DNA of 64,000 bases, taken from NCBI GenBank assembly GCA_963966185.1, contig CAWZYM010000243.1, positions 32,501 through 96,500 on the forward strand, given 5' to 3'. The translations under genes and the position numbers were made by a program. The notes below the pieces were generated by a model that saw only the letters and a list, made by a program, of their open reading frames with translations, made no database searches and was not told the origin of the DNA. This DNA comes from Rhabditoides inermis (Eukaryota; Nematoda; Chromadorea; Rhabditida; Rhabditidae). Positions 1 to 64,000 of the stretch are shown piece after piece (position 1 is the stretch's first letter; every line of letters begins with the position of its first letter).

Positions 1-24
1 CTCTCTCTTTCTCTCTCTCCGTCC

Positions 25-56
<32 letters not shown>

Positions 57-202
57 CTCTCTCTCTCTCTCTTGCCCTCTCTCTCTCTCTCTCTCTCTCT
101 CTCGCTCTCTCTCTTTCTCTTGCCCTCTTTCTCTCTCTCGCTTCTTGCCCTCTTTCTCTCTCTCGCTCTCTCTCGCTCTCGCTCTCTCTCTCTTTCTCTC
201 TA

Positions 203-243
<41 letters not shown>

Positions 244-290
244 CCCCTCTCTCTCTCTCTCTCTGTGTCCCTCTTGCAGAACGGGGGTCT
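1..290. repeat. CT-dinucleotide microsatellite
   Basis: Almost pure (CT)n with occasional TTT, GCCC and CGCT interruptions. Reading frames here are only Ser/Leu runs and are not genes. Confidence 0.97.
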
Positions 291-365
291 TTGGTTTCAG
301 ATTCTGAACGTCTTGTCACTCAAAGATTCGAAGATGCGCGCGTCGTATTGGACGATGAAGTTGGT

Positions 366-419
366 GGAGAGTGAGAGACGAGAGAGAGAGAGAGAGACGA
401 GAGAGACGAGAGAGAGAGC

Positions 420-460
<41 letters not shown>
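366..460. repeat. GA-dinucleotide microsatellite
   Basis: (GA)n with AGACGAGAG interruptions. It is the reverse complement in composition of the CT tract at 1-290, so the two could pair as the arms of a large imperfect hairpin around a 75-bp spacer. Confidence 0.95.
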
Positions 461-461
<1 letters not shown>

Positions 462-903
462 CTGCTTGTTCAGCTGTCACATAGAGCTGCTTCGGACGAA
501 GACGCTGTCTTGGAAGGAGGGCTATGGAGAGACGACCAAGAGCCCTGCCATCACTGGCAATCAGTCGCTCCTCCACGAGCCGTGGACGATTGCACAGAAG
601 AAGTAGAAGGGAAACCGTCCGTTGCTGGTTTCTTCCCTCGATTGTGTAGAATTTATATTTACCATGCCCCTTTTTTGGCTGATTCCTTCCCTCTGCAGAT
701 AGTGTTTTTTTGTATAATTTGTTATTTGTCAGTTTATTTACGGTGATTCGTCATCTTTTTGATATGTGATGTTGTGCTAATTGATTGTACGTTTTTATCG
801 AGATTTATACATTTGAAATACAATTGGCTGTGACAATCATTTGATTTTGCGATAAACGTTTTCTTTCAGTGTGGCGATAAGGAGAGGGACAGCAGTAAAA
901 TGT
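461..903. other. Unassigned DNA
   Basis: No convincing exon, repeat or RNA gene was seen. It becomes AT-rich from about 640 to 850 and ends near the presumed last exon of the minus-strand gene at 904-3318. Confidence 0.4.
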
Positions 904-1466
904 TTTCTCAAGAATATAAAGTAAGGATGGCCATGCGGCTGGTGCTGTAGTGGCGATCGCGGGAATACGCAGGGGGCGAGGCCGAGTACTTGGCTGGCTC
1001 CTGGCGCGCGCTGAATCGCTTCAGGTGCTCCTCCAACAAGTACAGGTAGACGAATACTGAGACGAGCAGGCTGAATCGTAAACAGAGAAGAGTGAGGAGA
1101 AGATGTAGAGTACAGAAGCACTCACCACAGATCGAATTCTGCGATCTCTTGCGGCCTTCTGGAACACGTTGGAGTAGAGCTGCCGAAGGTGGCGGCAGTG
1201 CTGCACAGTGGGATGGAGGGGAGGAAGCGGCGCGGTGCGCTTGCTTCGCGGGTTCCGCAAGTCCGGCCCAGCTCTATGGTAGATGGCTGGAGAGAGGTCG
1301 AGAGTGGGCGATGTGAGGAAGAGAGAAAAGAGAGGGCGGTGGAGGAGAGTACACTCACTCTGGTACCGGCCATGACGCGGCGTCCCTGTCTGCACCAGCT
1401 CTCCCGCTGCCAGACTGCGGTACTTTTTTCCTCCGAATAGTGTCCAGTAGCTGCTTCAGCTTGACA

Positions 1467-1972
1467 TAGTGTTTGGACCAAAGTACCGGTTTATTTCTGG
1501 TTAACCAGAAATTTGGCGCCCTTTTCAAAACCAGCGTCATTTAAAACCAGAAAAAATTGGCCAGGTCATTGGCCGGACCAGATATTTCTGGTTTTCGGTC
1601 GAAAAAACCAGAAATTTCTGGTTCTGGTTTTCATTTGGCCAGTACTGGTTTTGGTTTGGCGGTCGTTCGAGAAATGTGACGTCTCATTGTCATTTAGCCA
1701 TGAAATGTCCTCATCATACCTCATCTCATTCGAGAATCGAGAAATGATATTGACCGGTCCAAAAAACCAGAGGTACAAACTACAAAACCAGAAATTTCTG
1801 GTTTTTTGAAAACCAGAAATTTCTGGTTCTGGTTCTGGTTTGGCCAGATTTCTCAAAACCGGTTTATTTTGGCCGGTCATTTCTCTGGCCAACCAGAAAA
1901 TAACCGGTCGTTGGTTTTATTTTGGCCGGTCATTCGACCAGAAATCTGGTCGATAAATTGGTCCAAACACTA
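1467..1972. mobile_element. hAT-like MITE (MITE1), 506 bp
   Basis: Perfect 15-bp terminal inverted repeats, TAGTGTTTGGACCAA at 1467-1481 and its reverse complement at 1958-1972. They are flanked by a perfect 8-bp direct repeat, GCTTGACA, at 1459-1466 and 1973-1980. An 8-bp TSD is the hallmark of the hAT superfamily. The interior is a long imperfect foldback made of repeated AACCAGAAATTTCTGGTT-type palindromes and has no coding capacity. It sits inside a host coding exon. Confidence 0.9.
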
Positions 1973-2018
1973 GCTTGACACCGCCAGTCTCTCGGACTGC
2001 CTTGTCCACGCCATCACC

Positions 2019-3209
2019 TTCAATTCAATTCAATTCAACATTTATCCGGTATCGCATTATGTGATCATAACTCAAACATCAATTATTCACAGAGTAGCGC
2101 CGGGAAGCAAAAGTATGCCATCTTGTCGCGTTGGTGTCCATGGCCACGCTCTTCCATTCCTCCTCGAGGTTCCTCCTATTGGATGGGATCGTCTTCTTGA
2201 ATTCATCACTCCATTGTAGGTGAGGGCGACCGGGCTTGCCCATATTTGGCGGCTTCCAGTCGATCACACGTCGCGTCCATCGGTCGTCGTCACAAGTCAT
2301 TATGCGTCGGGCGAACCTCCACTTCTTTGTCCTTGCTTCGCACAGCACGTCTCGTAGTCCTGTCTGTCGTCGTATCTCCTTGCACGGAACCTTGTCGGAA
2401 CCAGGGTCAGTCCGAGCATCTTCCTTTCCATTCTCCTCTGGACAGTCCTCAGCTTCTGTAGATCTTCTCTTCTAAGACTCCAAGTCTCGACAGCGTAGGT
2501 GAGCGCGGGTAGAACTGCCATCCGAAACACTTTCCTCCGCAGTCGCATCGGTGCGCTCTTCAGCATTAGGAACTGGCTATGGCGGAAGAAAGCACCCCAA
2601 CCAGCCTGCATTCTCCTCGTCACTTCCACTCGATCGTCGGTCAGGAAGCTGAGAGAGCGGCCTAGGTAGACAAACTTGTCCACGTACTCCACTTCTCCTC
2701 CGTCCAGACGAATGCTCTTCTTCGGTCCGTTGCTCATCACCACTGTCTTCTTCCTGTTCACGTACAGCCCGTAGTCGCTGCTCTTCTCCGCCAGTTCCTC
2801 CAGCATCCTTTCTGCAGCCGAAGGTGAGCGTGCAAAGAGGATGATGTCGTCAGCATAGCACAGATGAGCTTCTGTCCACCAATGTCCAGTCCGGCCCCAA
2901 CAAAATCGAAGTCCAGCTTGGCACAGATTTCGGCGAGCACGCAGTTGAACAGATGAGGAGACAACGGACAGCCTTGGCGCACTTCTTTCTTCACTTCGAT
3001 TTCAGCCGGTGTCCCTCGAACGTTCACTTTCGTCTTGCCCTCGTTGTAGATGCTTTGGAGCAGTCGGATGTAGGCAGGGTGCACTCCACATCTCTTCAGC
3101 GCCAGCCACGTGTCGTTGTGCTCGATGGAATCATAGGCCTTGGCAAAGTCCACGAAGACCAGGTATCCGTGGTAGCCGTGGCGGTAGAACTTGTAGATGA
3201 CCTCGCGAG
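2019..3209 (-). mobile_element. LINE-A: 5'-truncated non-LTR retrotransposon, RT part
   Basis: Minus-strand reverse transcriptase fragment. The 5' piece (3213-2758) has the RT A-motif region (FVDFAKAYDS) and the VRQGCPLSPHLF motif. The catalytic YADD region is broken by a frameshift near 2850. A second frame (2806-2300) carries the thumb and C-terminal part (YLGRSLS, LPALTYAVETWS, RRMERKMLG), and a third (2348-2079) the C-terminus (GRPHLQW). The general look is RTE-like. The 3' end on the left has an (AATTC)n tail at 2019-2038. A 5-bp TSD, TCACC, lies at 2014-2018 and 3210-3214. It is truncated at the 5' end, lacks the endonuclease and has at least two frame breaks, so it is dead. Confidence 0.85.
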
Positions 3210-3324
3210 TCACCAGTAAAATAGGTGTTGTCGGCTCCGCGTCCGCGAGCTCGTGTCAGCGTACCTTTATTTTGTGCGCTCCGGCGCCGCCCTTTCCTTG
3301 AGTCTGCTCCGGCTCCGGCTGCAA

Positions 3325-4305
3325 GTAAGAACGAAGACAGCAAAAGTTTTTTTTGTGTCAAAAAACTTCTAAGGTAGTGAAAATATAATTTTATAATCCT
3401 GTCGCTTTCGAATAAATGGTCTATCCCTGGTGAGAAGGAAGTGATCGAGTCATGGAGAGAAGAAAGACTTCCGGAACTGAATCTACTCCCAGTTTTGTTT
3501 ATATACTGCTTCATGAATGTGCTCCGAATAGGGAAGAAAATGTGGAAATCACATTTCTCATGTGTGACAGACAGATAGATAGGTTTATTACCGATAACAT
3601 GGAAAAAATCGAAATTATAAACAAAAGTGAGCAATACAAACGGCAGGTATAAACGGGGTTTCAATGATATTGAACAAGAACATAATAACATAGTATTACA
3701 TGGAAAAGGAAGTGGGAAGAGCTCTCTATAGGTTTCGCAATTGGCTATGTGGCATGAGATCTAATGTAGAGTTGTGATTTGAAGATAGAGGGATCATTTA
3801 TGGAGATTAGGTCACGAGAAAGCGCATTCCAGATTGTGAAGGTTCAAATCAAATCAAATCAAATCAAATGTTTATTCGGAATCGCAAATATGATTATGAC
3901 GCGTACAAAACGAAATCACTCATAAGAACCTAAGATGGTATTATAGATTTTTGCGCCGAATGGAAGGTGCAGGTTCACTAATCGGGCTCTTGCATTTCCA
4001 TCCATAGAGGGCCGTCGTCTTGCGGACCATACCATTGAACCAATATTGACGTACATGTTGATAATCGATCGATATCCATCGATAATCCAAAAGCGCGGCA
4101 ACTCCAGTAACAAACTGACCGCAAGGAACGATATCCACTCCACATAGTGCCAATAGTGATCCAATCCTCGAGCTAGCGTTGCTGACTTCCATATTGGGCT
4201 ACTCCGCGCGGGCCCAGCGTTTCTCACGGAGGATTCCAGAACAAACGGCGGCGACGACCGGCGGTGCGAGAAATGCACCCAACCGGCCGCCGTGACGAAA
4301 AGAAA
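3325..4305 (-). other. Patchwork of short LINE 3' ends
   Basis: No intact gene. Two minus-strand LINE-type 3' termini are visible: one at about 3568-3600 ending in a (GATA/GACA)n tail next to TTTATTACCGATAAC, and one at 3847-3890 ending in five ATCAA-type units next to GTTTATTCGGAATCGC. Both resemble the 3' ends at 2041, 4318 and 23481. At 4210-4300 there is a GC-rich stretch with no assignment. Confidence 0.5.
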
Positions 4306-4463
4306 TGGAATGGAACATTTATCCGGTATCGCATTATGTGATCATGTATACGACGAGTATAATAGCGTTGTATGCTCTCAATGTATTGTGAAGGTTCTGC
4401 TTGAAAAAGTGCTGGTACGGTCTGTGTGATTAAATGATGGAACAATTCTAATTCATGAGAGAG
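4306..4463 (-). mobile_element. LINE-B, 3' terminal part, split off by Gypsy1
   Basis: Minus-strand continuation of LINE-B across the Gypsy1 insertion. Joined to 16479 onward with one AGAG copy, the frame stays open across the junction. It ends with the family 3' signature (TGATCACATAATGCG then CCGGATAAATGTT) and a short CCATT-type tail. Positions 4350-4382 repeat 33 bp found again at 16680-16712. Confidence 0.75.
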
Positions 4464-5056
4464 TGACAGGTGTTTGGACGTGTGAACGCCGGTCGGCCCA
4501 GGACCTACCTGTTAGGGACATCCGCGTGAGCGGATGCGCCAACCCAGAGGACTTCGATATCAAACCGCAACTACTACCGTTGATAACAACCCCGTAGTCC
4601 ACATTAGTTCCCGTGGGACATAATGTGAATGCAATACAAGAACAGATGTTTGGCATCTTTATCTCGCATAACAAGCACACAATGAGAAATGGATAGGGAA
4701 CGGGGTAAACCCCAATGTGGACGCGGGGACGGCACCCCTCAGGTGGTCTATGGTGGGACCTAAGGTCTCAGGACTGGCATCTGAGTATCAGCTACCGCCG
4801 TACTGAACCCCCGACTGAGTGGTGAGGGTGGCTTATATAGGGAAGGGGGCGGGGCATGTAGTGGCGTCTCGGCCAATGGACGGACGACACGAGTCCCGTC
4901 TCTTCCCGCTTGTTATCAGTCGATCGGCCGCGTTCCCGCCGGTGTATCGGTAGATCACCCGTCGTGCCGTTGGCTGCAATGAGTGATCAGACTAGAGTCG
5001 AGTAAGCATCTCTCTCGCAGAGCGAGATGCGACAGACAGAGATACTCTCTGTCACA
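4464..5056 (-). repeat. Gypsy1 3' LTR
   Basis: 593 bp. On the minus strand it begins TGTGACAGAG and ends CACCTGTCA, the TG...CA ends expected of an LTR. It carries a TATATAA-type box (about 4833-4839), a hairpin motif copy (4721-4743) and a CT run near its 5' end that is 2 bp shorter than in the other LTR. Confidence 0.95.
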
Positions 5057-5067
5057 CCTCCCCCCTT
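5057..5067 (-). promoter_or_regulatory. Gypsy1 polypurine tract
   Basis: On the minus strand AAAGGGGGGAGG lies immediately before the 3' LTR, as expected for the plus-strand primer of reverse transcription. Confidence 0.85.
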
Positions 5068-5137
5068 TGCAGCGTCCGACTCCCGGCGGACGGACACAAG
5101 GCCTGACCGCAGAAAGTCAGAGCCGCAATCGCTCTCA

Positions 5138-5691
5138 CTTAAACTCTTCAGATACCTCCGTTGATGACGTGATGTTGGCGACCTTGGTTGGCTCGTTGGC
5201 CTCGCAGCTGGACTGCTTGGCGCGTGCTGCACAGCTGCTGCTGGTTGGCGTTCCTGTTGGCACGGCTCGTTCAATGGAGAAATGGTGCTCCAACGCTGAC
5301 GCGGAGAAAGCACTCGCGTTTGTCTCTGGTGCTGCTCTCTCTGTCGAGCGATCAAGGGCGTTAATCGCTCGGGTGTCCGGCTGTCGCACCTGAACAATCC
5401 ATGTTATTATCGGAAATGCGAAACGTATCGTAGCGTACCACTAGGATCCAAACCAACTGGTTTGTCAATGACACCATCTTGGGGCGGCGCTTCTGTACAC
5501 CACCTTCTCGATGTCGCGGCTACCAAGTTGCAGCTCGCTCTCGCCGTTGCCGGCGGGGCTTGTAAGATCCTCGTCAATGTTGACGTTGCCGGGCGCCCTC
5601 GCTGGTATCGTCGCTGTCCTTGACGGATCTCCGCAGAGTTGCCGAGTCAGTGAGATCCCAACCTTGATGGCTGAGTCCACCAGCTCCTGAA
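5138..5691 (-). CDS. Possible extra spliced exons in the Gypsy1 3' region
   Basis: Two exon-like pieces on the minus strand. The first runs from a TTGTTCAG acceptor near 5692 to a GTGGTGTA donor near 5510. The second runs from a TTGTTCAG acceptor near 5393 to a stop at about 5135. The phase is 0 on both sides of the implied intron of roughly 115 nt. Joined, they give about 145 residues, Ser/Thr/Ala-rich, with no motif I recognise. Whether they belong to the ORF ending at 5873 or are separate is not clear; a GTAAGA donor near 5845 could link them only in a different frame. Speculative. Confidence 0.3.
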
Positions 5692-5872
5692 CAAGTGGGT
5701 TGACTGAAAATTTGTCTCACTCACTTAAAAGTATGACCAAAAATTGACTGAACACAATTCGTACAAGTAAAACTGCATGTTTCGCTACCGTTTTGAACAA
5801 CTGGGGTTGTGTAACTTTGTTACACAACCTCGGTCTCTTACCAATGGTCCACTGTTGGTGGAGCGACGAGGC

Positions 5873-6803
5873 TTATTGTCCTCGCGCCTTCGCCAGATTG
5901 AGCGAGGCGATGAACACCTCGTAGTTGGTCGAGCCGGTGACCAGCTTGATGTTCCGGTGTCCCGCAGGAGCCGCCTTGTTCCAATCAACGTTGTACCCAA
6001 GCGTTGGCCTTGTCGTTGGCGACGGGCTCGTTGTAGCGGGAAAAACTGCAAAAAGAGCGGTAGTTCCCGGTCCCTCCCTTGACTCACCTTGGTTTTGGTG
6101 GGGTATGGGGAAAGACGCGGGGACAGCACCCCTCAGGTTGCTTGTCCACTGGCGGCGGGCGGAGTGGGTGATTCCACTCCCGAAGCAGCTGTTGCTGCTC
6201 CGCCTGGTCGGCGCGTTCGCCTCGGCGACCGAGTGCGTCCACTCGGCTCTGCTGCCGCAGCTGGCCGGGTCCAGTGGATCTGGACCTGCAAATACAGTTT
6301 AGAGTGTACTGAACTGTGTTTGCAGTCGATAAACGCTGCAACCCAATTCACAATGAACAATGCATAATAAACAAAACACACACAAATGCAACTAAAATGT
6401 CTTAAACTGCTACAAACTGTTTCTAAACTAACACAAAATGTTCTAAACTCATAAAAAACACAACTGAATGAACGAGAAATGCTAAAATATGCAAAAAAAA
6501 ATCCACAATTAAAAGCTTAACAACCCAAAATCTGATAAGAACACAAAATGAATGATCACAAACTGACTCACCTGTTCCGCTCTTCTTAGGCGTGTCCACG
6601 TTGGTGTCGTTGAACTGCTCGGAGGTTGCCGGCGTGGCCAAATACACGCGTCTCGGCCTGTCGCCGCGTGACTGTTGGGGCAGAATGGTGCGATTGTGGG
6701 CGGGGTTTGCCCCTGCGCATAGGCCTGTCGCCTGCACCCCCGACGTCGCGCTCTCGCCGAGCCGAGTGCTCTGGGGATGCTGTATCGATTGATCGCATCG
6801 CAT
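5873..6803 (-). CDS. Candidate spliced ORF3 of Gypsy1, about 200 aa
   Basis: Three exons predicted by eye: 6803-6572 (ATG start, donor AACAG|GTGAGT), 6285-6088 (acceptor TTTGCAG, donor CCAAG|GTGAGT) and 6045-5873 (acceptor TTTTTGCAG, stop TAA). The introns are 286 and 42 nt and both junction phases agree, giving 201 codons including the stop. The N-terminal part is Thr/Arg/Pro-rich. The last exon is compositionally the most protein-like part, containing GYNVDWNKAAPAGHRN and NYEVFIASLNLAKAR. No signal peptide or transmembrane helix is seen, so this is not a normal envelope protein. The position after pol is where extra genes of Gypsy elements sit. A hairpin motif copy (6115-6137) lies in exon 2. 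No function is assigned. Confidence 0.45.
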
Positions 6804-7089
6804 CCGCTCCGCGTCGCTTCTGCCTGTCTGCCGTTGCCTCCCCCCTTCGCAAGCGCCTGCTGGCGATTGCGAAAACTGCTCTAGCCTCTTCGGGGGGCGA
6901 ACCTCTCTCTCTCTCCCTCTTCACTGGGGATCGGGGGACCGACCGTGCAGCTGGCAATAGCGGCGCGCGCTGCCACAAACGATGTGTATGATTAACATGT
7001 AAAGAAAGCAAATGATATACAATTTGAAAACTGAAACTCTTACACTAGAAACGATAAAAGAAAGTGTAGCTGAATGTTGATTAGCTGAC

Positions 7090-10000
7090 TCACTGAGAAT
7101 CCTCGACGGAATCGCGAGGACGCGGCGCACGAATCTGGTTCTTGTTGTACTTGCCGCGTTTCGGATTCTTCTGCCGCACGAACTCTTCAGTTGTCGACTG
7201 CTCTTCATCCAGGTTCGGATCCGCGTTGTGCGGTCCGTCGTTCGGCTTGACTTTGCCGGACAGATCAGCTGGCTGTGCGCCTGCCTGTCGGAGCGCCTCT
7301 CTCTCACTCTCCGAGAGTCGGCGTCTGCTCCAGATCGGGCCCTCCAGTTCGAAGGACTTCTTCAGCTGGTCCTTGTGTACCCTCCTCGGTACCTCCTGAG
7401 CGACACAGCTCTCGATGGTCACATATGGGTGTTCGATCTCCAGTACTCGATACTGACCCTTCCAGGGGAGAATCAGCTTGTCGTTGACTCCCTTCGTCCT
7501 GTTGTAGTTCTTGAGAGAGACGCGATCGCCGACGGTGATCTCCAGCGGCTTCAGGTGAGATGGCAGCTTGGTAGCCATTCTCTTCCTTGCCGCTTCAGCC
7601 TCCTGCTCGGCTTTCATCCACACCACTCGAAGTGTGCGGAGAAGCGTCTTGACATAGCTGCCGTCTCTCGAGAACTCCGGAATCTTCTTCTCCGCCTCGG
7701 TCGTCATGAGCGAATCCACCCGGAATATCGGCTCCCTGCCGAACATGAGGAAGAACGGGGAGTAGCCTGTGCTGCTGTGCACACTCGTGTTGTATGCCAG
7801 CGCACATGCTGCCACGTGGTCGTCCCACGTCCACGGGTTCTCCTCGATGTAGCAGCGGACCGACTGCTGGAGGGTGGAGAAGACTCTCTCAACCATTCCC
7901 TGGCTCTGGTGGTGATGTGGTACGCTAAAATGATGATTCACTTGCAGCGTAGTGAGCACCTGCTCCAACTTGTTAGCTCGCAGATAAGTCGCATTGTCAG
8001 TGTGCAACACTGGCATCGTACCATACCTGAATACGACGTCGTTCATGAGAGCATTCGCGACCGTCTCCGCCTCAGTGTTCGAGAGGACAGATACCACAAT
8101 GTACTTGGTGAAGTGGTCTGCGAGGCAAAGGATGAACTTGTTGCCCTTGTTCGACTTGGTGACTGGTCCGAAGATGTCCATATAGCAGATCTGGAATGGC
8201 GCATGTGGAATGGTGGCAATCAACTTCTCACGGTTCATTGGATTGACCCGCTTCCGCTGACACACGTCGCATGAGCGGCAGAACTTGTAGATCTGGTCCG
8301 CCATGCCGATCCAAAAGTACTTCTTGGCTATCCTCTTCAGGCTCTTGTCCCAGTTGTGGTGACCGCCGCTCGCCTTCACAGTGTGGTACTGCTCCACAAC
8401 CTCCTGTTGCATAGATTCTGGAACGATGAATCGTTTCACCACCTGCTCACCTTGTAGTGCCGGAGTGAGCATCACGAGACGCTTGTTGCTGTCCACAGTG
8501 CACTGCTCGCCGACGCGGATCATCTTCAGTTCCTCTCGACTGGGTCGCTCCGGAATGTTGACGCCGTTGACGATCTCTCTCAACCGGATGCATGTCGCGT
8601 CCTTCAGCTGTTCGGCCAGCAGCTTCGATCGATTGCTTGGAAGCATCGCGTCAATTTCTGCCTGTGAACGCTGAAACTGAGCAATGTTAAGACACGCTGG
8701 AAACTCGATGATGTCATCGATCTCGGGAGAGTCGTCCTTGAATCGCTCAATGGGATTACACCTTGAGAGTGCATCCGCCACGACATTAGACTTGCCCTGA
8801 ATATATTTTATATCCACGTCCAATGTTTGTAGCTCGACCAGCCATCGCATGAGGCTGGCGTGGTTGGCGTTTCCCTTGAGCACGTGGGTGAGGGGCTGAT
8901 GATCTGTCCATATCTCGACGTGGTTGCCGTAGACAATAGGACGGAAGTGGCGCATCGCTGCGATGATGGCGAAGAGCTCGCAGTGCGTCGGCGCCCACTT
9001 CCTCTGAGAGTCAGCGAGAGACTTGCTGTAGTACGCGACTACTCCCAGGTCGCTCTTAGGATCGTCCTTGTCTCGACGCTGCATCAGTACAGCGCCAACT
9101 GCCTCCAGAGACGCATCGGTGTGCATGATGAACATCTGATCCTTCGGATGAATCAGAATCGGCTCGCTGACGAGTGCAGACTTGATTGCCTCGAACGCCT
9201 CTGTCTCCTCCTTCTCCCACTTGAACTTCACCTTGTCGCGCATCAGAGCGTAGAGCGGACTGCAAATGTGAGCAAATTGGAAGACAAACTTCTTGAAGAA
9301 GTTGGCCATACCGACAAATGATCTCACCTCCTTCGTGTTGCGGGGAGTGGGGAAGTCTTCAATAGCCTTCACGTTGCGCCTCGAGGGAGTGTAGTACTGA
9401 CCGGTAATCTCGTGTCCGAGAAACCGTATCCGTGGCAGCGCAATCTCCGTCTTCTTGGCGCTCGCCTTCAAGTTGAATTGGCGCAGGCGCGTCAGTACCC
9501 TGCGGATAGACTCCACATGCTCCTCGAAGGTGTTGTCGTAGATGACGATATCGTCAAGGTACGCCGTAACGTTGTTCTTGAGACCTCCTAGCACTCGTCC
9601 CAGGACGAAGTTGAAAGCGGCTGGACCGTTCTTGATTCCGAAGGGGACGAATCGGTAGAGGAAGTTTCCTCTCGGTGTGGTCATCCCACACATCCTCATC
9701 GATCTCTCGGAGAGCTTCAGTTGTAGAAACCCTGAAGCGAGATCGAAACTGGAATAATATCGATAACCTGCAATCTTGTTCAGAACCTCCTCAATGTGAG
9801 GGAGTTCGTGGTGTTGCGGCTTCGTGATCTTGTTCAGGTTGCGGAAGTCCGTGCACAACCGCAGGCTCCCGTCCTTCTTCGCGACACACACCAGACTGTG
9901 CATGAACTGCGTCTGGGTTGTCCGAACAATTCGCCCCGCATCCAGCAGTTGCTGGATGTGCTTGTCTACCTCCTTGAGATACTTCATAGGTACCCGGCTG

Positions 10001-10698
10001 TTTCGAGCTCTATAATTCGTCTCGGCGTCGGTGTGCAGATCGATCTCGATGAGATCGGCCTCGTATGATCCCAAGTCGTACGAAGAGGTTGACATGACGT
10101 CACTGAACTGCTTGAACAGCTCAGCCATCACCGTCTTCTCGTCGTCGTTGAGAATGCTGCCGCTCATGTCCGGCACGAAGACGTCGGTTGGAGGATCACC
10201 AGAAGCTGGCTCCACCCCCTCCTGTTCCACCTTCACGTCGATCCCGTTGGGGATCTGCTCGCAGTCTGACTCCTCTTGTCGCGTCGCCGCAAGCCTGAGT
10301 ACCTGTGCGGCGCGCTCGCGGATTGCGCGGGCGCCGGCTGGCAGCTTGGTTGGGGATCTGATCGTAACTGAGACACGGGGACGGCACCCCTCAAGAGAGA
10401 CAGACTGAGAGAAAGGAAGAGAATGATGGAAGAGAGGCGTGGCATCTGTGCTAAAACCGCTCCTGGAGAACGCCAACGTTCGTCCGAAAGCAGGGGACGG
10501 CGTCTGCCAAGAACTGGCCCTTGTAGATGACCACGTCCTTGCTGGTGCCGTTGGCAACGAGGAGCTCGCCTCCCTTCCCGTTGAGAACGGTCGGCTGCAT
10601 GTAGAGGTTGTTCTCAAGGAACACCTCTCCCACGCCGTCGGTGCACCAGTCGTTGCCTTCCTCATCCGAGATGATGCTGCAATCGATGAATGATTCAT
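7090..10698 (-). CDS. pol: Gypsy1 Pol: reverse transcriptase, RNase H, integrase
   Basis: Open frame of 1202 codons. The first 90-100 residues overlap the gag frame and look out of frame, so real Pol probably begins near 10370-10400, reached by frameshift or splicing; a CTCAG acceptor-like site lies near 10370. RT occupies about 230-430 with the catalytic YLDD at 380-383. RNase H starts near 522 (HTDAS, D527) and has the TDHQPL motif at 598. The integrase zinc finger is H772...H781, C807, C810, and the catalytic triad is D841, D901, E937. After integrase comes the usual basic tail with a VGDRVSLKNY-like segment. All catalytic residues are present and there are no stops. It copies the element RNA and inserts the DNA. 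Gag-protease lies upstream in a different frame. Confidence 0.95.
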   Translation of the reverse strand: MNHSSIAASSRMRKATTGAPTAWERCSLRTTSTCSRPFSTGREASSSLPTAPARTWSSTRASSWQTPSPAFGRTLAFSRSGFSTDATPLFHHSLPFSQSVSLEGCRPRVSVTIRSPTKLPAGARAIRERAAQVLRLAATRQEESDCEQIPNGIDVKVEQEGVEPASGDPPTDVFVPDMSGSILNDDEKTVMAELFKQFSDVMSTSSYDLGSYEADLIEIDLHTDAETNYRARNSRVPMKYLKEVDKHIQQLLDAGRIVRTTQTQFMHSLVCVAKKDGSLRLCTDFRNLNKITKPQHHELPHIEEVLNKIAGYRYYSSFDLASGFLQLKLSERSMRMCGMTTPRGNFLYRFVPFGIKNGPAAFNFVLGRVLGGLKNNVTAYLDDIVIYDNTFEEHVESIRRVLTRLRQFNLKASAKKTEIALPRIRFLGHEITGQYYTPSRRNVKAIEDFPTPRNTKEVRSFVGMANFFKKFVFQFAHICSPLYALMRDKVKFKWEKEETEAFEAIKSALVSEPILIHPKDQMFIMHTDASLEAVGAVLMQRRDKDDPKSDLGVVAYYSKSLADSQRKWAPTHCELFAIIAAMRHFRPIVYGNHVEIWTDHQPLTHVLKGNANHASLMRWLVELQTLDVDIKYIQGKSNVVADALSRCNPIERFKDDSPEIDDIIEFPACLNIAQFQRSQAEIDAMLPSNRSKLLAEQLKDATCIRLREIVNGVNIPERPSREELKMIRVGEQCTVDSNKRLVMLTPALQGEQVVKRFIVPESMQQEVVEQYHTVKASGGHHNWDKSLKRIAKKYFWIGMADQIYKFCRSCDVCQRKRVNPMNREKLIATIPHAPFQICYMDIFGPVTKSNKGNKFILCLADHFTKYIVVSVLSNTEAETVANALMNDVVFRYGTMPVLHTDNATYLRANKLEQVLTTLQVNHHFSVPHHHQSQGMVERVFSTLQQSVRCYIEENPWTWDDHVAACALAYNTSVHSSTGYSPFFLMFGREPIFRVDSLMTTEAEKKIPEFSRDGSYVKTLLRTLRVVWMKAEQEAEAARKRMATKLPSHLKPLEITVGDRVSLKNYNRTKGVNDKLILPWKGQYRVLEIEHPYVTIESCVAQEVPRRVHKDQLKKSFELEGPIWSRRRLSESEREALRQAGAQPADLSGKVKPNDGPHNADPNLDEEQSTTEEFVRQKNPKRGKYNKNQIRAPRPRDSVEDSQ

Positions 10699-13525
10699 GT
10701 CCCGCCTTGACTACCTGGGTGTCGCGGGCGATGATGCTCGCGAGTCCGTCCTTCTTGACGGGTACGTCGATCATGGTGACGATGGGGATACTGTCGCCTC
10801 CCACCTCGAATCGCCGGTTGCGATAATCGATTGACCAACGGGGCAGCCGGGCGAGAAAGTCGTTACCGAGGATAATCTGGTATCCCTCCACGTCTCTCGG
10901 CTTGGCCATGGTGCGAGAGAAGTTCACCACGGTGGGGTAGTTGATACCGCTGACCTTAATGTTTATGAGCTTCGATCCCACAAACTCAACTGGCCCGCCG
11001 GAAAGTCCCGTTGCCGCGTCGATGCTGGGCGCGTCGAATTTGAACACGCCAATGAGAGGCGCCACTGAAGTGTGACACACACTCACGTTGGCTCCCGTGT
11101 CGAACAGCGCGAGCATCCTGCAATCGTTGATCTCGCATGGCACGTTCAAGGAAAACATGCCGCGACGCATCCTGTCGGCGTACATGACGTCCGCCATATC
11201 CGTGTCCGGTTCGAGAGAGTCGAAGAACTGCTCCTCGTCAGTGTCGCCCGTAGGGGTGACCGCGGTACTCCACTCGACCGGCGAGTGCTGCATGACCCTG
11301 TTGTAGTCGATGGTGGCGTACCTGTCGGAGTCGTTCGCGCATAGTGCGGCTTCGATCTCCCTCTCCGTATCGTCCGTGTGTCCGACGCAAGAGTCGTTCG
11401 GCTCTTCGTCGCTCGTCGCATCTCCCTCACTCTTTTGTTCAGCAGTAGTGCTGATGGCGAGCATCCCCTCCTCGCGCATCTCCTGCCAGAACGGAGTGAT
11501 GGGGCGACTGGAGTCGGTCTCCTCGGATCCGTCCTCCTCGTTGTTGATGTGGTTGTCCACCTCCGACGCCTCAGTGATTGCGTGATTGTGCGGAGTGTTT
11601 GTCCTCCTGCCACGCACAATGTATCCACACATCCTGATCGTCAGGTAGAAACAGCACAAGGCTACCCACAGGCAGGATCCACCTGCAATGATCATGCTCA
11701 TCCAGCTAACGCTTTCGTGGCTCATCATACTCGAGTGGTTGATGACCAGCAGCGGGCCCCGGATCGTGATCGGTACCTCCTGTGGCGTGCCGTTGTTGCT
11801 GTTGTTGCCCATCTGCTCGCACTCGCACGCACTCGCGCCTCCCATCAGAAGCGTGATAGCTGCAAGCATAAGCAAACCCACGTGGGCCTTGGCTCCACTC
11901 GACTTCCTGGCACTCACCCTCAGCGTGTTCACCTGAGGTGCCATCTCGGAAGCCTTGTCCACCCAGCGGTCGTGCAGCTCCTCGCTCCTCTTCTTATAAA
12001 GAGCCGCCTGTGTTGTCAAGTTATCCTTGGCTTCAGTCATGTATCCCAGCTCTGTCCTGGCGTTCTGCAGCTGTCGACGGAGATCATCCACCTCTGAAAG
12101 GGAGTCGGATGAGTACGCGTCGACGACGCGGACAGTAGGCCATCCCGTCTGTTGCGACTGCTGTTGCGGCGCAAAGTGTTGCTGCGGCGCAAAGTGTTGC
12201 TGCGGCATAAACTGCTGCTGCGGCATGAACTGCTGCTGCGGCGAGAACTGCTGCTGCTGAACATACCGCTGTTGCGGCTGCGACGCCGGCTGCTGCTGAT
12301 ACTGCTGCGGCGCGTGCTGATACTGCTGCGGCGCGTGCTGAGCGTTCTGCTGCCTCAGGGGACATCTATCCCTGTAATGACCAAGCTGGTGACACTCCCA
12401 GCACTGCACCGTGCTCTGAGTGGGCTGGTGCCTGTTGTTCTTCTTGTTGTGAACTCTCCTGTTCCCTCCGTTGTTTCCGCCGTAGTTGTTGTTGTGCAGG
12501 TGGCGCGCATTCTCCTCCTGTTCCATTCGAAGAGGGCAGTCACAGAGCACGTGACCCTCCTTCCAACAATATAGACAAAAATTGGCTACCTCGTCCACCG
12601 GCTGTTGCTTGGCTTGCATCGCTGCAACCATCACCTGACGATCCCTCTCGTTCTCCATCCGAATCCTGTTGGTTTCGTCTCGAATCGCGATCGCACGGCA
12701 CGCGAGATCCCTTGCCTGATCCAGTGTCTCCGGGTCGGCGAACTGCACCTGAGCGCTGATCTCGAGGGGCAGTTTCATCACAAACGCTTCCAGAAGAGCC
12801 TTGTTGAAGTAGCTCCTCGGGTCGTTCGGATACGCGGTCTCGAACGCGGTGCGCAGTCGATCCTCAAAGTTCAGAACAGACTCACCTTCTCTCATGAAAA
12901 TGTTGCGCACCTGCGCCTGTGCGGCGCGCTGCACCGACACGCTGTTGTATCTCTTGTCGAGGAAGGCGATGATCTTGTCATAGTCGTCTCTGTCCGCTTC
13001 CGGCATCGTTTCGATGCTGTTGCGAGCGGAGCTGCGCAGACACCCCTTGAGCGTGGCCGCTTTGCGCTCGGTGGTGAGGCGCACACTGCGGGTTCGCATG
13101 ATGTCCTCAAAGTTTCTCTTAAATCCCTTCCACTCCGCCGGGTTCTCGTCGGTGAATGTAGACGGGCGCTCGGGCGAGCTGGCGTCCGCGTAGATAGCCT
13201 GCACCTCCGCAATCTGCTGACTGATGGAGAGAATGTCGGCATCGGTCGCCTGAGTTCTCGCGCGGATTGCCTCAAGCGCCTCGTTGAACGCCTTCTCCTG
13301 GTCGTCTCCGTTGATGTACGCTTCGGCGACGGCCTTGGTCATGGCGTCGCGCACCGCGGCCAGATCGGAAGGAAGGATGATGTCCTTCACGCCACTCGCC
13401 GCAGTGTTCAGCTCTGCCAACGCGCTCCTCTGCAGCCTGTTGTTCTGCAGGAACTGGTCCATGTTGAACTCGGGGTGCGCCGGTGTCGCCGGCGACCTGC
13501 TGTTTCCGGATGGCTCACCTGGCAT
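10451..13525 (-). CDS. gag: Gypsy1 Gag-protease polyprotein with internal membrane module
   Basis: 1024 codons, intact. Residues about 120-300 are Gag capsid-like (W132, F136). Two CCHC zinc knuckles follow, CLYCWKEGHVLCDC (317-330) and CWECHQLGHYRDRC (375-388). Next come a Gln-rich repeat tract (394-459, FMPQQ/FAPQQ units) and a probable coiled coil (475-525). Residues 548-566 are a hydrophobic, signal-like helix ending in ASA|C. About 40 polar residues with three N-glycosylation sequons (NNS, NGT, NHS) follow, then a second strong hydrophobic helix with adjoining Cys (608-637) and a basic RGRR. An acidic linker leads to a retropepsin-like protease (LFDTGANVSV, D809). A membrane module between nucleocapsid and protease is not part of the usual Ty3/Gypsy layout. 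The start ATG is the first in a long frame and follows a probable leader acceptor near 13594. Confidence 0.93.
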   Translation of the reverse strand: MPGEPSGNSRSPATPAHPEFNMDQFLQNNRLQRSALAELNTAASGVKDIILPSDLAAVRDAMTKAVAEAYINGDDQEKAFNEALEAIRARTQATDADILSISQQIAEVQAIYADASSPERPSTFTDENPAEWKGFKRNFEDIMRTRSVRLTTERKAATLKGCLRSSARNSIETMPEADRDDYDKIIAFLDKRYNSVSVQRAAQAQVRNIFMREGESVLNFEDRLRTAFETAYPNDPRSYFNKALLEAFVMKLPLEISAQVQFADPETLDQARDLACRAIAIRDETNRIRMENERDRQVMVAAMQAKQQPVDEVANFCLYCWKEGHVLCDCPLRMEQEENARHLHNNNYGGNNGGNRRVHNKKNNRHQPTQSTVQCWECHQLGHYRDRCPLRQQNAQHAPQQYQHAPQQYQQQPASQPQQRYVQQQQFSPQQQFMPQQQFMPQQHFAPQQHFAPQQQSQQTGWPTVRVVDAYSSDSLSEVDDLRRQLQNARTELGYMTEAKDNLTTQAALYKKRSEELHDRWVDKASEMAPQVNTLRVSARKSSGAKAHVGLLMLAAITLLMGGASACECEQMGNNSNNGTPQEVPITIRGPLLVINHSSMMSHESVSWMSMIIAGGSCLWVALCCFYLTIRMCGYIVRGRRTNTPHNHAITEASEVDNHINNEEDGSEETDSSRPITPFWQEMREEGMLAISTTAEQKSEGDATSDEEPNDSCVGHTDDTEREIEAALCANDSDRYATIDYNRVMQHSPVEWSTAVTPTGDTDEEQFFDSLEPDTDMADVMYADRMRRGMFSLNVPCEINDCRMLALFDTGANVSVCHTSVAPLIGVFKFDAPSIDAATGLSGGPVEFVGSKLINIKVSGINYPTVVNFSRTMAKPRDVEGYQIILGNDFLARLPRWSIDYRNRRFEVGGDSIPIVTMIDVPVKKDGLASIIARDTQVVKAGHESFIDCSIISDEEGNDWCTDGVGEVFLENNLYMQPTVLNGKGGELLVANGTSKDVVIYKGQFLADAVPCFRTNVGVLQERF

Positions 13526-15865
13526 ATCGATCGCTGTTCTCTATCTCACTCTCGCTCACTTCCGCTGGTCTGTCTCCCCACTCGACTGTTATCCTGTTGA
13601 TTGTTATAAGGAAAGATATAAGTCGAGACGCAGGGACGGCACCCTTCAGGAATAGACAAAGATGATGGAGAAAGAGAGAGAGAGATACCAGTGTATTATG
13701 AGCGAGTCACAATACACCCACCGCTTACCTGTTTACCTTGTTGTTGACCGATGATCGCTCTGGCCTTGCGGCTTTTGCGACAAGTTGTGGTTATTCGGTT
13801 TGAACGCAGGGACGACACCCTTCAAGGAATAGAAAGACGGATGGAATGTAATGCGAACGCGAGGATGGCACCTCTCGAGGAAGAGAAAGACGGATGGAAA
13901 TAGCGAAAACTATACCACGCGAAAATCGAAACCACAAGAGCGAGTGTGACCTGGAAATCGCCACATTACTGTGATGTATCATGGGTTTACTCAAACTGGC
14001 GGCGCGTACACAGACACATACACGGAAACACGACAAAAGATGTGAGGCAAATGGCGTGATGATTGAGAGAAAAGATAAGCGCGCAATGAGGATGCGGCAA
14101 TAGAGAGAGCAATGTGGAAACAATGTTGACTGGCAGCGACCAATCGATATCGAAATAGAGAGAGGGCGCAGAGAAAGAAAAGCAAAAATAGAGAGTGATG
14201 GGGGAAAGCACACAGAAGAAAAACCTACACCTATAGAAGATCATGAGCTGTCCCATCCAGGCTGCTCGACTCGGCGGAAGGCGCCAAGAGATCAGCTCAG
14301 TCTCTCTTCTCTCTCCCGAGGTGGTCCTAAGCAGCGCAAGTCCTGGATCCGTGATCCAGCGCCTGCAGTCCACGCCCTCGGTGCGTCAGCCGTTTGTAGT
14401 ACATATGGTCGTTCGGCGACTCATGGGCAGCGTCACCGCCCCTCCGAACATAGGAGAACGGAGGCGCCCTTGCTCGGTGCTACTCCGATTGCAAGCTACC
14501 GTCTGGCGACTCTAAACAAGTGCATAGCAGAGGGAAGTGACTACTGTGTACACCAGTTCATCACCTATCACACTACCACAAATCTAAAATCTTCTACACA
14601 AGCCACCAATGTGTATCCTCAGGCGAAGGTCATCCCCCAACCCACGGCCACAGATCCTCCGCCGATCCCGGAGATCTTTGGGGAGGTCCCTCGGCTGGGC
14701 TAGGCCAGGGCAGTCTCTGTCCCGTTACATTGAAAGAGCGCTTTACATATGCAAATACCACTCAATCTCCGCATCTGGGGGGCAGTTGTTTGAGGGTAGG
14801 GCACAACGTCAGGCCCATCCTCTGCGCGCGCCGGGGCAGGGTTCTCGCATTGCGTCCCACCGCCGCGCGTTCCCATCCCGCCTATATAGGCGCGATACTG
14901 GTGACTACCATGGTACCGCTAGTTAGTAGTGCACAAAACCCCAATAACTAGTCACGTAGACTTAATAAATCGGACAAAAACAGAGTGGTAAAACAACCCA
15001 CCTCCATGTAGTCCTTGTGCGGGCACGTCTCCACAAGTGACGTCACCTCCCTAGTCGCCGCAGCCGCTGCCATCACTAGAGCGTCGCCGGAATGGCAAGG
15101 CGAATGGCGGGCGCTTGTGCGTAGTCTGCTCGGACGAATGGCGTGATCAGTGCACACTCGAGAGCGGACATTGCACTCTGCGCGTTCTTTGAACGCGGCG
15201 AGCCGTCTAGACACAAGGGCAGAGAGGGTGTGAGAGAAAATAGGGCCTACGCTGGGTCGTTCTCTCTCTCCCTCTCTCCACCCATCTAAACGGGGGATTG
15301 TAACTGTTACGTTGCTGAAAAAGCATTACCCGCTCTACGGTATAATTAAAAACCATTACTACAAAACAAAACCGGAAAACTAGTATGAGTAGTTGTACTG
15401 GAAGAGTGTGTGGAGTCATCGATTTGACTCGCCCACAACGGGCACTTCCTGCCAGCCGGAGCCGCAGAAAGCGCGTTTAAACGAGACAAAACATGGGTAC
15501 TGTACCGCTACCGTATTGCTACAGTAACTACAGTACCAAAACACAAACTACAGTACACCACACTCACCTCATCGTTCTCCTCTCCGGGGTCGATGTACAA
15601 CAGAAGATGACCAGGGAGCGAAGAGATAGTCCGTCGCTGCTCATGATACAGCGCCGGTCACGTATCAATTGCTCAACTTTACCTGACCTGAAATCGATCG
15701 CACCCTCTCTCTCTTCTCTCTCTCTCTCTCGTACCGCAGCTGGATTGCTGGGCGCGGGGGATGAAGGAGAGGGGCGGGGTCACACTACAATCGATCGGTG
15801 GATCGTGTAAAAAAAGTTCTAAACAGGTAGCTAATCTGTAAAGTAAGAACTAGTTACTATAAAAC
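13526..15865 (-). other. Gypsy1 5' leader
   Basis: About 2.3 kb between the primer-binding site and gag, with no long credible ORF. A GTAAGC donor near 13731 and an ATCAACAG acceptor near 13594 suggest a 137-nt leader intron just before gag. Three copies of the GGGG-loop-CCCC hairpin motif lie here (13627-13650, 13803-13825, 13855-13880). A CGCCTATATAGGCG palindrome is at about 14879-14892 and a CT run at 15706-15730. Confidence 0.6.
13627..13880 (-). repeat. Cluster of three dispersed-hairpin motifs in the Gypsy1 leader
   Basis: Plus-strand forms read CAGGGACGGCACCCTTCA, CAGGGACGACACCCTTCA and GAGGATGGCACCTCTCG, each a 4-bp stem around a 6-nt loop. Four more copies are at 4721-4743, 6115-6137, 10373-10394 and 16141-16163. 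Stem changes are compensated (GGGG/CCCC, AGGG/CCCT, GAGG/CCTC). Confidence 0.75.
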
Positions 15866-15883
15866 CGAACTCGCTGCTATCAG
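15866..15883 (-). other. Candidate Gypsy1 primer-binding site
   Basis: Directly inside the 5' LTR the minus strand reads CTGATAGCAGCGAGTTCGG. The GAGTTCGG part resembles a tRNA T-arm complement, but the site lacks the canonical TGG start, so the tRNA primer is unclear. Confidence 0.35.
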
Positions 15884-16478
15884 TGACAGGTGTTTGGACG
15901 TGTGAACGCCGGTCGGCCCAGGACCTACCTGTTAGGGACATCCGCGTGAGCGGATGCGCCAACCCAGAGGACTTCGATATCAAACCGCAACTACTACCGT
16001 TGATAACAACCCCGTAGTCCACATTAGTTCCCGTGGGACATAATGTGAATGCAATACAAGAACAGATGTTTGGCATCTTTATCTCGCATAACAAGCACAC
16101 AATGAGAAATGGATAGGGAACGGGGTAAACCCCAATGTGGACGCGGGGACGGCACCCCTCAGGTGGTCTATGGTGGGACCTAAGGTCTCAGGACTGGCAT
16201 CTGAGTATCAGCTACCGCCGTACTGAACCCCCGACTGAGTGGTGAGGGTGGCTTATATAGGGAAGGGGGCGGGGCATGTAGTGGCGTCTCGGCCAATGGA
16301 CGGACGACACGAGTCCCGTCTCTTCCCGCTTGTTATCAGTCGATCGGCCGCGTTCCCGCCGGTGTATCGGTAGATCACCCGTCGTGCCGTTGGCTGCAAT
16401 GAGTGATCAGACTAGAGTCGAGTAAGCATCTCTCTCGCAGAGCGAGATGCGACAGACAGAGATACTCTCTCTGTCACA
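15884..16478 (-). repeat. Gypsy1 5' LTR
   Basis: 595 bp, near-identical to 4464-5056. It holds the presumed promoter: a TATATAA-type box on the minus strand at about 16253-16259, some 220 bp from the LTR start. The hairpin motif copy is at 16141-16163. Confidence 0.95.
16253..16259 (-). promoter_or_regulatory. TATA box of the Gypsy1 5' LTR
   Basis: Minus strand reads CCCTATATAAGCC. Its place about 220 bp into the LTR fits a U3 promoter. The same box is in the 3' LTR at 4833-4839. Confidence 0.6.
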
Positions 16479-17699
16479 AGAGCCACGAGTACGAGATGGA
16501 ATAATTGCAAAAAGACCATGATAGTCCAATATAGTTTTTGAGTGGATTACTTTGTGAATGTATGTGACATCAACATCATTCAAGAATCGTCTATTTTCGA
16601 GAGTTTGAAGATTGAAAAGATTGAAAAGATTGAAAAGGCGTTCATGATATGATAGGCTGCGCCCGATACGCTGACACACACGACGAGTATAATAGCGTTG
16701 TATGCTCTCAATTAGGTTTACAGAAGCAACATCAGTAGGGTTCCAGAGCTCAGTGCAAATTTCTAATTTACAGCGAAAATAGGTTGTGTACGCGGTGATC
16801 AGTAGTGTGGGGTTTCGTGTTTTGTATGTCCGAAGAAAATCATTTATAGAATAAGTACAGAGTTTGTTGAATTATTTGTTTGAAATGATCACGGAACAAT
16901 AAGCTATTACTCATGAGAATACCAAGATCCTTGGCAGAATCTACTGGTTTGAAAATTGAGTTGTGGACAATATAAGTGTGCCTTGGATTCCGCTTGCCTA
17001 CATGCAATATTTGAGTTTTCTCAGTGGATATCTGAAGTCCCCATGAAGCTGACCATGCTGCGACTATGTCAATGGCTTTTTGGAAAATAGACTTCGCAGA
17101 AGTACTGGTGAAATCAAAAGGAAAGTAAATTTTCAAATCGTCTGCATAAAGCGCATAATAAACGCCATCTGGTAAATTATCAGGAATGTTATCTATGAAA
17201 ATGTTGAACAGCAAGGGTCCAAGACACGAACCTTGTGGAACGCACCAATTAACAGTGCGCGGTGAGGAGCGCTAAGATCCAATCATAACAGATTGCTTGC
17301 GATTTTTGAGAAATTCGATTATCCAGCCAGAGCATTACCGCAAATACCGATAGCGTCAAGTTTCTTGAAAATAAGGTCATGGTTGATGGTATCAAATGCC
17401 TTTTTAAAGTCGAAATAGATGCAATCTATTACGGAACCAGATGAAATATGCTTGCACCAATTCATATGACATTCAATTAGTTGTGCATTAGTGGATCGAT
17501 TTTTGCGAAAGCCCCCCCGTTTTTTGGAGAGTAGGTTGTGCTTTTCCAAGTATTTTGTAATCTGCTGAACGCATATTTTTTCCATAATTTTAGAGATGCT
17601 ATAGTCGGTTTGGATCCTATATGCCATCCGTGACATTTCACATGTTGTGCAGTTTTGTGCAACACAACATGTATGTCATCAAATATCCAAAACGCGTCC

Positions 17700-17776
17700 A
17701 TGAGTTGGAATCGAACCCATGAGCAGCACGCAGCGATTGCGCACTGACGGCGCGCTCTACCACTGCGCCATTGAGG
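17700..17776 (-). ncRNA. tRNA-like sequence in the left arm of MITE2
   Basis: The minus strand has TGGCGCAGTGGTAGAGCGC (A box and D arm) and GGTTCGATTCC (perfect B box and T loop) at tRNA spacing. The anticodon arm and acceptor stem do not close properly, so it is tRNA-derived, not a working tRNA. Confidence 0.7.
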
Positions 17777-17889
17777 CAGTGGTTAAGAGATCGAAGAGAG
17801 AGCACATGTAGCTCCACTGGCCACTTGAGTGTACTATGATGAGAGTTAACGAGCAAACATATCTGCGAGATTCAATGACGTCTAAGTAT

Positions 17890-17970
17890 GAGCCTCATTG
17901 GCGCAGTGGTAGAGCGCGCCGCCAGCGCGCGATCTTTGCGAGCTGCCCATGGGTTCGATTCCATCTCACA
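17890..17970 (+). ncRNA. tRNA-like sequence in the right arm of MITE2
   Basis: Plus strand copy with the same A box (TGGCGCAGTGG) and B box (GGTTCGATTCC). It diverges from the left copy mainly in the anticodon region, and its acceptor stem is weak. Confidence 0.7.
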
Positions 17971-20590
17971 AAGCGTTTTGGATCTTTGAAGATATACACG
18001 TTGTGTTGCACGAAATTGCACAACATGTGAAATGTCACGGATGGCATATAGGATCCAATCCGACTATACATGTGAGAGAAATCGGTCTGTAGTTTGAGAC
18101 AGATTCACGTGCGCCTTTTTTGAATAATGGTTTTACCCAAGCTTCTTTCCAAATAGACGGGATTTCTCTGACAGACATGGACATTGCAAAAAGAATCGTC
18201 AATGGAACCGATATGGAAGTTGCCGTACGTTTCAGAAACACGTTGTTAATACCATCTGGAGAAGTGTTATATTTCGAATCAAGTTTGGAAATGATTTTAT
18301 GAACTTCGAGAAGGGTAATATCAATCATATCAAGTGAATGAGGCAGTTTAGGCAAGTCAGCACCAGGTGGTGTGATGGAATCGCGATAAACTGATTCAAA
18401 ATAGTCAGCAAAGATCTCACATTTGTCCAGCGCATTGTGAATGAAAATATCATCGTGACAAATTGCGCCGATGCCACCGTCGGGATGCATTTTATTTCGA
18501 ACATCGCGATAGAAAGCTGATTTATTGCCATTAACGATCAATTTAGATTCACGCTTGCAATTCCAAGAAACTATTGCTTTACGTAGGCGACGTTGTGACC
18601 TATTAGAATCGATGGAGTGGGGTCTCGTTGATGAAAAGTTTAATGGCTTGTCGCTTCAGCTTAATTAGATAACGAGGTAATGGGCGGGGGCGTTTGTTAG
18701 CTGGAGCGACAAGCGGAATGTGAGCATCAATTATGTCATGTATGATTTCGTAAAACTTGGATGCAGCTTGTTCAACTGTTTTGCCAATAAAAACACGCGT
18801 CCAGCGAATAGAATCAATAGCATTGTTAATGGTATCCCAGTTTACATTTCTATAGTTTCGTACGAGATCAGGTTTGTGGTGTGCAGACATGTCTTCGACG
18901 CGCAATATGAATTCAACTGGCAGATGATCGCAGGTACTGAAGCGATGAAGTATGCGTGTTACAAGAGAGGAATTGTCGACAAGTATTATATCGAGAATAT
19001 TTGATTTTATGACGGTACGTTTAACCATGGTAGGTTTGTTTACCGTTTGAAACATTGAGTGTAAGCAAGCGAAATCCAAGAGCGATTTGTCAAAGGAGTC
19101 AAAAGCACGACCGCATTTCCAATCGAATGAAGGCGCATTAAAATCGCACTTGTTGTATAGTCAGGAAATGATTGAAGGCGCATTAAAATCGCCTAAAACA
19201 GTATGTGACCTGTTTTCGGAGTCAATAAGTGAGTCTAATTCAGAAATGAGCTGGAACCCTGTTCGTTTAATTTCGGGAGTAGAGCCGGGCGTACGGTAGC
19301 AAGCAATGAAGCGTATTGGTCTATCTAAGTGCAAATTATCAGAAGGGAAAACATCAAATGAGAGAATTTCGGAGAGATTGTTGATCGATGTTGACCTGAT
19401 TAGCTTAATAGAAATATTTGATTGATACAACGCCATTACACCCCCTGCATGAGTGAGCCAATCGGAACGCAAAATGGAATATCTACTTATCTACCACTCA
19501 GTGAGAGTGAAACGATTGATTCGTGTGGGCTGAGCCAGGTTTCGGTCAGTATAACAATCATGGGCTTTTCGGTGTTTAGAAGAAGTTCGAGTTCATATAG
19601 CTTGTTTTTGACCGAGCGCACGTTAATTAACAGAACCTTCGAAAATGGAATACGGACAGAGCTACCAGAATCAACATTATGACATTTTACAGTATCACAA
19701 TCACAATCTACAGAATCTACAAAAGGGGGAGCCACCTGCGCATAGAGAGGAGATTGATCTGGGGCCTGGCGAGCTCCCTAGGAGACGGCGGACACGTCCA
19801 TCGTCACGGCAGTGTCCGCGGCAGAAGAGAAAGCGGCAGTGTCCTCGGCGACACGCTTCGGCTCCTGGAAAGTGCCTCCGGCAGACTTGTCAGCAACCCG
19901 TTTAGACCCGCGAGTAGAAGAGAAAGAACGCGCAGTGGAACAGGAAGCGGCACGAGAGCGAGACGCGCGAGACTGCGAGCGCGCAGAGGCAGTGGTGACA
20001 GCGGTGACACGGCTACTCCTGGAGGCGGGGACGGTGGGCGGCACGAACTCAGAGACGAGTGGCAGAGGAGACGGGGCTGCGGAAGGCGACGTGTGATCCT
20101 TGAACTCGCGGGGGACACGCAGCTTGACGAGTCGGCAGTCGCGGACGACGAAGGCGACCTTGCCGGCAGACTCATTGAGGGACTTGGTCTGCCCCCGCAG
20201 GGCTCGGTCTTCTGCCAGTTCTTCCTCGGTGTAGTCTCGGCGAGCGTAGCGAAACTGTACGTTCTCCAGCGTACTTCACCTGTGCGAGTAAATGCCCGAA
20301 AGAAGACGATCTCGGAGCTGGCTCGTCTCCAGCTGGACCTTGATGATGCGGTTTCCCTTGGGCGGTCGGACAGCGGGGTGGCGGTGGCACGAGATCTTCC
20401 TCTGGCCGTACAGTTGGATCAGCTCCTCGTCACCGGTGGCGCGGACAAGCTCCCCGATGAGAAGTCGTCCTTGGAGGTCTCCTCGCCAGTCTTCTTCTCC
20501 TCCCTACCGACGATAACGGCGCGGGTCGCCTTGTCGAGTAACACGGAGCGAGCCGACTCCGAGTGCATCACGCGTGCCACACTCGAGTAG

Positions 20591-21164
20591 GTGAGCGTGG
20601 TAATTTGGGGCGAGCAGGCGGCAGGGGGCGAGTCGGTTCGAGGAGTTTCGAATATTTGTCATGTTTATCTTCTGTCTACCTTGTGGTATAATATGTACAA
20701 TATAGAATTCTCACGTAATTAGTGAGAGATTAATAATAAATACAAACTTTGTAATCACGGGTACTTAACGTGGTTGATGAATGAGTGTTCAAGACGAACA
20801 CGCGCATTTCATGAATAACAGGTAGATGATGTAAAGTGGTTCGAGGAGTTTCGAATATGGTGCATAGTGGCCTAAAATCCGGAGAAAAATCCGGACTGCA
20901 CTGATTGATTGATTGATTATAAAACTCAGTCAAACACCAGGGGGCGACAGTTATCCGCTGATCACTGATAAACATTTTTTTACTATTTTTTTAAGGAAAA
21001 TTTACAACTCTGTGACAGAGTCTGTCGTCAGTCACGACTTCGTGAATTGAAATTACTGATAATTTTTTACGAATTCATATTTTTACTAATAAATGAACGA
21101 GTTATGGCGACAGAGTTCGTTATATCGCACAACTATGCGGACATTGAATTTTCCTGCTCACATA
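20591..21164. other. Unassigned DNA with a 21-bp direct repeat and a LINE-like tail
   Basis: GGTTCGAGGAGTTTCGAATA is repeated (with one more T) at 20635-20655 and 20838-20858, like the TSD of a 182-bp insertion. At 20860-20929 a short plus-strand segment with a TCCGGA...TCCGGA hairpin ends in four GATT units, like a LINE or SINE 3' tail. Otherwise AT-rich with no gene. Confidence 0.5.
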
Positions 21165-22207
21165 CAACCGGGCGACTCGCCGCCGGGTTCGCGCCGACTC
21201 GCCTCCGAGTCGCCGCCGACAAAAGGGCGGGTACGCTCCGAGTCGCCTCCGACAAAAAACTGGCGCGAAGTTCAAATCGCTAAAGTTGGTATTTCTCACT
21301 ACGTTTTTCTAAGCGCAAATTTAAAACCGTCAAATGTATTTACGCTTGTAAATAAGTTAAAATATGCAAGCAAAAGATCTTGTGCGGCGGGTAACTACTA
21401 TATACTTATTTGGAGAAACTGTCGGCGCTCCACGCCACGTCGTGCACCCTGACATGTTGGGAGGCTGTTTGCCTGGGTACTACTAGGTCAGTGCGAGAGG
21501 TAACTGATGGTCATCTCCACCTTCGCCAACGTAAACATGATCGTCATCAACTCTCATCTACGTGGATGCAGAAGTACGAAGAAAGAAGACCAGCATCATC
21601 GTGTCTGCGCATGCGCCAACCGAAGATGCCGAGGCGAGGAGGTGGAGAGCGACAAGTTATTTGCCAGCCAACCAGCTAGCCAAGAAGCCTCTTTTGCGAC
21701 GCGAACATGAGAAGCATAGAGGGTCGCCACCTTCGCCGGCAAGTTCGTTAATGTCTGCCGTCGGCTAAATGCGGAGCTGCGGCGGATCCTGAAGGAGAAG
21801 GAAGAGGAGCGTGTGCGTTGTGGGATGGGCTGGTACTTCGACCACCAGCCGTGTCTGCTCCCGCCCTGCCACACGTCATCGCCCTGACTACACACACCTG
21901 TATGACAAATCCACCAGCCATCACCAACCATCCAATCAAGTGCCTGAAGTGTTTATGTGTGTTACATTTCCATCATACGTCTTGTCACGTATGCATACCT
22001 TGAAAGTGGTGCATTTCTTATAAAACATTACTAAAACACAAATAAAACATCGTTTCATCAAATTTGGCTTGAAACCACACGAAATCGGAGGATTGTCGGC
22101 GGCAAATCGGAGGCGACTCGCCGGCTCCCAAAGACGGCCCCGCCCACTTTGGGAGGGTGCCAAAGTGGGCGGGAACCGTGTTTTGTCGGAGGCGACTCGC
22201 ACGGTTG
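21165..22207. mobile_element. Probable TIR element, about 1.04 kb
   Basis: Ends CAACCGGGCGACTCGCC on the left and, as reverse complement, CAACCGTGCGAGTCGCC on the right, flanked by TA at 21163-21164 and 22208-22209. GAGTCGCCTCCGACAAAA units recur subterminally on both sides in opposite orientation. A perfect 14-bp hairpin lies at 22139-22173. No transposase was seen; a LINE endonuclease fragment sits inside. Confidence 0.5.
21500..21700 (+). mobile_element. RTE-like LINE endonuclease fragment
   Basis: A plus-strand frame contains VRRKKTSIIVSAHAPTEDAE, which matches the endonuclease segment of RTE-type LINEs (a Tyr/His-Ala-Pro-Thr motif preceded by a hydrophobic strand). It is short and frame-broken. 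Confidence 0.5.
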
Positions 22208-22209
22208 TA

Positions 22210-22495
22210 CGCTTGTGGCTGATCCCATTATTTCGACCACTAAGCGTTCATTTGCATTTCATTTCCGTAATACATCCACTTATCTCTATTAAAGCTCAAT
22301 TCACAAAACAACAACCACAAAGAATGAATGAACATGTTTATTTATGTACACAACAATGGGGGTCAGGGTAAGGGGATGTTGCACGTAGCTTGTTATTGAA
22401 ATCGACGTCTTCTCCTGATTGAAGCCAGTTTTCTTGACATGAAAATCTTGAGATGACGCGAAGCACATGACTGGACTTAAAATAACCTACACTCT
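22210..22495. other. AT-rich DNA with a probable minus-strand LINE tail
   Basis: GAATGAATGAAC next to TGTTTATTTATG at 22323-22345 looks like another minus-strand LINE 3' end. Nothing else was recognised. Confidence 0.35.
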
Positions 22496-22499
22496 CTCT

Positions 22500-22899
22500 G
22501 GCTCTGAGCCAACTTTTGTTTCCTCCCGAGTAGTAAACTATTGGAATAAGCTGGACCGTTCTACCGTTTGTTTATACAGTAAGAAAGAATTAAAAATTAC
22601 CCCTCAGAAGATTTCTTTTGCTTCACCCACTAGACGACCCCACTAGGCTTTAGTATATTGCGTGAGTACTATCATTGATTGTAGTGTCTCGTAGCAGGCT
22701 TTCCCTGCTCTCACCTTTCCGCCTGCTTCCTACCGGGAGCGCGTGTCTCACACAAGCACTTTGTGCCTCTGAGGGGCGCGCTGCAGTCTCGCGTTGTGGT
22801 GTGTGGACTTGGATTGCTCGACACATCGACCGACCAAACCATCCCCACTATCCTCATTCAGTGCTTGACTGTTTTATGGATAAACAATTATTATTATAA
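22500..22899 (+). mobile_element. LINE RT C-terminal fragment, plus strand
   Basis: A frame near 22515-22650 reads SSRVVNYWNKLDRSTV, the typical end of jockey/CR1-group RT proteins (R-V-V-N-x-W-N-x-L), followed by a stop. The segment ends at about 22899 in an ATTATTATTATAA tail. It is heavily 5'-truncated. Confidence 0.6.
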
Positions 22900-23466
22900 A
22901 GCGGTGGCGTAAAGATTGACGGGATGAGAGACAAATGAAAGGGGCGGAGTCGGTGTTGATTGGTCAATAACTGTATGAGTGGGCGGAAACTGCGCTCATT
23001 GGTCAAACACTTTTTACGCTGATTGGCCAAGCATTTGCTATCAGCCGGTACTGAATGGGTATACTTGGTTGAATACGAAAAATTGACGATTGCGGCATGT
23101 GCATGTTTCTTCAATGTATTGAACTGCAATATGCAATGAGCAGAGCTGTACGAGGATCGTTATTGTTAATGGGAGGCGGAGCGATGACGTCGCGGTGGCA
23201 AATCAAAGCAGTGATGACACGCAGGTCGGACGATGAGATCAGGCAGACGCGGAGAAACAGCTGAATGGATGGTGTTAGATGAGCTCATCACTGAGTGTGT
23301 AATACCTGTTGGGATCGGACAACGATGCGCAGGAAGAGGAAAAGAACAACGATAAGAAAAATGTAGACGCCAGCGACGAGAAGAAGCACACTAAAAAGAA
23401 ATGATCTCAGACTGGTCAACGTCAGTCGGATCGCCGAGACCCAGCTTCATGTAAAATGAGATCGTT
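22900..23466. other. Unassigned DNA
   Basis: No exon with convincing splice sites and no repeat recognised, apart from several ATTGGTC/GATTGGCC-like motifs near 22955-23030. Confidence 0.3.
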
Positions 23467-23545
23467 CATTTCAATTCAACATTATCCGGATTCGCATTAT
23501 GTGATCATAACTCTCGTCTACTAACTAGATCGATAGAACATAACT
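23467..23545 (-). mobile_element. 79-bp LINE 3' end with 8-bp TSD
   Basis: Carries the family 3' signature (TTCAACATTATCCGG, then GCATTATGTGATCATAACTC on the plus strand) and nothing more. The direct repeat AGATCGTT at 23459-23466 and 23546-23553 shows that it inserted as this tiny 5'-truncated piece. Confidence 0.8.
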
Positions 23546-24003
23546 AGATCGTTGCACAGCTGTAATCACAGTTACCACTCACTGAAAGGACTGCGTGATG
23601 GGGTGAGCAGCAGCGACGCCGAGCAGGACAAGTAGAGTGAAATGGACACGCACCGCGAAGAAATTCACGTGACTGGTTTGATAGTGAGAGAGTCTTCCAA
23701 TTTCGCAATCGCAGAGGGCGCGCGTCAATGGCATTCCTTCGAGTGAACAGAAGGATCAAAAGCATGTCCTTTTACGACATGCTACCGTGTATCTGTTCCA
23801 ACTACACTACGGTGGTCAGAAGAAAAGCAGAATGTTGAAGACAAATGATAATGAAATGTTAATTTATGATAATGAAATGATAGACTTGGCTTTTTATTCG
23901 AAAGGAATCAATACATGCGAATGCAACAATTTTGGATGGCCACTAGACGTTCAAGGAGAAAATAGATTAATGATACCAGCTCATAAACACATCTTGTTCT
24001 ACT
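23546..24003. other. Unassigned DNA with a small plus-strand ORF
   Basis: A 76-codon plus-strand ORF (23787-24017) with tandem NDNEM-like units is the only frame of note. No homology was recognised and it could be chance in AT-rich sequence. Confidence 0.25.
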
Positions 24004-24258
24004 CTATTTCATGTTGATCACACGGAACACGCGCTTCTTAATCTCCTCCCGCTCCTCCCTTGCCAAACGACGGTACAGACGCTGGGTGCTCCGGCGCTCT
24101 CTCTCCTCCCGTGCGCGCCGCTCCGCCCTGGCTGCTATGTTGGCCCTCTCGCGAATCTCCTGCTGCTCGTCCAACCATCGCTGATGCCTCTCAGCGATCC
24201 GCTGCGCCTGCTGTTCCTCAAACCACACCGCGTTTGCCTCCAAGTTCGTCATCTCCAC
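24004..24258 (-). CDS. Hypothetical charged coiled-coil fragment, 84 aa
   Basis: A minus-strand ORF from ATG to a stop, very rich in Arg, Glu and Gln with heptad-like spacing. It starts MEMTNLEANAVWFEEQQAQR and then carries AEERH-, REERE- and RR-type clusters. It could be an exon of a larger gene or part of a transposon protein. There is no obvious operon or promoter context and no family recognised. Confidence 0.35.
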   Translation of the reverse strand: MEMTNLEANAVWFEEQQAQRIAERHQRWLDEQQEIRERANIAARAERRAREERERRSTQRLYRRLAREEREEIKKRVFRVINMK

Positions 24259-24259
24259 A

Positions 24260-25025
24260 GAACTGAGACGGACCAGTCCGTGTCCGACTCGTCCTTCTAT
24301 TCTTTAATTCTCGGGGTTCTAGAAAAAAACAGCAAATAGGATATACTTTGAAAAGAGTTATCTCAATAGAAAAAAATGACAGACAGACAGACGCCATAAA
24401 AAATATCAATCACAAAGCGGGACAAAAATATTTTACTTACATGCAATCCGATGAGCAGTGGTTCTAGACGATTTCCGGTGTAGGCGGCTCACATTGACAT
24501 ATGCACAGTGACTGAATAGCTTCCCTGTCACTCGCTCGTATATGTACATATGGAATCATGCTCTACTTGCCTGTGGCATTCCCCGACTCTCCTGGTTTAA
24601 TTATGGCAAATGACGAGGTCAGTTTGCCATCTGCTTAATTGGATTCGGACAAACCAGCAGTAACCCTCCAAGACTCGCTACAGTATTCGATGCGATTTAA
24701 ACAAAACAAAAAAACGAGTTGCGAGTTGGTGATAGACAAACTGTGATAGCTGATACGTTTTAGCTTGGCGGCCTGCAAAGGAATGTGTTCACAAATTAAA
24801 AAAAAAACACTCCGCAAAGAGAGAGAGGGGGTGAGAGAGATGGAGAGAAATGTATAGGGGGAGAGAGGGGGGGGAGAGAGATAGAAGTCGAGCTCAATTG
24901 TCTTTTTCGCAATAATATGGAAAACTATAAAAAAGGTGCTGTAGCACCGCGAACATTGATCTTATCTCGCGAGTTCGAACCTCGCGCTCGGCGAATGTTT
25001 TGCCAAGACAAGCTATCAGGTCTGT
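24260..25025. other. Unassigned DNA with an isolated tRNA T-arm-like stem
   Basis: A GA-rich microsatellite lies at 24818-24890. At 24967-24986, CGCGAGTTCGAACCTCGCG is a perfect T-arm (5-bp stem, TTCGAAC loop), but no matching D arm or acceptor partner was found upstream, so it is a tRNA-like relic at best. Confidence 0.4.
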
Positions 25026-25166
25026 CTGCAAAATTAGCCGAGGGCCGATAATGCAGATGGTTCTGCCCTCTCTTTGTCTGCGATTCGTCTGTAAAATCGG
25101 CCCTGGGCTGATTTTACAGACTGTCTGAATTTCGCCTGCAAAATCGGCCCAGGGCCGATTCTGCAG
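25026..25166. repeat. Three tandem hairpins with related sequence
   Basis: Near-perfect inverted repeats at 25026-25056, 25088-25120 and 25136-25166, each of the form CTG(C/T)AAAATCGGCCC, short centre, GGGCCGATTTTGCAG-like. Differences between copies are partly compensated within the same hairpin. Confidence 0.7.
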
Positions 25167-25209
25167 ATGAGTTCTCGCTGCACTTCTGCAAAGTTGTCCA
25201 TGGGGTGTC

Positions 25210-25592
25210 CATGGGCCTATTTTACAATGCAAAGACAGAACACTTGGAAATTGATAGTTCGTTTCAATTTCGAACTATTTTACAATTCATTCACAGAATT
25301 TCAAGAGCGATTTTGCATCATAAGTTGTTAAATATCTACCATAGACAGTTTTGCAATTTCAGTCGCATCGCATTAGTTGCCGGTTTCAAAGTTCTCTATA
25401 ACTTTGCGAAAAAATCAAATGAACCCGACTTATAGAAAGAGAAGAGAGAGAGAGATAGGCAAGTGTAGGAAAGGTGACGTGTTGCAAACCGTTTATTTGA
25501 CAAAGTGATATACAAATCGAACACAACTCGAATGAATTTCTTGAGCAGACAATCTTTTCGTTCAGAAGCCAAACCCAGCACAGGAATAGCTG
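25210..25592. other. Unassigned DNA
   Basis: No gene recognised. A short GAGA run lies near 25435-25455. Confidence 0.3.
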
Positions 25593-26159
25593 ATGAAGTT
25601 CGATTTTGACTTGCTCGATTTTGACTTGGAACCCGACAGAGTTTATGAATATCTAAAACGTTTCAAAAGAAAATTATCATGTGGACCGGACGGCATTCCA
25701 AGTATTGTACTTCAGTCTTTGGCACTCGTTTTGGCTCTTCCTCTATCTATCTTATTCAAGGAAACCCTAAGTACTGGAAATATGCCACAACTGTGGAAAC
25801 AATCCATAGTAATTCCGGTTCACAAAAAGGACAATCCATCATTGGTAACAAATTATCGTCCGATATCTCTTACATGTACAAGCTGTAGGGTGTTTGAGAG
25901 GATACTTGTTTTGAAATGCGCACTCACTTTTGGGCAAATAATCTCATATCCCCACAACAACATGGTTTTCTCAATGGACGGTCGACCATTACGCAGATGG
26001 TTGATTATGTTTCCTATCTAGTAAAAGAGCTCGGAAAAAATAGAATCGTTGACAACATTCACCTGGATTTAGCAAAAGCTTTTGATACTGTATGTCATCG
26101 AAGATTATTGCAAATCTGCGAATCCTACGGGTTTGGTGGTGATCTTTTGCGGTGGTTAA

Positions 26160-26513
26160 AGGAACAGTGGCGACTTATTTCTGCCACAACCTGCTACAAC
26201 TCCTCATTTTCGCACGAGCAAAACATTTGGCGGTGACCGGAATCGAACTCGCGAAGATCGGTGTTCACAACGCAGCGCACATGCACTGAGCCAAGAAGCA
26301 AGTGACCGGGCGTTGTTTATTTGCGGTTATGTCTCCGACCCCAGTTTTTGCAGTGAAGCGTTGGCGGGAAATTCAAATTTTGAGCTGCATTCTTGGCATT
26401 GGCAGAATCGAAAGTTACGCAAAATCGTCGTTCTTTCGCAAAAATTGCAAATGTGTTAGGATAATATGATTTTTAATAATACTCCGAGTCGAAAATAAGT
26501 CGCCACTGTTGCT
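26160..26513. mobile_element. TTAA-target MITE with tRNA-like core (MITE3), 354 bp
   Basis: Terminal inverted repeats AGGAACAGTGGCGACTTATT and, in reverse complement at the right end, AAGCAACAGTGGCGACTTATT without its last base. They are flanked by TTAA at 26156-26159 and 26514-26517. TTAA targets are typical of piggyBac-type transposition. Removal with one TTAA restores the LINE-E RT frame. The interior holds a minus-strand tRNA-like sequence and no ORF. Confidence 0.88.
26231..26307 (-). ncRNA. tRNA-like sequence inside MITE3
   Basis: The minus strand has TGGCTCAGTGCATGTGCGC (A box and D arm) and GAGTTCGATTCC (B box and T loop) at tRNA spacing. The acceptor stem does not pair, so it is a derived relic. 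Confidence 0.6.
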
Positions 26514-27056
26514 TTAACAAAGTACTTGATCGGTAGACAACAACGAGTACGGATAAATGATTCGCTGTCTGACTGGCTAGAGGTTCTGTCTGGTGTGCCT
26601 CAGGGAAGTGTGGTTGGTCCCCTTATGTTCCTGCTGTATGTAAATGACATCGAAGATTTTATTGAAAACTGTCATTTTCTGATGTATGCTGATGACCTAA
26701 AACTATATCTTTCCTCTGGTACACCAGGTTTCGAAATAAAACTTGAATTAGCCCTACATGTCATCTCGAATTTCTTCAAACATAGGCAGATGACACTTTC
26801 AGTTTCCAAGTGCGAATGTATGCATTTCGGAAAACAGAATCCGAAGAAAACCTATACATGCGAAGGGCAGTCTTTAGATCAGTCACTAACATCAGAAACT
26901 TAGGTATTCAATTGAACGTCATTTATCGAAACAAATACGAAAAGCTTCCGCTTTATCAACTCTTGTTCCCAAAACCTTCTCTTATTCTCAAGACCTATTT
27001 AAAAACTTCTATATGTACAAAATACGACCCATACTAGAGTATGGTAGTGAAGTGTT

Positions 27057-27720
27057 ATGTCATATCCACATATACAAAATTTATATAATTCTTCTGCTTT
27101 CTCCTCTCGTGGTATACAATTTAAATACATTGATTGGCAAACAGACGTGATTGTTCGATTGTTCAATACATACATTTCGAACAATTTTTTTTTGAATAAC
27201 CAGCCGTTTTCAGAAAACATGTGGGTAGGCGTTATTCAAGAGATCGTTTCCATATTTCTTCTTTTTTGCAATGTTTTCTGTCTCCGACTCATACTTTCTT
27301 CTAAAACCACTCGTCGTAATCCGACGTTGATTCTACTCGTTGGTTTGTTAATCGGAGAATTCATTGACCTCATCGGAAAAATAAGCATCGATTTACCTTC
27401 TCAAATTGCTGTAAGACCTTTATCAGGTATGTTGAAGTTGATATTTGAATTGAATGCAGGACTTTTCAAAGTGCCCGCATATTTCGCCCTTTTCTGTTCT
27501 CAATATTCACGGATGGTACGCATCTATATTAATTTATCCGGTTGGTGAAAATTTCTGATTTTTTTCCCAATGGAAAAATTGCATTTGATCTCACTTCTCA
27601 ACGTTTTTGCGGTTTTCTACCCGCAGTACTATCGACTCATGCAAGTTTCTAGAATGGTTGCATACGTGATAAGCTGCCACGTTGTTGCTTTCGGTATGCA
27701 AACTGAAACAACTTTTCGTT
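27057..27720 (+). pseudogene. Nematode serpentine (chemoreceptor-like) GPCR fragment
   Basis: The plus-strand frame has hydrophobic helices at about 27225-27300 (VGVIQEIVSIFLLFCNVFCL), 27325-27400 (NPTLILLVGLLIGEFIDLIG) and 27450-27520 (helix 3-like, ending YSRMVRIYI). After an in-frame TGA at 27546-27548 the same frame continues with LLNVFAVFYPQYYRLM and a fourth helix (VAYVISCHVVAFGM). The order and the N-x-F-A-V-F-Y-P motif fit nematode chemosensory receptors; the subfamily is not assigned. Alternative introns around the stop do not keep the frame, so it reads as a pseudogene. The C-terminal helices are not seen. Confidence 0.6.
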
Positions 27721-28106
27721 TTAGTGATTGGCCTCTTGTACGCGATTCCGAAGTGCAGCTTCTATTTGAAGCTAGGAGGAGACAGTATTTACTGGACTGT
27801 GAACATAGGCGAGCAAGTGTTCTATCTCGATTAGCTGGAGACGTCCAATCTGTGGGCACAGGTGGGATGCGAACCTTACTTCGCGGATCGAACTGTTCGC
27901 TCATAGGTTGTGGTGTTGGTGTGTCTGACCGCTGTCGGATTTGCTGTTGTCTACCGTCTCTCGCGACTGCGTCTCCAAAAAACACGCACTAAAATACCAC
28001 CAGAAGTGAGTCGTACTTTGTATTGTATGTACTGTGTTTGATCTGTTTCCACTTCATTTCTCAAAAGTCAATGTAATTCACATGTCGAAATCAAGTGCCA
28101 ACTTCA
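27721..28106. other. Unassigned DNA before the satellite
   Basis: Contains GGTTCGCATCC (a near-B box) on the minus strand near 27867, with no A box. No gene recognised. Confidence 0.35.
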
Positions 28107-31100
28107 GCTGTCCGAGACTGTGTTGATCAGCATGGAAGCAGACTGGGGAACGAGGTGTCTGGGTAGGAGAGATAAGAAAGAGAGAGCGGAGGAAGGATGT
28201 GATAGAGTGGGGAAGGCTGTGAATTGGCTGTCCGAGACTGTGTTGATTAGCATGGAAGCAGACTGGGGAACGAGGTGTCTGGGTAGGAGAGATAAGAAAG
28301 AGAGAGCGGAGGAAGGATGCGATAGGATGGAGAAGGCTGTGAATTGGCTGTCCGAGACTGTGTTGGTCCGCATGGAAGCAGACTGGGGAACGAGGTGTCT
28401 GGGTAGGAGAGATAAGAAAGAGAGAGCGGAGGAAGGATGTGATAGGGTGGAGAAGGCTGTGAATTGGCTGTCCGAGACTGTGTTGGTCCGCATGGAAGCA
28501 GACTGGGGAACGAGACGTCTGGGTAGGAGAGATAAGAAAGAGAGAGGGGAGGAAGGATGTGATAGGGTGAAGAAGGCTGTGAATTGGCTGTCCGAGACTG
28601 TGTTGATCAGCATGGAAGCAGACTGGGGAACGAGGCGTCTGGGTAGGAGAGACATAAAAAGAGAGGGAAGGAAGGTTGCGGTAGGGTGGAGAAGGCTGTG
28701 CATTGGCTGTCGGAGACTGTGTTGATCAGCATGGAAGCAGACTAGGGAACGAGGCGTCTGGGTAGGAGAGACATAAAAAGAGAGGGAAGGAAGGTTGCGG
28801 TAGGGTGGAGAAGGCTGTGCATTGGCTGTCCGAGACTGTGTTGGTCCGCATGGAAGCAGACTGGAGAACGAGGCGTCTGGGTAGGAGAGATAAGAAAGAG
28901 AGAGGGGAGGAAGGATGTGATACGGTGGAGAAGGCTGTGAATTGGCTGTCCGAGACTGTGTTAATTAGCATGGAAGCAGACTGGGGAACGAGGTGTCTGG
29001 GTAGGAGAGATAAGAAAGAGAGAGCGGAGGAAGGATGTGATAGGGTGGAGAAGGCTGTGAATTGGCTGTCCGAGACTGTGTTGATCAGCATGGAAGCAGA
29101 CTGGGGAACGAGGTGTCTGGGTAGGAGAGATAAGAAAGAGAGAGCGGAGGAAGGATGCGATAGGATGGAGAAGGCTGTGAATTGGCTGTCCGAGACTGTG
29201 TTGATCAGCATGGAAGCAGACTGGGGAACGAGGTGTCTGGGTAGGAGAGATAAGAAAGAGAGAGCGGAGGAAGGATGTGATAGAGTGGGGAAGGCTGTGA
29301 ATTGGCTGTCCGAGACTGTGTTGATCAGCATGGAAGCAGACTGGGGAACGAGGTGTCTGGGTAGGAGAGATAAGAAAGAGAGAGCGGAGGAAGGATGCGA
29401 TAGGATGGAGAAGGCTGTGAATTGGCTGTCCGAGACTGTGTTGATCAGCATGGAAGCAGACTGGGGAACGAGGTGTCTGGGTAGGAGAGATAAGAAAGAG
29501 AGAGCGGAGGAAGGATGTGATAGGGTGGAGAAGGCTGTGAATTGGCTGTCCGAGACTGTGTTGATCAGCATGGAAGCAGACTGGGGAACGAGGTGTCTGG
29601 GTAGGAGAGATAAGAAAGAGAGAGCGGAGGAAGGATGTGATAGGGTGGAGAAGGCTGTGAATTGGCTGTCCGAGACTGTGTTGGTCCGCATGGAAGCAGA
29701 CTGGGGAACGAGGCGTCTGGGTAGGAGAGATAAGAAAGAAAGAGGGGAGGAAGGATGTGATAAGGTGAAGAAGGCTGTGAATTGGCTGTCCGAGACTGTG
29801 TTGATCAGCATGGAAGCAGACTGGGGAACGAGGCGTCTGGGTAGGAGAGACATAAAAAGAGAGGGAAGGAAGGTTGCGGTAGGGTGGAGAAGGCTGTGCA
29901 TTGGCTGTCCGAGACTGTGTTGGTCCGCATGGAAGCAGACTGGAGAACGAGGCGTCTGGGTAGGAGAGATAAGAAAGAGAGAGGGGAGGAAGGATGTGAT
30001 ACGGTGGAGAAGGCTGTGAATTGGCTGTCCGAGACTGTGTTAATTAGCATGGAAGCAGACTGGGGAACGAGGTGTCTGGGTAGGAGAGATAAGAAAGAGA
30101 GAGCGGAGGAAGGATGTGATAGGGTGGAGAAGGCTGTGAATTGGCTGTCCGAGACTGTGTTGATCAGCATGGAAGCAGACTGGGGAACGAGGTGTCTGGG
30201 TAGGAGAGATAAGAAAGAGAGAGCGGAGGAAGGATGCGATAGGATGGAGAAGGCTGTGAATTGGCTGTCCGAGACTGTGTTGATCAGCATGGAAGCAGAC
30301 TGGGGAACGAGGTGTCTGGGTAGGAGAGATAAGAAAGAGAGAGCGGAGGAAGGATGTGATAGAGTGGGGAAGGCTGTGAATTGGCTGTCCGAGACTGTGT
30401 TGATCAGCATGGAAGCAGACTGGGGAACGAGGTGTCTGGGTAGGAGAGATAAGAAAGAGAGAGCGGAGGAAGGATGCGATAGGATGGAGAAGGCTGTGAA
30501 TTGGCTGTCCGAGACTGTGTTGATCAGCATGGAAGCAGACTGGGGAACGAGGTGTCTGGGTAGGAGAGATAAGAAAGAGAGAGCGGAGGAAGGATGTGAT
30601 AGGGTGGAGAAGGCTGTGAATTGGCTGTCCGAGACTGTGTTGATCAGCATGGAAGCAGACTGGGGAACGAGGTGTCTGGGTAGGAGAGATAAGAAAGAGA
30701 GAGCGGAGGAAGGATGTGATAGGGTGGAGAAGGCTGTGAATTGGCTGTCCGAGACTGTGTTGGTCCGCATGGAAGCAGACTGGGGAACGAGACGTCTGGG
30801 TAGGAGAGATAAGAAAGAGAGAGGGGAGGAAGGATGTGATAGGGTGAATAAGGCTGTGAATTGGCTGTCCGAGACTGTGTTGATCAGCATGGAAGCAGAC
30901 TGGGGAACGAGGCGTCTGGGTAGGAGAGACATAAAAAGAGAGGGAAGGAAGGTTGCGGTAGGGTGGAGAAGGCTGTGCATTGGCTGTCGGAGACTGTGTT
31001 CATCAGCATGGAAGCAGACTGGGGAACGAGGCGTCTGGGTAGGAGAGACATAAAAAGAGAGGGAAGGAAGGTTGCGGTAGGGTGGAGAAGGCTGTGCATT

Positions 31101-34100
31101 GGCTGTCCGAGACTGTGTTGGTCCGCATGGAAGCAGACTGGAGAACGAGGCGTCTGGGTAGGAGAGATAAGAAAGAGAGAGGGGAGGAAGGATGTGATAC
31201 GGTGGAGAAGGCTGTGAATTGGCTGTCCGAGACTGTGTTAATTAGCATGGAAGCAGACTGGGGAACGAGGTGTCTGGGTAGGAGAGATAAGAAAGAGAGA
31301 GCGGAGGAAGGATGTGATAGGGTGGAGAAGGCTGTGAATTGGCTGTCCGAGACTGTGTTGATCAGCATGGAAGCAGACTGGGGAACGAGGTGTCTGGGTA
31401 GGAGAGATAAGAAAGAGAGAGCGGAGGAAGGATGTGATAGGGTGGAGAAGGCTGTGAATTGGCTGTCCGAGACTGTGTTGATCAGCATGGAAGCAGACTG
31501 GGGAACGAGGTGTCTGGGTAGGAGAGATAAGAAAGAGAGAGCGGAGGAAGGATGCGATAGGATGGAGAAGGCTGTGAATTGGCTGTCCAAGACTGTGTTG
31601 ATCAGCATGGAAGCAGACTGGGGAACGAGGTGTCTGGGTAGGAGAGATAAGAAAGAGAGAGCGGAGGAAGGATGTGATAGAGTGGGGAAGGCTGTGAATT
31701 GGCTGTCCGAGACTGTGTTGATCAGCATGGAAGCAGACTGGGGAACGAGGTGTCTGGGTAGGAGAGATAAGAAAGAGAGAGCGGAGGAAGGATGCGATAG
31801 GATGGAGAAGGCTGTGAATTGGCTGTCCGAGACTGTGTTGATCAGCATGGAAGCAGACTGGGGAACGAGGTGTCTGGGTAGGAGAGATAAGAAAGAGAGA
31901 GCGGAGGAAGGATGTGATAGGGTGGAGAAGGCTGTGAATTGGCTGTCCGAGACTGTGTTGATCAGCATGGAAGCAGACTGGGGAACGAGGTGTCTGGGTA
32001 GGAGAGATAAGAAAGAGAGAGCGGAGGAAGGATGTGATAGGGTGGAGAAGGCTGTGAATTGGCTGTCCGAGACTGTGTTGGTCCGCATGGAAGCAGACTG
32101 GGGAACGAGGCGTCTGGGTAGGAGAGATAAGAAAGAAAGAGGGGAGGAAGGATGTGATAAGGTGAAGAAGGCTGTGAATTGGCTGTCCGAGACTGTGTTG
32201 ATCAGCATGGAAGCAGACTGGGGAACGAGGCGTCTGGGTAGGAGAGACATAAAAAGAGAGGGAAGGAAGGTTGCGGTAGGGTGGAGAAGGCTGTGCATTG
32301 GCTGTCCGAGACTGTGTTGATCAGCATGGAAGCAGACTGGGGAACGAGGCGTCTGGGTAGGAGAGACATAAAAAGAGAGGGAAGGAAGGTTGCGGTAGGG
32401 TGGAGAAGGCTGTGCATTGGCTGTCCGAGACTGTGTTGGTCCGCATGGAAGCAGACTGGAGAACGAGGCGTCTGGGTAGGAGAGATAAGAAAGAGAGAGG
32501 GGAGGAAGGATGTGATACGGTGGAGAAGGCTGTGAATTGGCTGTCCGAGACTGTGTTAATTAGCATGGAAGCAGACTGGGGAACGAGGTGTCTGGGTAGG
32601 AGAGATAAGAAAGAGAGAGCGGAGGAAGGATGTGATAGGGTGGAGAAGGCTGTGAATTGGCTGTCCGAGACTGTGTTGATCAGCATGGAAGCAGACTGGG
32701 GAACGAGGCGTCTGGGTAGGAGAGACATAAAAAGAGAGGGAAGGAAGGTTGCGGTAGGGTGGAGAAGGCTGTGCATTGGCTGTCCGAGACTGTGTTGATC
32801 AGCATGGAAGCAGACTGGGGAACGAGGCGTCTGGGTAGGAGAGACATAAAAAGAGAGGGAAGGAAGGTTGCGGTAGGGTGGAGAAGGCTGTGCATTGGCT
32901 GTCCGAGACTGTGTTGGTCCGCATGGAAGCAGACTGGGGAACGAGGCGTCTGGGTAGGAGAGATAAGAAAGAGAGAGGGGAGGAAGGATGTGATAGGGTG
33001 GAGAAGGCTGTGAATTGGCTGTCCGAGACTGTGTTGATTAGCATGGAAGCAGACTGGGGAACGAGGTGTCTGGGTAGGAGAGATAAGAAAGAGAGAGCGG
33101 AGGAAGGATGTGATAGGGTGGAGAAGGCTGTGAATTGGCTGTCCGAGACTGTGTTAAACAGCATGGAAGCAGACTGGGGAACGAGGTGTCTGGGTAGGAG
33201 AGATAAGAAAGAGAGAGCGAAGGAAGGATGCGATAGGATGGAGAAGGCTGTGAATTGGCTGTCCGAGACTGTGTTGATCAGCATGGAAGCAGACTGGGGA
33301 ACGAGGTGTCTGGGTAGGAGAGATAAGAAAGAGAGAGCGGAGGAAGGATGTGATAGAGTGGGGAAGGCTGTGAATTGGCTGTCCGAGACTGTGTTGATCA
33401 GCATGGAATCAGACTGGGGAACGAGGTGTCTGGGTAGGAGAGATAAGAAAGAGAGAGCGGAGGAAGGATGCGATAGGATGGAGAAGGCTGTGAATTGGCT
33501 GTCTGAGACTGTGTTGATCAGCATGGAAGCAGACTGGGGAACGAGGTGTCTGGGTAGGAGAGATAAGAAAGAGAGAGCGGAGGAAGGATGTGATAGGGTG
33601 GAGAAGGCTGTGAATTGGCTGTCCGAGACTGTGTTGATCAGCATGGAAGCAGACTGGGGAACGAGGTGTCTGGGTAGGAGAGATAAGAAAGAGAGAGCGG
33701 AGGAAGGATGTGATAGGGTGGGGAAGGCTGTGAATTGGCTGTCCGAGACTGTGTTGATCAGCATGGAAGCAGACTGGGGAACGAGGTGTCTGGGTAGGAG
33801 AGATAAGAAAGAGAGAGCGGAGGAAGGATGTGATAGGGTGGAGAAGGCTGTGAATTGGCTGTCCGAGACTGTGTTGATCAGCATGGAAGCAGACTGGGGA
33901 ACGAGGTGTCTGGGTAGGAGAGATAAGAAAGAGAGAGCGGAGGAAGGATGTGATAGGGTGGAGAAGGCTGTGAATTGGCTGTCCGAGACTGTGTTGGTCC
34001 GCATGGAAGCAGACTGGGGAACGAGGCGTCTGGGTAGGAGAGATAAGAAAGAGAGAGGGGAGGAAGGATGTGATAGGGTGAAGAAGGCTGTGAATTGGCT

Positions 34101-37100
34101 GTCCGAGACTGTGTTGATCAGCATGGAAGCAGACTGGGGAACGAGGCGTCTGGGTAGGAGAGACATAAAAAGAGAGGGAAGGAAGGTTGCGGTAGGGTGG
34201 AAAAGGCTGTGCATTGGCTGTCCGAGACTGTGTTGATCAGCATGGAAGCAGACTGGGGAACGAGGCGTCTGGGTAGGAGAGACATAAAAAGAGAGGGAAG
34301 GAAGGTTGCGGTAGGGTGGAGAAGGCTGTGCATTGGCTGTCCGAGACTGTGTTGGTCCGCATGGAAGCAGACTGGGGAACGAGGCGTCTGGGTAGGAGAG
34401 ATAAGAAAGAAAGAGGGGAGGAAGGATGTGATAGGGTGGAGAAGGCTGTGAATTGGCTGTCCGAGACTGTGTTGATTAGCATGGAAGCAGACTGGGGAAC
34501 GAGGTGTCTGGGTAGGAGAGATAAGAAAGAGAGAGCGGAGGAAGGATGTGATAGGGTGGAGAAGGCTGTGAATTGGCTGTCCGAGACTGTGTTGATCAGC
34601 ATGGAAGCAGACTGGGGAACGAGGTGTCTGGGTAGGAGAGATAAGAAAGAGAGAGGGGAGTAAGGATGTGATAGGGTGGAGAAGGCTGTGAATTGGCTGT
34701 CCGAGACTGTGTTGGTCCGCATGGAAGCAGACTGGGGAACGAGGCGTCTGGGTAGGAGAGATAAGAAAGAAAGAGGGGAGGAAGGATGTGATAGGGTGGA
34801 GAAGGCTGTGAATTGGCTGTCCGAGACTGTGTTGATTAGCATGGAAGCAGACTGGGGAACGAGGTGTCTGGGTAGGAGAGATAAGAAAGAGAGAGCGGAG
34901 GAAGGATGTGATAGGGTGGAGAAGGCTGTGAATTGGCTGTCCGAGACTGTGTTGGTCCGCATGGAAGCAGACTGGGGAACGAGGCGTCTGGGTAGGAGAG
35001 ATAAGAAAGAGAGAGCGGAGGAAGGATGTGATAGGGTGGAGAAGGCTGTGAATTGGCTGTCCGAGACTGTGTTAAACAGCATGGAAGCAGACTGGGGAAC
35101 GAGGTGTCTGGGTAGGAGAGATAAGAAAGAGAGAGCGAAGGAAGGATGCGATAGGATGGAGAAGGCTGTGAATTGGCTGTCCGAGACTGTGTTGATCAGC
35201 ATGGAAGCAGACTGGGGAACGAGGTGTCTGGGTAGGAGAGATAAGAAAGAGAGAGCGGAGGAAGGATGTGATAGAGTGGGGAAGGCTGTGAATTGGCTGT
35301 CCGAGACTGTGTTGATCAGCATGGAATCAGACTGGGGAACGAGGTGTCTGGGTAGGAGAGATAAGAAAGAGAGAGCGGAGGAAGGATGCGATAGGATGGA
35401 GAAGGCTGTGAATTGGCTGTCTGAGACTGTGTTGATCAGCATGGAAGCAGACTGGGGAACGAGGTGTCTGGGTAGGAGAGATAAGAAAGAGAGAGGGGAG
35501 GAAGGATGTGATAGGGTGAAGAAGGCTGTGAATTGGCTGTCCGAGACTGTGTTGATCAGCATGGAAGCAGACTGGGGAACGAGGCGTCTGGGTAGGAGAG
35601 ACATAAAAAGAGAGGGAAGGAAGGTTGCGGTAGGGTGGAAAAGGCTGTGCATTGGCTGTCCGAGACTGTGTTGATCAGCATGGAAGCAGACTGGGGAACG
35701 AGGCGTCTGGGTAGGAGAGACATAAAAAGAGAGGGAAGGAAGGTTGCGGTAGGGTGGAGAAGGCTGTGCATTGGCTGTCCGAGACTGTGTTGGTCCGCAT
35801 GGAAGCAGACTGGGGAACGAGGCGTCTGGGTAGGAGAGATAAGAAAGAAAGAGGGGAGGAAGGATGTGATAGGGTGGAGAAGGCTGTGAATTGGCTGTCC
35901 GAGACTGTGTTGATTAGCATGGAAGCAGACTGGGGAACGAGGTGTCTGGGTAGGAGAGATAAGAAAGAGAGAGCGGAGGAAGGATGTGATAGGGTGGAGA
36001 AGGCTGTGAATTGGCTGTCCGAGACTGTGTTGATCAGCATGGAAGCAGACTGGGGAACGAGGTGTCTGGGTAGGAGAGATAAGAAAGAGAGAGGGGAGTA
36101 AGGATGTGATAGGGTGGAGAAGGCTGTGAATTGGCTGTCCGAGACTGTGTTGGTCCGCATGGAAGCAGACTGGGGAACGAGGCGTCTGGGTAGGAGAGAT
36201 AAGAAAGAAAGAGGGGAGGAAGGATGTGATAGGGTGGAGAAGGCTGTGAATTGGCTGTCCGAGACTGTGTTGATTAGCATGGAAGCAGACTGGGGAACGA
36301 GGTGTCTGGGTAGGAGAGATAAGAAAGAGAGAGCGGAGGAAGGATGTGATAGGGTGGAGAAGGCTGTGAATTGGCTGTCCGAGACTGTGTTGGTCCGCAT
36401 GGAAGCAGACTGGGGAACGAGGCGTCTGGGTAGGAGAGATAAGAAAGAGAGAGCGGAGGAAGGATGTGATAGGGTGGAGAAGGCTGTGAATTGGCTGTCC
36501 GAGACTGTGTTAAACAGCATGGAAGCAGACTGGGGAACGAGGTGTCTGGGTAGGAGAGATAAGAAAGAGAGAGCGAAGGAAGGATGCGATAGGATGGAGA
36601 AGGCTGTGAATTGGCTGTCCGAGACTGTGTTGATCAGCATGGAAGCAGACTGGGGAACGAGGTGTCTGGGTAGGAGAGATAAGAAAGAGAGAGCGGAGGA
36701 AGGATGTGATAGAGTGGGGAAGGCTGTGAATTGGCTGTCCGAGACTGTGTTGATCAGCATGGAATCAGACTGGGGAACGAGGTGTCTGGGTAGGAGAGAT
36801 AAGAAAGAGAGAGCGGAGGAAGGATGCGATAGGATGGAGAAGGCTGTGAATTGGCTGTCTGAGACTGTGTTGATCAGCATGGAAGCAGACTGGGGAACGA
36901 GGTGTCTGGGTAGGAGAGATAAGAAAGAGAGAGCGGAGGAAGGATGTGATAGGGTGGAGAAGGCTGTGAATTGGCTGTCCGAGACTGTGTTGATCAGCAT
37001 GGAAGCAGACTGGGGAACGAGGTGTCTGGGTAGGAGAGATAAGAAAGAGAGAGCGGAGGAAGGATGTGATAGGGTGGGGAAGGCTGTGAATTGGCTGTCC

Positions 37101-40100
37101 GAGACTGTGTTGATCAGCATGGAAGCAGACTGGGGAACGAGGTGTCTGGGTAGGAGAGATAAGAAAGAGAGAGCGGAGGAAGGATGTGATAGGGTGGAGA
37201 AGGCTGTGAATTGGCTGTCCGAGACTGTGTTGATCAGCATGGAAGCAGACTGGGGAACGAGGTGTCTGGGTAGGAGAGATAAGAAAGAGAGAGCGGAGGA
37301 AGGATGTGATAGGGTGGAGAAGGCTGTGAATTGGCTGTCCGAGACTGTGTTGGTCCGCATGGAAGCAGACTGGGGAACGAGGCGTCTAGGTAGGAGAGAT
37401 AAGAAAGAGAGAGGGGAGGAAGGATGTGATAGGGTGAAGAAGGCTGTGAATTGGCTGTCCGAGACTGTGTTGATCAGCATGGAAGCAGACTGGGGAACGA
37501 GGCGTCTGGGTAGGAGAGACATAAAAAGAGAGGGAAGGAAGGTTGCGGTAGGGTGGAAAAGGCTGTGCATTGGCTGTCCGAGACTGTGTTGATCAGCATG
37601 GAAGCAGACTGGGGAACGAGGCGTCTGGGTAGGAGAGACATAAAAAGAGAGGGAAGGAAGGTTGCGGTAGGGTGGAGAAGGCTGTGCATTGGCTGTCCGA
37701 GACTGTGTTGGTCCGCATGGAAGCAGACTGGGGAACGAGGCGTCTGGGTAGGAGAGATAAGAAAGAAAGAGGGGAGGAAGGATGTGATAGGGTGGAGAAG
37801 GCTGTGAATTGGCTGTCCGAGACTGTGTTGATTAGCATGGAAGCAGACTGGGGAACGAGGTGTCTGGGTAGGAGAGATAAGAAAGAGAGAGCGGAGGAAG
37901 GATGTGATAGGGTGGAGAAGGCTGTGAATTGGCTGTCCGAGACTATGTTGATCAGCATGGAAGCAGACTGGGGAACGAGGTGTCTGGGTAGGAGAGATAA
38001 GAAAGAGAGAGGGGAGTAAGGATGTGATAGGGTGGAGAAGGCTGTGAATTGGCTGTCCGAGACTGTGTTGGTCCGCATGGAAGCAGACTGGGGAACGAGG
38101 CGTCTGGGTAGGAGAGATAAGAAAGAAAGAGGGGAGGAAGGATGTGATAGGGTGGAGAAGGCTGTGAATTGGCTGTCCGAGACTGTGTTGATTAGCATGG
38201 AAGCAGACTGGGGAACGAGGTGTCTGGGTAGGAGAGATAAGAAAGAGAGAGCGGAGGAAGGATGTGATAGGGTGGAGAAGGCTGTGAATTGGCTGTCCGA
38301 GACTGTGTTGGTCCGCATGGAAGCAGACTGGGGAACGAGGCGTCTGGGTAGGAGAGATAAGAAAGAGAGAGGGGAGTAAGGATGTGATAGGGTGGAGAAG
38401 GCTGTGAATTGGCTGTCCGAGACTGTGTTGGTCCGCATGGAAGCAGACTGGGGAACGAGGCGTCTGGGTAGGAGAGACATAAAAAAGAGAGAGGGGAGGA
38501 AGGCTGTGAATTGGTTGTCCGAGACTGTGTTGGTCAGCATGGAAGCAGACTGGGGAACGAGGCGTCTGGGTAGGAGAGATAAGAAAGAGAGAGGGGAGGA
38601 AGGATGTGATAGGGTGGAGAAGGCTGTGAATTGGCTGTCCGAGACTGTGTTGATCAGCATGGAAGCAGACTGGGGAACGAGGCGTCTGGGTAGGAGAGAT
38701 AAGAAAGAGAGAGGGGAGGAAGGATGTGATAGGGTGGAGAAGGCTGTGAATTGGCTGTCCAAGACTGTGTTGGTCAGCATGGAAGCAGACTGGGGAACGA
38801 GGCGTCTGGGTAGGAGAGATAAGAAAGAAAGAGGGGAGGAAGGATGTGATAGGGTGGAGAAGGCTGTGAATTGGCTGTCCGAGACTGTGTTGGTCCGCAT
38901 GGAAGCAGACTGGGGAACGAGGCGTCTGGGTATGAGAGATAAGAAAGAGAGAGGGGAGGAAGGATGTGATAGGGTGGAGAAGGCTGAGAATTGGCTGTCC
39001 GAGACTGTGTTGATCAGCATGGAAGCAGACTGGGGAACGAGGTGTCTGGGTAGGAGAGATAAGAAAGAGAGAGCGGAGGAAGGATGTGATAGGGTGGAGA
39101 AGGCTCTGAACTGGCTGTCCGAGACTGTGTTGGTCCGCATGGAAGCAGACTGGGGAACGAGGCGTCTGGGTAGGAGAGACATAGAAAGAGAGAGCGGAGG
39201 AAGGATGTGATAGGGTGGAGAAGGCTGTGAATTGGCTGTCCGAGACTGTGTTGATTAGCATGGAAGCAGACTGGGGAACGAGGTGTCTGGGTAGGAGAGA
39301 TAAGAAAGAGAGAGCGGAGGAAGGATGTGATAGGGTGGAGAAGGCTGTGAATTGGCTGTCCGAGACTGTGTTGATCAGCATGGAAGCAGACTGGGGAACG
39401 AGGTGTCTGGGTAGGAGAGATAAGAAAGAGAGAGCGGAGGAAGGATGTGATAGGGTGGAGAAGGCTGTGAATTGGCTGTCCGAGACTGTGTTGGTCCGCA
39501 TGGAAGCAGACTGGGGAACGAGGCGTCTGGGTAGGAGAGATAAGAAAGAGAGAGCGGAGGAAGGATGCGATAGGATGGAGAAGGCTGTGAATTGGCTGTC
39601 CGAGACTGTGTTGATCAGCATGGAAGCAGACTGGGGAACGAGGTGTCTGGGTAGGAGAGATAAGAAAGAGAGAGCGGAGGAAGGATGTGATAGAGTGGGG
39701 AAGGCTGTGAATTGGCTGTCCGAGACTGTGTTGATCAGCATGGAATCAGACTGGGGAACGAGGTGTCTGGGTAGGAGAGATAAGAAAGAGAGAGCGGAGG
39801 AAGGATGCGATAGGATGGAGAAGGCTGTGAATTGGCTGTCTGAGACTGTGTTGATCAGCATGGAAGCAGACTGGGGAACGAGGTGTCTGGGTAGGAGAGA
39901 TAAGAAAGAGAGAGCGGAGGAAGGATGTGATAGGGTGGAGAAGGCTGTGAATTGGCTGTCCGAGACTGTGTTGATCAGCATGGAAGCAGACTGGGGAACG
40001 AGGTGTCTGGGTAGGAGAGATAAGAAAGAGAGAGCGGAGGAAGGATGTGATAGGGTGGGGAAGGCTGTGAATTGGCTGTCCGAGACTGTGTTGATCAGCA

Positions 40101-43100
40101 TGGAAGCAGACTGGGGAACGAGGTGTCTGGGTAGGAGAGATAAGAAAGAGAGAGCGGAGGAAGGATGTGATAGGGTGGAGAAGGCTGTGAATTGGCTGTC
40201 CGAGACTGTGTTGATCAGCATGGAAGCAGACTGGGGAACGAGGTGTCTGGGTAGGAGAGATAAGAAAGAGAGAGCGGAGGAAGGATGTGATAGGGTGGAG
40301 AAGGCTGTGAATTGGCTGTCCGAGACTGTGTTGGTCCGCATGGAAGCAGACTGGGGAACGAGGCGTCTAGGTAGGAGAGATAAGAAAGAGAGAGGGGAGG
40401 AAGGATGTGATAGGGTGAAGAAGGCTGTGAATTGGCTGTCCGAGACTGTGTTGATCAGCATGGAAGCAGACTGGGGAACGAGGCGTCTGGGTAGGAGAGA
40501 CATAAAAAGAGAGGGAAGGAAGGTTGCGGTAGGGTGGAAAAGGCTGTGCATTGGCTGTCCGAGACTGTGTTGATCAGCATGGAAGCAGACTGGGGAACGA
40601 GGCGTCTGGGTAGGAGAGACATAAAAAGAGAGGGAAGGAAGGTTGCGGTAGGGTGGAGAAGGCTGTGCATTGGCTGTCCGAGACTGTGTTGGTCCGCATG
40701 GAAGCAGACTGGGGAACGAGGCGTCTGGGTAGGAGAGATAAGAAAGAAAGAGGGGAGGAAGGATGTGATAGGGTGGAGAAGGCTGTGAATTGGCTGTCCG
40801 AGACTGTGTTGATTAGCATGGAAGCAGACTGGGGAACGAGGTGTCTGGGTAGGAGAGATAAGAAAGAGAGAGCGGAGGAAGGATGTGATAGGGTGGAGAA
40901 GGCTGTGAATTGGCTGTCCGAGACTATGTTGATCAGCATGGAAGCAGACTGGGGAACGAGGTGTCTGGGTAGGAGAGATAAGAAAGAGAGAGGGGAGTAA
41001 GGATGTGATAGGGTGGAGAAGGCTGTGAATTGGCTGTCCGAGACTGTGTTGGTCCGCATGGAAGCAGACTGGGGAACGAGGCGTCTGGGTAGGAGAGATA
41101 AGAAAGAAAGAGGGGAGGAAGGATGTGATAGGGTGGAGAAGGCTGTGAATTGGCTGTCCGAGACTGTGTTGATTAGCATGGAAGCAGACTGGGGAACGAG
41201 GTGTCTGGGTAGGAGAGATAAGAAAGAGAGAGCGGAGGAAGGATGTGATAGGGTGGAGAAGGCTGTGAATTGGCTGTCCGAGACTGTGTTGGTCCGCATG
41301 GAAGCAGACTGGGGAACGAGGCGTCTGGGTAGGAGAGATAAGAAAGAGAGAGGGGAGTAAGGATGTGATAGGGTGGAGAAGGCTGTGAATTGGCTGTCCG
41401 AGACTGTGTTGGTCCGCATGGAAGCAGACTGGGGAACGAGGCGTCTGGGTAGGAGAGACATAAAAAAGAGAGAGGGGAGGAAGGCTGTGAATTGGTTGTC
41501 CGAGACTGTGTTGGTCAGCATGGAAGCAGACTGGGGAACGAGGCGTCTGGGTAGGAGAGATAAGAAAGAGAGAGGGGAGGAAGGATGTGATAGGGTGGAG
41601 AAGGCTGTGAATTGGCTGTCCGAGACTGTGTTGATCAGCATGGAAGCAGACTGGGGAACGAGGCGTCTGGGTAGGAGAGATAAGAAAGAGAGAGGGGAGG
41701 AAGGATGTGATAGGGTGGAGAAGGCTGTGAATTGGCTGTCCAAGACTGTGTTGGTCAGCATGGAAGCAGACTGGGGAACGAGGCGTCTGGGTAGGAGAGA
41801 TAAGAAAGAAAGAGGGGAGGAAGGATGTGATAGGGTGGAGAAGGCTGTGAATTGGCTGTCCGAGACTGTGTTGGTCCGCATGGAAGCAGACTGGGGAACG
41901 AGGCGTCTGGGTATGAGAGATAAGAAAGAGAGAGGGGAGGAAGGATGTGATAGGGTGGAGAAGGCTGAGAATTGGCTGTCCGAGACTGTGTTGATCAGCA
42001 TGGAAGCAGACTGGGGAACGAGGTGTCTGGGTAGGAGAGATAAGAAAGAGAGAGCGGAGGAAGGATGTGATAGGGTGGAGAAGGCTCTGAACTGGCTGTC
42101 CGAGACTGTGTTGGTCCGCATGGAAGCAGACTGGGGAACGAGGCGTCTGGGTAGGAGAGACATAGAAAGAGAGAGCGGAGGAAGGATGTGATAGGGTGGA
42201 GAAGGCTGTGAATTGGCTGTCCGAGACTGTGTTGATTAGCATGGAAGCAGACTGGGGAACGAGGTGTCTGGGTAGGAGAGATAAGAAAGAGAGAGCGGAG
42301 GAAGGATGTGATAGGGTGGAGAAGGCTGTGAATTGGCTGTCCGAGACTGTGTTGATCAGCATGGAAGCAGACTGGGGAACGAGGTGTCTGGGTAGGAGAG
42401 ATAAGAAAGAGAGAGCGGAGGAAGGATGTGATAGGGTGGAGAAGGCTGTGAATTGGCTGTCCGAGACTGTGTTGGTCCGCATGGAAGCAGACTGGGGAAC
42501 GAGGCGTCTGGGTAGGAGAGATAAGAAAGAGAGAGCGGAGGAAGGATGTGATAGGGTGGAGAAGGCTCTGAATTGGCTGTCCGAGACTGTGTTGGTCCGC
42601 ATGGAAGCAGACTGGGGAACGAGGCGTCTGGGTAGGAGAGACATAGAAAGAGAGAGCGGAGGAAGGATGTGATAGGGTGGAGAAGGCTGTGAATTGGCTG
42701 TCCGAGACTGTGTTGATTAGCATGGAAGCAGACTGGGGAACGAGGTGTCTGGGTAGGAGAGATAAGAAAGAGAGAGCGGAGGAAGGATGTGATAGGGTGG
42801 AGAAGGCTGTGAATTGGCTGTCCGAGACTGTGTTGATCAGCATGGAAGCAGACTGGGGAACGAGGTGTCTGGGTAGGAGAGATAAGAAAGAGAGAGCGGA
42901 GGAAGAATGTGATAGGGTGGAGAAGGCTGTGAATTGGCTGCCCGAGACTGTGTTGATCAGCATGGAAGCAGACTGGGGAACGAGGCGTCTAGGTAGGAGA
43001 GATAAGAAAGAGAGAGGGGAGGAAGAATGCGATAGGGAGGAGACGGCTGTGAATTGGCTGTCCGAGACTGTGTGGATACGCATGGAAGCAGACTGGGGAA

Positions 43101-45145
43101 CGAGGTGTCTGGGTAGGAGAGATAAGAAAGAGAGAGCGGAGGAAGGATGTGATAGGGTGGAGAAGGCTGTGAATTGGCTGTCCGAGACTGTGTGGATACG
43201 CATGGAAGCAGACTGGGAAACGAGGCGTCTGGGTAGGAGAGACATAAAAAGAGAGGGAAGGGAGGATGCGATAGGGTGGAGAAGGCTGTGAATTGGCTGT
43301 CCGAGACTGTGTGGATACGCATGGAAGCAGACTGGGAAACGAGGCGTCTGGGTAGGAGAGACATAAAAAGAGAGGGAAGGGAGGATGTGATAGGGTGAAG
43401 AAGGCTGTGAATTGGCTGTCCGAGACTGTGTGGATACGCATGGAAGCAGACTGGGGAATGAGGCGTCTGGGTAGGAGAGACATAAAAAGAGAGGGAAGGG
43501 AGGATGCGATAGGGTGGAGAAGGCTGTGAATTGGCTGTCCCAGACTGTGTTGATCAGCATGGAAGCAGACTGGGGAACGAGGCGTCTGGGTAGGAGAGAC
43601 ATAAAAAGAGAGGGAAGGGAGGATGCGATAGGGTGGAGAAGGCTGTGAATTGGCTGTCCGAGACTGTGTGGATACGCATGGAAGCAGACTGGGGGACGAG
43701 GCGTCTGGGTAGGAGAGACATAAAAAGAGAGGGAAGGGAGGATGCGATAGGGTGAAGAAGGCTGTGAATTGGCTGTCCGAGACTGTGTGAATACGCATGG
43801 TAGCAGACTGGGCAACGAGGCGTCTGGGTAGGAGAGACATAAAAAGAGAGGGAAGGGAGATGCGATAGGGTGGAGAAGGCTGTGAATTGGCTGTCCGAGA
43901 CTGTGTGGATACGCATGGAAGCAGACTGGGGAACGAGGCGTCCGGGTAGGAGAGACATAAAAAGAGAGGGAAGGGAGGATGCGATAGGGTGGAGAAGGCT
44001 GTGAATTGGCTGTCCGAGACTGTGTTGATCAGCATGGAAGCAGACTGGGCAACGAGGCGTCTGGGTAGGAGAGACATAAAAAGAGAGGGAAGGGAGGATG
44101 CGATAGGGTGGAGAAGGCTGTGAATTGGCTGTCCCAGACTGTGTTGATCAGCATGGTAGCAGACTGGGCAACGAGGCGTCTGGGTAGGAGAGACATAAAA
44201 AGAGAGGGAAGGGAGATGCGATAGGGTGGAGAAGGCTGTGAATTGGCTGTCCGAGACTGTGTGGATACGCATGGAAGCAGACTGGGGAACGAGGCGTCTG
44301 GGTAGGAGAGACATAAAAAGAGAGGGAAGAGAGGATGCGATAGGGTGGAGAAGGCTGTGAATTGGCTGTCCGAGACTGTGTTGATCAGCATGGAAGCAGA
44401 CTGGGCAACGAGGCGTCTGGGTAGGAGAGACATAAAAAGAGAGGGAAGGGAGGATGCGATAGGGTGGAGAAGGCTGTGAATTGGCTGTCCGAGACTGTGT
44501 TGATCAGCATGGAAGCAGACTGGGCAACGAGGCGTCTGGGTAGGAGAGACATAAAAAGAGAGGGAAGGGAGGATGCGATAGGGTGGAGAAGGCTGTGAAT
44601 TGGCTGTCCGAGACTGTGTTGATCAGCATGGAAGCAGACTGGGCAACGAGGCGTCTGGGTCTGGGTAGGAGAAACATGGATGTGATAGGGAGGATGTGAT
44701 AGGGTGGAGAAGGCTGTGAATTGGCTGTCCGAGACTGTGTCGATCAGCATGGAAGCAGACTGGGGAACGAGCCGTCTGGGTAGGAGAGACATAAAAAGAG
44801 AGGGAAGGGAGGATGCGATAGGGTGGAGAAAGCTGTGAATTGGCAGTCCGAGACTGTTTCGATCAGCATGGAAGCAGACTGGGGAAAGAGGCGTCTGGGT
44901 AGGAGAGATAAGAAAGAGAGAGGGGAGGAAGGATGTGATAGGGTGAAGAAGGCTGTGAATTGGCTGTCCGAGACTGTGTGGATACGCATGAAAGCAGACT
45001 GGGGAACGAGGCGTCTGGGTAGGAGAGACATAAAAAAGAGAGGGAAGGGAGGATGCGATAGGGTGGAGAAGGCTGTGAATTGGCTGTCCGGGACTGTGTT
45101 GATCAGCATGGAAGCAGGCTGTAGGACGAGATAGCTTGATAGGAG
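28107..45145. repeat. 120-bp satellite array, about 17 kb and roughly 142 copies
   Basis: Tandem unit of 120 bp, e.g. TGTCCGAGACTGTGTTGATC followed by AGCATGGAAGCAGACTGGGG. Two monomer classes occur: a common GATAAGAAAGAGAGAG(C/G)GGAG form of 120 bp and a GACATAAAAAGAGAGGGAAG form of 119 bp. Pairs of the 119-bp form mark the ends of higher-order blocks (near 28700-28800, 29790-29900, 30960-31080, 32290-32400, 32760-32880, 34200-34320, 35640-35760, 37555-37680, 40535-40660). Block lengths are multiples of 120 minus about 2: 1079, 1198, 1318, 478, 1438, 1438, 1918 and 2981. The right end (43200-45145) is more diverged. Both strands stay open for hundreds of codons only because the period is a multiple of three. 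Confidence 0.97.
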
Positions 45146-46244
45146 AGATGCAGAGAGGGAGTAGAGAGTAAAACTCTTGAATCAGTTAGCCGGGATATTT
45201 AGCTAATCAGGCATCCTCTCTTCATGCACACTCCCAAAGTCACACACGGTCAGATCCCGCCCAGCCAGGTCCCACCTACTCTACACTCCACTATATGTAG
45301 TTTAATTCAAATCAACATGAATGTATTTTTTTGATTATGAAGACAGAAATGGCTCAGTAACAAAAAAACCACGTAAAACAAACGCAATAAAAAATCACCA
45401 ACAACATCGCACTGACATCAGCAAATCACAAAAAAGAAACAAAATTCTACATACAAAATCAATTTCTCGAAAAAAACACTCCCTAAATGTAGAGTCTATA
45501 CAACAGGTGATGATAGTCCTATGCGGGACGCTTGTTCTTCCTCCTCTAGCCGCTATCCCTTCAGCTCGTACAAAACGAGAGACGCTCTAGCAGCCAGTCG
45601 ATCCGCCTCCCTCTCTCCACTCACCTCGCGCACCTGTAACACGCATGTATATACACTGATTCTCTCAATTCCAGCTCAGCCTTCCTTTTCACTACCAAAT
45701 GACAACGTCCGCCCCCCCCCCCCCAAAAGACAGACGCTACTTTGTTGCAACGCGCAATGCGAAATTGCACGTTAGCTTTGCCGCCCAACTTTGCTACTGC
45801 GATAGAGCCATTTCCGATTCCAGACAAACAGTTATTACGAATTTATTATGCACATGTCTAAAGGTAGCGTCGAAAGTATGCGAGTGCGTCGCCGAGCCGA
45901 GGGTGCGTCACAGATCACCGTAACTTCTTGTCGCACTATCTCTCTATTGATCGCTCTTCCCCTTTTCTCTGTACCCTTTCACACTCCACCCAATCACATC
46001 CTCCTCTCTTCTCTTCTCTTCTCTCTCTCTCCCTCTCTTTCTCTCTTTCCTCTCTCATCACCGTTGCATCATTCATGTGCAGATAGTTCTCGCCGTTTCC
46101 CTCCTTGCACAGCGACTCATAGTGCACTGAAATATAGAAATTATTGGACTTACTACAGACAACAGAACTCAGTAAAGCGAACAACATGTCAATTTGCCAA
46201 TCACACTAGGCAGGCCCCGCTCCCACTCCCGTCTATCGGCTCAC
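45146..46244. other. Unassigned DNA right of the satellite
   Basis: No clear gene. TTTAATTCAAATCAACATGAATG at 45299-45321 resembles a minus-strand LINE 3' tail. A poly-C run lies at 45712-45723 and CT-rich DNA at 46005-46055. An exon-like GTGCGCGAG|GTGAGT site near 45625 is too short to call. Confidence 0.4.
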
Positions 46245-47429
46245 TTTTCTTCGAGTCGTAGAGAGCCATGCCCCTGAGCAGGTAGCTGAAGTCGTGCGGC
46301 GGCGGCATCATCTTCTGCAACAAGCATGTTCGAGGAGGCTTCTTATAGCTACCCGATAGATTCACACGCTCCGTTCGAAGCGTCTCTATCGCCCCTCTAA
46401 CATCCCTAGATCGCGCCTCGAAAGTTCGCATAATATTGAAAAGTTCGTAAGCATCAAACGTTTGGGTTTAGACCTACACTGTCTATCACCGCCGATAGAA
46501 CCTCGAACACGCGAGAGAAAGACGAGATGATGCAATCACGGAGAGCGCAGAGGTACAAACACGAGTGTATGTCTATAGGGTAGCTAAGGTCTTCAATGTA
46601 CTTTTTGATCACACACTACTACGCTACTTTACACGTAAAATTCGAAAGGAGCATACCTGGACGTCAGTCACCAGCTCAAAGTGTTTCGAGGCGAGCTGCA
46701 CACAGACCGAGAACACGCTGACCATGCCCGGACGCGGTACGCCTGGACAAACCACTTGATCACTAGTAATACCATTGGCAAAATTCGCATATCTATTTAT
46801 CGATATACATACGTCTCTATTACACATCTACACAACGCAAGCAAATTTATCGGAGAACGTGCATCCATGTATTTTGTACAACTTTCCTCCGATTTAGAAC
46901 CTTCATTCAGATGATGAGTCGAACATTCAGAGATTCTTCTTTCTATTGAATCCCTTTTCCATATCGTCTGAACTAAACCATAATTTCATAACTTTGATCC
47001 ACTCAATCCCATGCCTTTCCCACGTCGATAGAAAATCACGAAATAATGTGGAAAAAGTTTTCTGCATAACTCAACACTTACTATTTCTTTCAGTGTCAGC
47101 TAAACAACAAAACAAAACAGATTCACATCACAGTCAGAAAACCGGCCCGATATGGACTTAGCTTGTGTGCTCCTTTCTTATCAGTCTCCTAAAACTCAAC
47201 ACACATGTCGATATTCGACAGCATGGATAGTGCCAACATTCAAACCATCAAATCGAAAAAAACTCAAGCACACATACCTGGGTTGAAGACCCCAAACCCT
47301 TTCTACCCATTCTCTGGCTGACTCCTCTACGGTTCGTTCTGCTTCCCCCTTGCGTCTCTGCTCCACCACACGCGTGAGTCCTTCTCCACTGCTTCCTGTC
47401 TGCTCCGCCGCCGCGTTGCTCTGCTCCAC
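46245..47429 (-). CDS. Exons of an unidentified host gene (partial model)
   Basis: Three exon-like pieces with good borders on the minus strand. The first runs from about 47429 to 47278 (Glu/Arg-rich, ends VERVWGLQPR, donor CAG|GTATGT). The second is 46742-46657 (acceptor TTTGTCCAG, GVPRPGMVSVFSVCVQLASK, donor CAG|GTATGC). The third is 46314-46245 (acceptor TTGTTGCAG, KMMPPPHDFSYLLRGMALYD, donor AAAA|GTGAGC). Intervening DNA is AT-rich with stops. They may continue the OTU-like gene to the right or be separate. The family is not recognised. Confidence 0.45.
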
Positions 47430-47829
47430 GCCAGATCACTCTCATCTCACATCACAAAGCGGCAGCCGCCGGAGGGCGGATCGTGAAAAGTTCCCGATTA
47501 AACCCCAAAAAGGACAGAACAACATAATCACATCGCACCTGAACAATAAAAAAAAGTATTCGATTCGTCGCCGCAACGACGATATAGTTCTATCACATGT
47601 ACGCTATACACTAAAAAGAAGAATATAGTATATGGGATTAGCGTGGAGTGCGCGGGGAAAAACAGTGCGTGAACTCGGGGAAAAAAGTGCGTGAAAAGTG
47701 TGAAAACGATACAATAAAATGAAACAGTGAGACATAAATAAAAAGTATTAAAAAAACGTGCGAAACATATGACTTGATGTGTAAGGTAAAGAGAGTGCGA
47801 AGGGTAAAGTATAGTGCACATGCAACGAC

Positions 47830-48442
47830 CGTACCGCCTAGGTTGACGCGTCTCCTCGTACCATCCGACTCCACCCGAACCGCCCACGCGAACTGCGGCT
47901 GCACCGCCTTCCACGACTTCTGCAACTCAACACAATATACAAACAAATATGTTTCTCGAACAAAGATGAAGAGAGAAGAAATGGGGAAAGAGAGAGGGGG
48001 GGGAGAATGAGACCTGTGCAACGTTATAAACATTGATGACGACTCCAAGGAGCGTCGCAGTGGCACAGATCTCGATCTGAGACGCGTACTCCGCGGGGCT
48101 CTCCATCTTCCTGAAACAATCTCTCAATCGTCAGCTTCACATCTCTCTTTCTCTCCCCCCACTCCCTCCCTTCCTCCCTTTCCCACTCACTGCACATGTT
48201 CATCGAACGTCTCCCCGCAGTCGTTGTCACTTGAAGAGTCAAACATCTCGCTGAACTCCTTGGAAAAGTCCTTCATGAACGCGCAGATCTGAAGAAGAGA
48301 GAATTAAACGATACAGCTCGCTGTCTGCGCTGACCAGACTGCGCAGCTCGCCATGGGCAGACTCCGAATAGGAGCGAGTGATCGCCTGCGACAGGCACCT
48401 GCAAACAACATCAAACCCTGTCCAGCGCGTGATATCTGGTAC
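47830..48442 (-). CDS. OTU-like cysteine protease domain gene (partial)
   Basis: Minus-strand exons: from 48442 (acceptor CTTCTTCAG), a short junction to 48288-48191, then 48110-48014 and 47919 to about 47830. Exon 1 contains GFDVVCRCLSQAITRSYSES with a D-x-x-C arrangement like the OTU catalytic DGNC, followed by HGELRSLV. Exon 2 is acidic (FSKEFSEMFDSS). Exon 3 has YASQIEICATATLLGVVINV, the classic OTU E-I-x-x-x-A...I-x-V-Y strand. The junction 48191/48110 keeps phase. OTU proteins remove ubiquitin from targets. The catalytic His normally found near the C-terminus was not seen in exon 4 (KSWKAVQPQFAWAVRVESDG), so the enzyme may be inactive or an exon is missing. The start is unknown. Confidence 0.55.
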
Positions 48443-48696
48443 CTGAAGAAGCACGTTTACTTAACATAGCCAACTGTACTCATTCTTCATCCCACGACTG
48501 TGTATTCATTCTCCTCCCTTTTTTGCGGAGAGCTTCTTCTCGCAAGGTAAAATGTACGATAAGAAACGGGTAACAACCAATTGACTTAATCAATTCAACA
48601 CCGTCGTTATCCGTCTATGATACGTCCACACCGAGGACTAAGAGTAAAAAAAAAGAAGAACGCCATGCGCAAGTCATTTCATTATTATGCTAGCTA
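48443..48696. other. Unassigned DNA upstream of the OTU-like exons
   Basis: AT-rich with no confident exon. Possible upstream exons of the OTU-like gene were not resolved. Confidence 0.3.
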
Positions 48697-48984
48697 TAGG
48701 GTATCCCCCATTTTCACGGTACGGGAATACTGTATGCAGCCGGAGATTAATTTCTGTGAAGATTCATTCATTAATTCCGAAAGGAGTTATAAGCTCTAGA
48801 TCATGGAAAACTCTGCTTGATTAGACTTGCAAATGACCTTCATTTCACTGAAATCAGACCGCCAAGCGCGCGAATTGCGCGGTCGAATGATATCGCTCGG
48901 GCCGATATAGCGGGTAAATGCGACGAAATGTCTGAAAAATATGCGGCGAAATGGTTGCAGTACCGTGAACCGGGGGATACCCTA
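48697..48984. mobile_element. TA-target MITE (MITE4), 288 bp
   Basis: Inverted ends TAGGGTATCCCCC(A/G)(T/G)TTCACGG at 48697 and 48984, flanked by TA at 48695-48696 and 48985-48986. No ORF. The right half (from 48871) reappears at 61923-62036, where the left half is missing. Confidence 0.8.
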
Positions 48985-49914
48985 TAATGCGCGTTCATTC
49001 GTGTCACTCACTTCAATTTCGACCCCCGCCGTCTTCTCAACACTCAACCCCCTCATCACTCGTTACTTTGCCCGCGGAGTATCGGCAAAAACCAGAACTA
49101 GTTAGCAATTAATTGTTTCTGAGTAGTACTATAGCGGCGACGTCAACACGCCATGAACGTGCGAGAACAGCGGGACGCGAAGCACTCGAGACACTCGCCA
49201 TATAAACCCCTCACACACAATAAACATGTCAATGTTGAACCGTCGGAGTGCGTTCTCTTCAATCACACCTCGCGCCCGCTCTCTCTCTCCCTCTCTCCCC
49301 CTCCCCTCTCTCTCCCCTCTCTCCCATCAACCCACTCACATGTACTGCTCTCCGATGACCCCGCACCAGTGGCGTCTCCAGTCGGGGGTGGGCCGAGCGA
49401 ACGGCACCGCCACCACCAGCACATCATTCGATGTGAATCGGATGCCCGGCTGGAAATCAAGTAGCATGTCTAATACATATCAAAACAATCCCCACCTTCA
49501 CATAGCGGGAGAGAGAGCGTCGTTCCATGTCCTGCGGATCAGTGAGAACCGTCTGAAATACAATTCCTTGAAATGCGCTTTCGCCTGCCGTCTGTCTATG
49601 CCCACCTCGAGCGCCTTCTCCGCCTCGGCGCGCTTCTTCGCTTCCGCCTGCTCCAACCTCGACAGTCACCTCTCCTCAAACGACGTCTTCAGGAACACTT
49701 CCTGCGACAATATTTTTTTATGTTTGAATAGCATAACCAAAATTACGTATACACCCCCACATCAAAATCAAAACCACCTACCCTGAAGAGATACAGATCG
49801 ACGTTGGCGTCCCAGGACGCTGTGGGGATCGTCCGATCGAAGAAGCCGGCGGACGACGTTGAGACCAGCAAGTAGCTGCAAGCATATTACATCAAGATAA
49901 ACAAAACAAGCGAC
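48871..49914 (-). repeat. Host segment A, copied again at 61923-62967
   Basis: 1044 bp, apparently identical to 61923-62967 (1045 bp) except for one T in a homopolymer (7 T at 49713-49719, 8 T in the right copy). It holds half of MITE4, a 5' LINE-free stretch, CT-rich DNA and four exons of the host gene. It ends exactly at the Gypsy2 LTR. Confidence 0.9.
49340..49875 (-). pseudogene. Left copy of four host-gene exons
   Basis: Same four exons as 62928-62392, with the same in-frame TGA (here 49666-49668 on the minus strand). In this copy the upstream exons are separated from them by the Gypsy2 element. Confidence 0.6.
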
Positions 49915-50560
49915 TGTACGTTCCAGTTAGGTTCTGGTCCGTGTTGGGTGTATTCAAACACACCCCACCAATTGAAACAATTGGAATTAATCACAATAAA
50001 ACACTACGCGCGTTCGCGAAGTAGTGTAATTTGCGTATCACCACACAGTGCGTTCGCAGCTGTGGATAGACAGAGTCAATGATTTGCACGCGTTCGCGTA
50101 CACAAATCAGGTCGTGAAACGACTAGTGATGCGTTCGCATACACTAGCGCTTGATGATTTCAACGAGGCCCACGCGTTCGCGTACAGGCCTCGCTCCTCG
50201 CTCCTCGCTCTTTGCTCCAAAGATAGACGCCGAGTAGGACGCCTCGGTATGTCGCAACCGATAAGGTATAGACAGAGTACCACGGGGATTGATGCAGCAA
50301 TTTATTATCACCACCTCGAAAACACGATTCACGAACAACTGAATAACAACACCCAAAACCACTCTTACGTGGACGATAAGATATCAACACCGTATACAAC
50401 ACAGGCAGTGGCGCGAGATTTAAACATACAAAGGCACTCTAGACAAAATCAATATAACATATGTGCGCGTACCAAAACAACAAGGCTAGCCGAGGCTGCC
50501 AGACTAAATACAAAAACATATGTGTGTCAAATGCAACAAACTACAATCAACGAGTGCGTT
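49915..50560 (-). repeat. Gypsy2 3' LTR (right edge approximate)
   Basis: It starts TGTACG on the plus strand, i.e. ends CGTACA on the element strand. The right edge is uncertain because the repeat shared with the other side continues through the pol stop (50590) to 50707. It contains a CCAATTGAAACAATTGG palindrome (49969-49985) and five hairpins (50001-50193). A purine-rich AGTGGGGAGATAAGAGAGAA on the element strand just before about 50556 is a candidate polypurine tract. Confidence 0.75.
50001..50193. repeat. Array of five hairpins with a common GCGTTCGC core
   Basis: Hairpins at 50001-50027, 50044-50064, 50081-50108, 50123-50147 and 50164-50193; start-to-start spacing is 43, 37, 42 and 41 nt. 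The outer stems are perfect but all different: ACACTAC/GTAGTGT, CACAG/CTGTG, GATTTG/CAAATC, CTAGTG/CACTAG, CGAGGCC/GGCCTCG. Each apex is an inner palindrome around GCGTTCGC (e.g. ACGCGTTCGCGT, ATGCGTTCGCAT). The copy in the right LTR is at 61194-61386. Confidence 0.9.
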
Positions 50561-50589
50561 CTCTCTTATCTCCCCACTCCGGGGTTCAT

Positions 50590-53500
50590 TCACGACTGTC
50601 GTCCATCGCGGCGATAGGGCCGGAAACGCTGCTGGTCCTTGTCTCCCTTGTACTTCCTCTCTTGCTCGCGTCTGAACGGCCTTTCCTTCTCTTCCTTCCT
50701 CTTGTACATGCCGCCTCCCTTCGGTAGCGCGACCTCGCGCGTCTCCACACCGCACCACTTCTCCACCGCTCGGCCGTACTGCTCGCATTGCTGGTTCGAC
50801 AGTTGACCGTATTTCTCCATCCTGGTCTGAGGTCCGAGTACATTGCTGGGGCACTCGACCGCAGTCGTATCGCTCCTCGTCTGCACCTGCCAACAGTGGT
50901 CCACGTGCAGCTGCCTCCCGATCCAGCTCTTGATATCCGTCCACTCCCTCCACAAGTCCTTGTTCGCTCGCTGCTCGACAGTGAGCGGCGGCGGGACAAT
51001 GGTGATCTTCATCTCCAAGGGCGGCTTGTAGTCCACCAAGCCGGACTCCTCCCACCCTCCGGGAATCGGCTCAAGGACGAGTATCGCATGGTCTCCGCGG
51101 CTCATATTTCTCCACTTCTTGTACCCTCCCACCACGGTCTTCTTATCCATCCTGGCCAGCATGTCTGGCACGTACCACACCGGTGGTGGCATCTCCTTCT
51201 GTCGCTTCGCCTTCTCCTCTCCCTTCTCCTTGTTCTTCATAATCTCGTGGTACCGTCTGATCGCTGCCGCCGCCGGAGCAAATCGCTGTCCTCCCTTCCC
51301 AGCGTCCATCTCCAGTTGGATCCCCTCCGTCCGGCCCAACTCGCGGCAGAACTGCAGGTCGAATGCCGATAGCACTCGGTACGCGATGACATAGTCTTCT
51401 TCCTCTGGCTCAGATGCCGTCCACTTCTCGCCTGGGGTATGGTACCAGTCCTCGTATCTCCTTTCATCGCCGTCGCTTTCACCCAACAAAGCCTGCTCCT
51501 TTTCAGCTTCGATCTTGGCATCCTCTTCTTGAAACCGGGAGGAATACCTCTTGTTTCTCAGCTCCTCGTCTCTTTCCTCCCGACCATTCTTGTTGAGCCA
51601 TGCCATACGGTAAATCGTGAGTACCTTAGTCTGGCGAATCGCTGCGGTAGTCCTTGAGTAGAGTGTCCTCGTCGGGCCGTTTCCCTGCCTGGTGAGTTCC
51701 TCGAGGGTGTGCTCGTGCAGCGCCCTCCACGGGTGGTAGGGGTGTACCGACGAATACGAGTCGATCGTCCTGCAAAGATTTTCTTCAATTCTCCTCATTT
51801 TCGCTTCCCCTCCCCTTCTCTTCCTCCTGGTCCCTCCTTCTGCTTCTATCTCTTCCCCACACTCTTTCGGAATGCGCTTCAGACTGTCAAAAGGCACTTG
51901 AATCGCCTCCTCGTTTATCCCTTTCCCTATCCTAGTCACTGTTGCCGACTGCTCCGTGGTTGCAATGACCCGAAACGGACCATCCCACTCGTTCATCATC
52001 TTCGGACATGTCCTTCCTCTCCTCTCCGTAGGGACATATACCAACACCCTTTCACCCACTTTTGGTAGTGCATCTGTTTTTCTTGCCTTCTCGTCGTATC
52101 TCTTCTTCATTCTCTCCCTTTCCTTTTCGTTCTTCTCTCTCACTTCTCGATGTACTATTGCCATTCTCTTGCACATTTCTGTAATGTAGTCATCACAGCT
52201 GAGTAGTACCGCCGGCGGTCTGACTGTGTGTTCTTCTCGTCCCATCCAGTAGGGGTCCCTTCCGTGTAGTATGAAATAGGGACTCTCGCCCGTAGCATCA
52301 TGTGGTGTGATATTGTATGCGTACACACAGTACGGCAGTACCTTGTCCCACTCCAGTGCCCCCACTGTCTTCTTCTTGAGCATGAGTTGCAGTGTTTTGT
52401 TGAACCTCTCTACAAGGCCGTTCTCCCTGGGATTGTATCCTTTTGTCATCTTGTGTTCGATACCGGTTATCTTAACCATCTCCTCCCACACCTTGCACTC
52501 GAACTCCTTGCCTCTGTCGCTGACCACTGTTTTTGGCATCCTCGTACCCTCCGCAATCCATCGGGTCAACATGCACTCCGCTACTGCTTCTGCTGTCTTG
52601 TCAGGAATGGCGTACGCCCCCGCCAGTTTACTGAACTGATCCACCACGCACAACACATACTTGTTTCCGCTGGACGTCACTCCTAGATGCATTACGTCGA
52701 CGTGTACAATCTCGAACGGTTCGCACGTAATATATGGTTTCAGAGGAGGTGTCAATTTTGGTTGTCCATTCACCAATGCACACTTGCCGCATTCGGCTAT
52801 CCATCTTCCCACGTCTTTCTTCATGTTCGGCCAGAAGAATTTCTTCTTTAATCCTTCGACTACCTTTCCTTGATGAAAGTGTCCGGCCCACATCCCCCTG
52901 TGTGCCTCCATCGTCAAGCCCTTTCTCTCTTCTTTTGGCACCACTGTCCTCCCCTCTCCTTCTTCGTTCCACCACGTCAGCTCTCCTTGTGTGACCACAA
53001 AATCGTCCACCGTCACCTTCTTGCCCTCAACGTACATTGATAAGGGTCGTTCCGTATCGTCTTTTCGTATCTCCTCGATCAGTGCTTTCCACTCTCTCTC
53101 TTTTTCCAGGCTCTTCAACCACGCCCCCTTCTTCTCCTCCTCGTTTTGGAGATATACCCTCCCTATTATGGCTTCAGCTCCGCTCACTCCGTGCTGGTCT
53201 GCGCTCACTACCGCACCTCTTGACAATGCGTCTGCAACTGCGTTGGCCTTCCCTGCCACATATCTAATCTCCATTGCATACGTCTGCAGCTCAACTGACC
53301 ATCTCCACAATCTGTCCGAAATGTCCGATTTGAACATCGCAGTCAACGACCTGTGATCTGTATAAACAGTCACCCTTGCTCCCATGACGAATCTCTTGAA
53401 TTGTCTCATCGCCACCACTACTGCCAACGCTTCTAAGTCCGTCACATGGTAGTTCCTCTCTGCCTTCGACAACGCCTTCGAGATGAAGTAAATAGGGTGC

Positions 53501-56358
53501 ATCAGGCCATCATCTCCCTCCTGTGTCAGCACCGCCCCGACACCCTCCTTGCTTGCATCAGTGTAGATGACGAACGGTCGCTCTCCCGACTTAGCTTTCT
53601 CTATATCCGGTTGCATCAGTACTGGTGCCGTCACCATTCTCAATTTAAGTCCCTCAAACGCCTTCTCTTCTCCCTCTCCCCACGTCCATCTCTTCTCCTT
53701 CTTAGTCAACTCGTGCAGTGGTCTCGCTAGTTTCGAGAAACTTCGGATGAATTTTCTGTAGTAGCTTGCCATCCCTAGGAACGTCCTCAGCTCCTTCACG
53801 TTCTTCGGTCTCGAGTATGTTTGTATCTTCTCTACCTTCTTCTTATCTGTGTGTACTCCCAGCTTGTCCACTACATGACCGAGGAACTCGACTTCTTTCT
53901 TCAGGAACACGCACTTGCTCGGTTTGCACATCAGATTAGCCCCCTGCAGCGCCTCCATCACTTGCTCCAGCACTTCATAGTGCCTCTCCAGCTTGTCCGT
54001 CGCCACGATTACGTCGTCTATGTACACCATCACTTCAGATCCAATCAAATGTCCGAGTACTACCTCCATCAACCGTTGGTATGTAGCCGGAGACGTCGAC
54101 AATCCGAACGGCAGTACGTTGAACTCGTGCAACCCCCCTTCAGTAACGAAAGCACTCTTCTCCTTGGTCGTCTTGTCCAGCCGGACTTGCCAGTATCCGC
54201 TATGCATGTCTAGCGTGCTGAACCACTCCTTTCCCTTCAAGTTCTGTAGCATACTGTCGATATGTGGTAGGGGATAGGCGTCCTGCTTAGTCACCTCGTT
54301 AACCCTCCTGTAGTCGACGCAGAATCTTATCGATCCGTCTTTCTTCTTCACAAGCACCACCGGAGACGCCCACGGTGATTTACTCTTCCTGATTATTCCT
54401 CTATCCAGTAGGTCCTGCACGATACCCTTCACCTCTCCCTTCATTGCCATAGGTACCGGTCGTGCCTTCTGTCTAATCGGCACCTGATCTCCCGTATCAA
54501 TCACATGTTCTACCAGGTCGGTCGTGCCTAGTTCCTGTTCCGTTAGGGCGAATGACCCGTTGTATTTCCGAACCAGCTTCTTCAACCGTATCTTCTGCTC
54601 CTCTCCCATCTCCTCATCCATCCCTTCTTTCAGTTTATTCATTATCTTTTCAGAACGCTCCTCTCCATCCTTCGTAATCTCCACTCGTTTCTCCAGCATG
54701 TCTCCATCTCTATTCTTTTCACGCTCTCTTGCCGGCAGTTCCCATTCCTCTGTTGCCCATCTGCCAATCTCCTCTCCTTTGTTCAACGTGATCGGCTCGT
54801 CCGTTCTGTTCACTGCTCGAATCACGCTTTTGTTTTGAACCACCGTACACAGTCCGCTTTCTATTCCCTTGTCCTTCACTGACCATAACACCATATCTCC
54901 TCCTCCTTGTCCTCGCACAGTCAGCTGTCGAACACCTCCAGCGGGTATGTAAACCCGTTCGACCGTCCTGACGGTTGCCTCTTCCGGCAGTGCTTTGGCT
55001 TCGACTTCATCCGTCACTTGAAATCGAAAAGTTCCTCCTGTCGTGAACTGCAGGGTGAGTCCCAGATCACACAAAGCACTAGTTCCCAATATGACCTCGT
55101 CGCTCTGGTTGTCAACCACGTGGAAGGTCACCTTCCTCCACCCCGTCTCCGCATTGCCCATCTTCATGTTCACCGTCACCAGCTCGTTTATCCTCAAGGC
55201 ACTTCCTCCGTATCCCACCAGTCCTCTCCTCATGTCGTCTTCAGTTCTCTTATTCCAGCCATCTCCCTCTTCTACACCTTCTCTTATCTTCTCCCACTTG
55301 TCCTTCGCAATCACTGACGCCTCCGCACCTGAGTCCAAGATTATTGTTATCTTCTTGTTCAGGATGTGCGCCTCCGCCTTGCATCGGATCCCTGTCACCC
55401 TGCCATCCTTCTCCCCTTCCTTGTTGTTTCCTTCCGATCCCATCCGTTCGGTTCCTTGGTTTCCACTGTTCGTTTCTACCTTCTCCACGACCCTTCTCAC
55501 AATCGGATTACGACTCGTACAGTTTCTCGCTATGTGTCCTCTCCCTCCACACTTATTACACGTTATCATCGACATTGGGCCGCCCCCTTGCTTCGGCGTA
55601 TCCCCTGTGCTCGTCGTCGATCCCGGATGCGGTGCACCCTCGCTCTTGTTGCCCGTCTTCTTGGGGCAGTTCATCGTCACATGTCCCACTTCATTGCAAT
55701 TAAAACATCTTCTCAATGTCGTGTTATTGCGCCCTGTCTCCTTCGTTTGTTTCCCTCCTCCGTATGCATTGGACTCCCAAATCATCTTCGCTTGTTCGCT
55801 TTCGAATATCAATTTCTTAATTTTCTCGAACTGGTCTCCCTTCCTCGTTGACATAACTTCCTTGGCAATTTGCAACTTGTCGGGCCATTGTTGGATCTGA
55901 GCCATGACCATGTTTGTCAGATTAGCATCATTTGCCTTGTACTCGTTGTCGTCGTAGGCAATGTGTGCTTGTTTCTCTATCTCCTCAATGTACTTGCTCA
56001 ACTTCTGTTCTTTCAGGGGCACCATGCTCCGCAGTTTAGCTATCGCACGGTATGAGCGCGTCTGCCTATCCTCCGTCAGCCTCGCCTTCAATGCTTCGAA
56101 TACTCCGGCAACGTTGCCCTCGCGAATCTCCCTCGGCAATGTGTCTAGTTTCCCCGTTTCCCTCACTTTTGTTCGCAATATCTCCTTTTGTACCACGTCC
56201 GGCAGACGTCCGTACTTGAATTGGAACAGCACCCAGAACCTTTCCAATCCTTTCACTCCTACATCCTTCTTGATTGGTTCGATCTCGAAATCACTTCCCC
56301 TCAAATCGTATCCGTGCCAGTCATCTCTCCCTCCGTTCGCACCCGCTCTTCTCATCAT
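50590..56358 (-). CDS. pol: Gypsy2 Gag(C-terminal)-Pol polyprotein
   Basis: 1922 codons, intact; the first residues are really internal gag, since LINE2 split the frame at 56350-56356. The order is Gag-like region (1-200), CCHC knuckles CFNCNEVGHVTMNC (218-231) and CNKCGGRGHIARNC (267-280), protease LDSGAEASVI (341-350), RT (about 635-830, catalytic YIDD at 779-782), RNase H (YTDAS with D934, TDHRSL near 1000), integrase zinc finger (H1153, H1160 or H1162, C1190, C1193) and catalytic D1221, D1281, E1317, then a basic linker with VGERVLVY. Residues about 1510-1922 are an extension with no recognised domain. All key residues are present. It copies and integrates the element; the host-gene intron location suggests no strong harm. 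Confidence 0.93.
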   Translation of the reverse strand: MMRRAGANGGRDDWHGYDLRGSDFEIEPIKKDVGVKGLERFWVLFQFKYGRLPDVVQKEILRTKVRETGKLDTLPREIREGNVAGVFEALKARLTEDRQTRSYRAIAKLRSMVPLKEQKLSKYIEEIEKQAHIAYDDNEYKANDANLTNMVMAQIQQWPDKLQIAKEVMSTRKGDQFEKIKKLIFESEQAKMIWESNAYGGGKQTKETGRNNTTLRRCFNCNEVGHVTMNCPKKTGNKSEGAPHPGSTTSTGDTPKQGGGPMSMITCNKCGGRGHIARNCTSRNPIVRRVVEKVETNSGNQGTERMGSEGNNKEGEKDGRVTGIRCKAEAHILNKKITIILDSGAEASVIAKDKWEKIREGVEEGDGWNKRTEDDMRRGLVGYGGSALRINELVTVNMKMGNAETGWRKVTFHVVDNQSDEVILGTSALCDLGLTLQFTTGGTFRFQVTDEVEAKALPEEATVRTVERVYIPAGGVRQLTVRGQGGGDMVLWSVKDKGIESGLCTVVQNKSVIRAVNRTDEPITLNKGEEIGRWATEEWELPAREREKNRDGDMLEKRVEITKDGEERSEKIMNKLKEGMDEEMGEEQKIRLKKLVRKYNGSFALTEQELGTTDLVEHVIDTGDQVPIRQKARPVPMAMKGEVKGIVQDLLDRGIIRKSKSPWASPVVLVKKKDGSIRFCVDYRRVNEVTKQDAYPLPHIDSMLQNLKGKEWFSTLDMHSGYWQVRLDKTTKEKSAFVTEGGLHEFNVLPFGLSTSPATYQRLMEVVLGHLIGSEVMVYIDDVIVATDKLERHYEVLEQVMEALQGANLMCKPSKCVFLKKEVEFLGHVVDKLGVHTDKKKVEKIQTYSRPKNVKELRTFLGMASYYRKFIRSFSKLARPLHELTKKEKRWTWGEGEEKAFEGLKLRMVTAPVLMQPDIEKAKSGERPFVIYTDASKEGVGAVLTQEGDDGLMHPIYFISKALSKAERNYHVTDLEALAVVVAMRQFKRFVMGARVTVYTDHRSLTAMFKSDISDRLWRWSVELQTYAMEIRYVAGKANAVADALSRGAVVSADQHGVSGAEAIIGRVYLQNEEEKKGAWLKSLEKEREWKALIEEIRKDDTERPLSMYVEGKKVTVDDFVVTQGELTWWNEEGEGRTVVPKEERKGLTMEAHRGMWAGHFHQGKVVEGLKKKFFWPNMKKDVGRWIAECGKCALVNGQPKLTPPLKPYITCEPFEIVHVDVMHLGVTSSGNKYVLCVVDQFSKLAGAYAIPDKTAEAVAECMLTRWIAEGTRMPKTVVSDRGKEFECKVWEEMVKITGIEHKMTKGYNPRENGLVERFNKTLQLMLKKKTVGALEWDKVLPYCVYAYNITPHDATGESPYFILHGRDPYWMGREEHTVRPPAVLLSCDDYITEMCKRMAIVHREVREKNEKERERMKKRYDEKARKTDALPKVGERVLVYVPTERRGRTCPKMMNEWDGPFRVIATTEQSATVTRIGKGINEEAIQVPFDSLKRIPKECGEEIEAEGGTRRKRRGGEAKMRRIEENLCRTIDSYSSVHPYHPWRALHEHTLEELTRQGNGPTRTLYSRTTAAIRQTKVLTIYRMAWLNKNGREERDEELRNKRYSSRFQEEDAKIEAEKEQALLGESDGDERRYEDWYHTPGEKWTASEPEEEDYVIAYRVLSAFDLQFCRELGRTEGIQLEMDAGKGGQRFAPAAAAIRRYHEIMKNKEKGEEKAKRQKEMPPPVWYVPDMLARMDKKTVVGGYKKWRNMSRGDHAILVLEPIPGGWEESGLVDYKPPLEMKITIVPPPLTVEQRANKDLWREWTDIKSWIGRQLHVDHCWQVQTRSDTTAVECPSNVLGPQTRMEKYGQLSNQQCEQYGRAVEKWCGVETREVALPKGGGMYKRKEEKERPFRREQERKYKGDKDQQRFRPYRRDGRQS

Positions 56359-56455
56359 TTATTTATTGCATGTAAACAATATTATACGGATCAAAGGTAC
56401 ACATATACACTTACATGATCACAGAAACGTCGGGAAAATATTAGGGGAGTTACAG

Positions 56456-59263
56456 TTATTCAGTTAGTTCATCAATTAGGGAAAGGAAATCTGAGTATGG
56501 TAGGGAATACATACTGAGCGGAATTTTATTTACAATTTCGAAGCAACGATGAGTGAAGAATGCTTTAGTTGTGTTATTTGTTGCTCTAGAAAGTGGATAG
56601 AGTTTGTCGGAGGCGCCTCGCGTTCGGCTGGATCGCACTTGGAATAGGGCATCGACACAAAGATCAATGTCACCTCGCAACACCTTGTACACGAACATCA
56701 CGTCTCTTTTATCTCTGCGGTGGGAAAGAGACTCTAAACCTAGACGAGCCCGCACGTGGTCACTAGACAAGTGGGAGAAGCCGCATCGATATGCTAGACG
56801 AGTTAGAAACAATGATTGGACAGATTCAAGCGTATCCTTGTCCACTTGGTAGTATGGCGAGTAAATCTCAGTGGCATATTCAAGAATAGAGCGGACATAT
56901 ATAGTGTAGGCTTGTGTGAGAACCTTCTCGTTCCGGGTGCGCAATGTGAAAAATAGAAAGTTGATTTTTTGGTTGGCCTTTTTGGCAATTGAATTGATAT
57001 GCACCCTGAACATCAGGTCTTCACACACAGTCACTCCCAGATCGGGATAGCAAGAAGGAGAGGGGACAGGGGTACCATGCAGAATGTAGGAAAATCGCGG
57101 GTTACGTTTGCCAATGTGGAGAATAGCACACTTGGAAGCACTAACAGACAACTGCCATTTGTGAGTCCACGACTCAACCTCCTTGAGGGCAGAAAGAAGA
57201 GGGGCATTTGTCGTATTGCAATCAAATATGGACAATATCTTCACATCATCGGCGAACATAAACAATTGGCAATTAGGAGGCATGCAATCTGGCAAGTCAT
57301 TTATGAACATAAGAAAGAGAAGAGGGCCTAGTACAGAGCCTTGCGGCACTCCTGAGAGCACGAGTTCGAATGCGCTCTCCTGGCCCTCGACCTCGACACA
57401 CTGCACACGATCAGATAGCCATGCAGATAGCCAGCGATGCAGAAAGCCACTGATTCCGTAGCTGCCAACCTTGGTTAGCAGCTTGGGAATGGACACGGAA
57501 TCGAAAGCTTTTGCAAAATCAATATAGGCTACATCCACACACTTGCCTTGGCTTTCAGCCGTTGTTAGCTGGGACATGAACAGCAGTAGTTGCGCAGTGG
57601 TGCTTCGTTTTTCACGAAAGCCCCACTGAGCGTCAGATAGCAGTCTGTTACGGCTAAGAAAGGAAGAAATCTTGCGTTTTACCATTCGTTCCATGCATTT
57701 TCCAAGAGAAGAAGTGAGACTGATTGGACGATAATTGCTTGGTTCACACTTTTTCCCTTTCTTGAAGATGGGCACAACACAAGCAGTTCTCCACTGACTG
57801 GGTATTTCACCTGTCAGCATAGATTGAGAGAAAATAAGCGATAGTGGGAATGCAATGGTGGTGGCAACATGCTTGATGAAAAAGGATGGGACGCCTTCTG
57901 GTGTGCGGTTCACCTTGGGTTGAAGGGCGAGTAGTGTTTTCTCGACCATCCAAGGTGAAAAGATAACTGTGGAAAGTGAGGCCTGAGTGCGCGCTTCACA
58001 ATCCGGATCGCATCCGTCGTCGGTGATAAACACTGACTTGAACTGATCGGAGAGCATTGCGGCCTTAGCAGAGGGAGTGTCAGCCACCTTCGAACCACAC
58101 ACCAAAGAAGGAACAGGCACATGCGAGCGGGAGTTCTTCTTCATGAAAGCGAAGAATGATTTTCTGTCATGCACAAATTTTCGCTCCTGTTTAACTCGTT
58201 CACGGCGGTGGATTTTTTCAATTCTCTTCACAACGGCTTTGTAGCGAGACGAGTTTTTCTCTCCCGCCCAGATGGATTTTTTCAGCCGGAACAAACGAGA
58301 AATCTGCCGTGAATGCGTTTTGCGAGGAGTGAAAACGGGGACACAAACATCGATGACATTTTGAAGAATAGAGACAAATTTGTCATAGATTTGTTGGGTT
58401 GTTAGCACATGCGGTTTTAGAACATTTAGCCAATCAATGGATGACAGTATTGATTGTGCTCGGTGATAGTCCCCTCGTCTGTAAGCGATCTTTCGATCCG
58501 CAGTCGAGAGCGAGGGGGGCACATCACTTTGCACAGAAAACAAAACATTGGAGTGATCGGACATTCCACACGATACGCTCACGTCACAAACAAAATCGAT
58601 GCGGCTGGAGCTTGAGAGAACGAGATCGAGGATTGATTTGTCACGTGTGGGCTCATCCACGTGTTGAGTCATACCAAAAGAAACCGAGAGAGATAATAAA
58701 CGTTGGCATTGCGCGCACTTGGAGACGAGGTTAGACCAATCGATGTGAGGAGCATTGAAGTCACCTGATACCACTGTTGGGTTCGGTGAAGTTGCGATCA
58801 AACCGGCGAGACGCTCCATCAGAGGGGCAAATGATCTGGAATGTTGGTTGTGGTACACAGAAACATATCTAAAGGGGCGAGGGGTGCGAATGTCAAGACA
58901 AATATATTCTAGGTCAGAATCTGGTTCACTACACTCATGCAGTGTAATAGGAATGTTGTGCTTGGCAAATATGACAATTCCTCCTCCACGAGTGGGGGCG
59001 GAACGATCTCGCCGGAAAACTTGAAAGAGACCATGGGAAATGAAAGAATCTGTGATAGACGAATCGAACCACGTTTCACATATAGACAGAATATCAATGT
59101 TAGAAAGTTCATAGAAATCTCTGTATACCGGAATCCGATTGCGGAGAGAGCGGGCGTTGGTCTGCGCGAACTTCAGACAGCGACGGCGGGCGACTGCTGC
59201 ATCGGCTGCGGCGGCTGCTGGCTGGGCGGGCTGGTCGGCGCGCGCGGCTGTGAACGCGTCCAC
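56456..59263 (-). CDS. LINE2 ORF2: endonuclease and reverse transcriptase
   Basis: 935 codons. The N-terminal apurinic-type endonuclease has N36 (TNARSL), E63 (CETWFD), D168 and N170 (SGDFNAPHIDW) and the C-terminal SDH (D236, H237). RT is at about 490-760: NYRPISLTSSLGKCMERM, YIDFAKAFDSVS (A motif), SGVPQGSVLGPLLFLMFIND (B motif), FADDVKIL (catalytic, 670-673). No RNase H domain and no C-terminal zinc knuckle are seen. The architecture and motifs fit the jockey/CR1 group. It nicks target DNA and copies the LINE RNA at the nick. Every catalytic residue named is present. It overlaps the end of ORF1 in another frame, so translation probably depends on reinitiation or coupling. Confidence 0.93.
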   Translation of the reverse strand: MDAFTAARADQPAQPAAAAADAAVARRRCLKFAQTNARSLRNRIPVYRDFYELSNIDILSICETWFDSSITDSFISHGLFQVFRRDRSAPTRGGGIVIFAKHNIPITLHECSEPDSDLEYICLDIRTPRPFRYVSVYHNQHSRSFAPLMERLAGLIATSPNPTVVSGDFNAPHIDWSNLVSKCAQCQRLLSLSVSFGMTQHVDEPTRDKSILDLVLSSSSRIDFVCDVSVSCGMSDHSNVLFSVQSDVPPSLSTADRKIAYRRGDYHRAQSILSSIDWLNVLKPHVLTTQQIYDKFVSILQNVIDVCVPVFTPRKTHSRQISRLFRLKKSIWAGEKNSSRYKAVVKRIEKIHRRERVKQERKFVHDRKSFFAFMKKNSRSHVPVPSLVCGSKVADTPSAKAAMLSDQFKSVFITDDGCDPDCEARTQASLSTVIFSPWMVEKTLLALQPKVNRTPEGVPSFFIKHVATTIAFPLSLIFSQSMLTGEIPSQWRTACVVPIFKKGKKCEPSNYRPISLTSSLGKCMERMVKRKISSFLSRNRLLSDAQWGFREKRSTTAQLLLFMSQLTTAESQGKCVDVAYIDFAKAFDSVSIPKLLTKVGSYGISGFLHRWLSAWLSDRVQCVEVEGQESAFELVLSGVPQGSVLGPLLFLMFINDLPDCMPPNCQLFMFADDVKILSIFDCNTTNAPLLSALKEVESWTHKWQLSVSASKCAILHIGKRNPRFSYILHGTPVPSPSCYPDLGVTVCEDLMFRVHINSIAKKANQKINFLFFTLRTRNEKVLTQAYTIYVRSILEYATEIYSPYYQVDKDTLESVQSLFLTRLAYRCGFSHLSSDHVRARLGLESLSHRRDKRDVMFVYKVLRGDIDLCVDALFQVRSSRTRGASDKLYPLSRATNNTTKAFFTHRCFEIVNKIPLSMYSLPYSDFLSLIDELTE

Positions 59264-60036
59264 GGCTGCGGCGTCTCCAGGCGCACCACCTTGAAGTTGC
59301 GCACGGTGTAGATGCGGGCTCCGGCCTTGTCGTTCTCCGAGATGGCTTGTTTCCAGGCTTGGCGGTAGACGATGCTCTCCGCGGCAGACATGTCGAGGCG
59401 GGCAGAGGTCGGCATGTTCTCCTGGCGGCTCCTCTCGTTGAAGTTCTTGAGAAACGCGAACGTCTGAGCCTCCGAGGAGAACTTGACGATCAGCGGGCGA
59501 GGTGAACGCCCATCGGGTCGAGGAAGTCCGAGGCGAAAAACCTCGACGGCGGGGGCAAGCTGCAGTTCCTCGAGGGTGGAGGCGAAGTACTCGGAGTCAT
59601 CGGGGTTCTCCGGCAGGTTTTTGATGAAAACGCGCTTGCGGCGCTCGGCGTCCTCAGCCTGGTCCTTGACACCCTGCTGCACCTGCAGCACGAGGCGGGC
59701 GTTGTCGGCGGCAGAAGGCATTCCACGGGCGGCCACACTAGAGTACAGCGGCTTGTCGGTGGAGAGAATCTTGTCCAGCTTGAGAGAGATGTCGGCTAGC
59801 TTCTGTTCAAGCACAGAATACTGCTTCTGGAGCTGCTCAATCTGGATGGAGAGAGGCACAAACATCTTGTCGAAGCTCTCCTTGAGGGCTTTGTCGATCA
59901 GCTCCACTATACGGTCATCGGTCAACTTGGGAGAAGATGAGAACAGTCCTCCCTTCTTCCTCTTGACTCCTTGTTGGGGGGCAAGCGGGGTAGCAGAGGG
60001 GGTAGCAGAGGATTGCGGCGTCTCGGATGTTGTCAT
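59173..60036 (-). CDS. LINE2 ORF1: RNA-binding coiled-coil protein
   Basis: 287 codons from the first ATG (60036); a GTG six codons upstream also keeps the frame. The basic Ser/Thr/Pro-rich N-terminus is followed by a coiled coil at about 50-95 (IEQLQKQYSVLEQKLADISL), then a globular part with RRKRVFIKNLPENPDD, VFRLGLPRPDG and LIVKFSSEAQTFAFLKNF that resembles the RRM-like core of LINE ORF1 proteins. The Pro/Gln-rich tail is PPSQQPPQPMQQ. ORF1 proteins coat LINE RNA and assist target-primed reverse transcription. LINE-B (near 20580-19745) carries a related, broken version. No CCHC knuckle is seen. Confidence 0.85.
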   Translation of the reverse strand: MTTSETPQSSATPSATPLAPQQGVKRKKGGLFSSSPKLTDDRIVELIDKALKESFDKMFVPLSIQIEQLQKQYSVLEQKLADISLKLDKILSTDKPLYSSVAARGMPSAADNARLVLQVQQGVKDQAEDAERRKRVFIKNLPENPDDSEYFASTLEELQLAPAVEVFRLGLPRPDGRSPRPLIVKFSSEAQTFAFLKNFNERSRQENMPTSARLDMSAAESIVYRQAWKQAISENDKAGARIYTVRNFKVVRLETPQPWTRSQPRAPTSPPSQQPPQPMQQSPAVAV

Positions 60037-60091
60037 TTCCCAGCGACCGCTCACTGGCGAGAAACAGTGGGGAATGAGAAACAGTGGGGAA

Positions 60092-60874
60092 TCTCATCTC
60101 CATACCTGAGCTCGACGTTGTTGGTCTGCTTGTTGTCGTCCTCCTGGTGGGCGATTCCCTCGAACGACCCGTATCCCATCCGAAGACCGGCGCCGTCCCT
60201 TCTGACGTACCCGGGTTCTGCAATTCTCCGTCTCCCTCATCCCCTTCATGGTCTAGCCACCGCCTATCTTCACACTCACTGTCGTTGTTCTCGGCCTCGA
60301 ATGACGCTTCGAGTTCGTCTCGACCGCGCTCTCGTTCCCACCGGTACTTCTCCTTGGCCATAATCTCCTCCAGGAGGGCCCGAGCCTCGTCCCCTCTCAT
60401 GCCTTCGTCCAGGCGAATCTGCAATAGGATCTCGGTAGCTTTCTTTCCTTCATCCCACTCGTCCTTGAACTCCTTCATATTGTTCACACCCTCGTCATTC
60501 ATCCACGTTTGTACCTCCTCCTTCCATTGCTCAGCTGTAATCAAGGCCTGTACCCTTCTGTCTGCCTCTCTGCCATTATTCGCTCCTATCACCTCCATCA
60601 TCTTTATCCACCTTTCTTTGTACTTCATCAGTGTCTCGTACTTCTTCCTCTCCTTTAATCCTTGTTCGGATGTCATCTCGAGTGTCAACCATTCTTCTTC
60701 TACCTCCTCCATTGCCTCACTGATGTTCTTCACCGTCTCCGATATCACCCTGTACACTTCCTCCCTGACTGGCTCGCTTGTCTTATGGTTCTGTCGCAGC
60801 AACCCATCTACCCTCGTTGCCAGCAAGTTGTACTCCTCCCTCTTCTCTCTCATGTTCGCGATTCGTCCATGCAT
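60092..60874 (-). CDS. gag: Gypsy2 Gag N-terminal part, cut off by LINE2
   Basis: About 260 codons from the first ATG (60874) to the LINE2 TSD. It is highly charged and helical, with Glu/Arg/Lys-rich segments (EEVEEEWLTLEMTSEQ, MKYKERWIKMMEVIG), and then an acidic and Thr/Ser-rich linker. After removal of LINE2 the frame continues into 56358 without a stop. It is a structural protein of the virus-like particle. A short upstream ORF of 41 codons (61022-60897) precedes it in the leader. Confidence 0.85.
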
Positions 60875-60896
60875 TTCATTCCTACTCACCAGAAAC

Positions 60897-61022
60897 TAGT
60901 TGATGCCCTCTTTGTCGTCGCTCCTCTCGCTGGGCGTGGGCGCGATGCTTCCCTCCCGGGATTTCGGCGCCGATGTGTCCATCTCCTGGTGTCTGTTGTT
61001 GCTGCCCGCTCCCTCGCTCATT
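60897..61022 (-). other. Short upstream ORF in the Gypsy2 leader
   Basis: An ATG-started ORF of 41 codons ending just before gag. It could be a translation-control ORF or the first coding piece if a CTG|GTGAGT-like site near 60890 is used as a donor. Evidence is limited. Confidence 0.3.
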
Positions 61023-61091
61023 ATCCTGCAATGTTTTGATTCCTTGTGTCCAAAGGTCAATCAATAATCGCGCGAAATGTCCGTTTCGAAA

Positions 61092-61107
61092 CTGAGTTCG
61101 GCCCCCA
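61092..61107 (-). other. Gypsy2 primer-binding site
   Basis: The element strand reads TGGGGGCCGAACTCAG directly after the 5' LTR. TGG pairs with the tRNA CCA end, and GAAC(T) pairs with a T-loop-like segment, as expected for a tRNA-primed LTR element. The exact tRNA is not identified. Confidence 0.75.
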
Positions 61108-61753
61108 TGTACGTTCCAGTTAGGTTCTGGTCCGTGTTGGGTGTATTCAAACACACCCCACCAATTGAAACAATTGGAATTAATCACAATAAAACACTAC
61201 GCGCGTTCGCGAAGTAGTGTAATTTGCGTATCACCACACAGTGCGTTCGCAGCTGTGGATAGACAGAGTCAATGATTTGCACGCGTTCGCGTACACAAAT
61301 CAGGTCGTGAAACGACTAGTGATGCGTTCGCATACACTAGCGCTTGATGATTTCAACGAGGCCCACGCGTTCGCGTACAGGCCTCGCTCCTCGCTCCTCG
61401 CTCTTTGCTCCAAAGATAGACGCCGAGTAGGACGCCTCGGTATGTCGCAACCGATAAGGTATAGACAGAGTACCACGGGGATTGATGCAGCAATTTATTA
61501 TCACCACCTCGAAAACACGATTCACGAACAACTGAATAACAACACCCAAAACCACTCTTACGTGGACGATAAGATATCAACACCGTATACAACACAGGCA
61601 GTGGCGCGAGATTTAAACATACAAAGGCACTCTAGACAAAATCAATATAACATATGTGCGCGTACCAAAACAACAAGGCTAGCCGAGGCTGCCAGACTAA
61701 ATACAAAAACATATGTGTGTCAAATGCAACAAACTACAATCAACGAGTGCGTT
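61108..61753 (-). repeat. Gypsy2 5' LTR (right edge approximate)
   Basis: Matches 49915-50560 apparently without differences. The five-hairpin array is at 61194-61386. Confidence 0.8.
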
Positions 61754-61922
61754 CTCTCTTATCTCCCCACTCCGGGGTTCATTCACGACTGTCGTCCATC
61801 GCGGCGATAGGGCCGGAAACGCTGCTGGTCCTTGTCTCCCTTGTACTTCCTCTCTTGCTCGCGTCTGAACGGCCTTTCCTTCTCTTCCTTCCTCTTGTAC
61901 CTTCCTCCTTCTCTTCCTTCCT
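61754..61922 (-). repeat. Pol 3' end copy beyond the 5' LTR, plus a 22-bp filler
   Basis: 61754-61900 matches the segment containing the Gypsy2 pol stop and the last 39 codons (50561-50707). This should not lie outside a 5' LTR. A pyrimidine-rich 22-bp filler (61901-61922) then joins host segment A at 61923. Confidence 0.8.
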
Positions 61923-62967
61923 CGAATTGCGCGGTCGAATGATATCGCTCGGGCCGATATAGCGGGTAAATGCGACGAAATGTCTGAAAAATATGCGGCG
62001 AAATGGTTGCAGTACCGTGAACCGGGGGATACCCTATAATGCGCGTTCATTCGTGTCACTCACTTCAATTTCGACCCCCGCCGTCTTCTCAACACTCAAC
62101 CCCCTCATCACTCGTTACTTTGCCCGCGGAGTATCGGCAAAAACCAGAACTAGTTAGCAATTAATTGTTTCTGAGTAGTACTATAGCGGCGACGTCAACA
62201 CGCCATGAACGTGCGAGAACAGCGGGACGCGAAGCACTCGAGACACTCGCCATATAAACCCCTCACACACAATAAACATGTCAATGTTGAACCGTCGGAG
62301 TGCGTTCTCTTCAATCACACCTCGCGCCCGCTCTCTCTCTCCCTCTCTCCCCCTCCCCTCTCTCTCCCCTCTCTCCCATCAACCCACTCACATGTACTGC
62401 TCTCCGATGACCCCGCACCAGTGGCGTCTCCAGTCGGGGGTGGGCCGAGCGAACGGCACCGCCACCACCAGCACATCATTCGATGTGAATCGGATGCCCG
62501 GCTGGAAATCAAGTAGCATGTCTAATACATATCAAAACAATCCCCACCTTCACATAGCGGGAGAGAGAGCGTCGTTCCATGTCCTGCGGATCAGTGAGAA
62601 CCGTCTGAAATACAATTCCTTGAAATGCGCTTTCGCCTGCCGTCTGTCTATGCCCACCTCGAGCGCCTTCTCCGCCTCGGCGCGCTTCTTCGCTTCCGCC
62701 TGCTCCAACCTCGACAGTCACCTCTCCTCAAACGACGTCTTCAGGAACACTTCCTGCGACAATATTTTTTTTATGTTTGAATAGCATAACCAAAATTACG
62801 TATACACCCCCACATCAAAATCAAAACCACCTACCCTGAAGAGATACAGATCGACGTTGGCGTCCCAGGACGCTGTGGGGATCGTCCGATCGAAGAAGCC
62901 GGCGGACGACGTTGAGACCAGCAAGTAGCTGCAAGCATATTACATCAAGATAAACAAAACAAGCGAC
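61923..62967 (-). repeat. Second copy of host segment A
   Basis: Near-exact copy of 48871-49914. Here it runs without interruption into unique host DNA at 62968, i.e. it represents the site without Gypsy2. It begins inside MITE4. Confidence 0.9.
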
Positions 62968-64000
62968 AACGTACGGTGGCGCGTGGCTGATAGAACTGTA
63001 CACACCAATCCGACCGCCACACTGCCTGCAAAGTTTGAATGCACATAACATAAAAAGGCAGGATAAGAACAACCCACTTCTGCACCTGGACCCCCGAGTC
63101 GGCAGCGCAAGCCCATACCAGAGCCTGGCACGTGCGCCCCGTGTCCTTGACGAGCAGCTTCTTTGCCAGCATCTGCTGCCTCGACTGCCTGCAATGCGAG
63201 CATTGCCATCCCGTAACCCGTTCCGCTCTCTTCTTCACAATCTCACCTCGCCTTCTCTGCGCTGCGCACAATCATAGAATACGAGAAGACGTCGGAGGGG
63301 AGATGAGCGACACCGTGTATGATATTGCACTCACACCGCTCACTACAACAGTACCACATGTTAATTACCATACAACGTGAAAATGCGAGATGAAGAGAGA
63401 CATGAACTATGAACTGACTGTGTGTCGATTCCGTAGAGGAACAACATGGGCGTACGGGGCTTGACGCGCGCGGCCTCCGCCACTCCAAGGCGGCTCTGCG
63501 CATCCTGGAACCCCTCCTGTAGACAGCTGAACACCACTTGAAACACATCCATCACGTCCTGAAAGCGTACGTTCGAAACATTCGTAGCCATACCCATACA
63601 AGCTAAATATGCGCAATAACACTAACCGCCTCTGTGTTTTGCTTGAGAGTGGATGGAGCGAGCCGGGCAAACAGCGCTGCGAGCTCCTTGAGAAAGGAGG
63701 GCGGGACGGGCACTTGTGCTACTCCATTCCTCGCATTCTGCAACAGCTTCAGCACATCCACCAGCTTCCTGGAAACATTGCACACCATTATATAGTAAAC
63801 GCAACACGATATTCGCGATAACAAAACAGAGTGGGCAAGAGAGAGAAAGATAGAAGCCATAATGTCCACGTCCTTCAATGCCCACCACTCACTGCAATGT
63901 CAGACATAGCACCGCGTCGCTGCTTCCCAGCTTCTTCAGGCTTCTGACGTCATCCTCCAGCGCGGGGACCACTCGGGGGCAGCTAGCAAGCAAGTGAAGA
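62392..64000 (-). CDS. Unidentified multi-exon host gene (5' end beyond the window)
   Basis: Minus-strand exons with matched phases: 63025-62975 (IGVYSSISHAPP, donor GTACGT), 62928-62835 (FFDRTIPTASWDANVDLYLF), 62753-62658 (EVFLKTSFEER, TGA, then the coiled-coil LSRLEQAEAKKRAEAEKALE), 62604-62548 (TVLTDPQDMERRSLSRYVK) and 62501-62392 (PGIRFTSNDVLVVAVPFARP). Upstream exon-like pieces lie at about 63205-63100 (QQMLAKKLLVKDTGRTCQAL), 63560-63420 (DVMDVFQVVFSCLQEGFQDA), 63775-63630 (KLVDVLKLLQNARNGVAQVP) and 63995-63900 (VVPALEDDVRSLKKLGSSDA). Introns are 50-130 nt. I do not recognise the family. The in-frame TGA at 62718-62720, present in both copies, would truncate the protein, so this may be a pseudogene or a CGA-to-TGA change. 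Confidence 0.55.

Follow-up and report, generated by a model that had tools for sequence, protein, structure and literature searches.

Five hairpins that display one constant apex on five different stems recur in both long terminal repeats (LTRs) of a retrotransposon of the nematode Rhabditoides inermis, and, judged by the relatives of this element, the array acts like an RNA recognition cassette that is specific to a family and can be swapped. We find that pairing is under selection at the RNA level, that the motif on the stems is constant and that motifs are specific to families. All comparisons rest on one genome, of 172.6 Mb. It has SL1-like genes, which score below Rfam's cutoff, were found in none of 14 control genomes and point to a nematode. 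The element lies in the window, that is, the whole stretch of 64,000 nucleotides analyzed here, and its features are collected in Table 1.

The array and the element that carries it

The window element is a Ty3/Gypsy LTR retrotransposon coded on the minus strand, with LTRs, a primer-binding site (PBS) and an RT-RNase H part that is followed in frame by the integrase. In each LTR, five hairpins stand between an AATAAA and the LTR end, after which comes a tRNA-Pro PBS; because of the AATAAA before it and the PBS after it, the array would lie in U5 and hence in the 5' leader of the RNA. A previous sequence-only reading had described five hairpins with a constant apex in the left LTR and the same array in the right one, and both descriptions are borne out by apex counts, shuffles and folding. 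On the plus strand, GCGTTCGC stands at 50010, 50050, 50090, 50131 and 50174 and is repeated 11193 bp further on in the right LTR. It occurs 12 times in the window compared to 1.47 expected, with 0 of 100 shuffles reaching 12, and within the element exact apices are found in the LTRs only. The strand given for the apex needs correction, since the coding strand is the minus strand and the RNA apex is therefore GCGAACGC. The distance between apices is 40 to 43 nt and not 37 to 43 nt, and the outer stems, said to be perfect, do have lengths of 5 to 7 bp and all differ, with an imperfect lower stem in hairpin 4. Most units consist of an inner stem of 3 to 4 bp closed by a GAAC tetraloop, with a bulge of 1 to 2 nt on the 5' side.

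When positions 49990 to 50214 were folded as RNA in both orientations, the sense (minus) strand gave a z score of -3.8 and the plus strand one of -2.9, and 0 of 200 shuffles was as stable on either strand. A scan for a 7-mer that recurs at a spacing of 25 to 75 nt with different stems, each at least 5 bp long, on its flanks detected the LTR array and was positive in 0 of 1000 shuffles that approximately preserved dinucleotides; further positives were one site in another 43 kb of the window and 1 of 12 unrelated loci. Genome-wide, apex pairs at array spacing numbered 117, compared to 7 for the reversed control, and among the 100 matches listed, 97 are inside copies of these LTRs and 3 are isolated (C172, C196 and C247). 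An Rfam covariance-model scan of positions 49800 to 50800, at E values up to 5, gave 0 matches, hammerhead ribozymes of retrozymes included.

Table 1. Positions in the window of the Gypsy element's parts and of the hairpins in its 3' LTR
Feature	Position	Strand	Remarks
3' LTR	49915..50708	-	Sense start at 50708; TGTAC...GTACA; 794 bp; from self-comparison and comparison with other copies
5' LTR	61108..61901	-	Hairpin array as in the 3' LTR, shifted by 11193 bp
AATAAA, likely poly(A) signal	50301..50306	-	Array's U5 placement inferred from sequence
Primer-binding site TGGGGGCCGAAC	61096..61107	-	Complement of the tRNA-Pro 3' end
Open frame with CCHC, protease, RT, RNase H, integrase and C-terminal extension	50590..56358	-	Pfam and ORF; protease below Pfam's cutoff
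N-terminal gag piece	60100..60895	-	Separated from the remaining frame by the inserted LINE
Hairpin H1 (first in RNA)	50165..50192	-	Stem GAGGCC/GGCCUC; apex 50174-50181
Hairpin H2	50123..50147	-	Stem CUAGUG/CACUAG; apex 50131-50138
Hairpin H3	50081..50108	-	Stem GAUUUG/CAAAUC; apex 50090-50097
Hairpin H4	50044..50064	-	Stem CACAG/CUGUG; apex 50050-50057
Hairpin H5	50001..50027	-	Stem ACACUAC/GUAGUGU; apex 50010-50017
U5-end hairpin CCAATTG-TTT-CAATTGG	49968..49984	-	Counterpart in B1
U5-end hairpin GGGTGT...ACACCC	49946..49965	-	B1 has a different paired stem here

Covariation and exchange of the array among related elements

A genome-wide query with the array found 29 places, namely, 25 LTRs of the window element's family, A (at 85 to 100%), and four LTRs of a second family, B1 (at 70%). 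With one apex mismatch allowed, five hairpins are present in 22 of the 25 A LTRs, six in one and four in two, and all four B1 LTRs have five exact apices. The six hairpins of L029 go back to the duplication of one unit, and L030 and L031 have four after the deletion of most of one unit. The B1 copy at C114 (L068:2360-4982) is 2.6 kb long, with 664-bp LTRs identical to each other and a PBS for tRNA-Pro; it has no sense frame of more than 92 aa from stop to stop, and its internal repeats are traversed by a 211-aa antisense ORF. Having no longer sense frame, yet identical LTRs and a PBS, this copy must be mobilized in trans.

The LTRs of A and B1 are alike only from inside the first hairpin through the LTR end, with identities of about 65% in the outer stems and about 63% in the spacers, both being approximate because hairpin 4 is misaligned in that comparison. 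Out of 54 informative pair cells, 51 are paired in both families, and 11 of these are changed on both sides; 11 of the 12 doubly changed stem pairs are compensated (binomial tail, 3e-4). The apex is unchanged (40/40 when the comparison is anchored on the apex and 35/40 in the class-identity alignment that misaligns hairpin 4). These compensated changes support the previous proposal that different but paired stems imply selection for structure. Decay of the stems without compensation in relatives had been named as the finding that would speak against it, and between families the reverse is seen, although a few uncompensated changes do occur in single old or solo copies.

The alignment for motif 1 comprises 13 hairpins out of 29 unit windows, one of which was false; the other 15 were left out as near-copies and include the single copies with uncompensated changes, i.e., stem mismatches in L028 H1 and L033 H3 and an altered apex in L033 H1, where the loop is GAAU. 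The GAAC loop is present in 13 of the 13 hairpins aligned, 96.5% of the pair cells pair compared to a shuffled mean of 59%, and the covariation score is 0.998 compared to 0.231 when shuffled, with 0 of 500 shuffles as high. The third and fourth inner pairs vary in step (C-G/U-A and A-U/U-A/G-C), which lends support to the GAAC loop on its short stem as such.

By RT identity, the relatives of A form a ladder with C87, a sister Gypsy family, at 84%, C200, C129, C151 and C93 at about 70%, C252 and C271 at 55% and others at 42% and below; LTRs were read for part of these, with C151 and those at 42% and below left out. No nucleotide match of at least 20 nt at an E value of 0.01 was found between the 3' LTR stretch of C87 and the A LTR. 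At the array position, C87 has six hairpins with a constant GUCUGUGWUAMGCG on six different stems, followed by hairpins that resemble the U5-end pair of A. Since the RT is still 84% identical while the loop motif differs, the array has been recoded. Covariance-model searches of the 3' stretches of four relatives had given 0 matches, and the absence of an array that this suggested was overturned when one of the four was read and found to carry a different motif.

The clearest exchange is seen within a single noncoding family. A query with the U3/R part of B1 gave 11 matches, three of which are LTRs (two at C109 and one at C114:1631681) of a second version, B2. In U3/R, the two versions agree at 346 of 370 columns (94%), the similarity ending about 10 to 15 nt before the first stem, and the pieces covering the internal region are 82 to 94% identical. 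Their U5s do not match, with B1 carrying GCGAACGC five times and B2 carrying GUCUGUG six times on stems of its own. B1 and B2 are one noncoding family with a replaced U5, and the array motifs are shared with elements mobilized in trans, as found for both versions. Because the U5 is replaced as a whole, selection could act on another part of it. In the C87 and B2 hairpins, six each, 76 of 84 cells pair, two B2 loops being one base shorter, and the covariation score is 0.926 compared to 0.327 when shuffled (0 of 500 as high). The B2 rows were taken from copy L098 instead of the solo LTR L097, in which the first hairpin stem is damaged without compensation. When the C87 array was searched for as DNA, it matched the two LTRs of C87, one array at C145 and three B2 LTRs, and a relative at C484 that is 78 to 88% similar to B1 breaks off inside the first hairpin into other sequence. 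Any assignment of an autonomous helper to B1 or B2 is putative: the LTR end of B1 equals that of A (GGAACGTACA), and C87 may not be the helper of B2 because the LTR end of B2 (GTTACA) differs from that of C87 (GTGTACA), so the helper may be an element outside those seen here.

A third motif was found through the PBS. The pattern TGGGGGCCGAAC occurs at 28 places in the genome compared to 0 for the control, and 16 upstream stretches were read, with U5s taken beside the PBS; among them, L077 is without a clear LTR end and L078 resembles host sequence. The hairpins, three in C212, C216 and C268 and two in C252 and C271, consist of two variable stems on either side of a constant internal loop, AGG/GGA (or GGG/GGG); those in the second C268 copy were assigned by eye. 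Five distinct hairpins represent this class, L086 and L088 standing for the near-identical L087, L089, L090 and L091; 61 of 65 cells pair, and the covariation score is 0.508 compared to 0.224 when shuffled (0 of 500 as high). The C268 element (L100:136-2325) has a 730-aa ORF that resembles the gag-protease part of A (24%; E value, 7e-28), with the Pfam protease below the cutoff, and no RT was found in the C268 stretch read. A partly coding element therefore shares its motif with the RT-bearing C252/C271 family. Two PBS copies at C268 are 3.3 kb apart, which suggests tandem copies sharing an LTR. The array scan was negative for the U5s of C200, C93 and C300 (L093), and no array was seen by eye in those of C129 and C293. 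An ATTGATT repeat in C200 was rejected because it looks like a simple repeat, paired elements in the U5s of C200, C93 and C129 (CGYGGACGG and CTGTTGAGGARCAACAG) were not accepted as an array, and C363 (L094), which is not LTR-like, and C293 (L092), which looks deleted, were left out.

Versions of the three motif classes slid out of register were only 19 to 56% paired. The pairing percentages lean toward structure because the alignments were anchored on the motif and the structures came from folds of the same sequences, and the shuffles, which together with the slides served as controls, overstate independence because hairpins within a class share descent. Read on the sense strand, the cells of the three alignments are Watson-Crick in 249 cases, G-U in 24, A-C in 3 and of other kinds in 14. 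Folding set the register of ten G-U cells that close a loop, and leaving out the loop-closing columns reduces the counts to 14 G-U and 3 A-C cells. This excess is in line with selection on the sense RNA and, with related rows, is indicative. Counts of pairs with changes on both sides were not above shuffles for motif 1 (152/500) or the C87/B2 motif (46/500), nor were further pair types for the C87/B2 motif (131/500) or the AGG/GGA class (299/500).

A possible packaging signal and its alternatives

It is probable, in our view, that the array is a multivalent packaging or mobilization signal, with a motif that is read by an element-encoded protein and serves as a family identity tag. Five leader hairpins (range, 4 to 6) would present the same motif, in which a GC stem, mostly bulged on its 5' side, carries a GAAC tetraloop, on stems that are interchangeable. 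An element-encoded protein, most likely Gag, would bind the motif while selecting and packaging genomic RNA, and the presence of several hairpins would make binding cooperative and selective. The other motifs in sister families would make the motif a family identity tag, and nonautonomous elements would reach a partner by carrying a U5 with the motif of that partner. Dimerization, packaging and translation had been listed beforehand as roles for binding at the apex, and we favor mobilization or packaging over generic translation roles because the motif is family specific and exchanged between elements; the position in the leader, the element-encoded reader and packaging as the step concerned are each what we infer from these patterns. 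More tentatively, there could be an identity code in which each autonomous family reads its own U5 motif, families recode and parasites follow by U5 exchange, and recoding would possibly shed parasites. If such a code is true, matched arrays would record which RNA each protein recognizes.

The candidate readers would be Gag or the C-terminal extension. In a comparison of A and C87 by 50-aa blocks, identity is 40 to 61% in the N-terminal gag piece, 62 to 78% in the capsid-like part, 46 to 60% in the nucleocapsid linker and protease, 58 to 94% at the integrase end and 24 to 42% in the C-terminal extension, with the RT at 84%; the fast-evolving parts are the gag N terminus and the C-terminal extension. 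The two zinc knuckles are similar between A and C87 while the motif differs, and the nucleocapsid alone may therefore not be the reader. The last 304 aa of A have at least 35 genome matches at an E value of 1e-5, in A copies, C87 and the families at about 70%, and several of them cover only the LTR-encoded tail; C252 and C271 are not among the matches listed, C271 being weak by tblastn (E value, 2e-4). In A, C87 and C200, this tail has a basic or RGG-like sequence. A PDB sequence search with the C-terminal extension gave no match, and its single-sequence structure model was unusable (mean pLDDT, 42).

The array could instead bind a host RNA-binding protein or tune how the leader RNA is translated, exported or kept stable, for example, as a translational switch or a silencing shelter. 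The stable leader hairpins seen in the folds should hinder scanning, and in the sister as well as three A copies (L016, L019, L025 and L101) the gag ATG is immediately preceded by an AG acceptor-like ...GCAG. Because of this site, spliced-leader trans-splicing could remove the leader from the mRNA. A shared host factor, however, should keep one motif, and motifs here differ between related families of a single genome, while the noncoding family retains the array though it has nothing to translate, and we consider this explanation rather unlikely. A function in genome dimerization, through kissing of the near-palindromic CGCGAACGCG, or in the initiation of reverse transcription, through contact with the primer tRNA, would fit an apex that is nearly self-complementary and located upstream of the PBS, but the palindrome is broken by the two central A residues of GCGAACGC, the loop did not prove self-complementary and the C87/B2 and AGG/GGA motifs are not palindromes. 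Pairing with the tRNA is further argued against because the families compared share the tRNA-Pro PBS yet differ in motif, making this kind of function quite improbable.

Drosophila gypsy carries Su(Hw) sites, and a constant 8-mer repeated at near-regular spacing in an LTR might similarly be bound, as DNA, by a transcription or insulator protein. Flanks that pair are unnecessary for double-stranded sites, however, and here they differ yet stay paired and show the G-U excess on the sense strand, so we give very little credence to such DNA sites. That the array is a functionless by-product of tandem duplication of a ~41-nt unit would agree with the variable unit number (6 in L029 and 4 in L030/L031) but is hardly credible, as neutral duplicates would lose pairing, the A-B1 double changes pair in both families in 11 of 12 cases and covariation is found in three motif classes.

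Known systems and further observations

To our knowledge, the choice of RNA by LTR retrotransposons outside yeast is largely open. The elements amount to a natural mutational scan, in which numerous stems carry one motif, relatives carry others and one nonautonomous family has swapped its cassette; the motif, its copy number and the candidate reader domains are directly testable. LARD, TRIM and BARE-2 are nonautonomous LTR elements. A pair of GACG hairpins in gammaretroviral leaders, reportedly described by Konings in 1992, is located downstream of the PBS. These are likewise leader hairpins with a common loop motif, whereas here 5 to 6 hairpins stand between AATAAA and the PBS, the loop differs between sister families, and GAAC and not the GACG tetraloop was found.

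In the available portions of the reports cited here, retroviruses have their packaging determinants in stem-loops of the 5' leader, to which nucleocapsid binds (PMC5086612), GACG loops in gammaretroviral leaders are linked to packaging and possibly to dimerization (PMC516450) and the noncoding VL30 is packaged into MLV particles (PMC4859993). As with VL30 in that account, B1/B2 is noncoding, has LTRs and a PBS and needs trans mobilization, but its U5 cassette comes in two alternative forms that differ in recognition motif. For RNA viruses, dispersed packaging signals have been proposed, consisting of hairpins with a shared motif, and the hairpin motif for the MS2 coat protein combines features of the apical loop and a 5' bulge (PMC6281560, in part). 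A common recognition motif on hairpins of variable sequence is found here as well, but clustered at one end of the RNA. Ty1 packaging sequences map to the 5' end of the RNA, and Ty1 and Ty3 are LTR retrotransposons like the elements studied here; unlike these, they have no repeated-hairpin array in the descriptions available to us (PMC4974528). A literature search by title and the start of the abstract, which covered few subscription papers and no preprints, returned no report of such arrays and none that unites their repeat number and position with a family-specific motif and a natural cassette swap.

Several other features of the window and the genome were observed. No plain target-site duplication was noticed around the Gypsy element, which is flanked outside its LTRs by a ~1045-bp direct repeat (99.9%; 48871-49914 and 61923-62967); 13 nt separate the right repeat copy from the right LTR match. 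A LINE with endonuclease and RT domains is inserted into the internal region at 56456-60093 and splits the gag part, and close to the start of gag the window copy has a premature stop, absent from three other A copies compared. Elsewhere in the genome, contigs C153 to C155 contain tandem arrays matching the tRNA-Pro 3' end, mostly 1.3 to 2 kb apart. The window also contains a 17-kb satellite of ~120-bp units (28107-45149) and a direct repeat of ~597 bp that is 99.7% identical (4462-5056 and 15882-16478, 11.4 kb apart) and is perhaps another LTR element.
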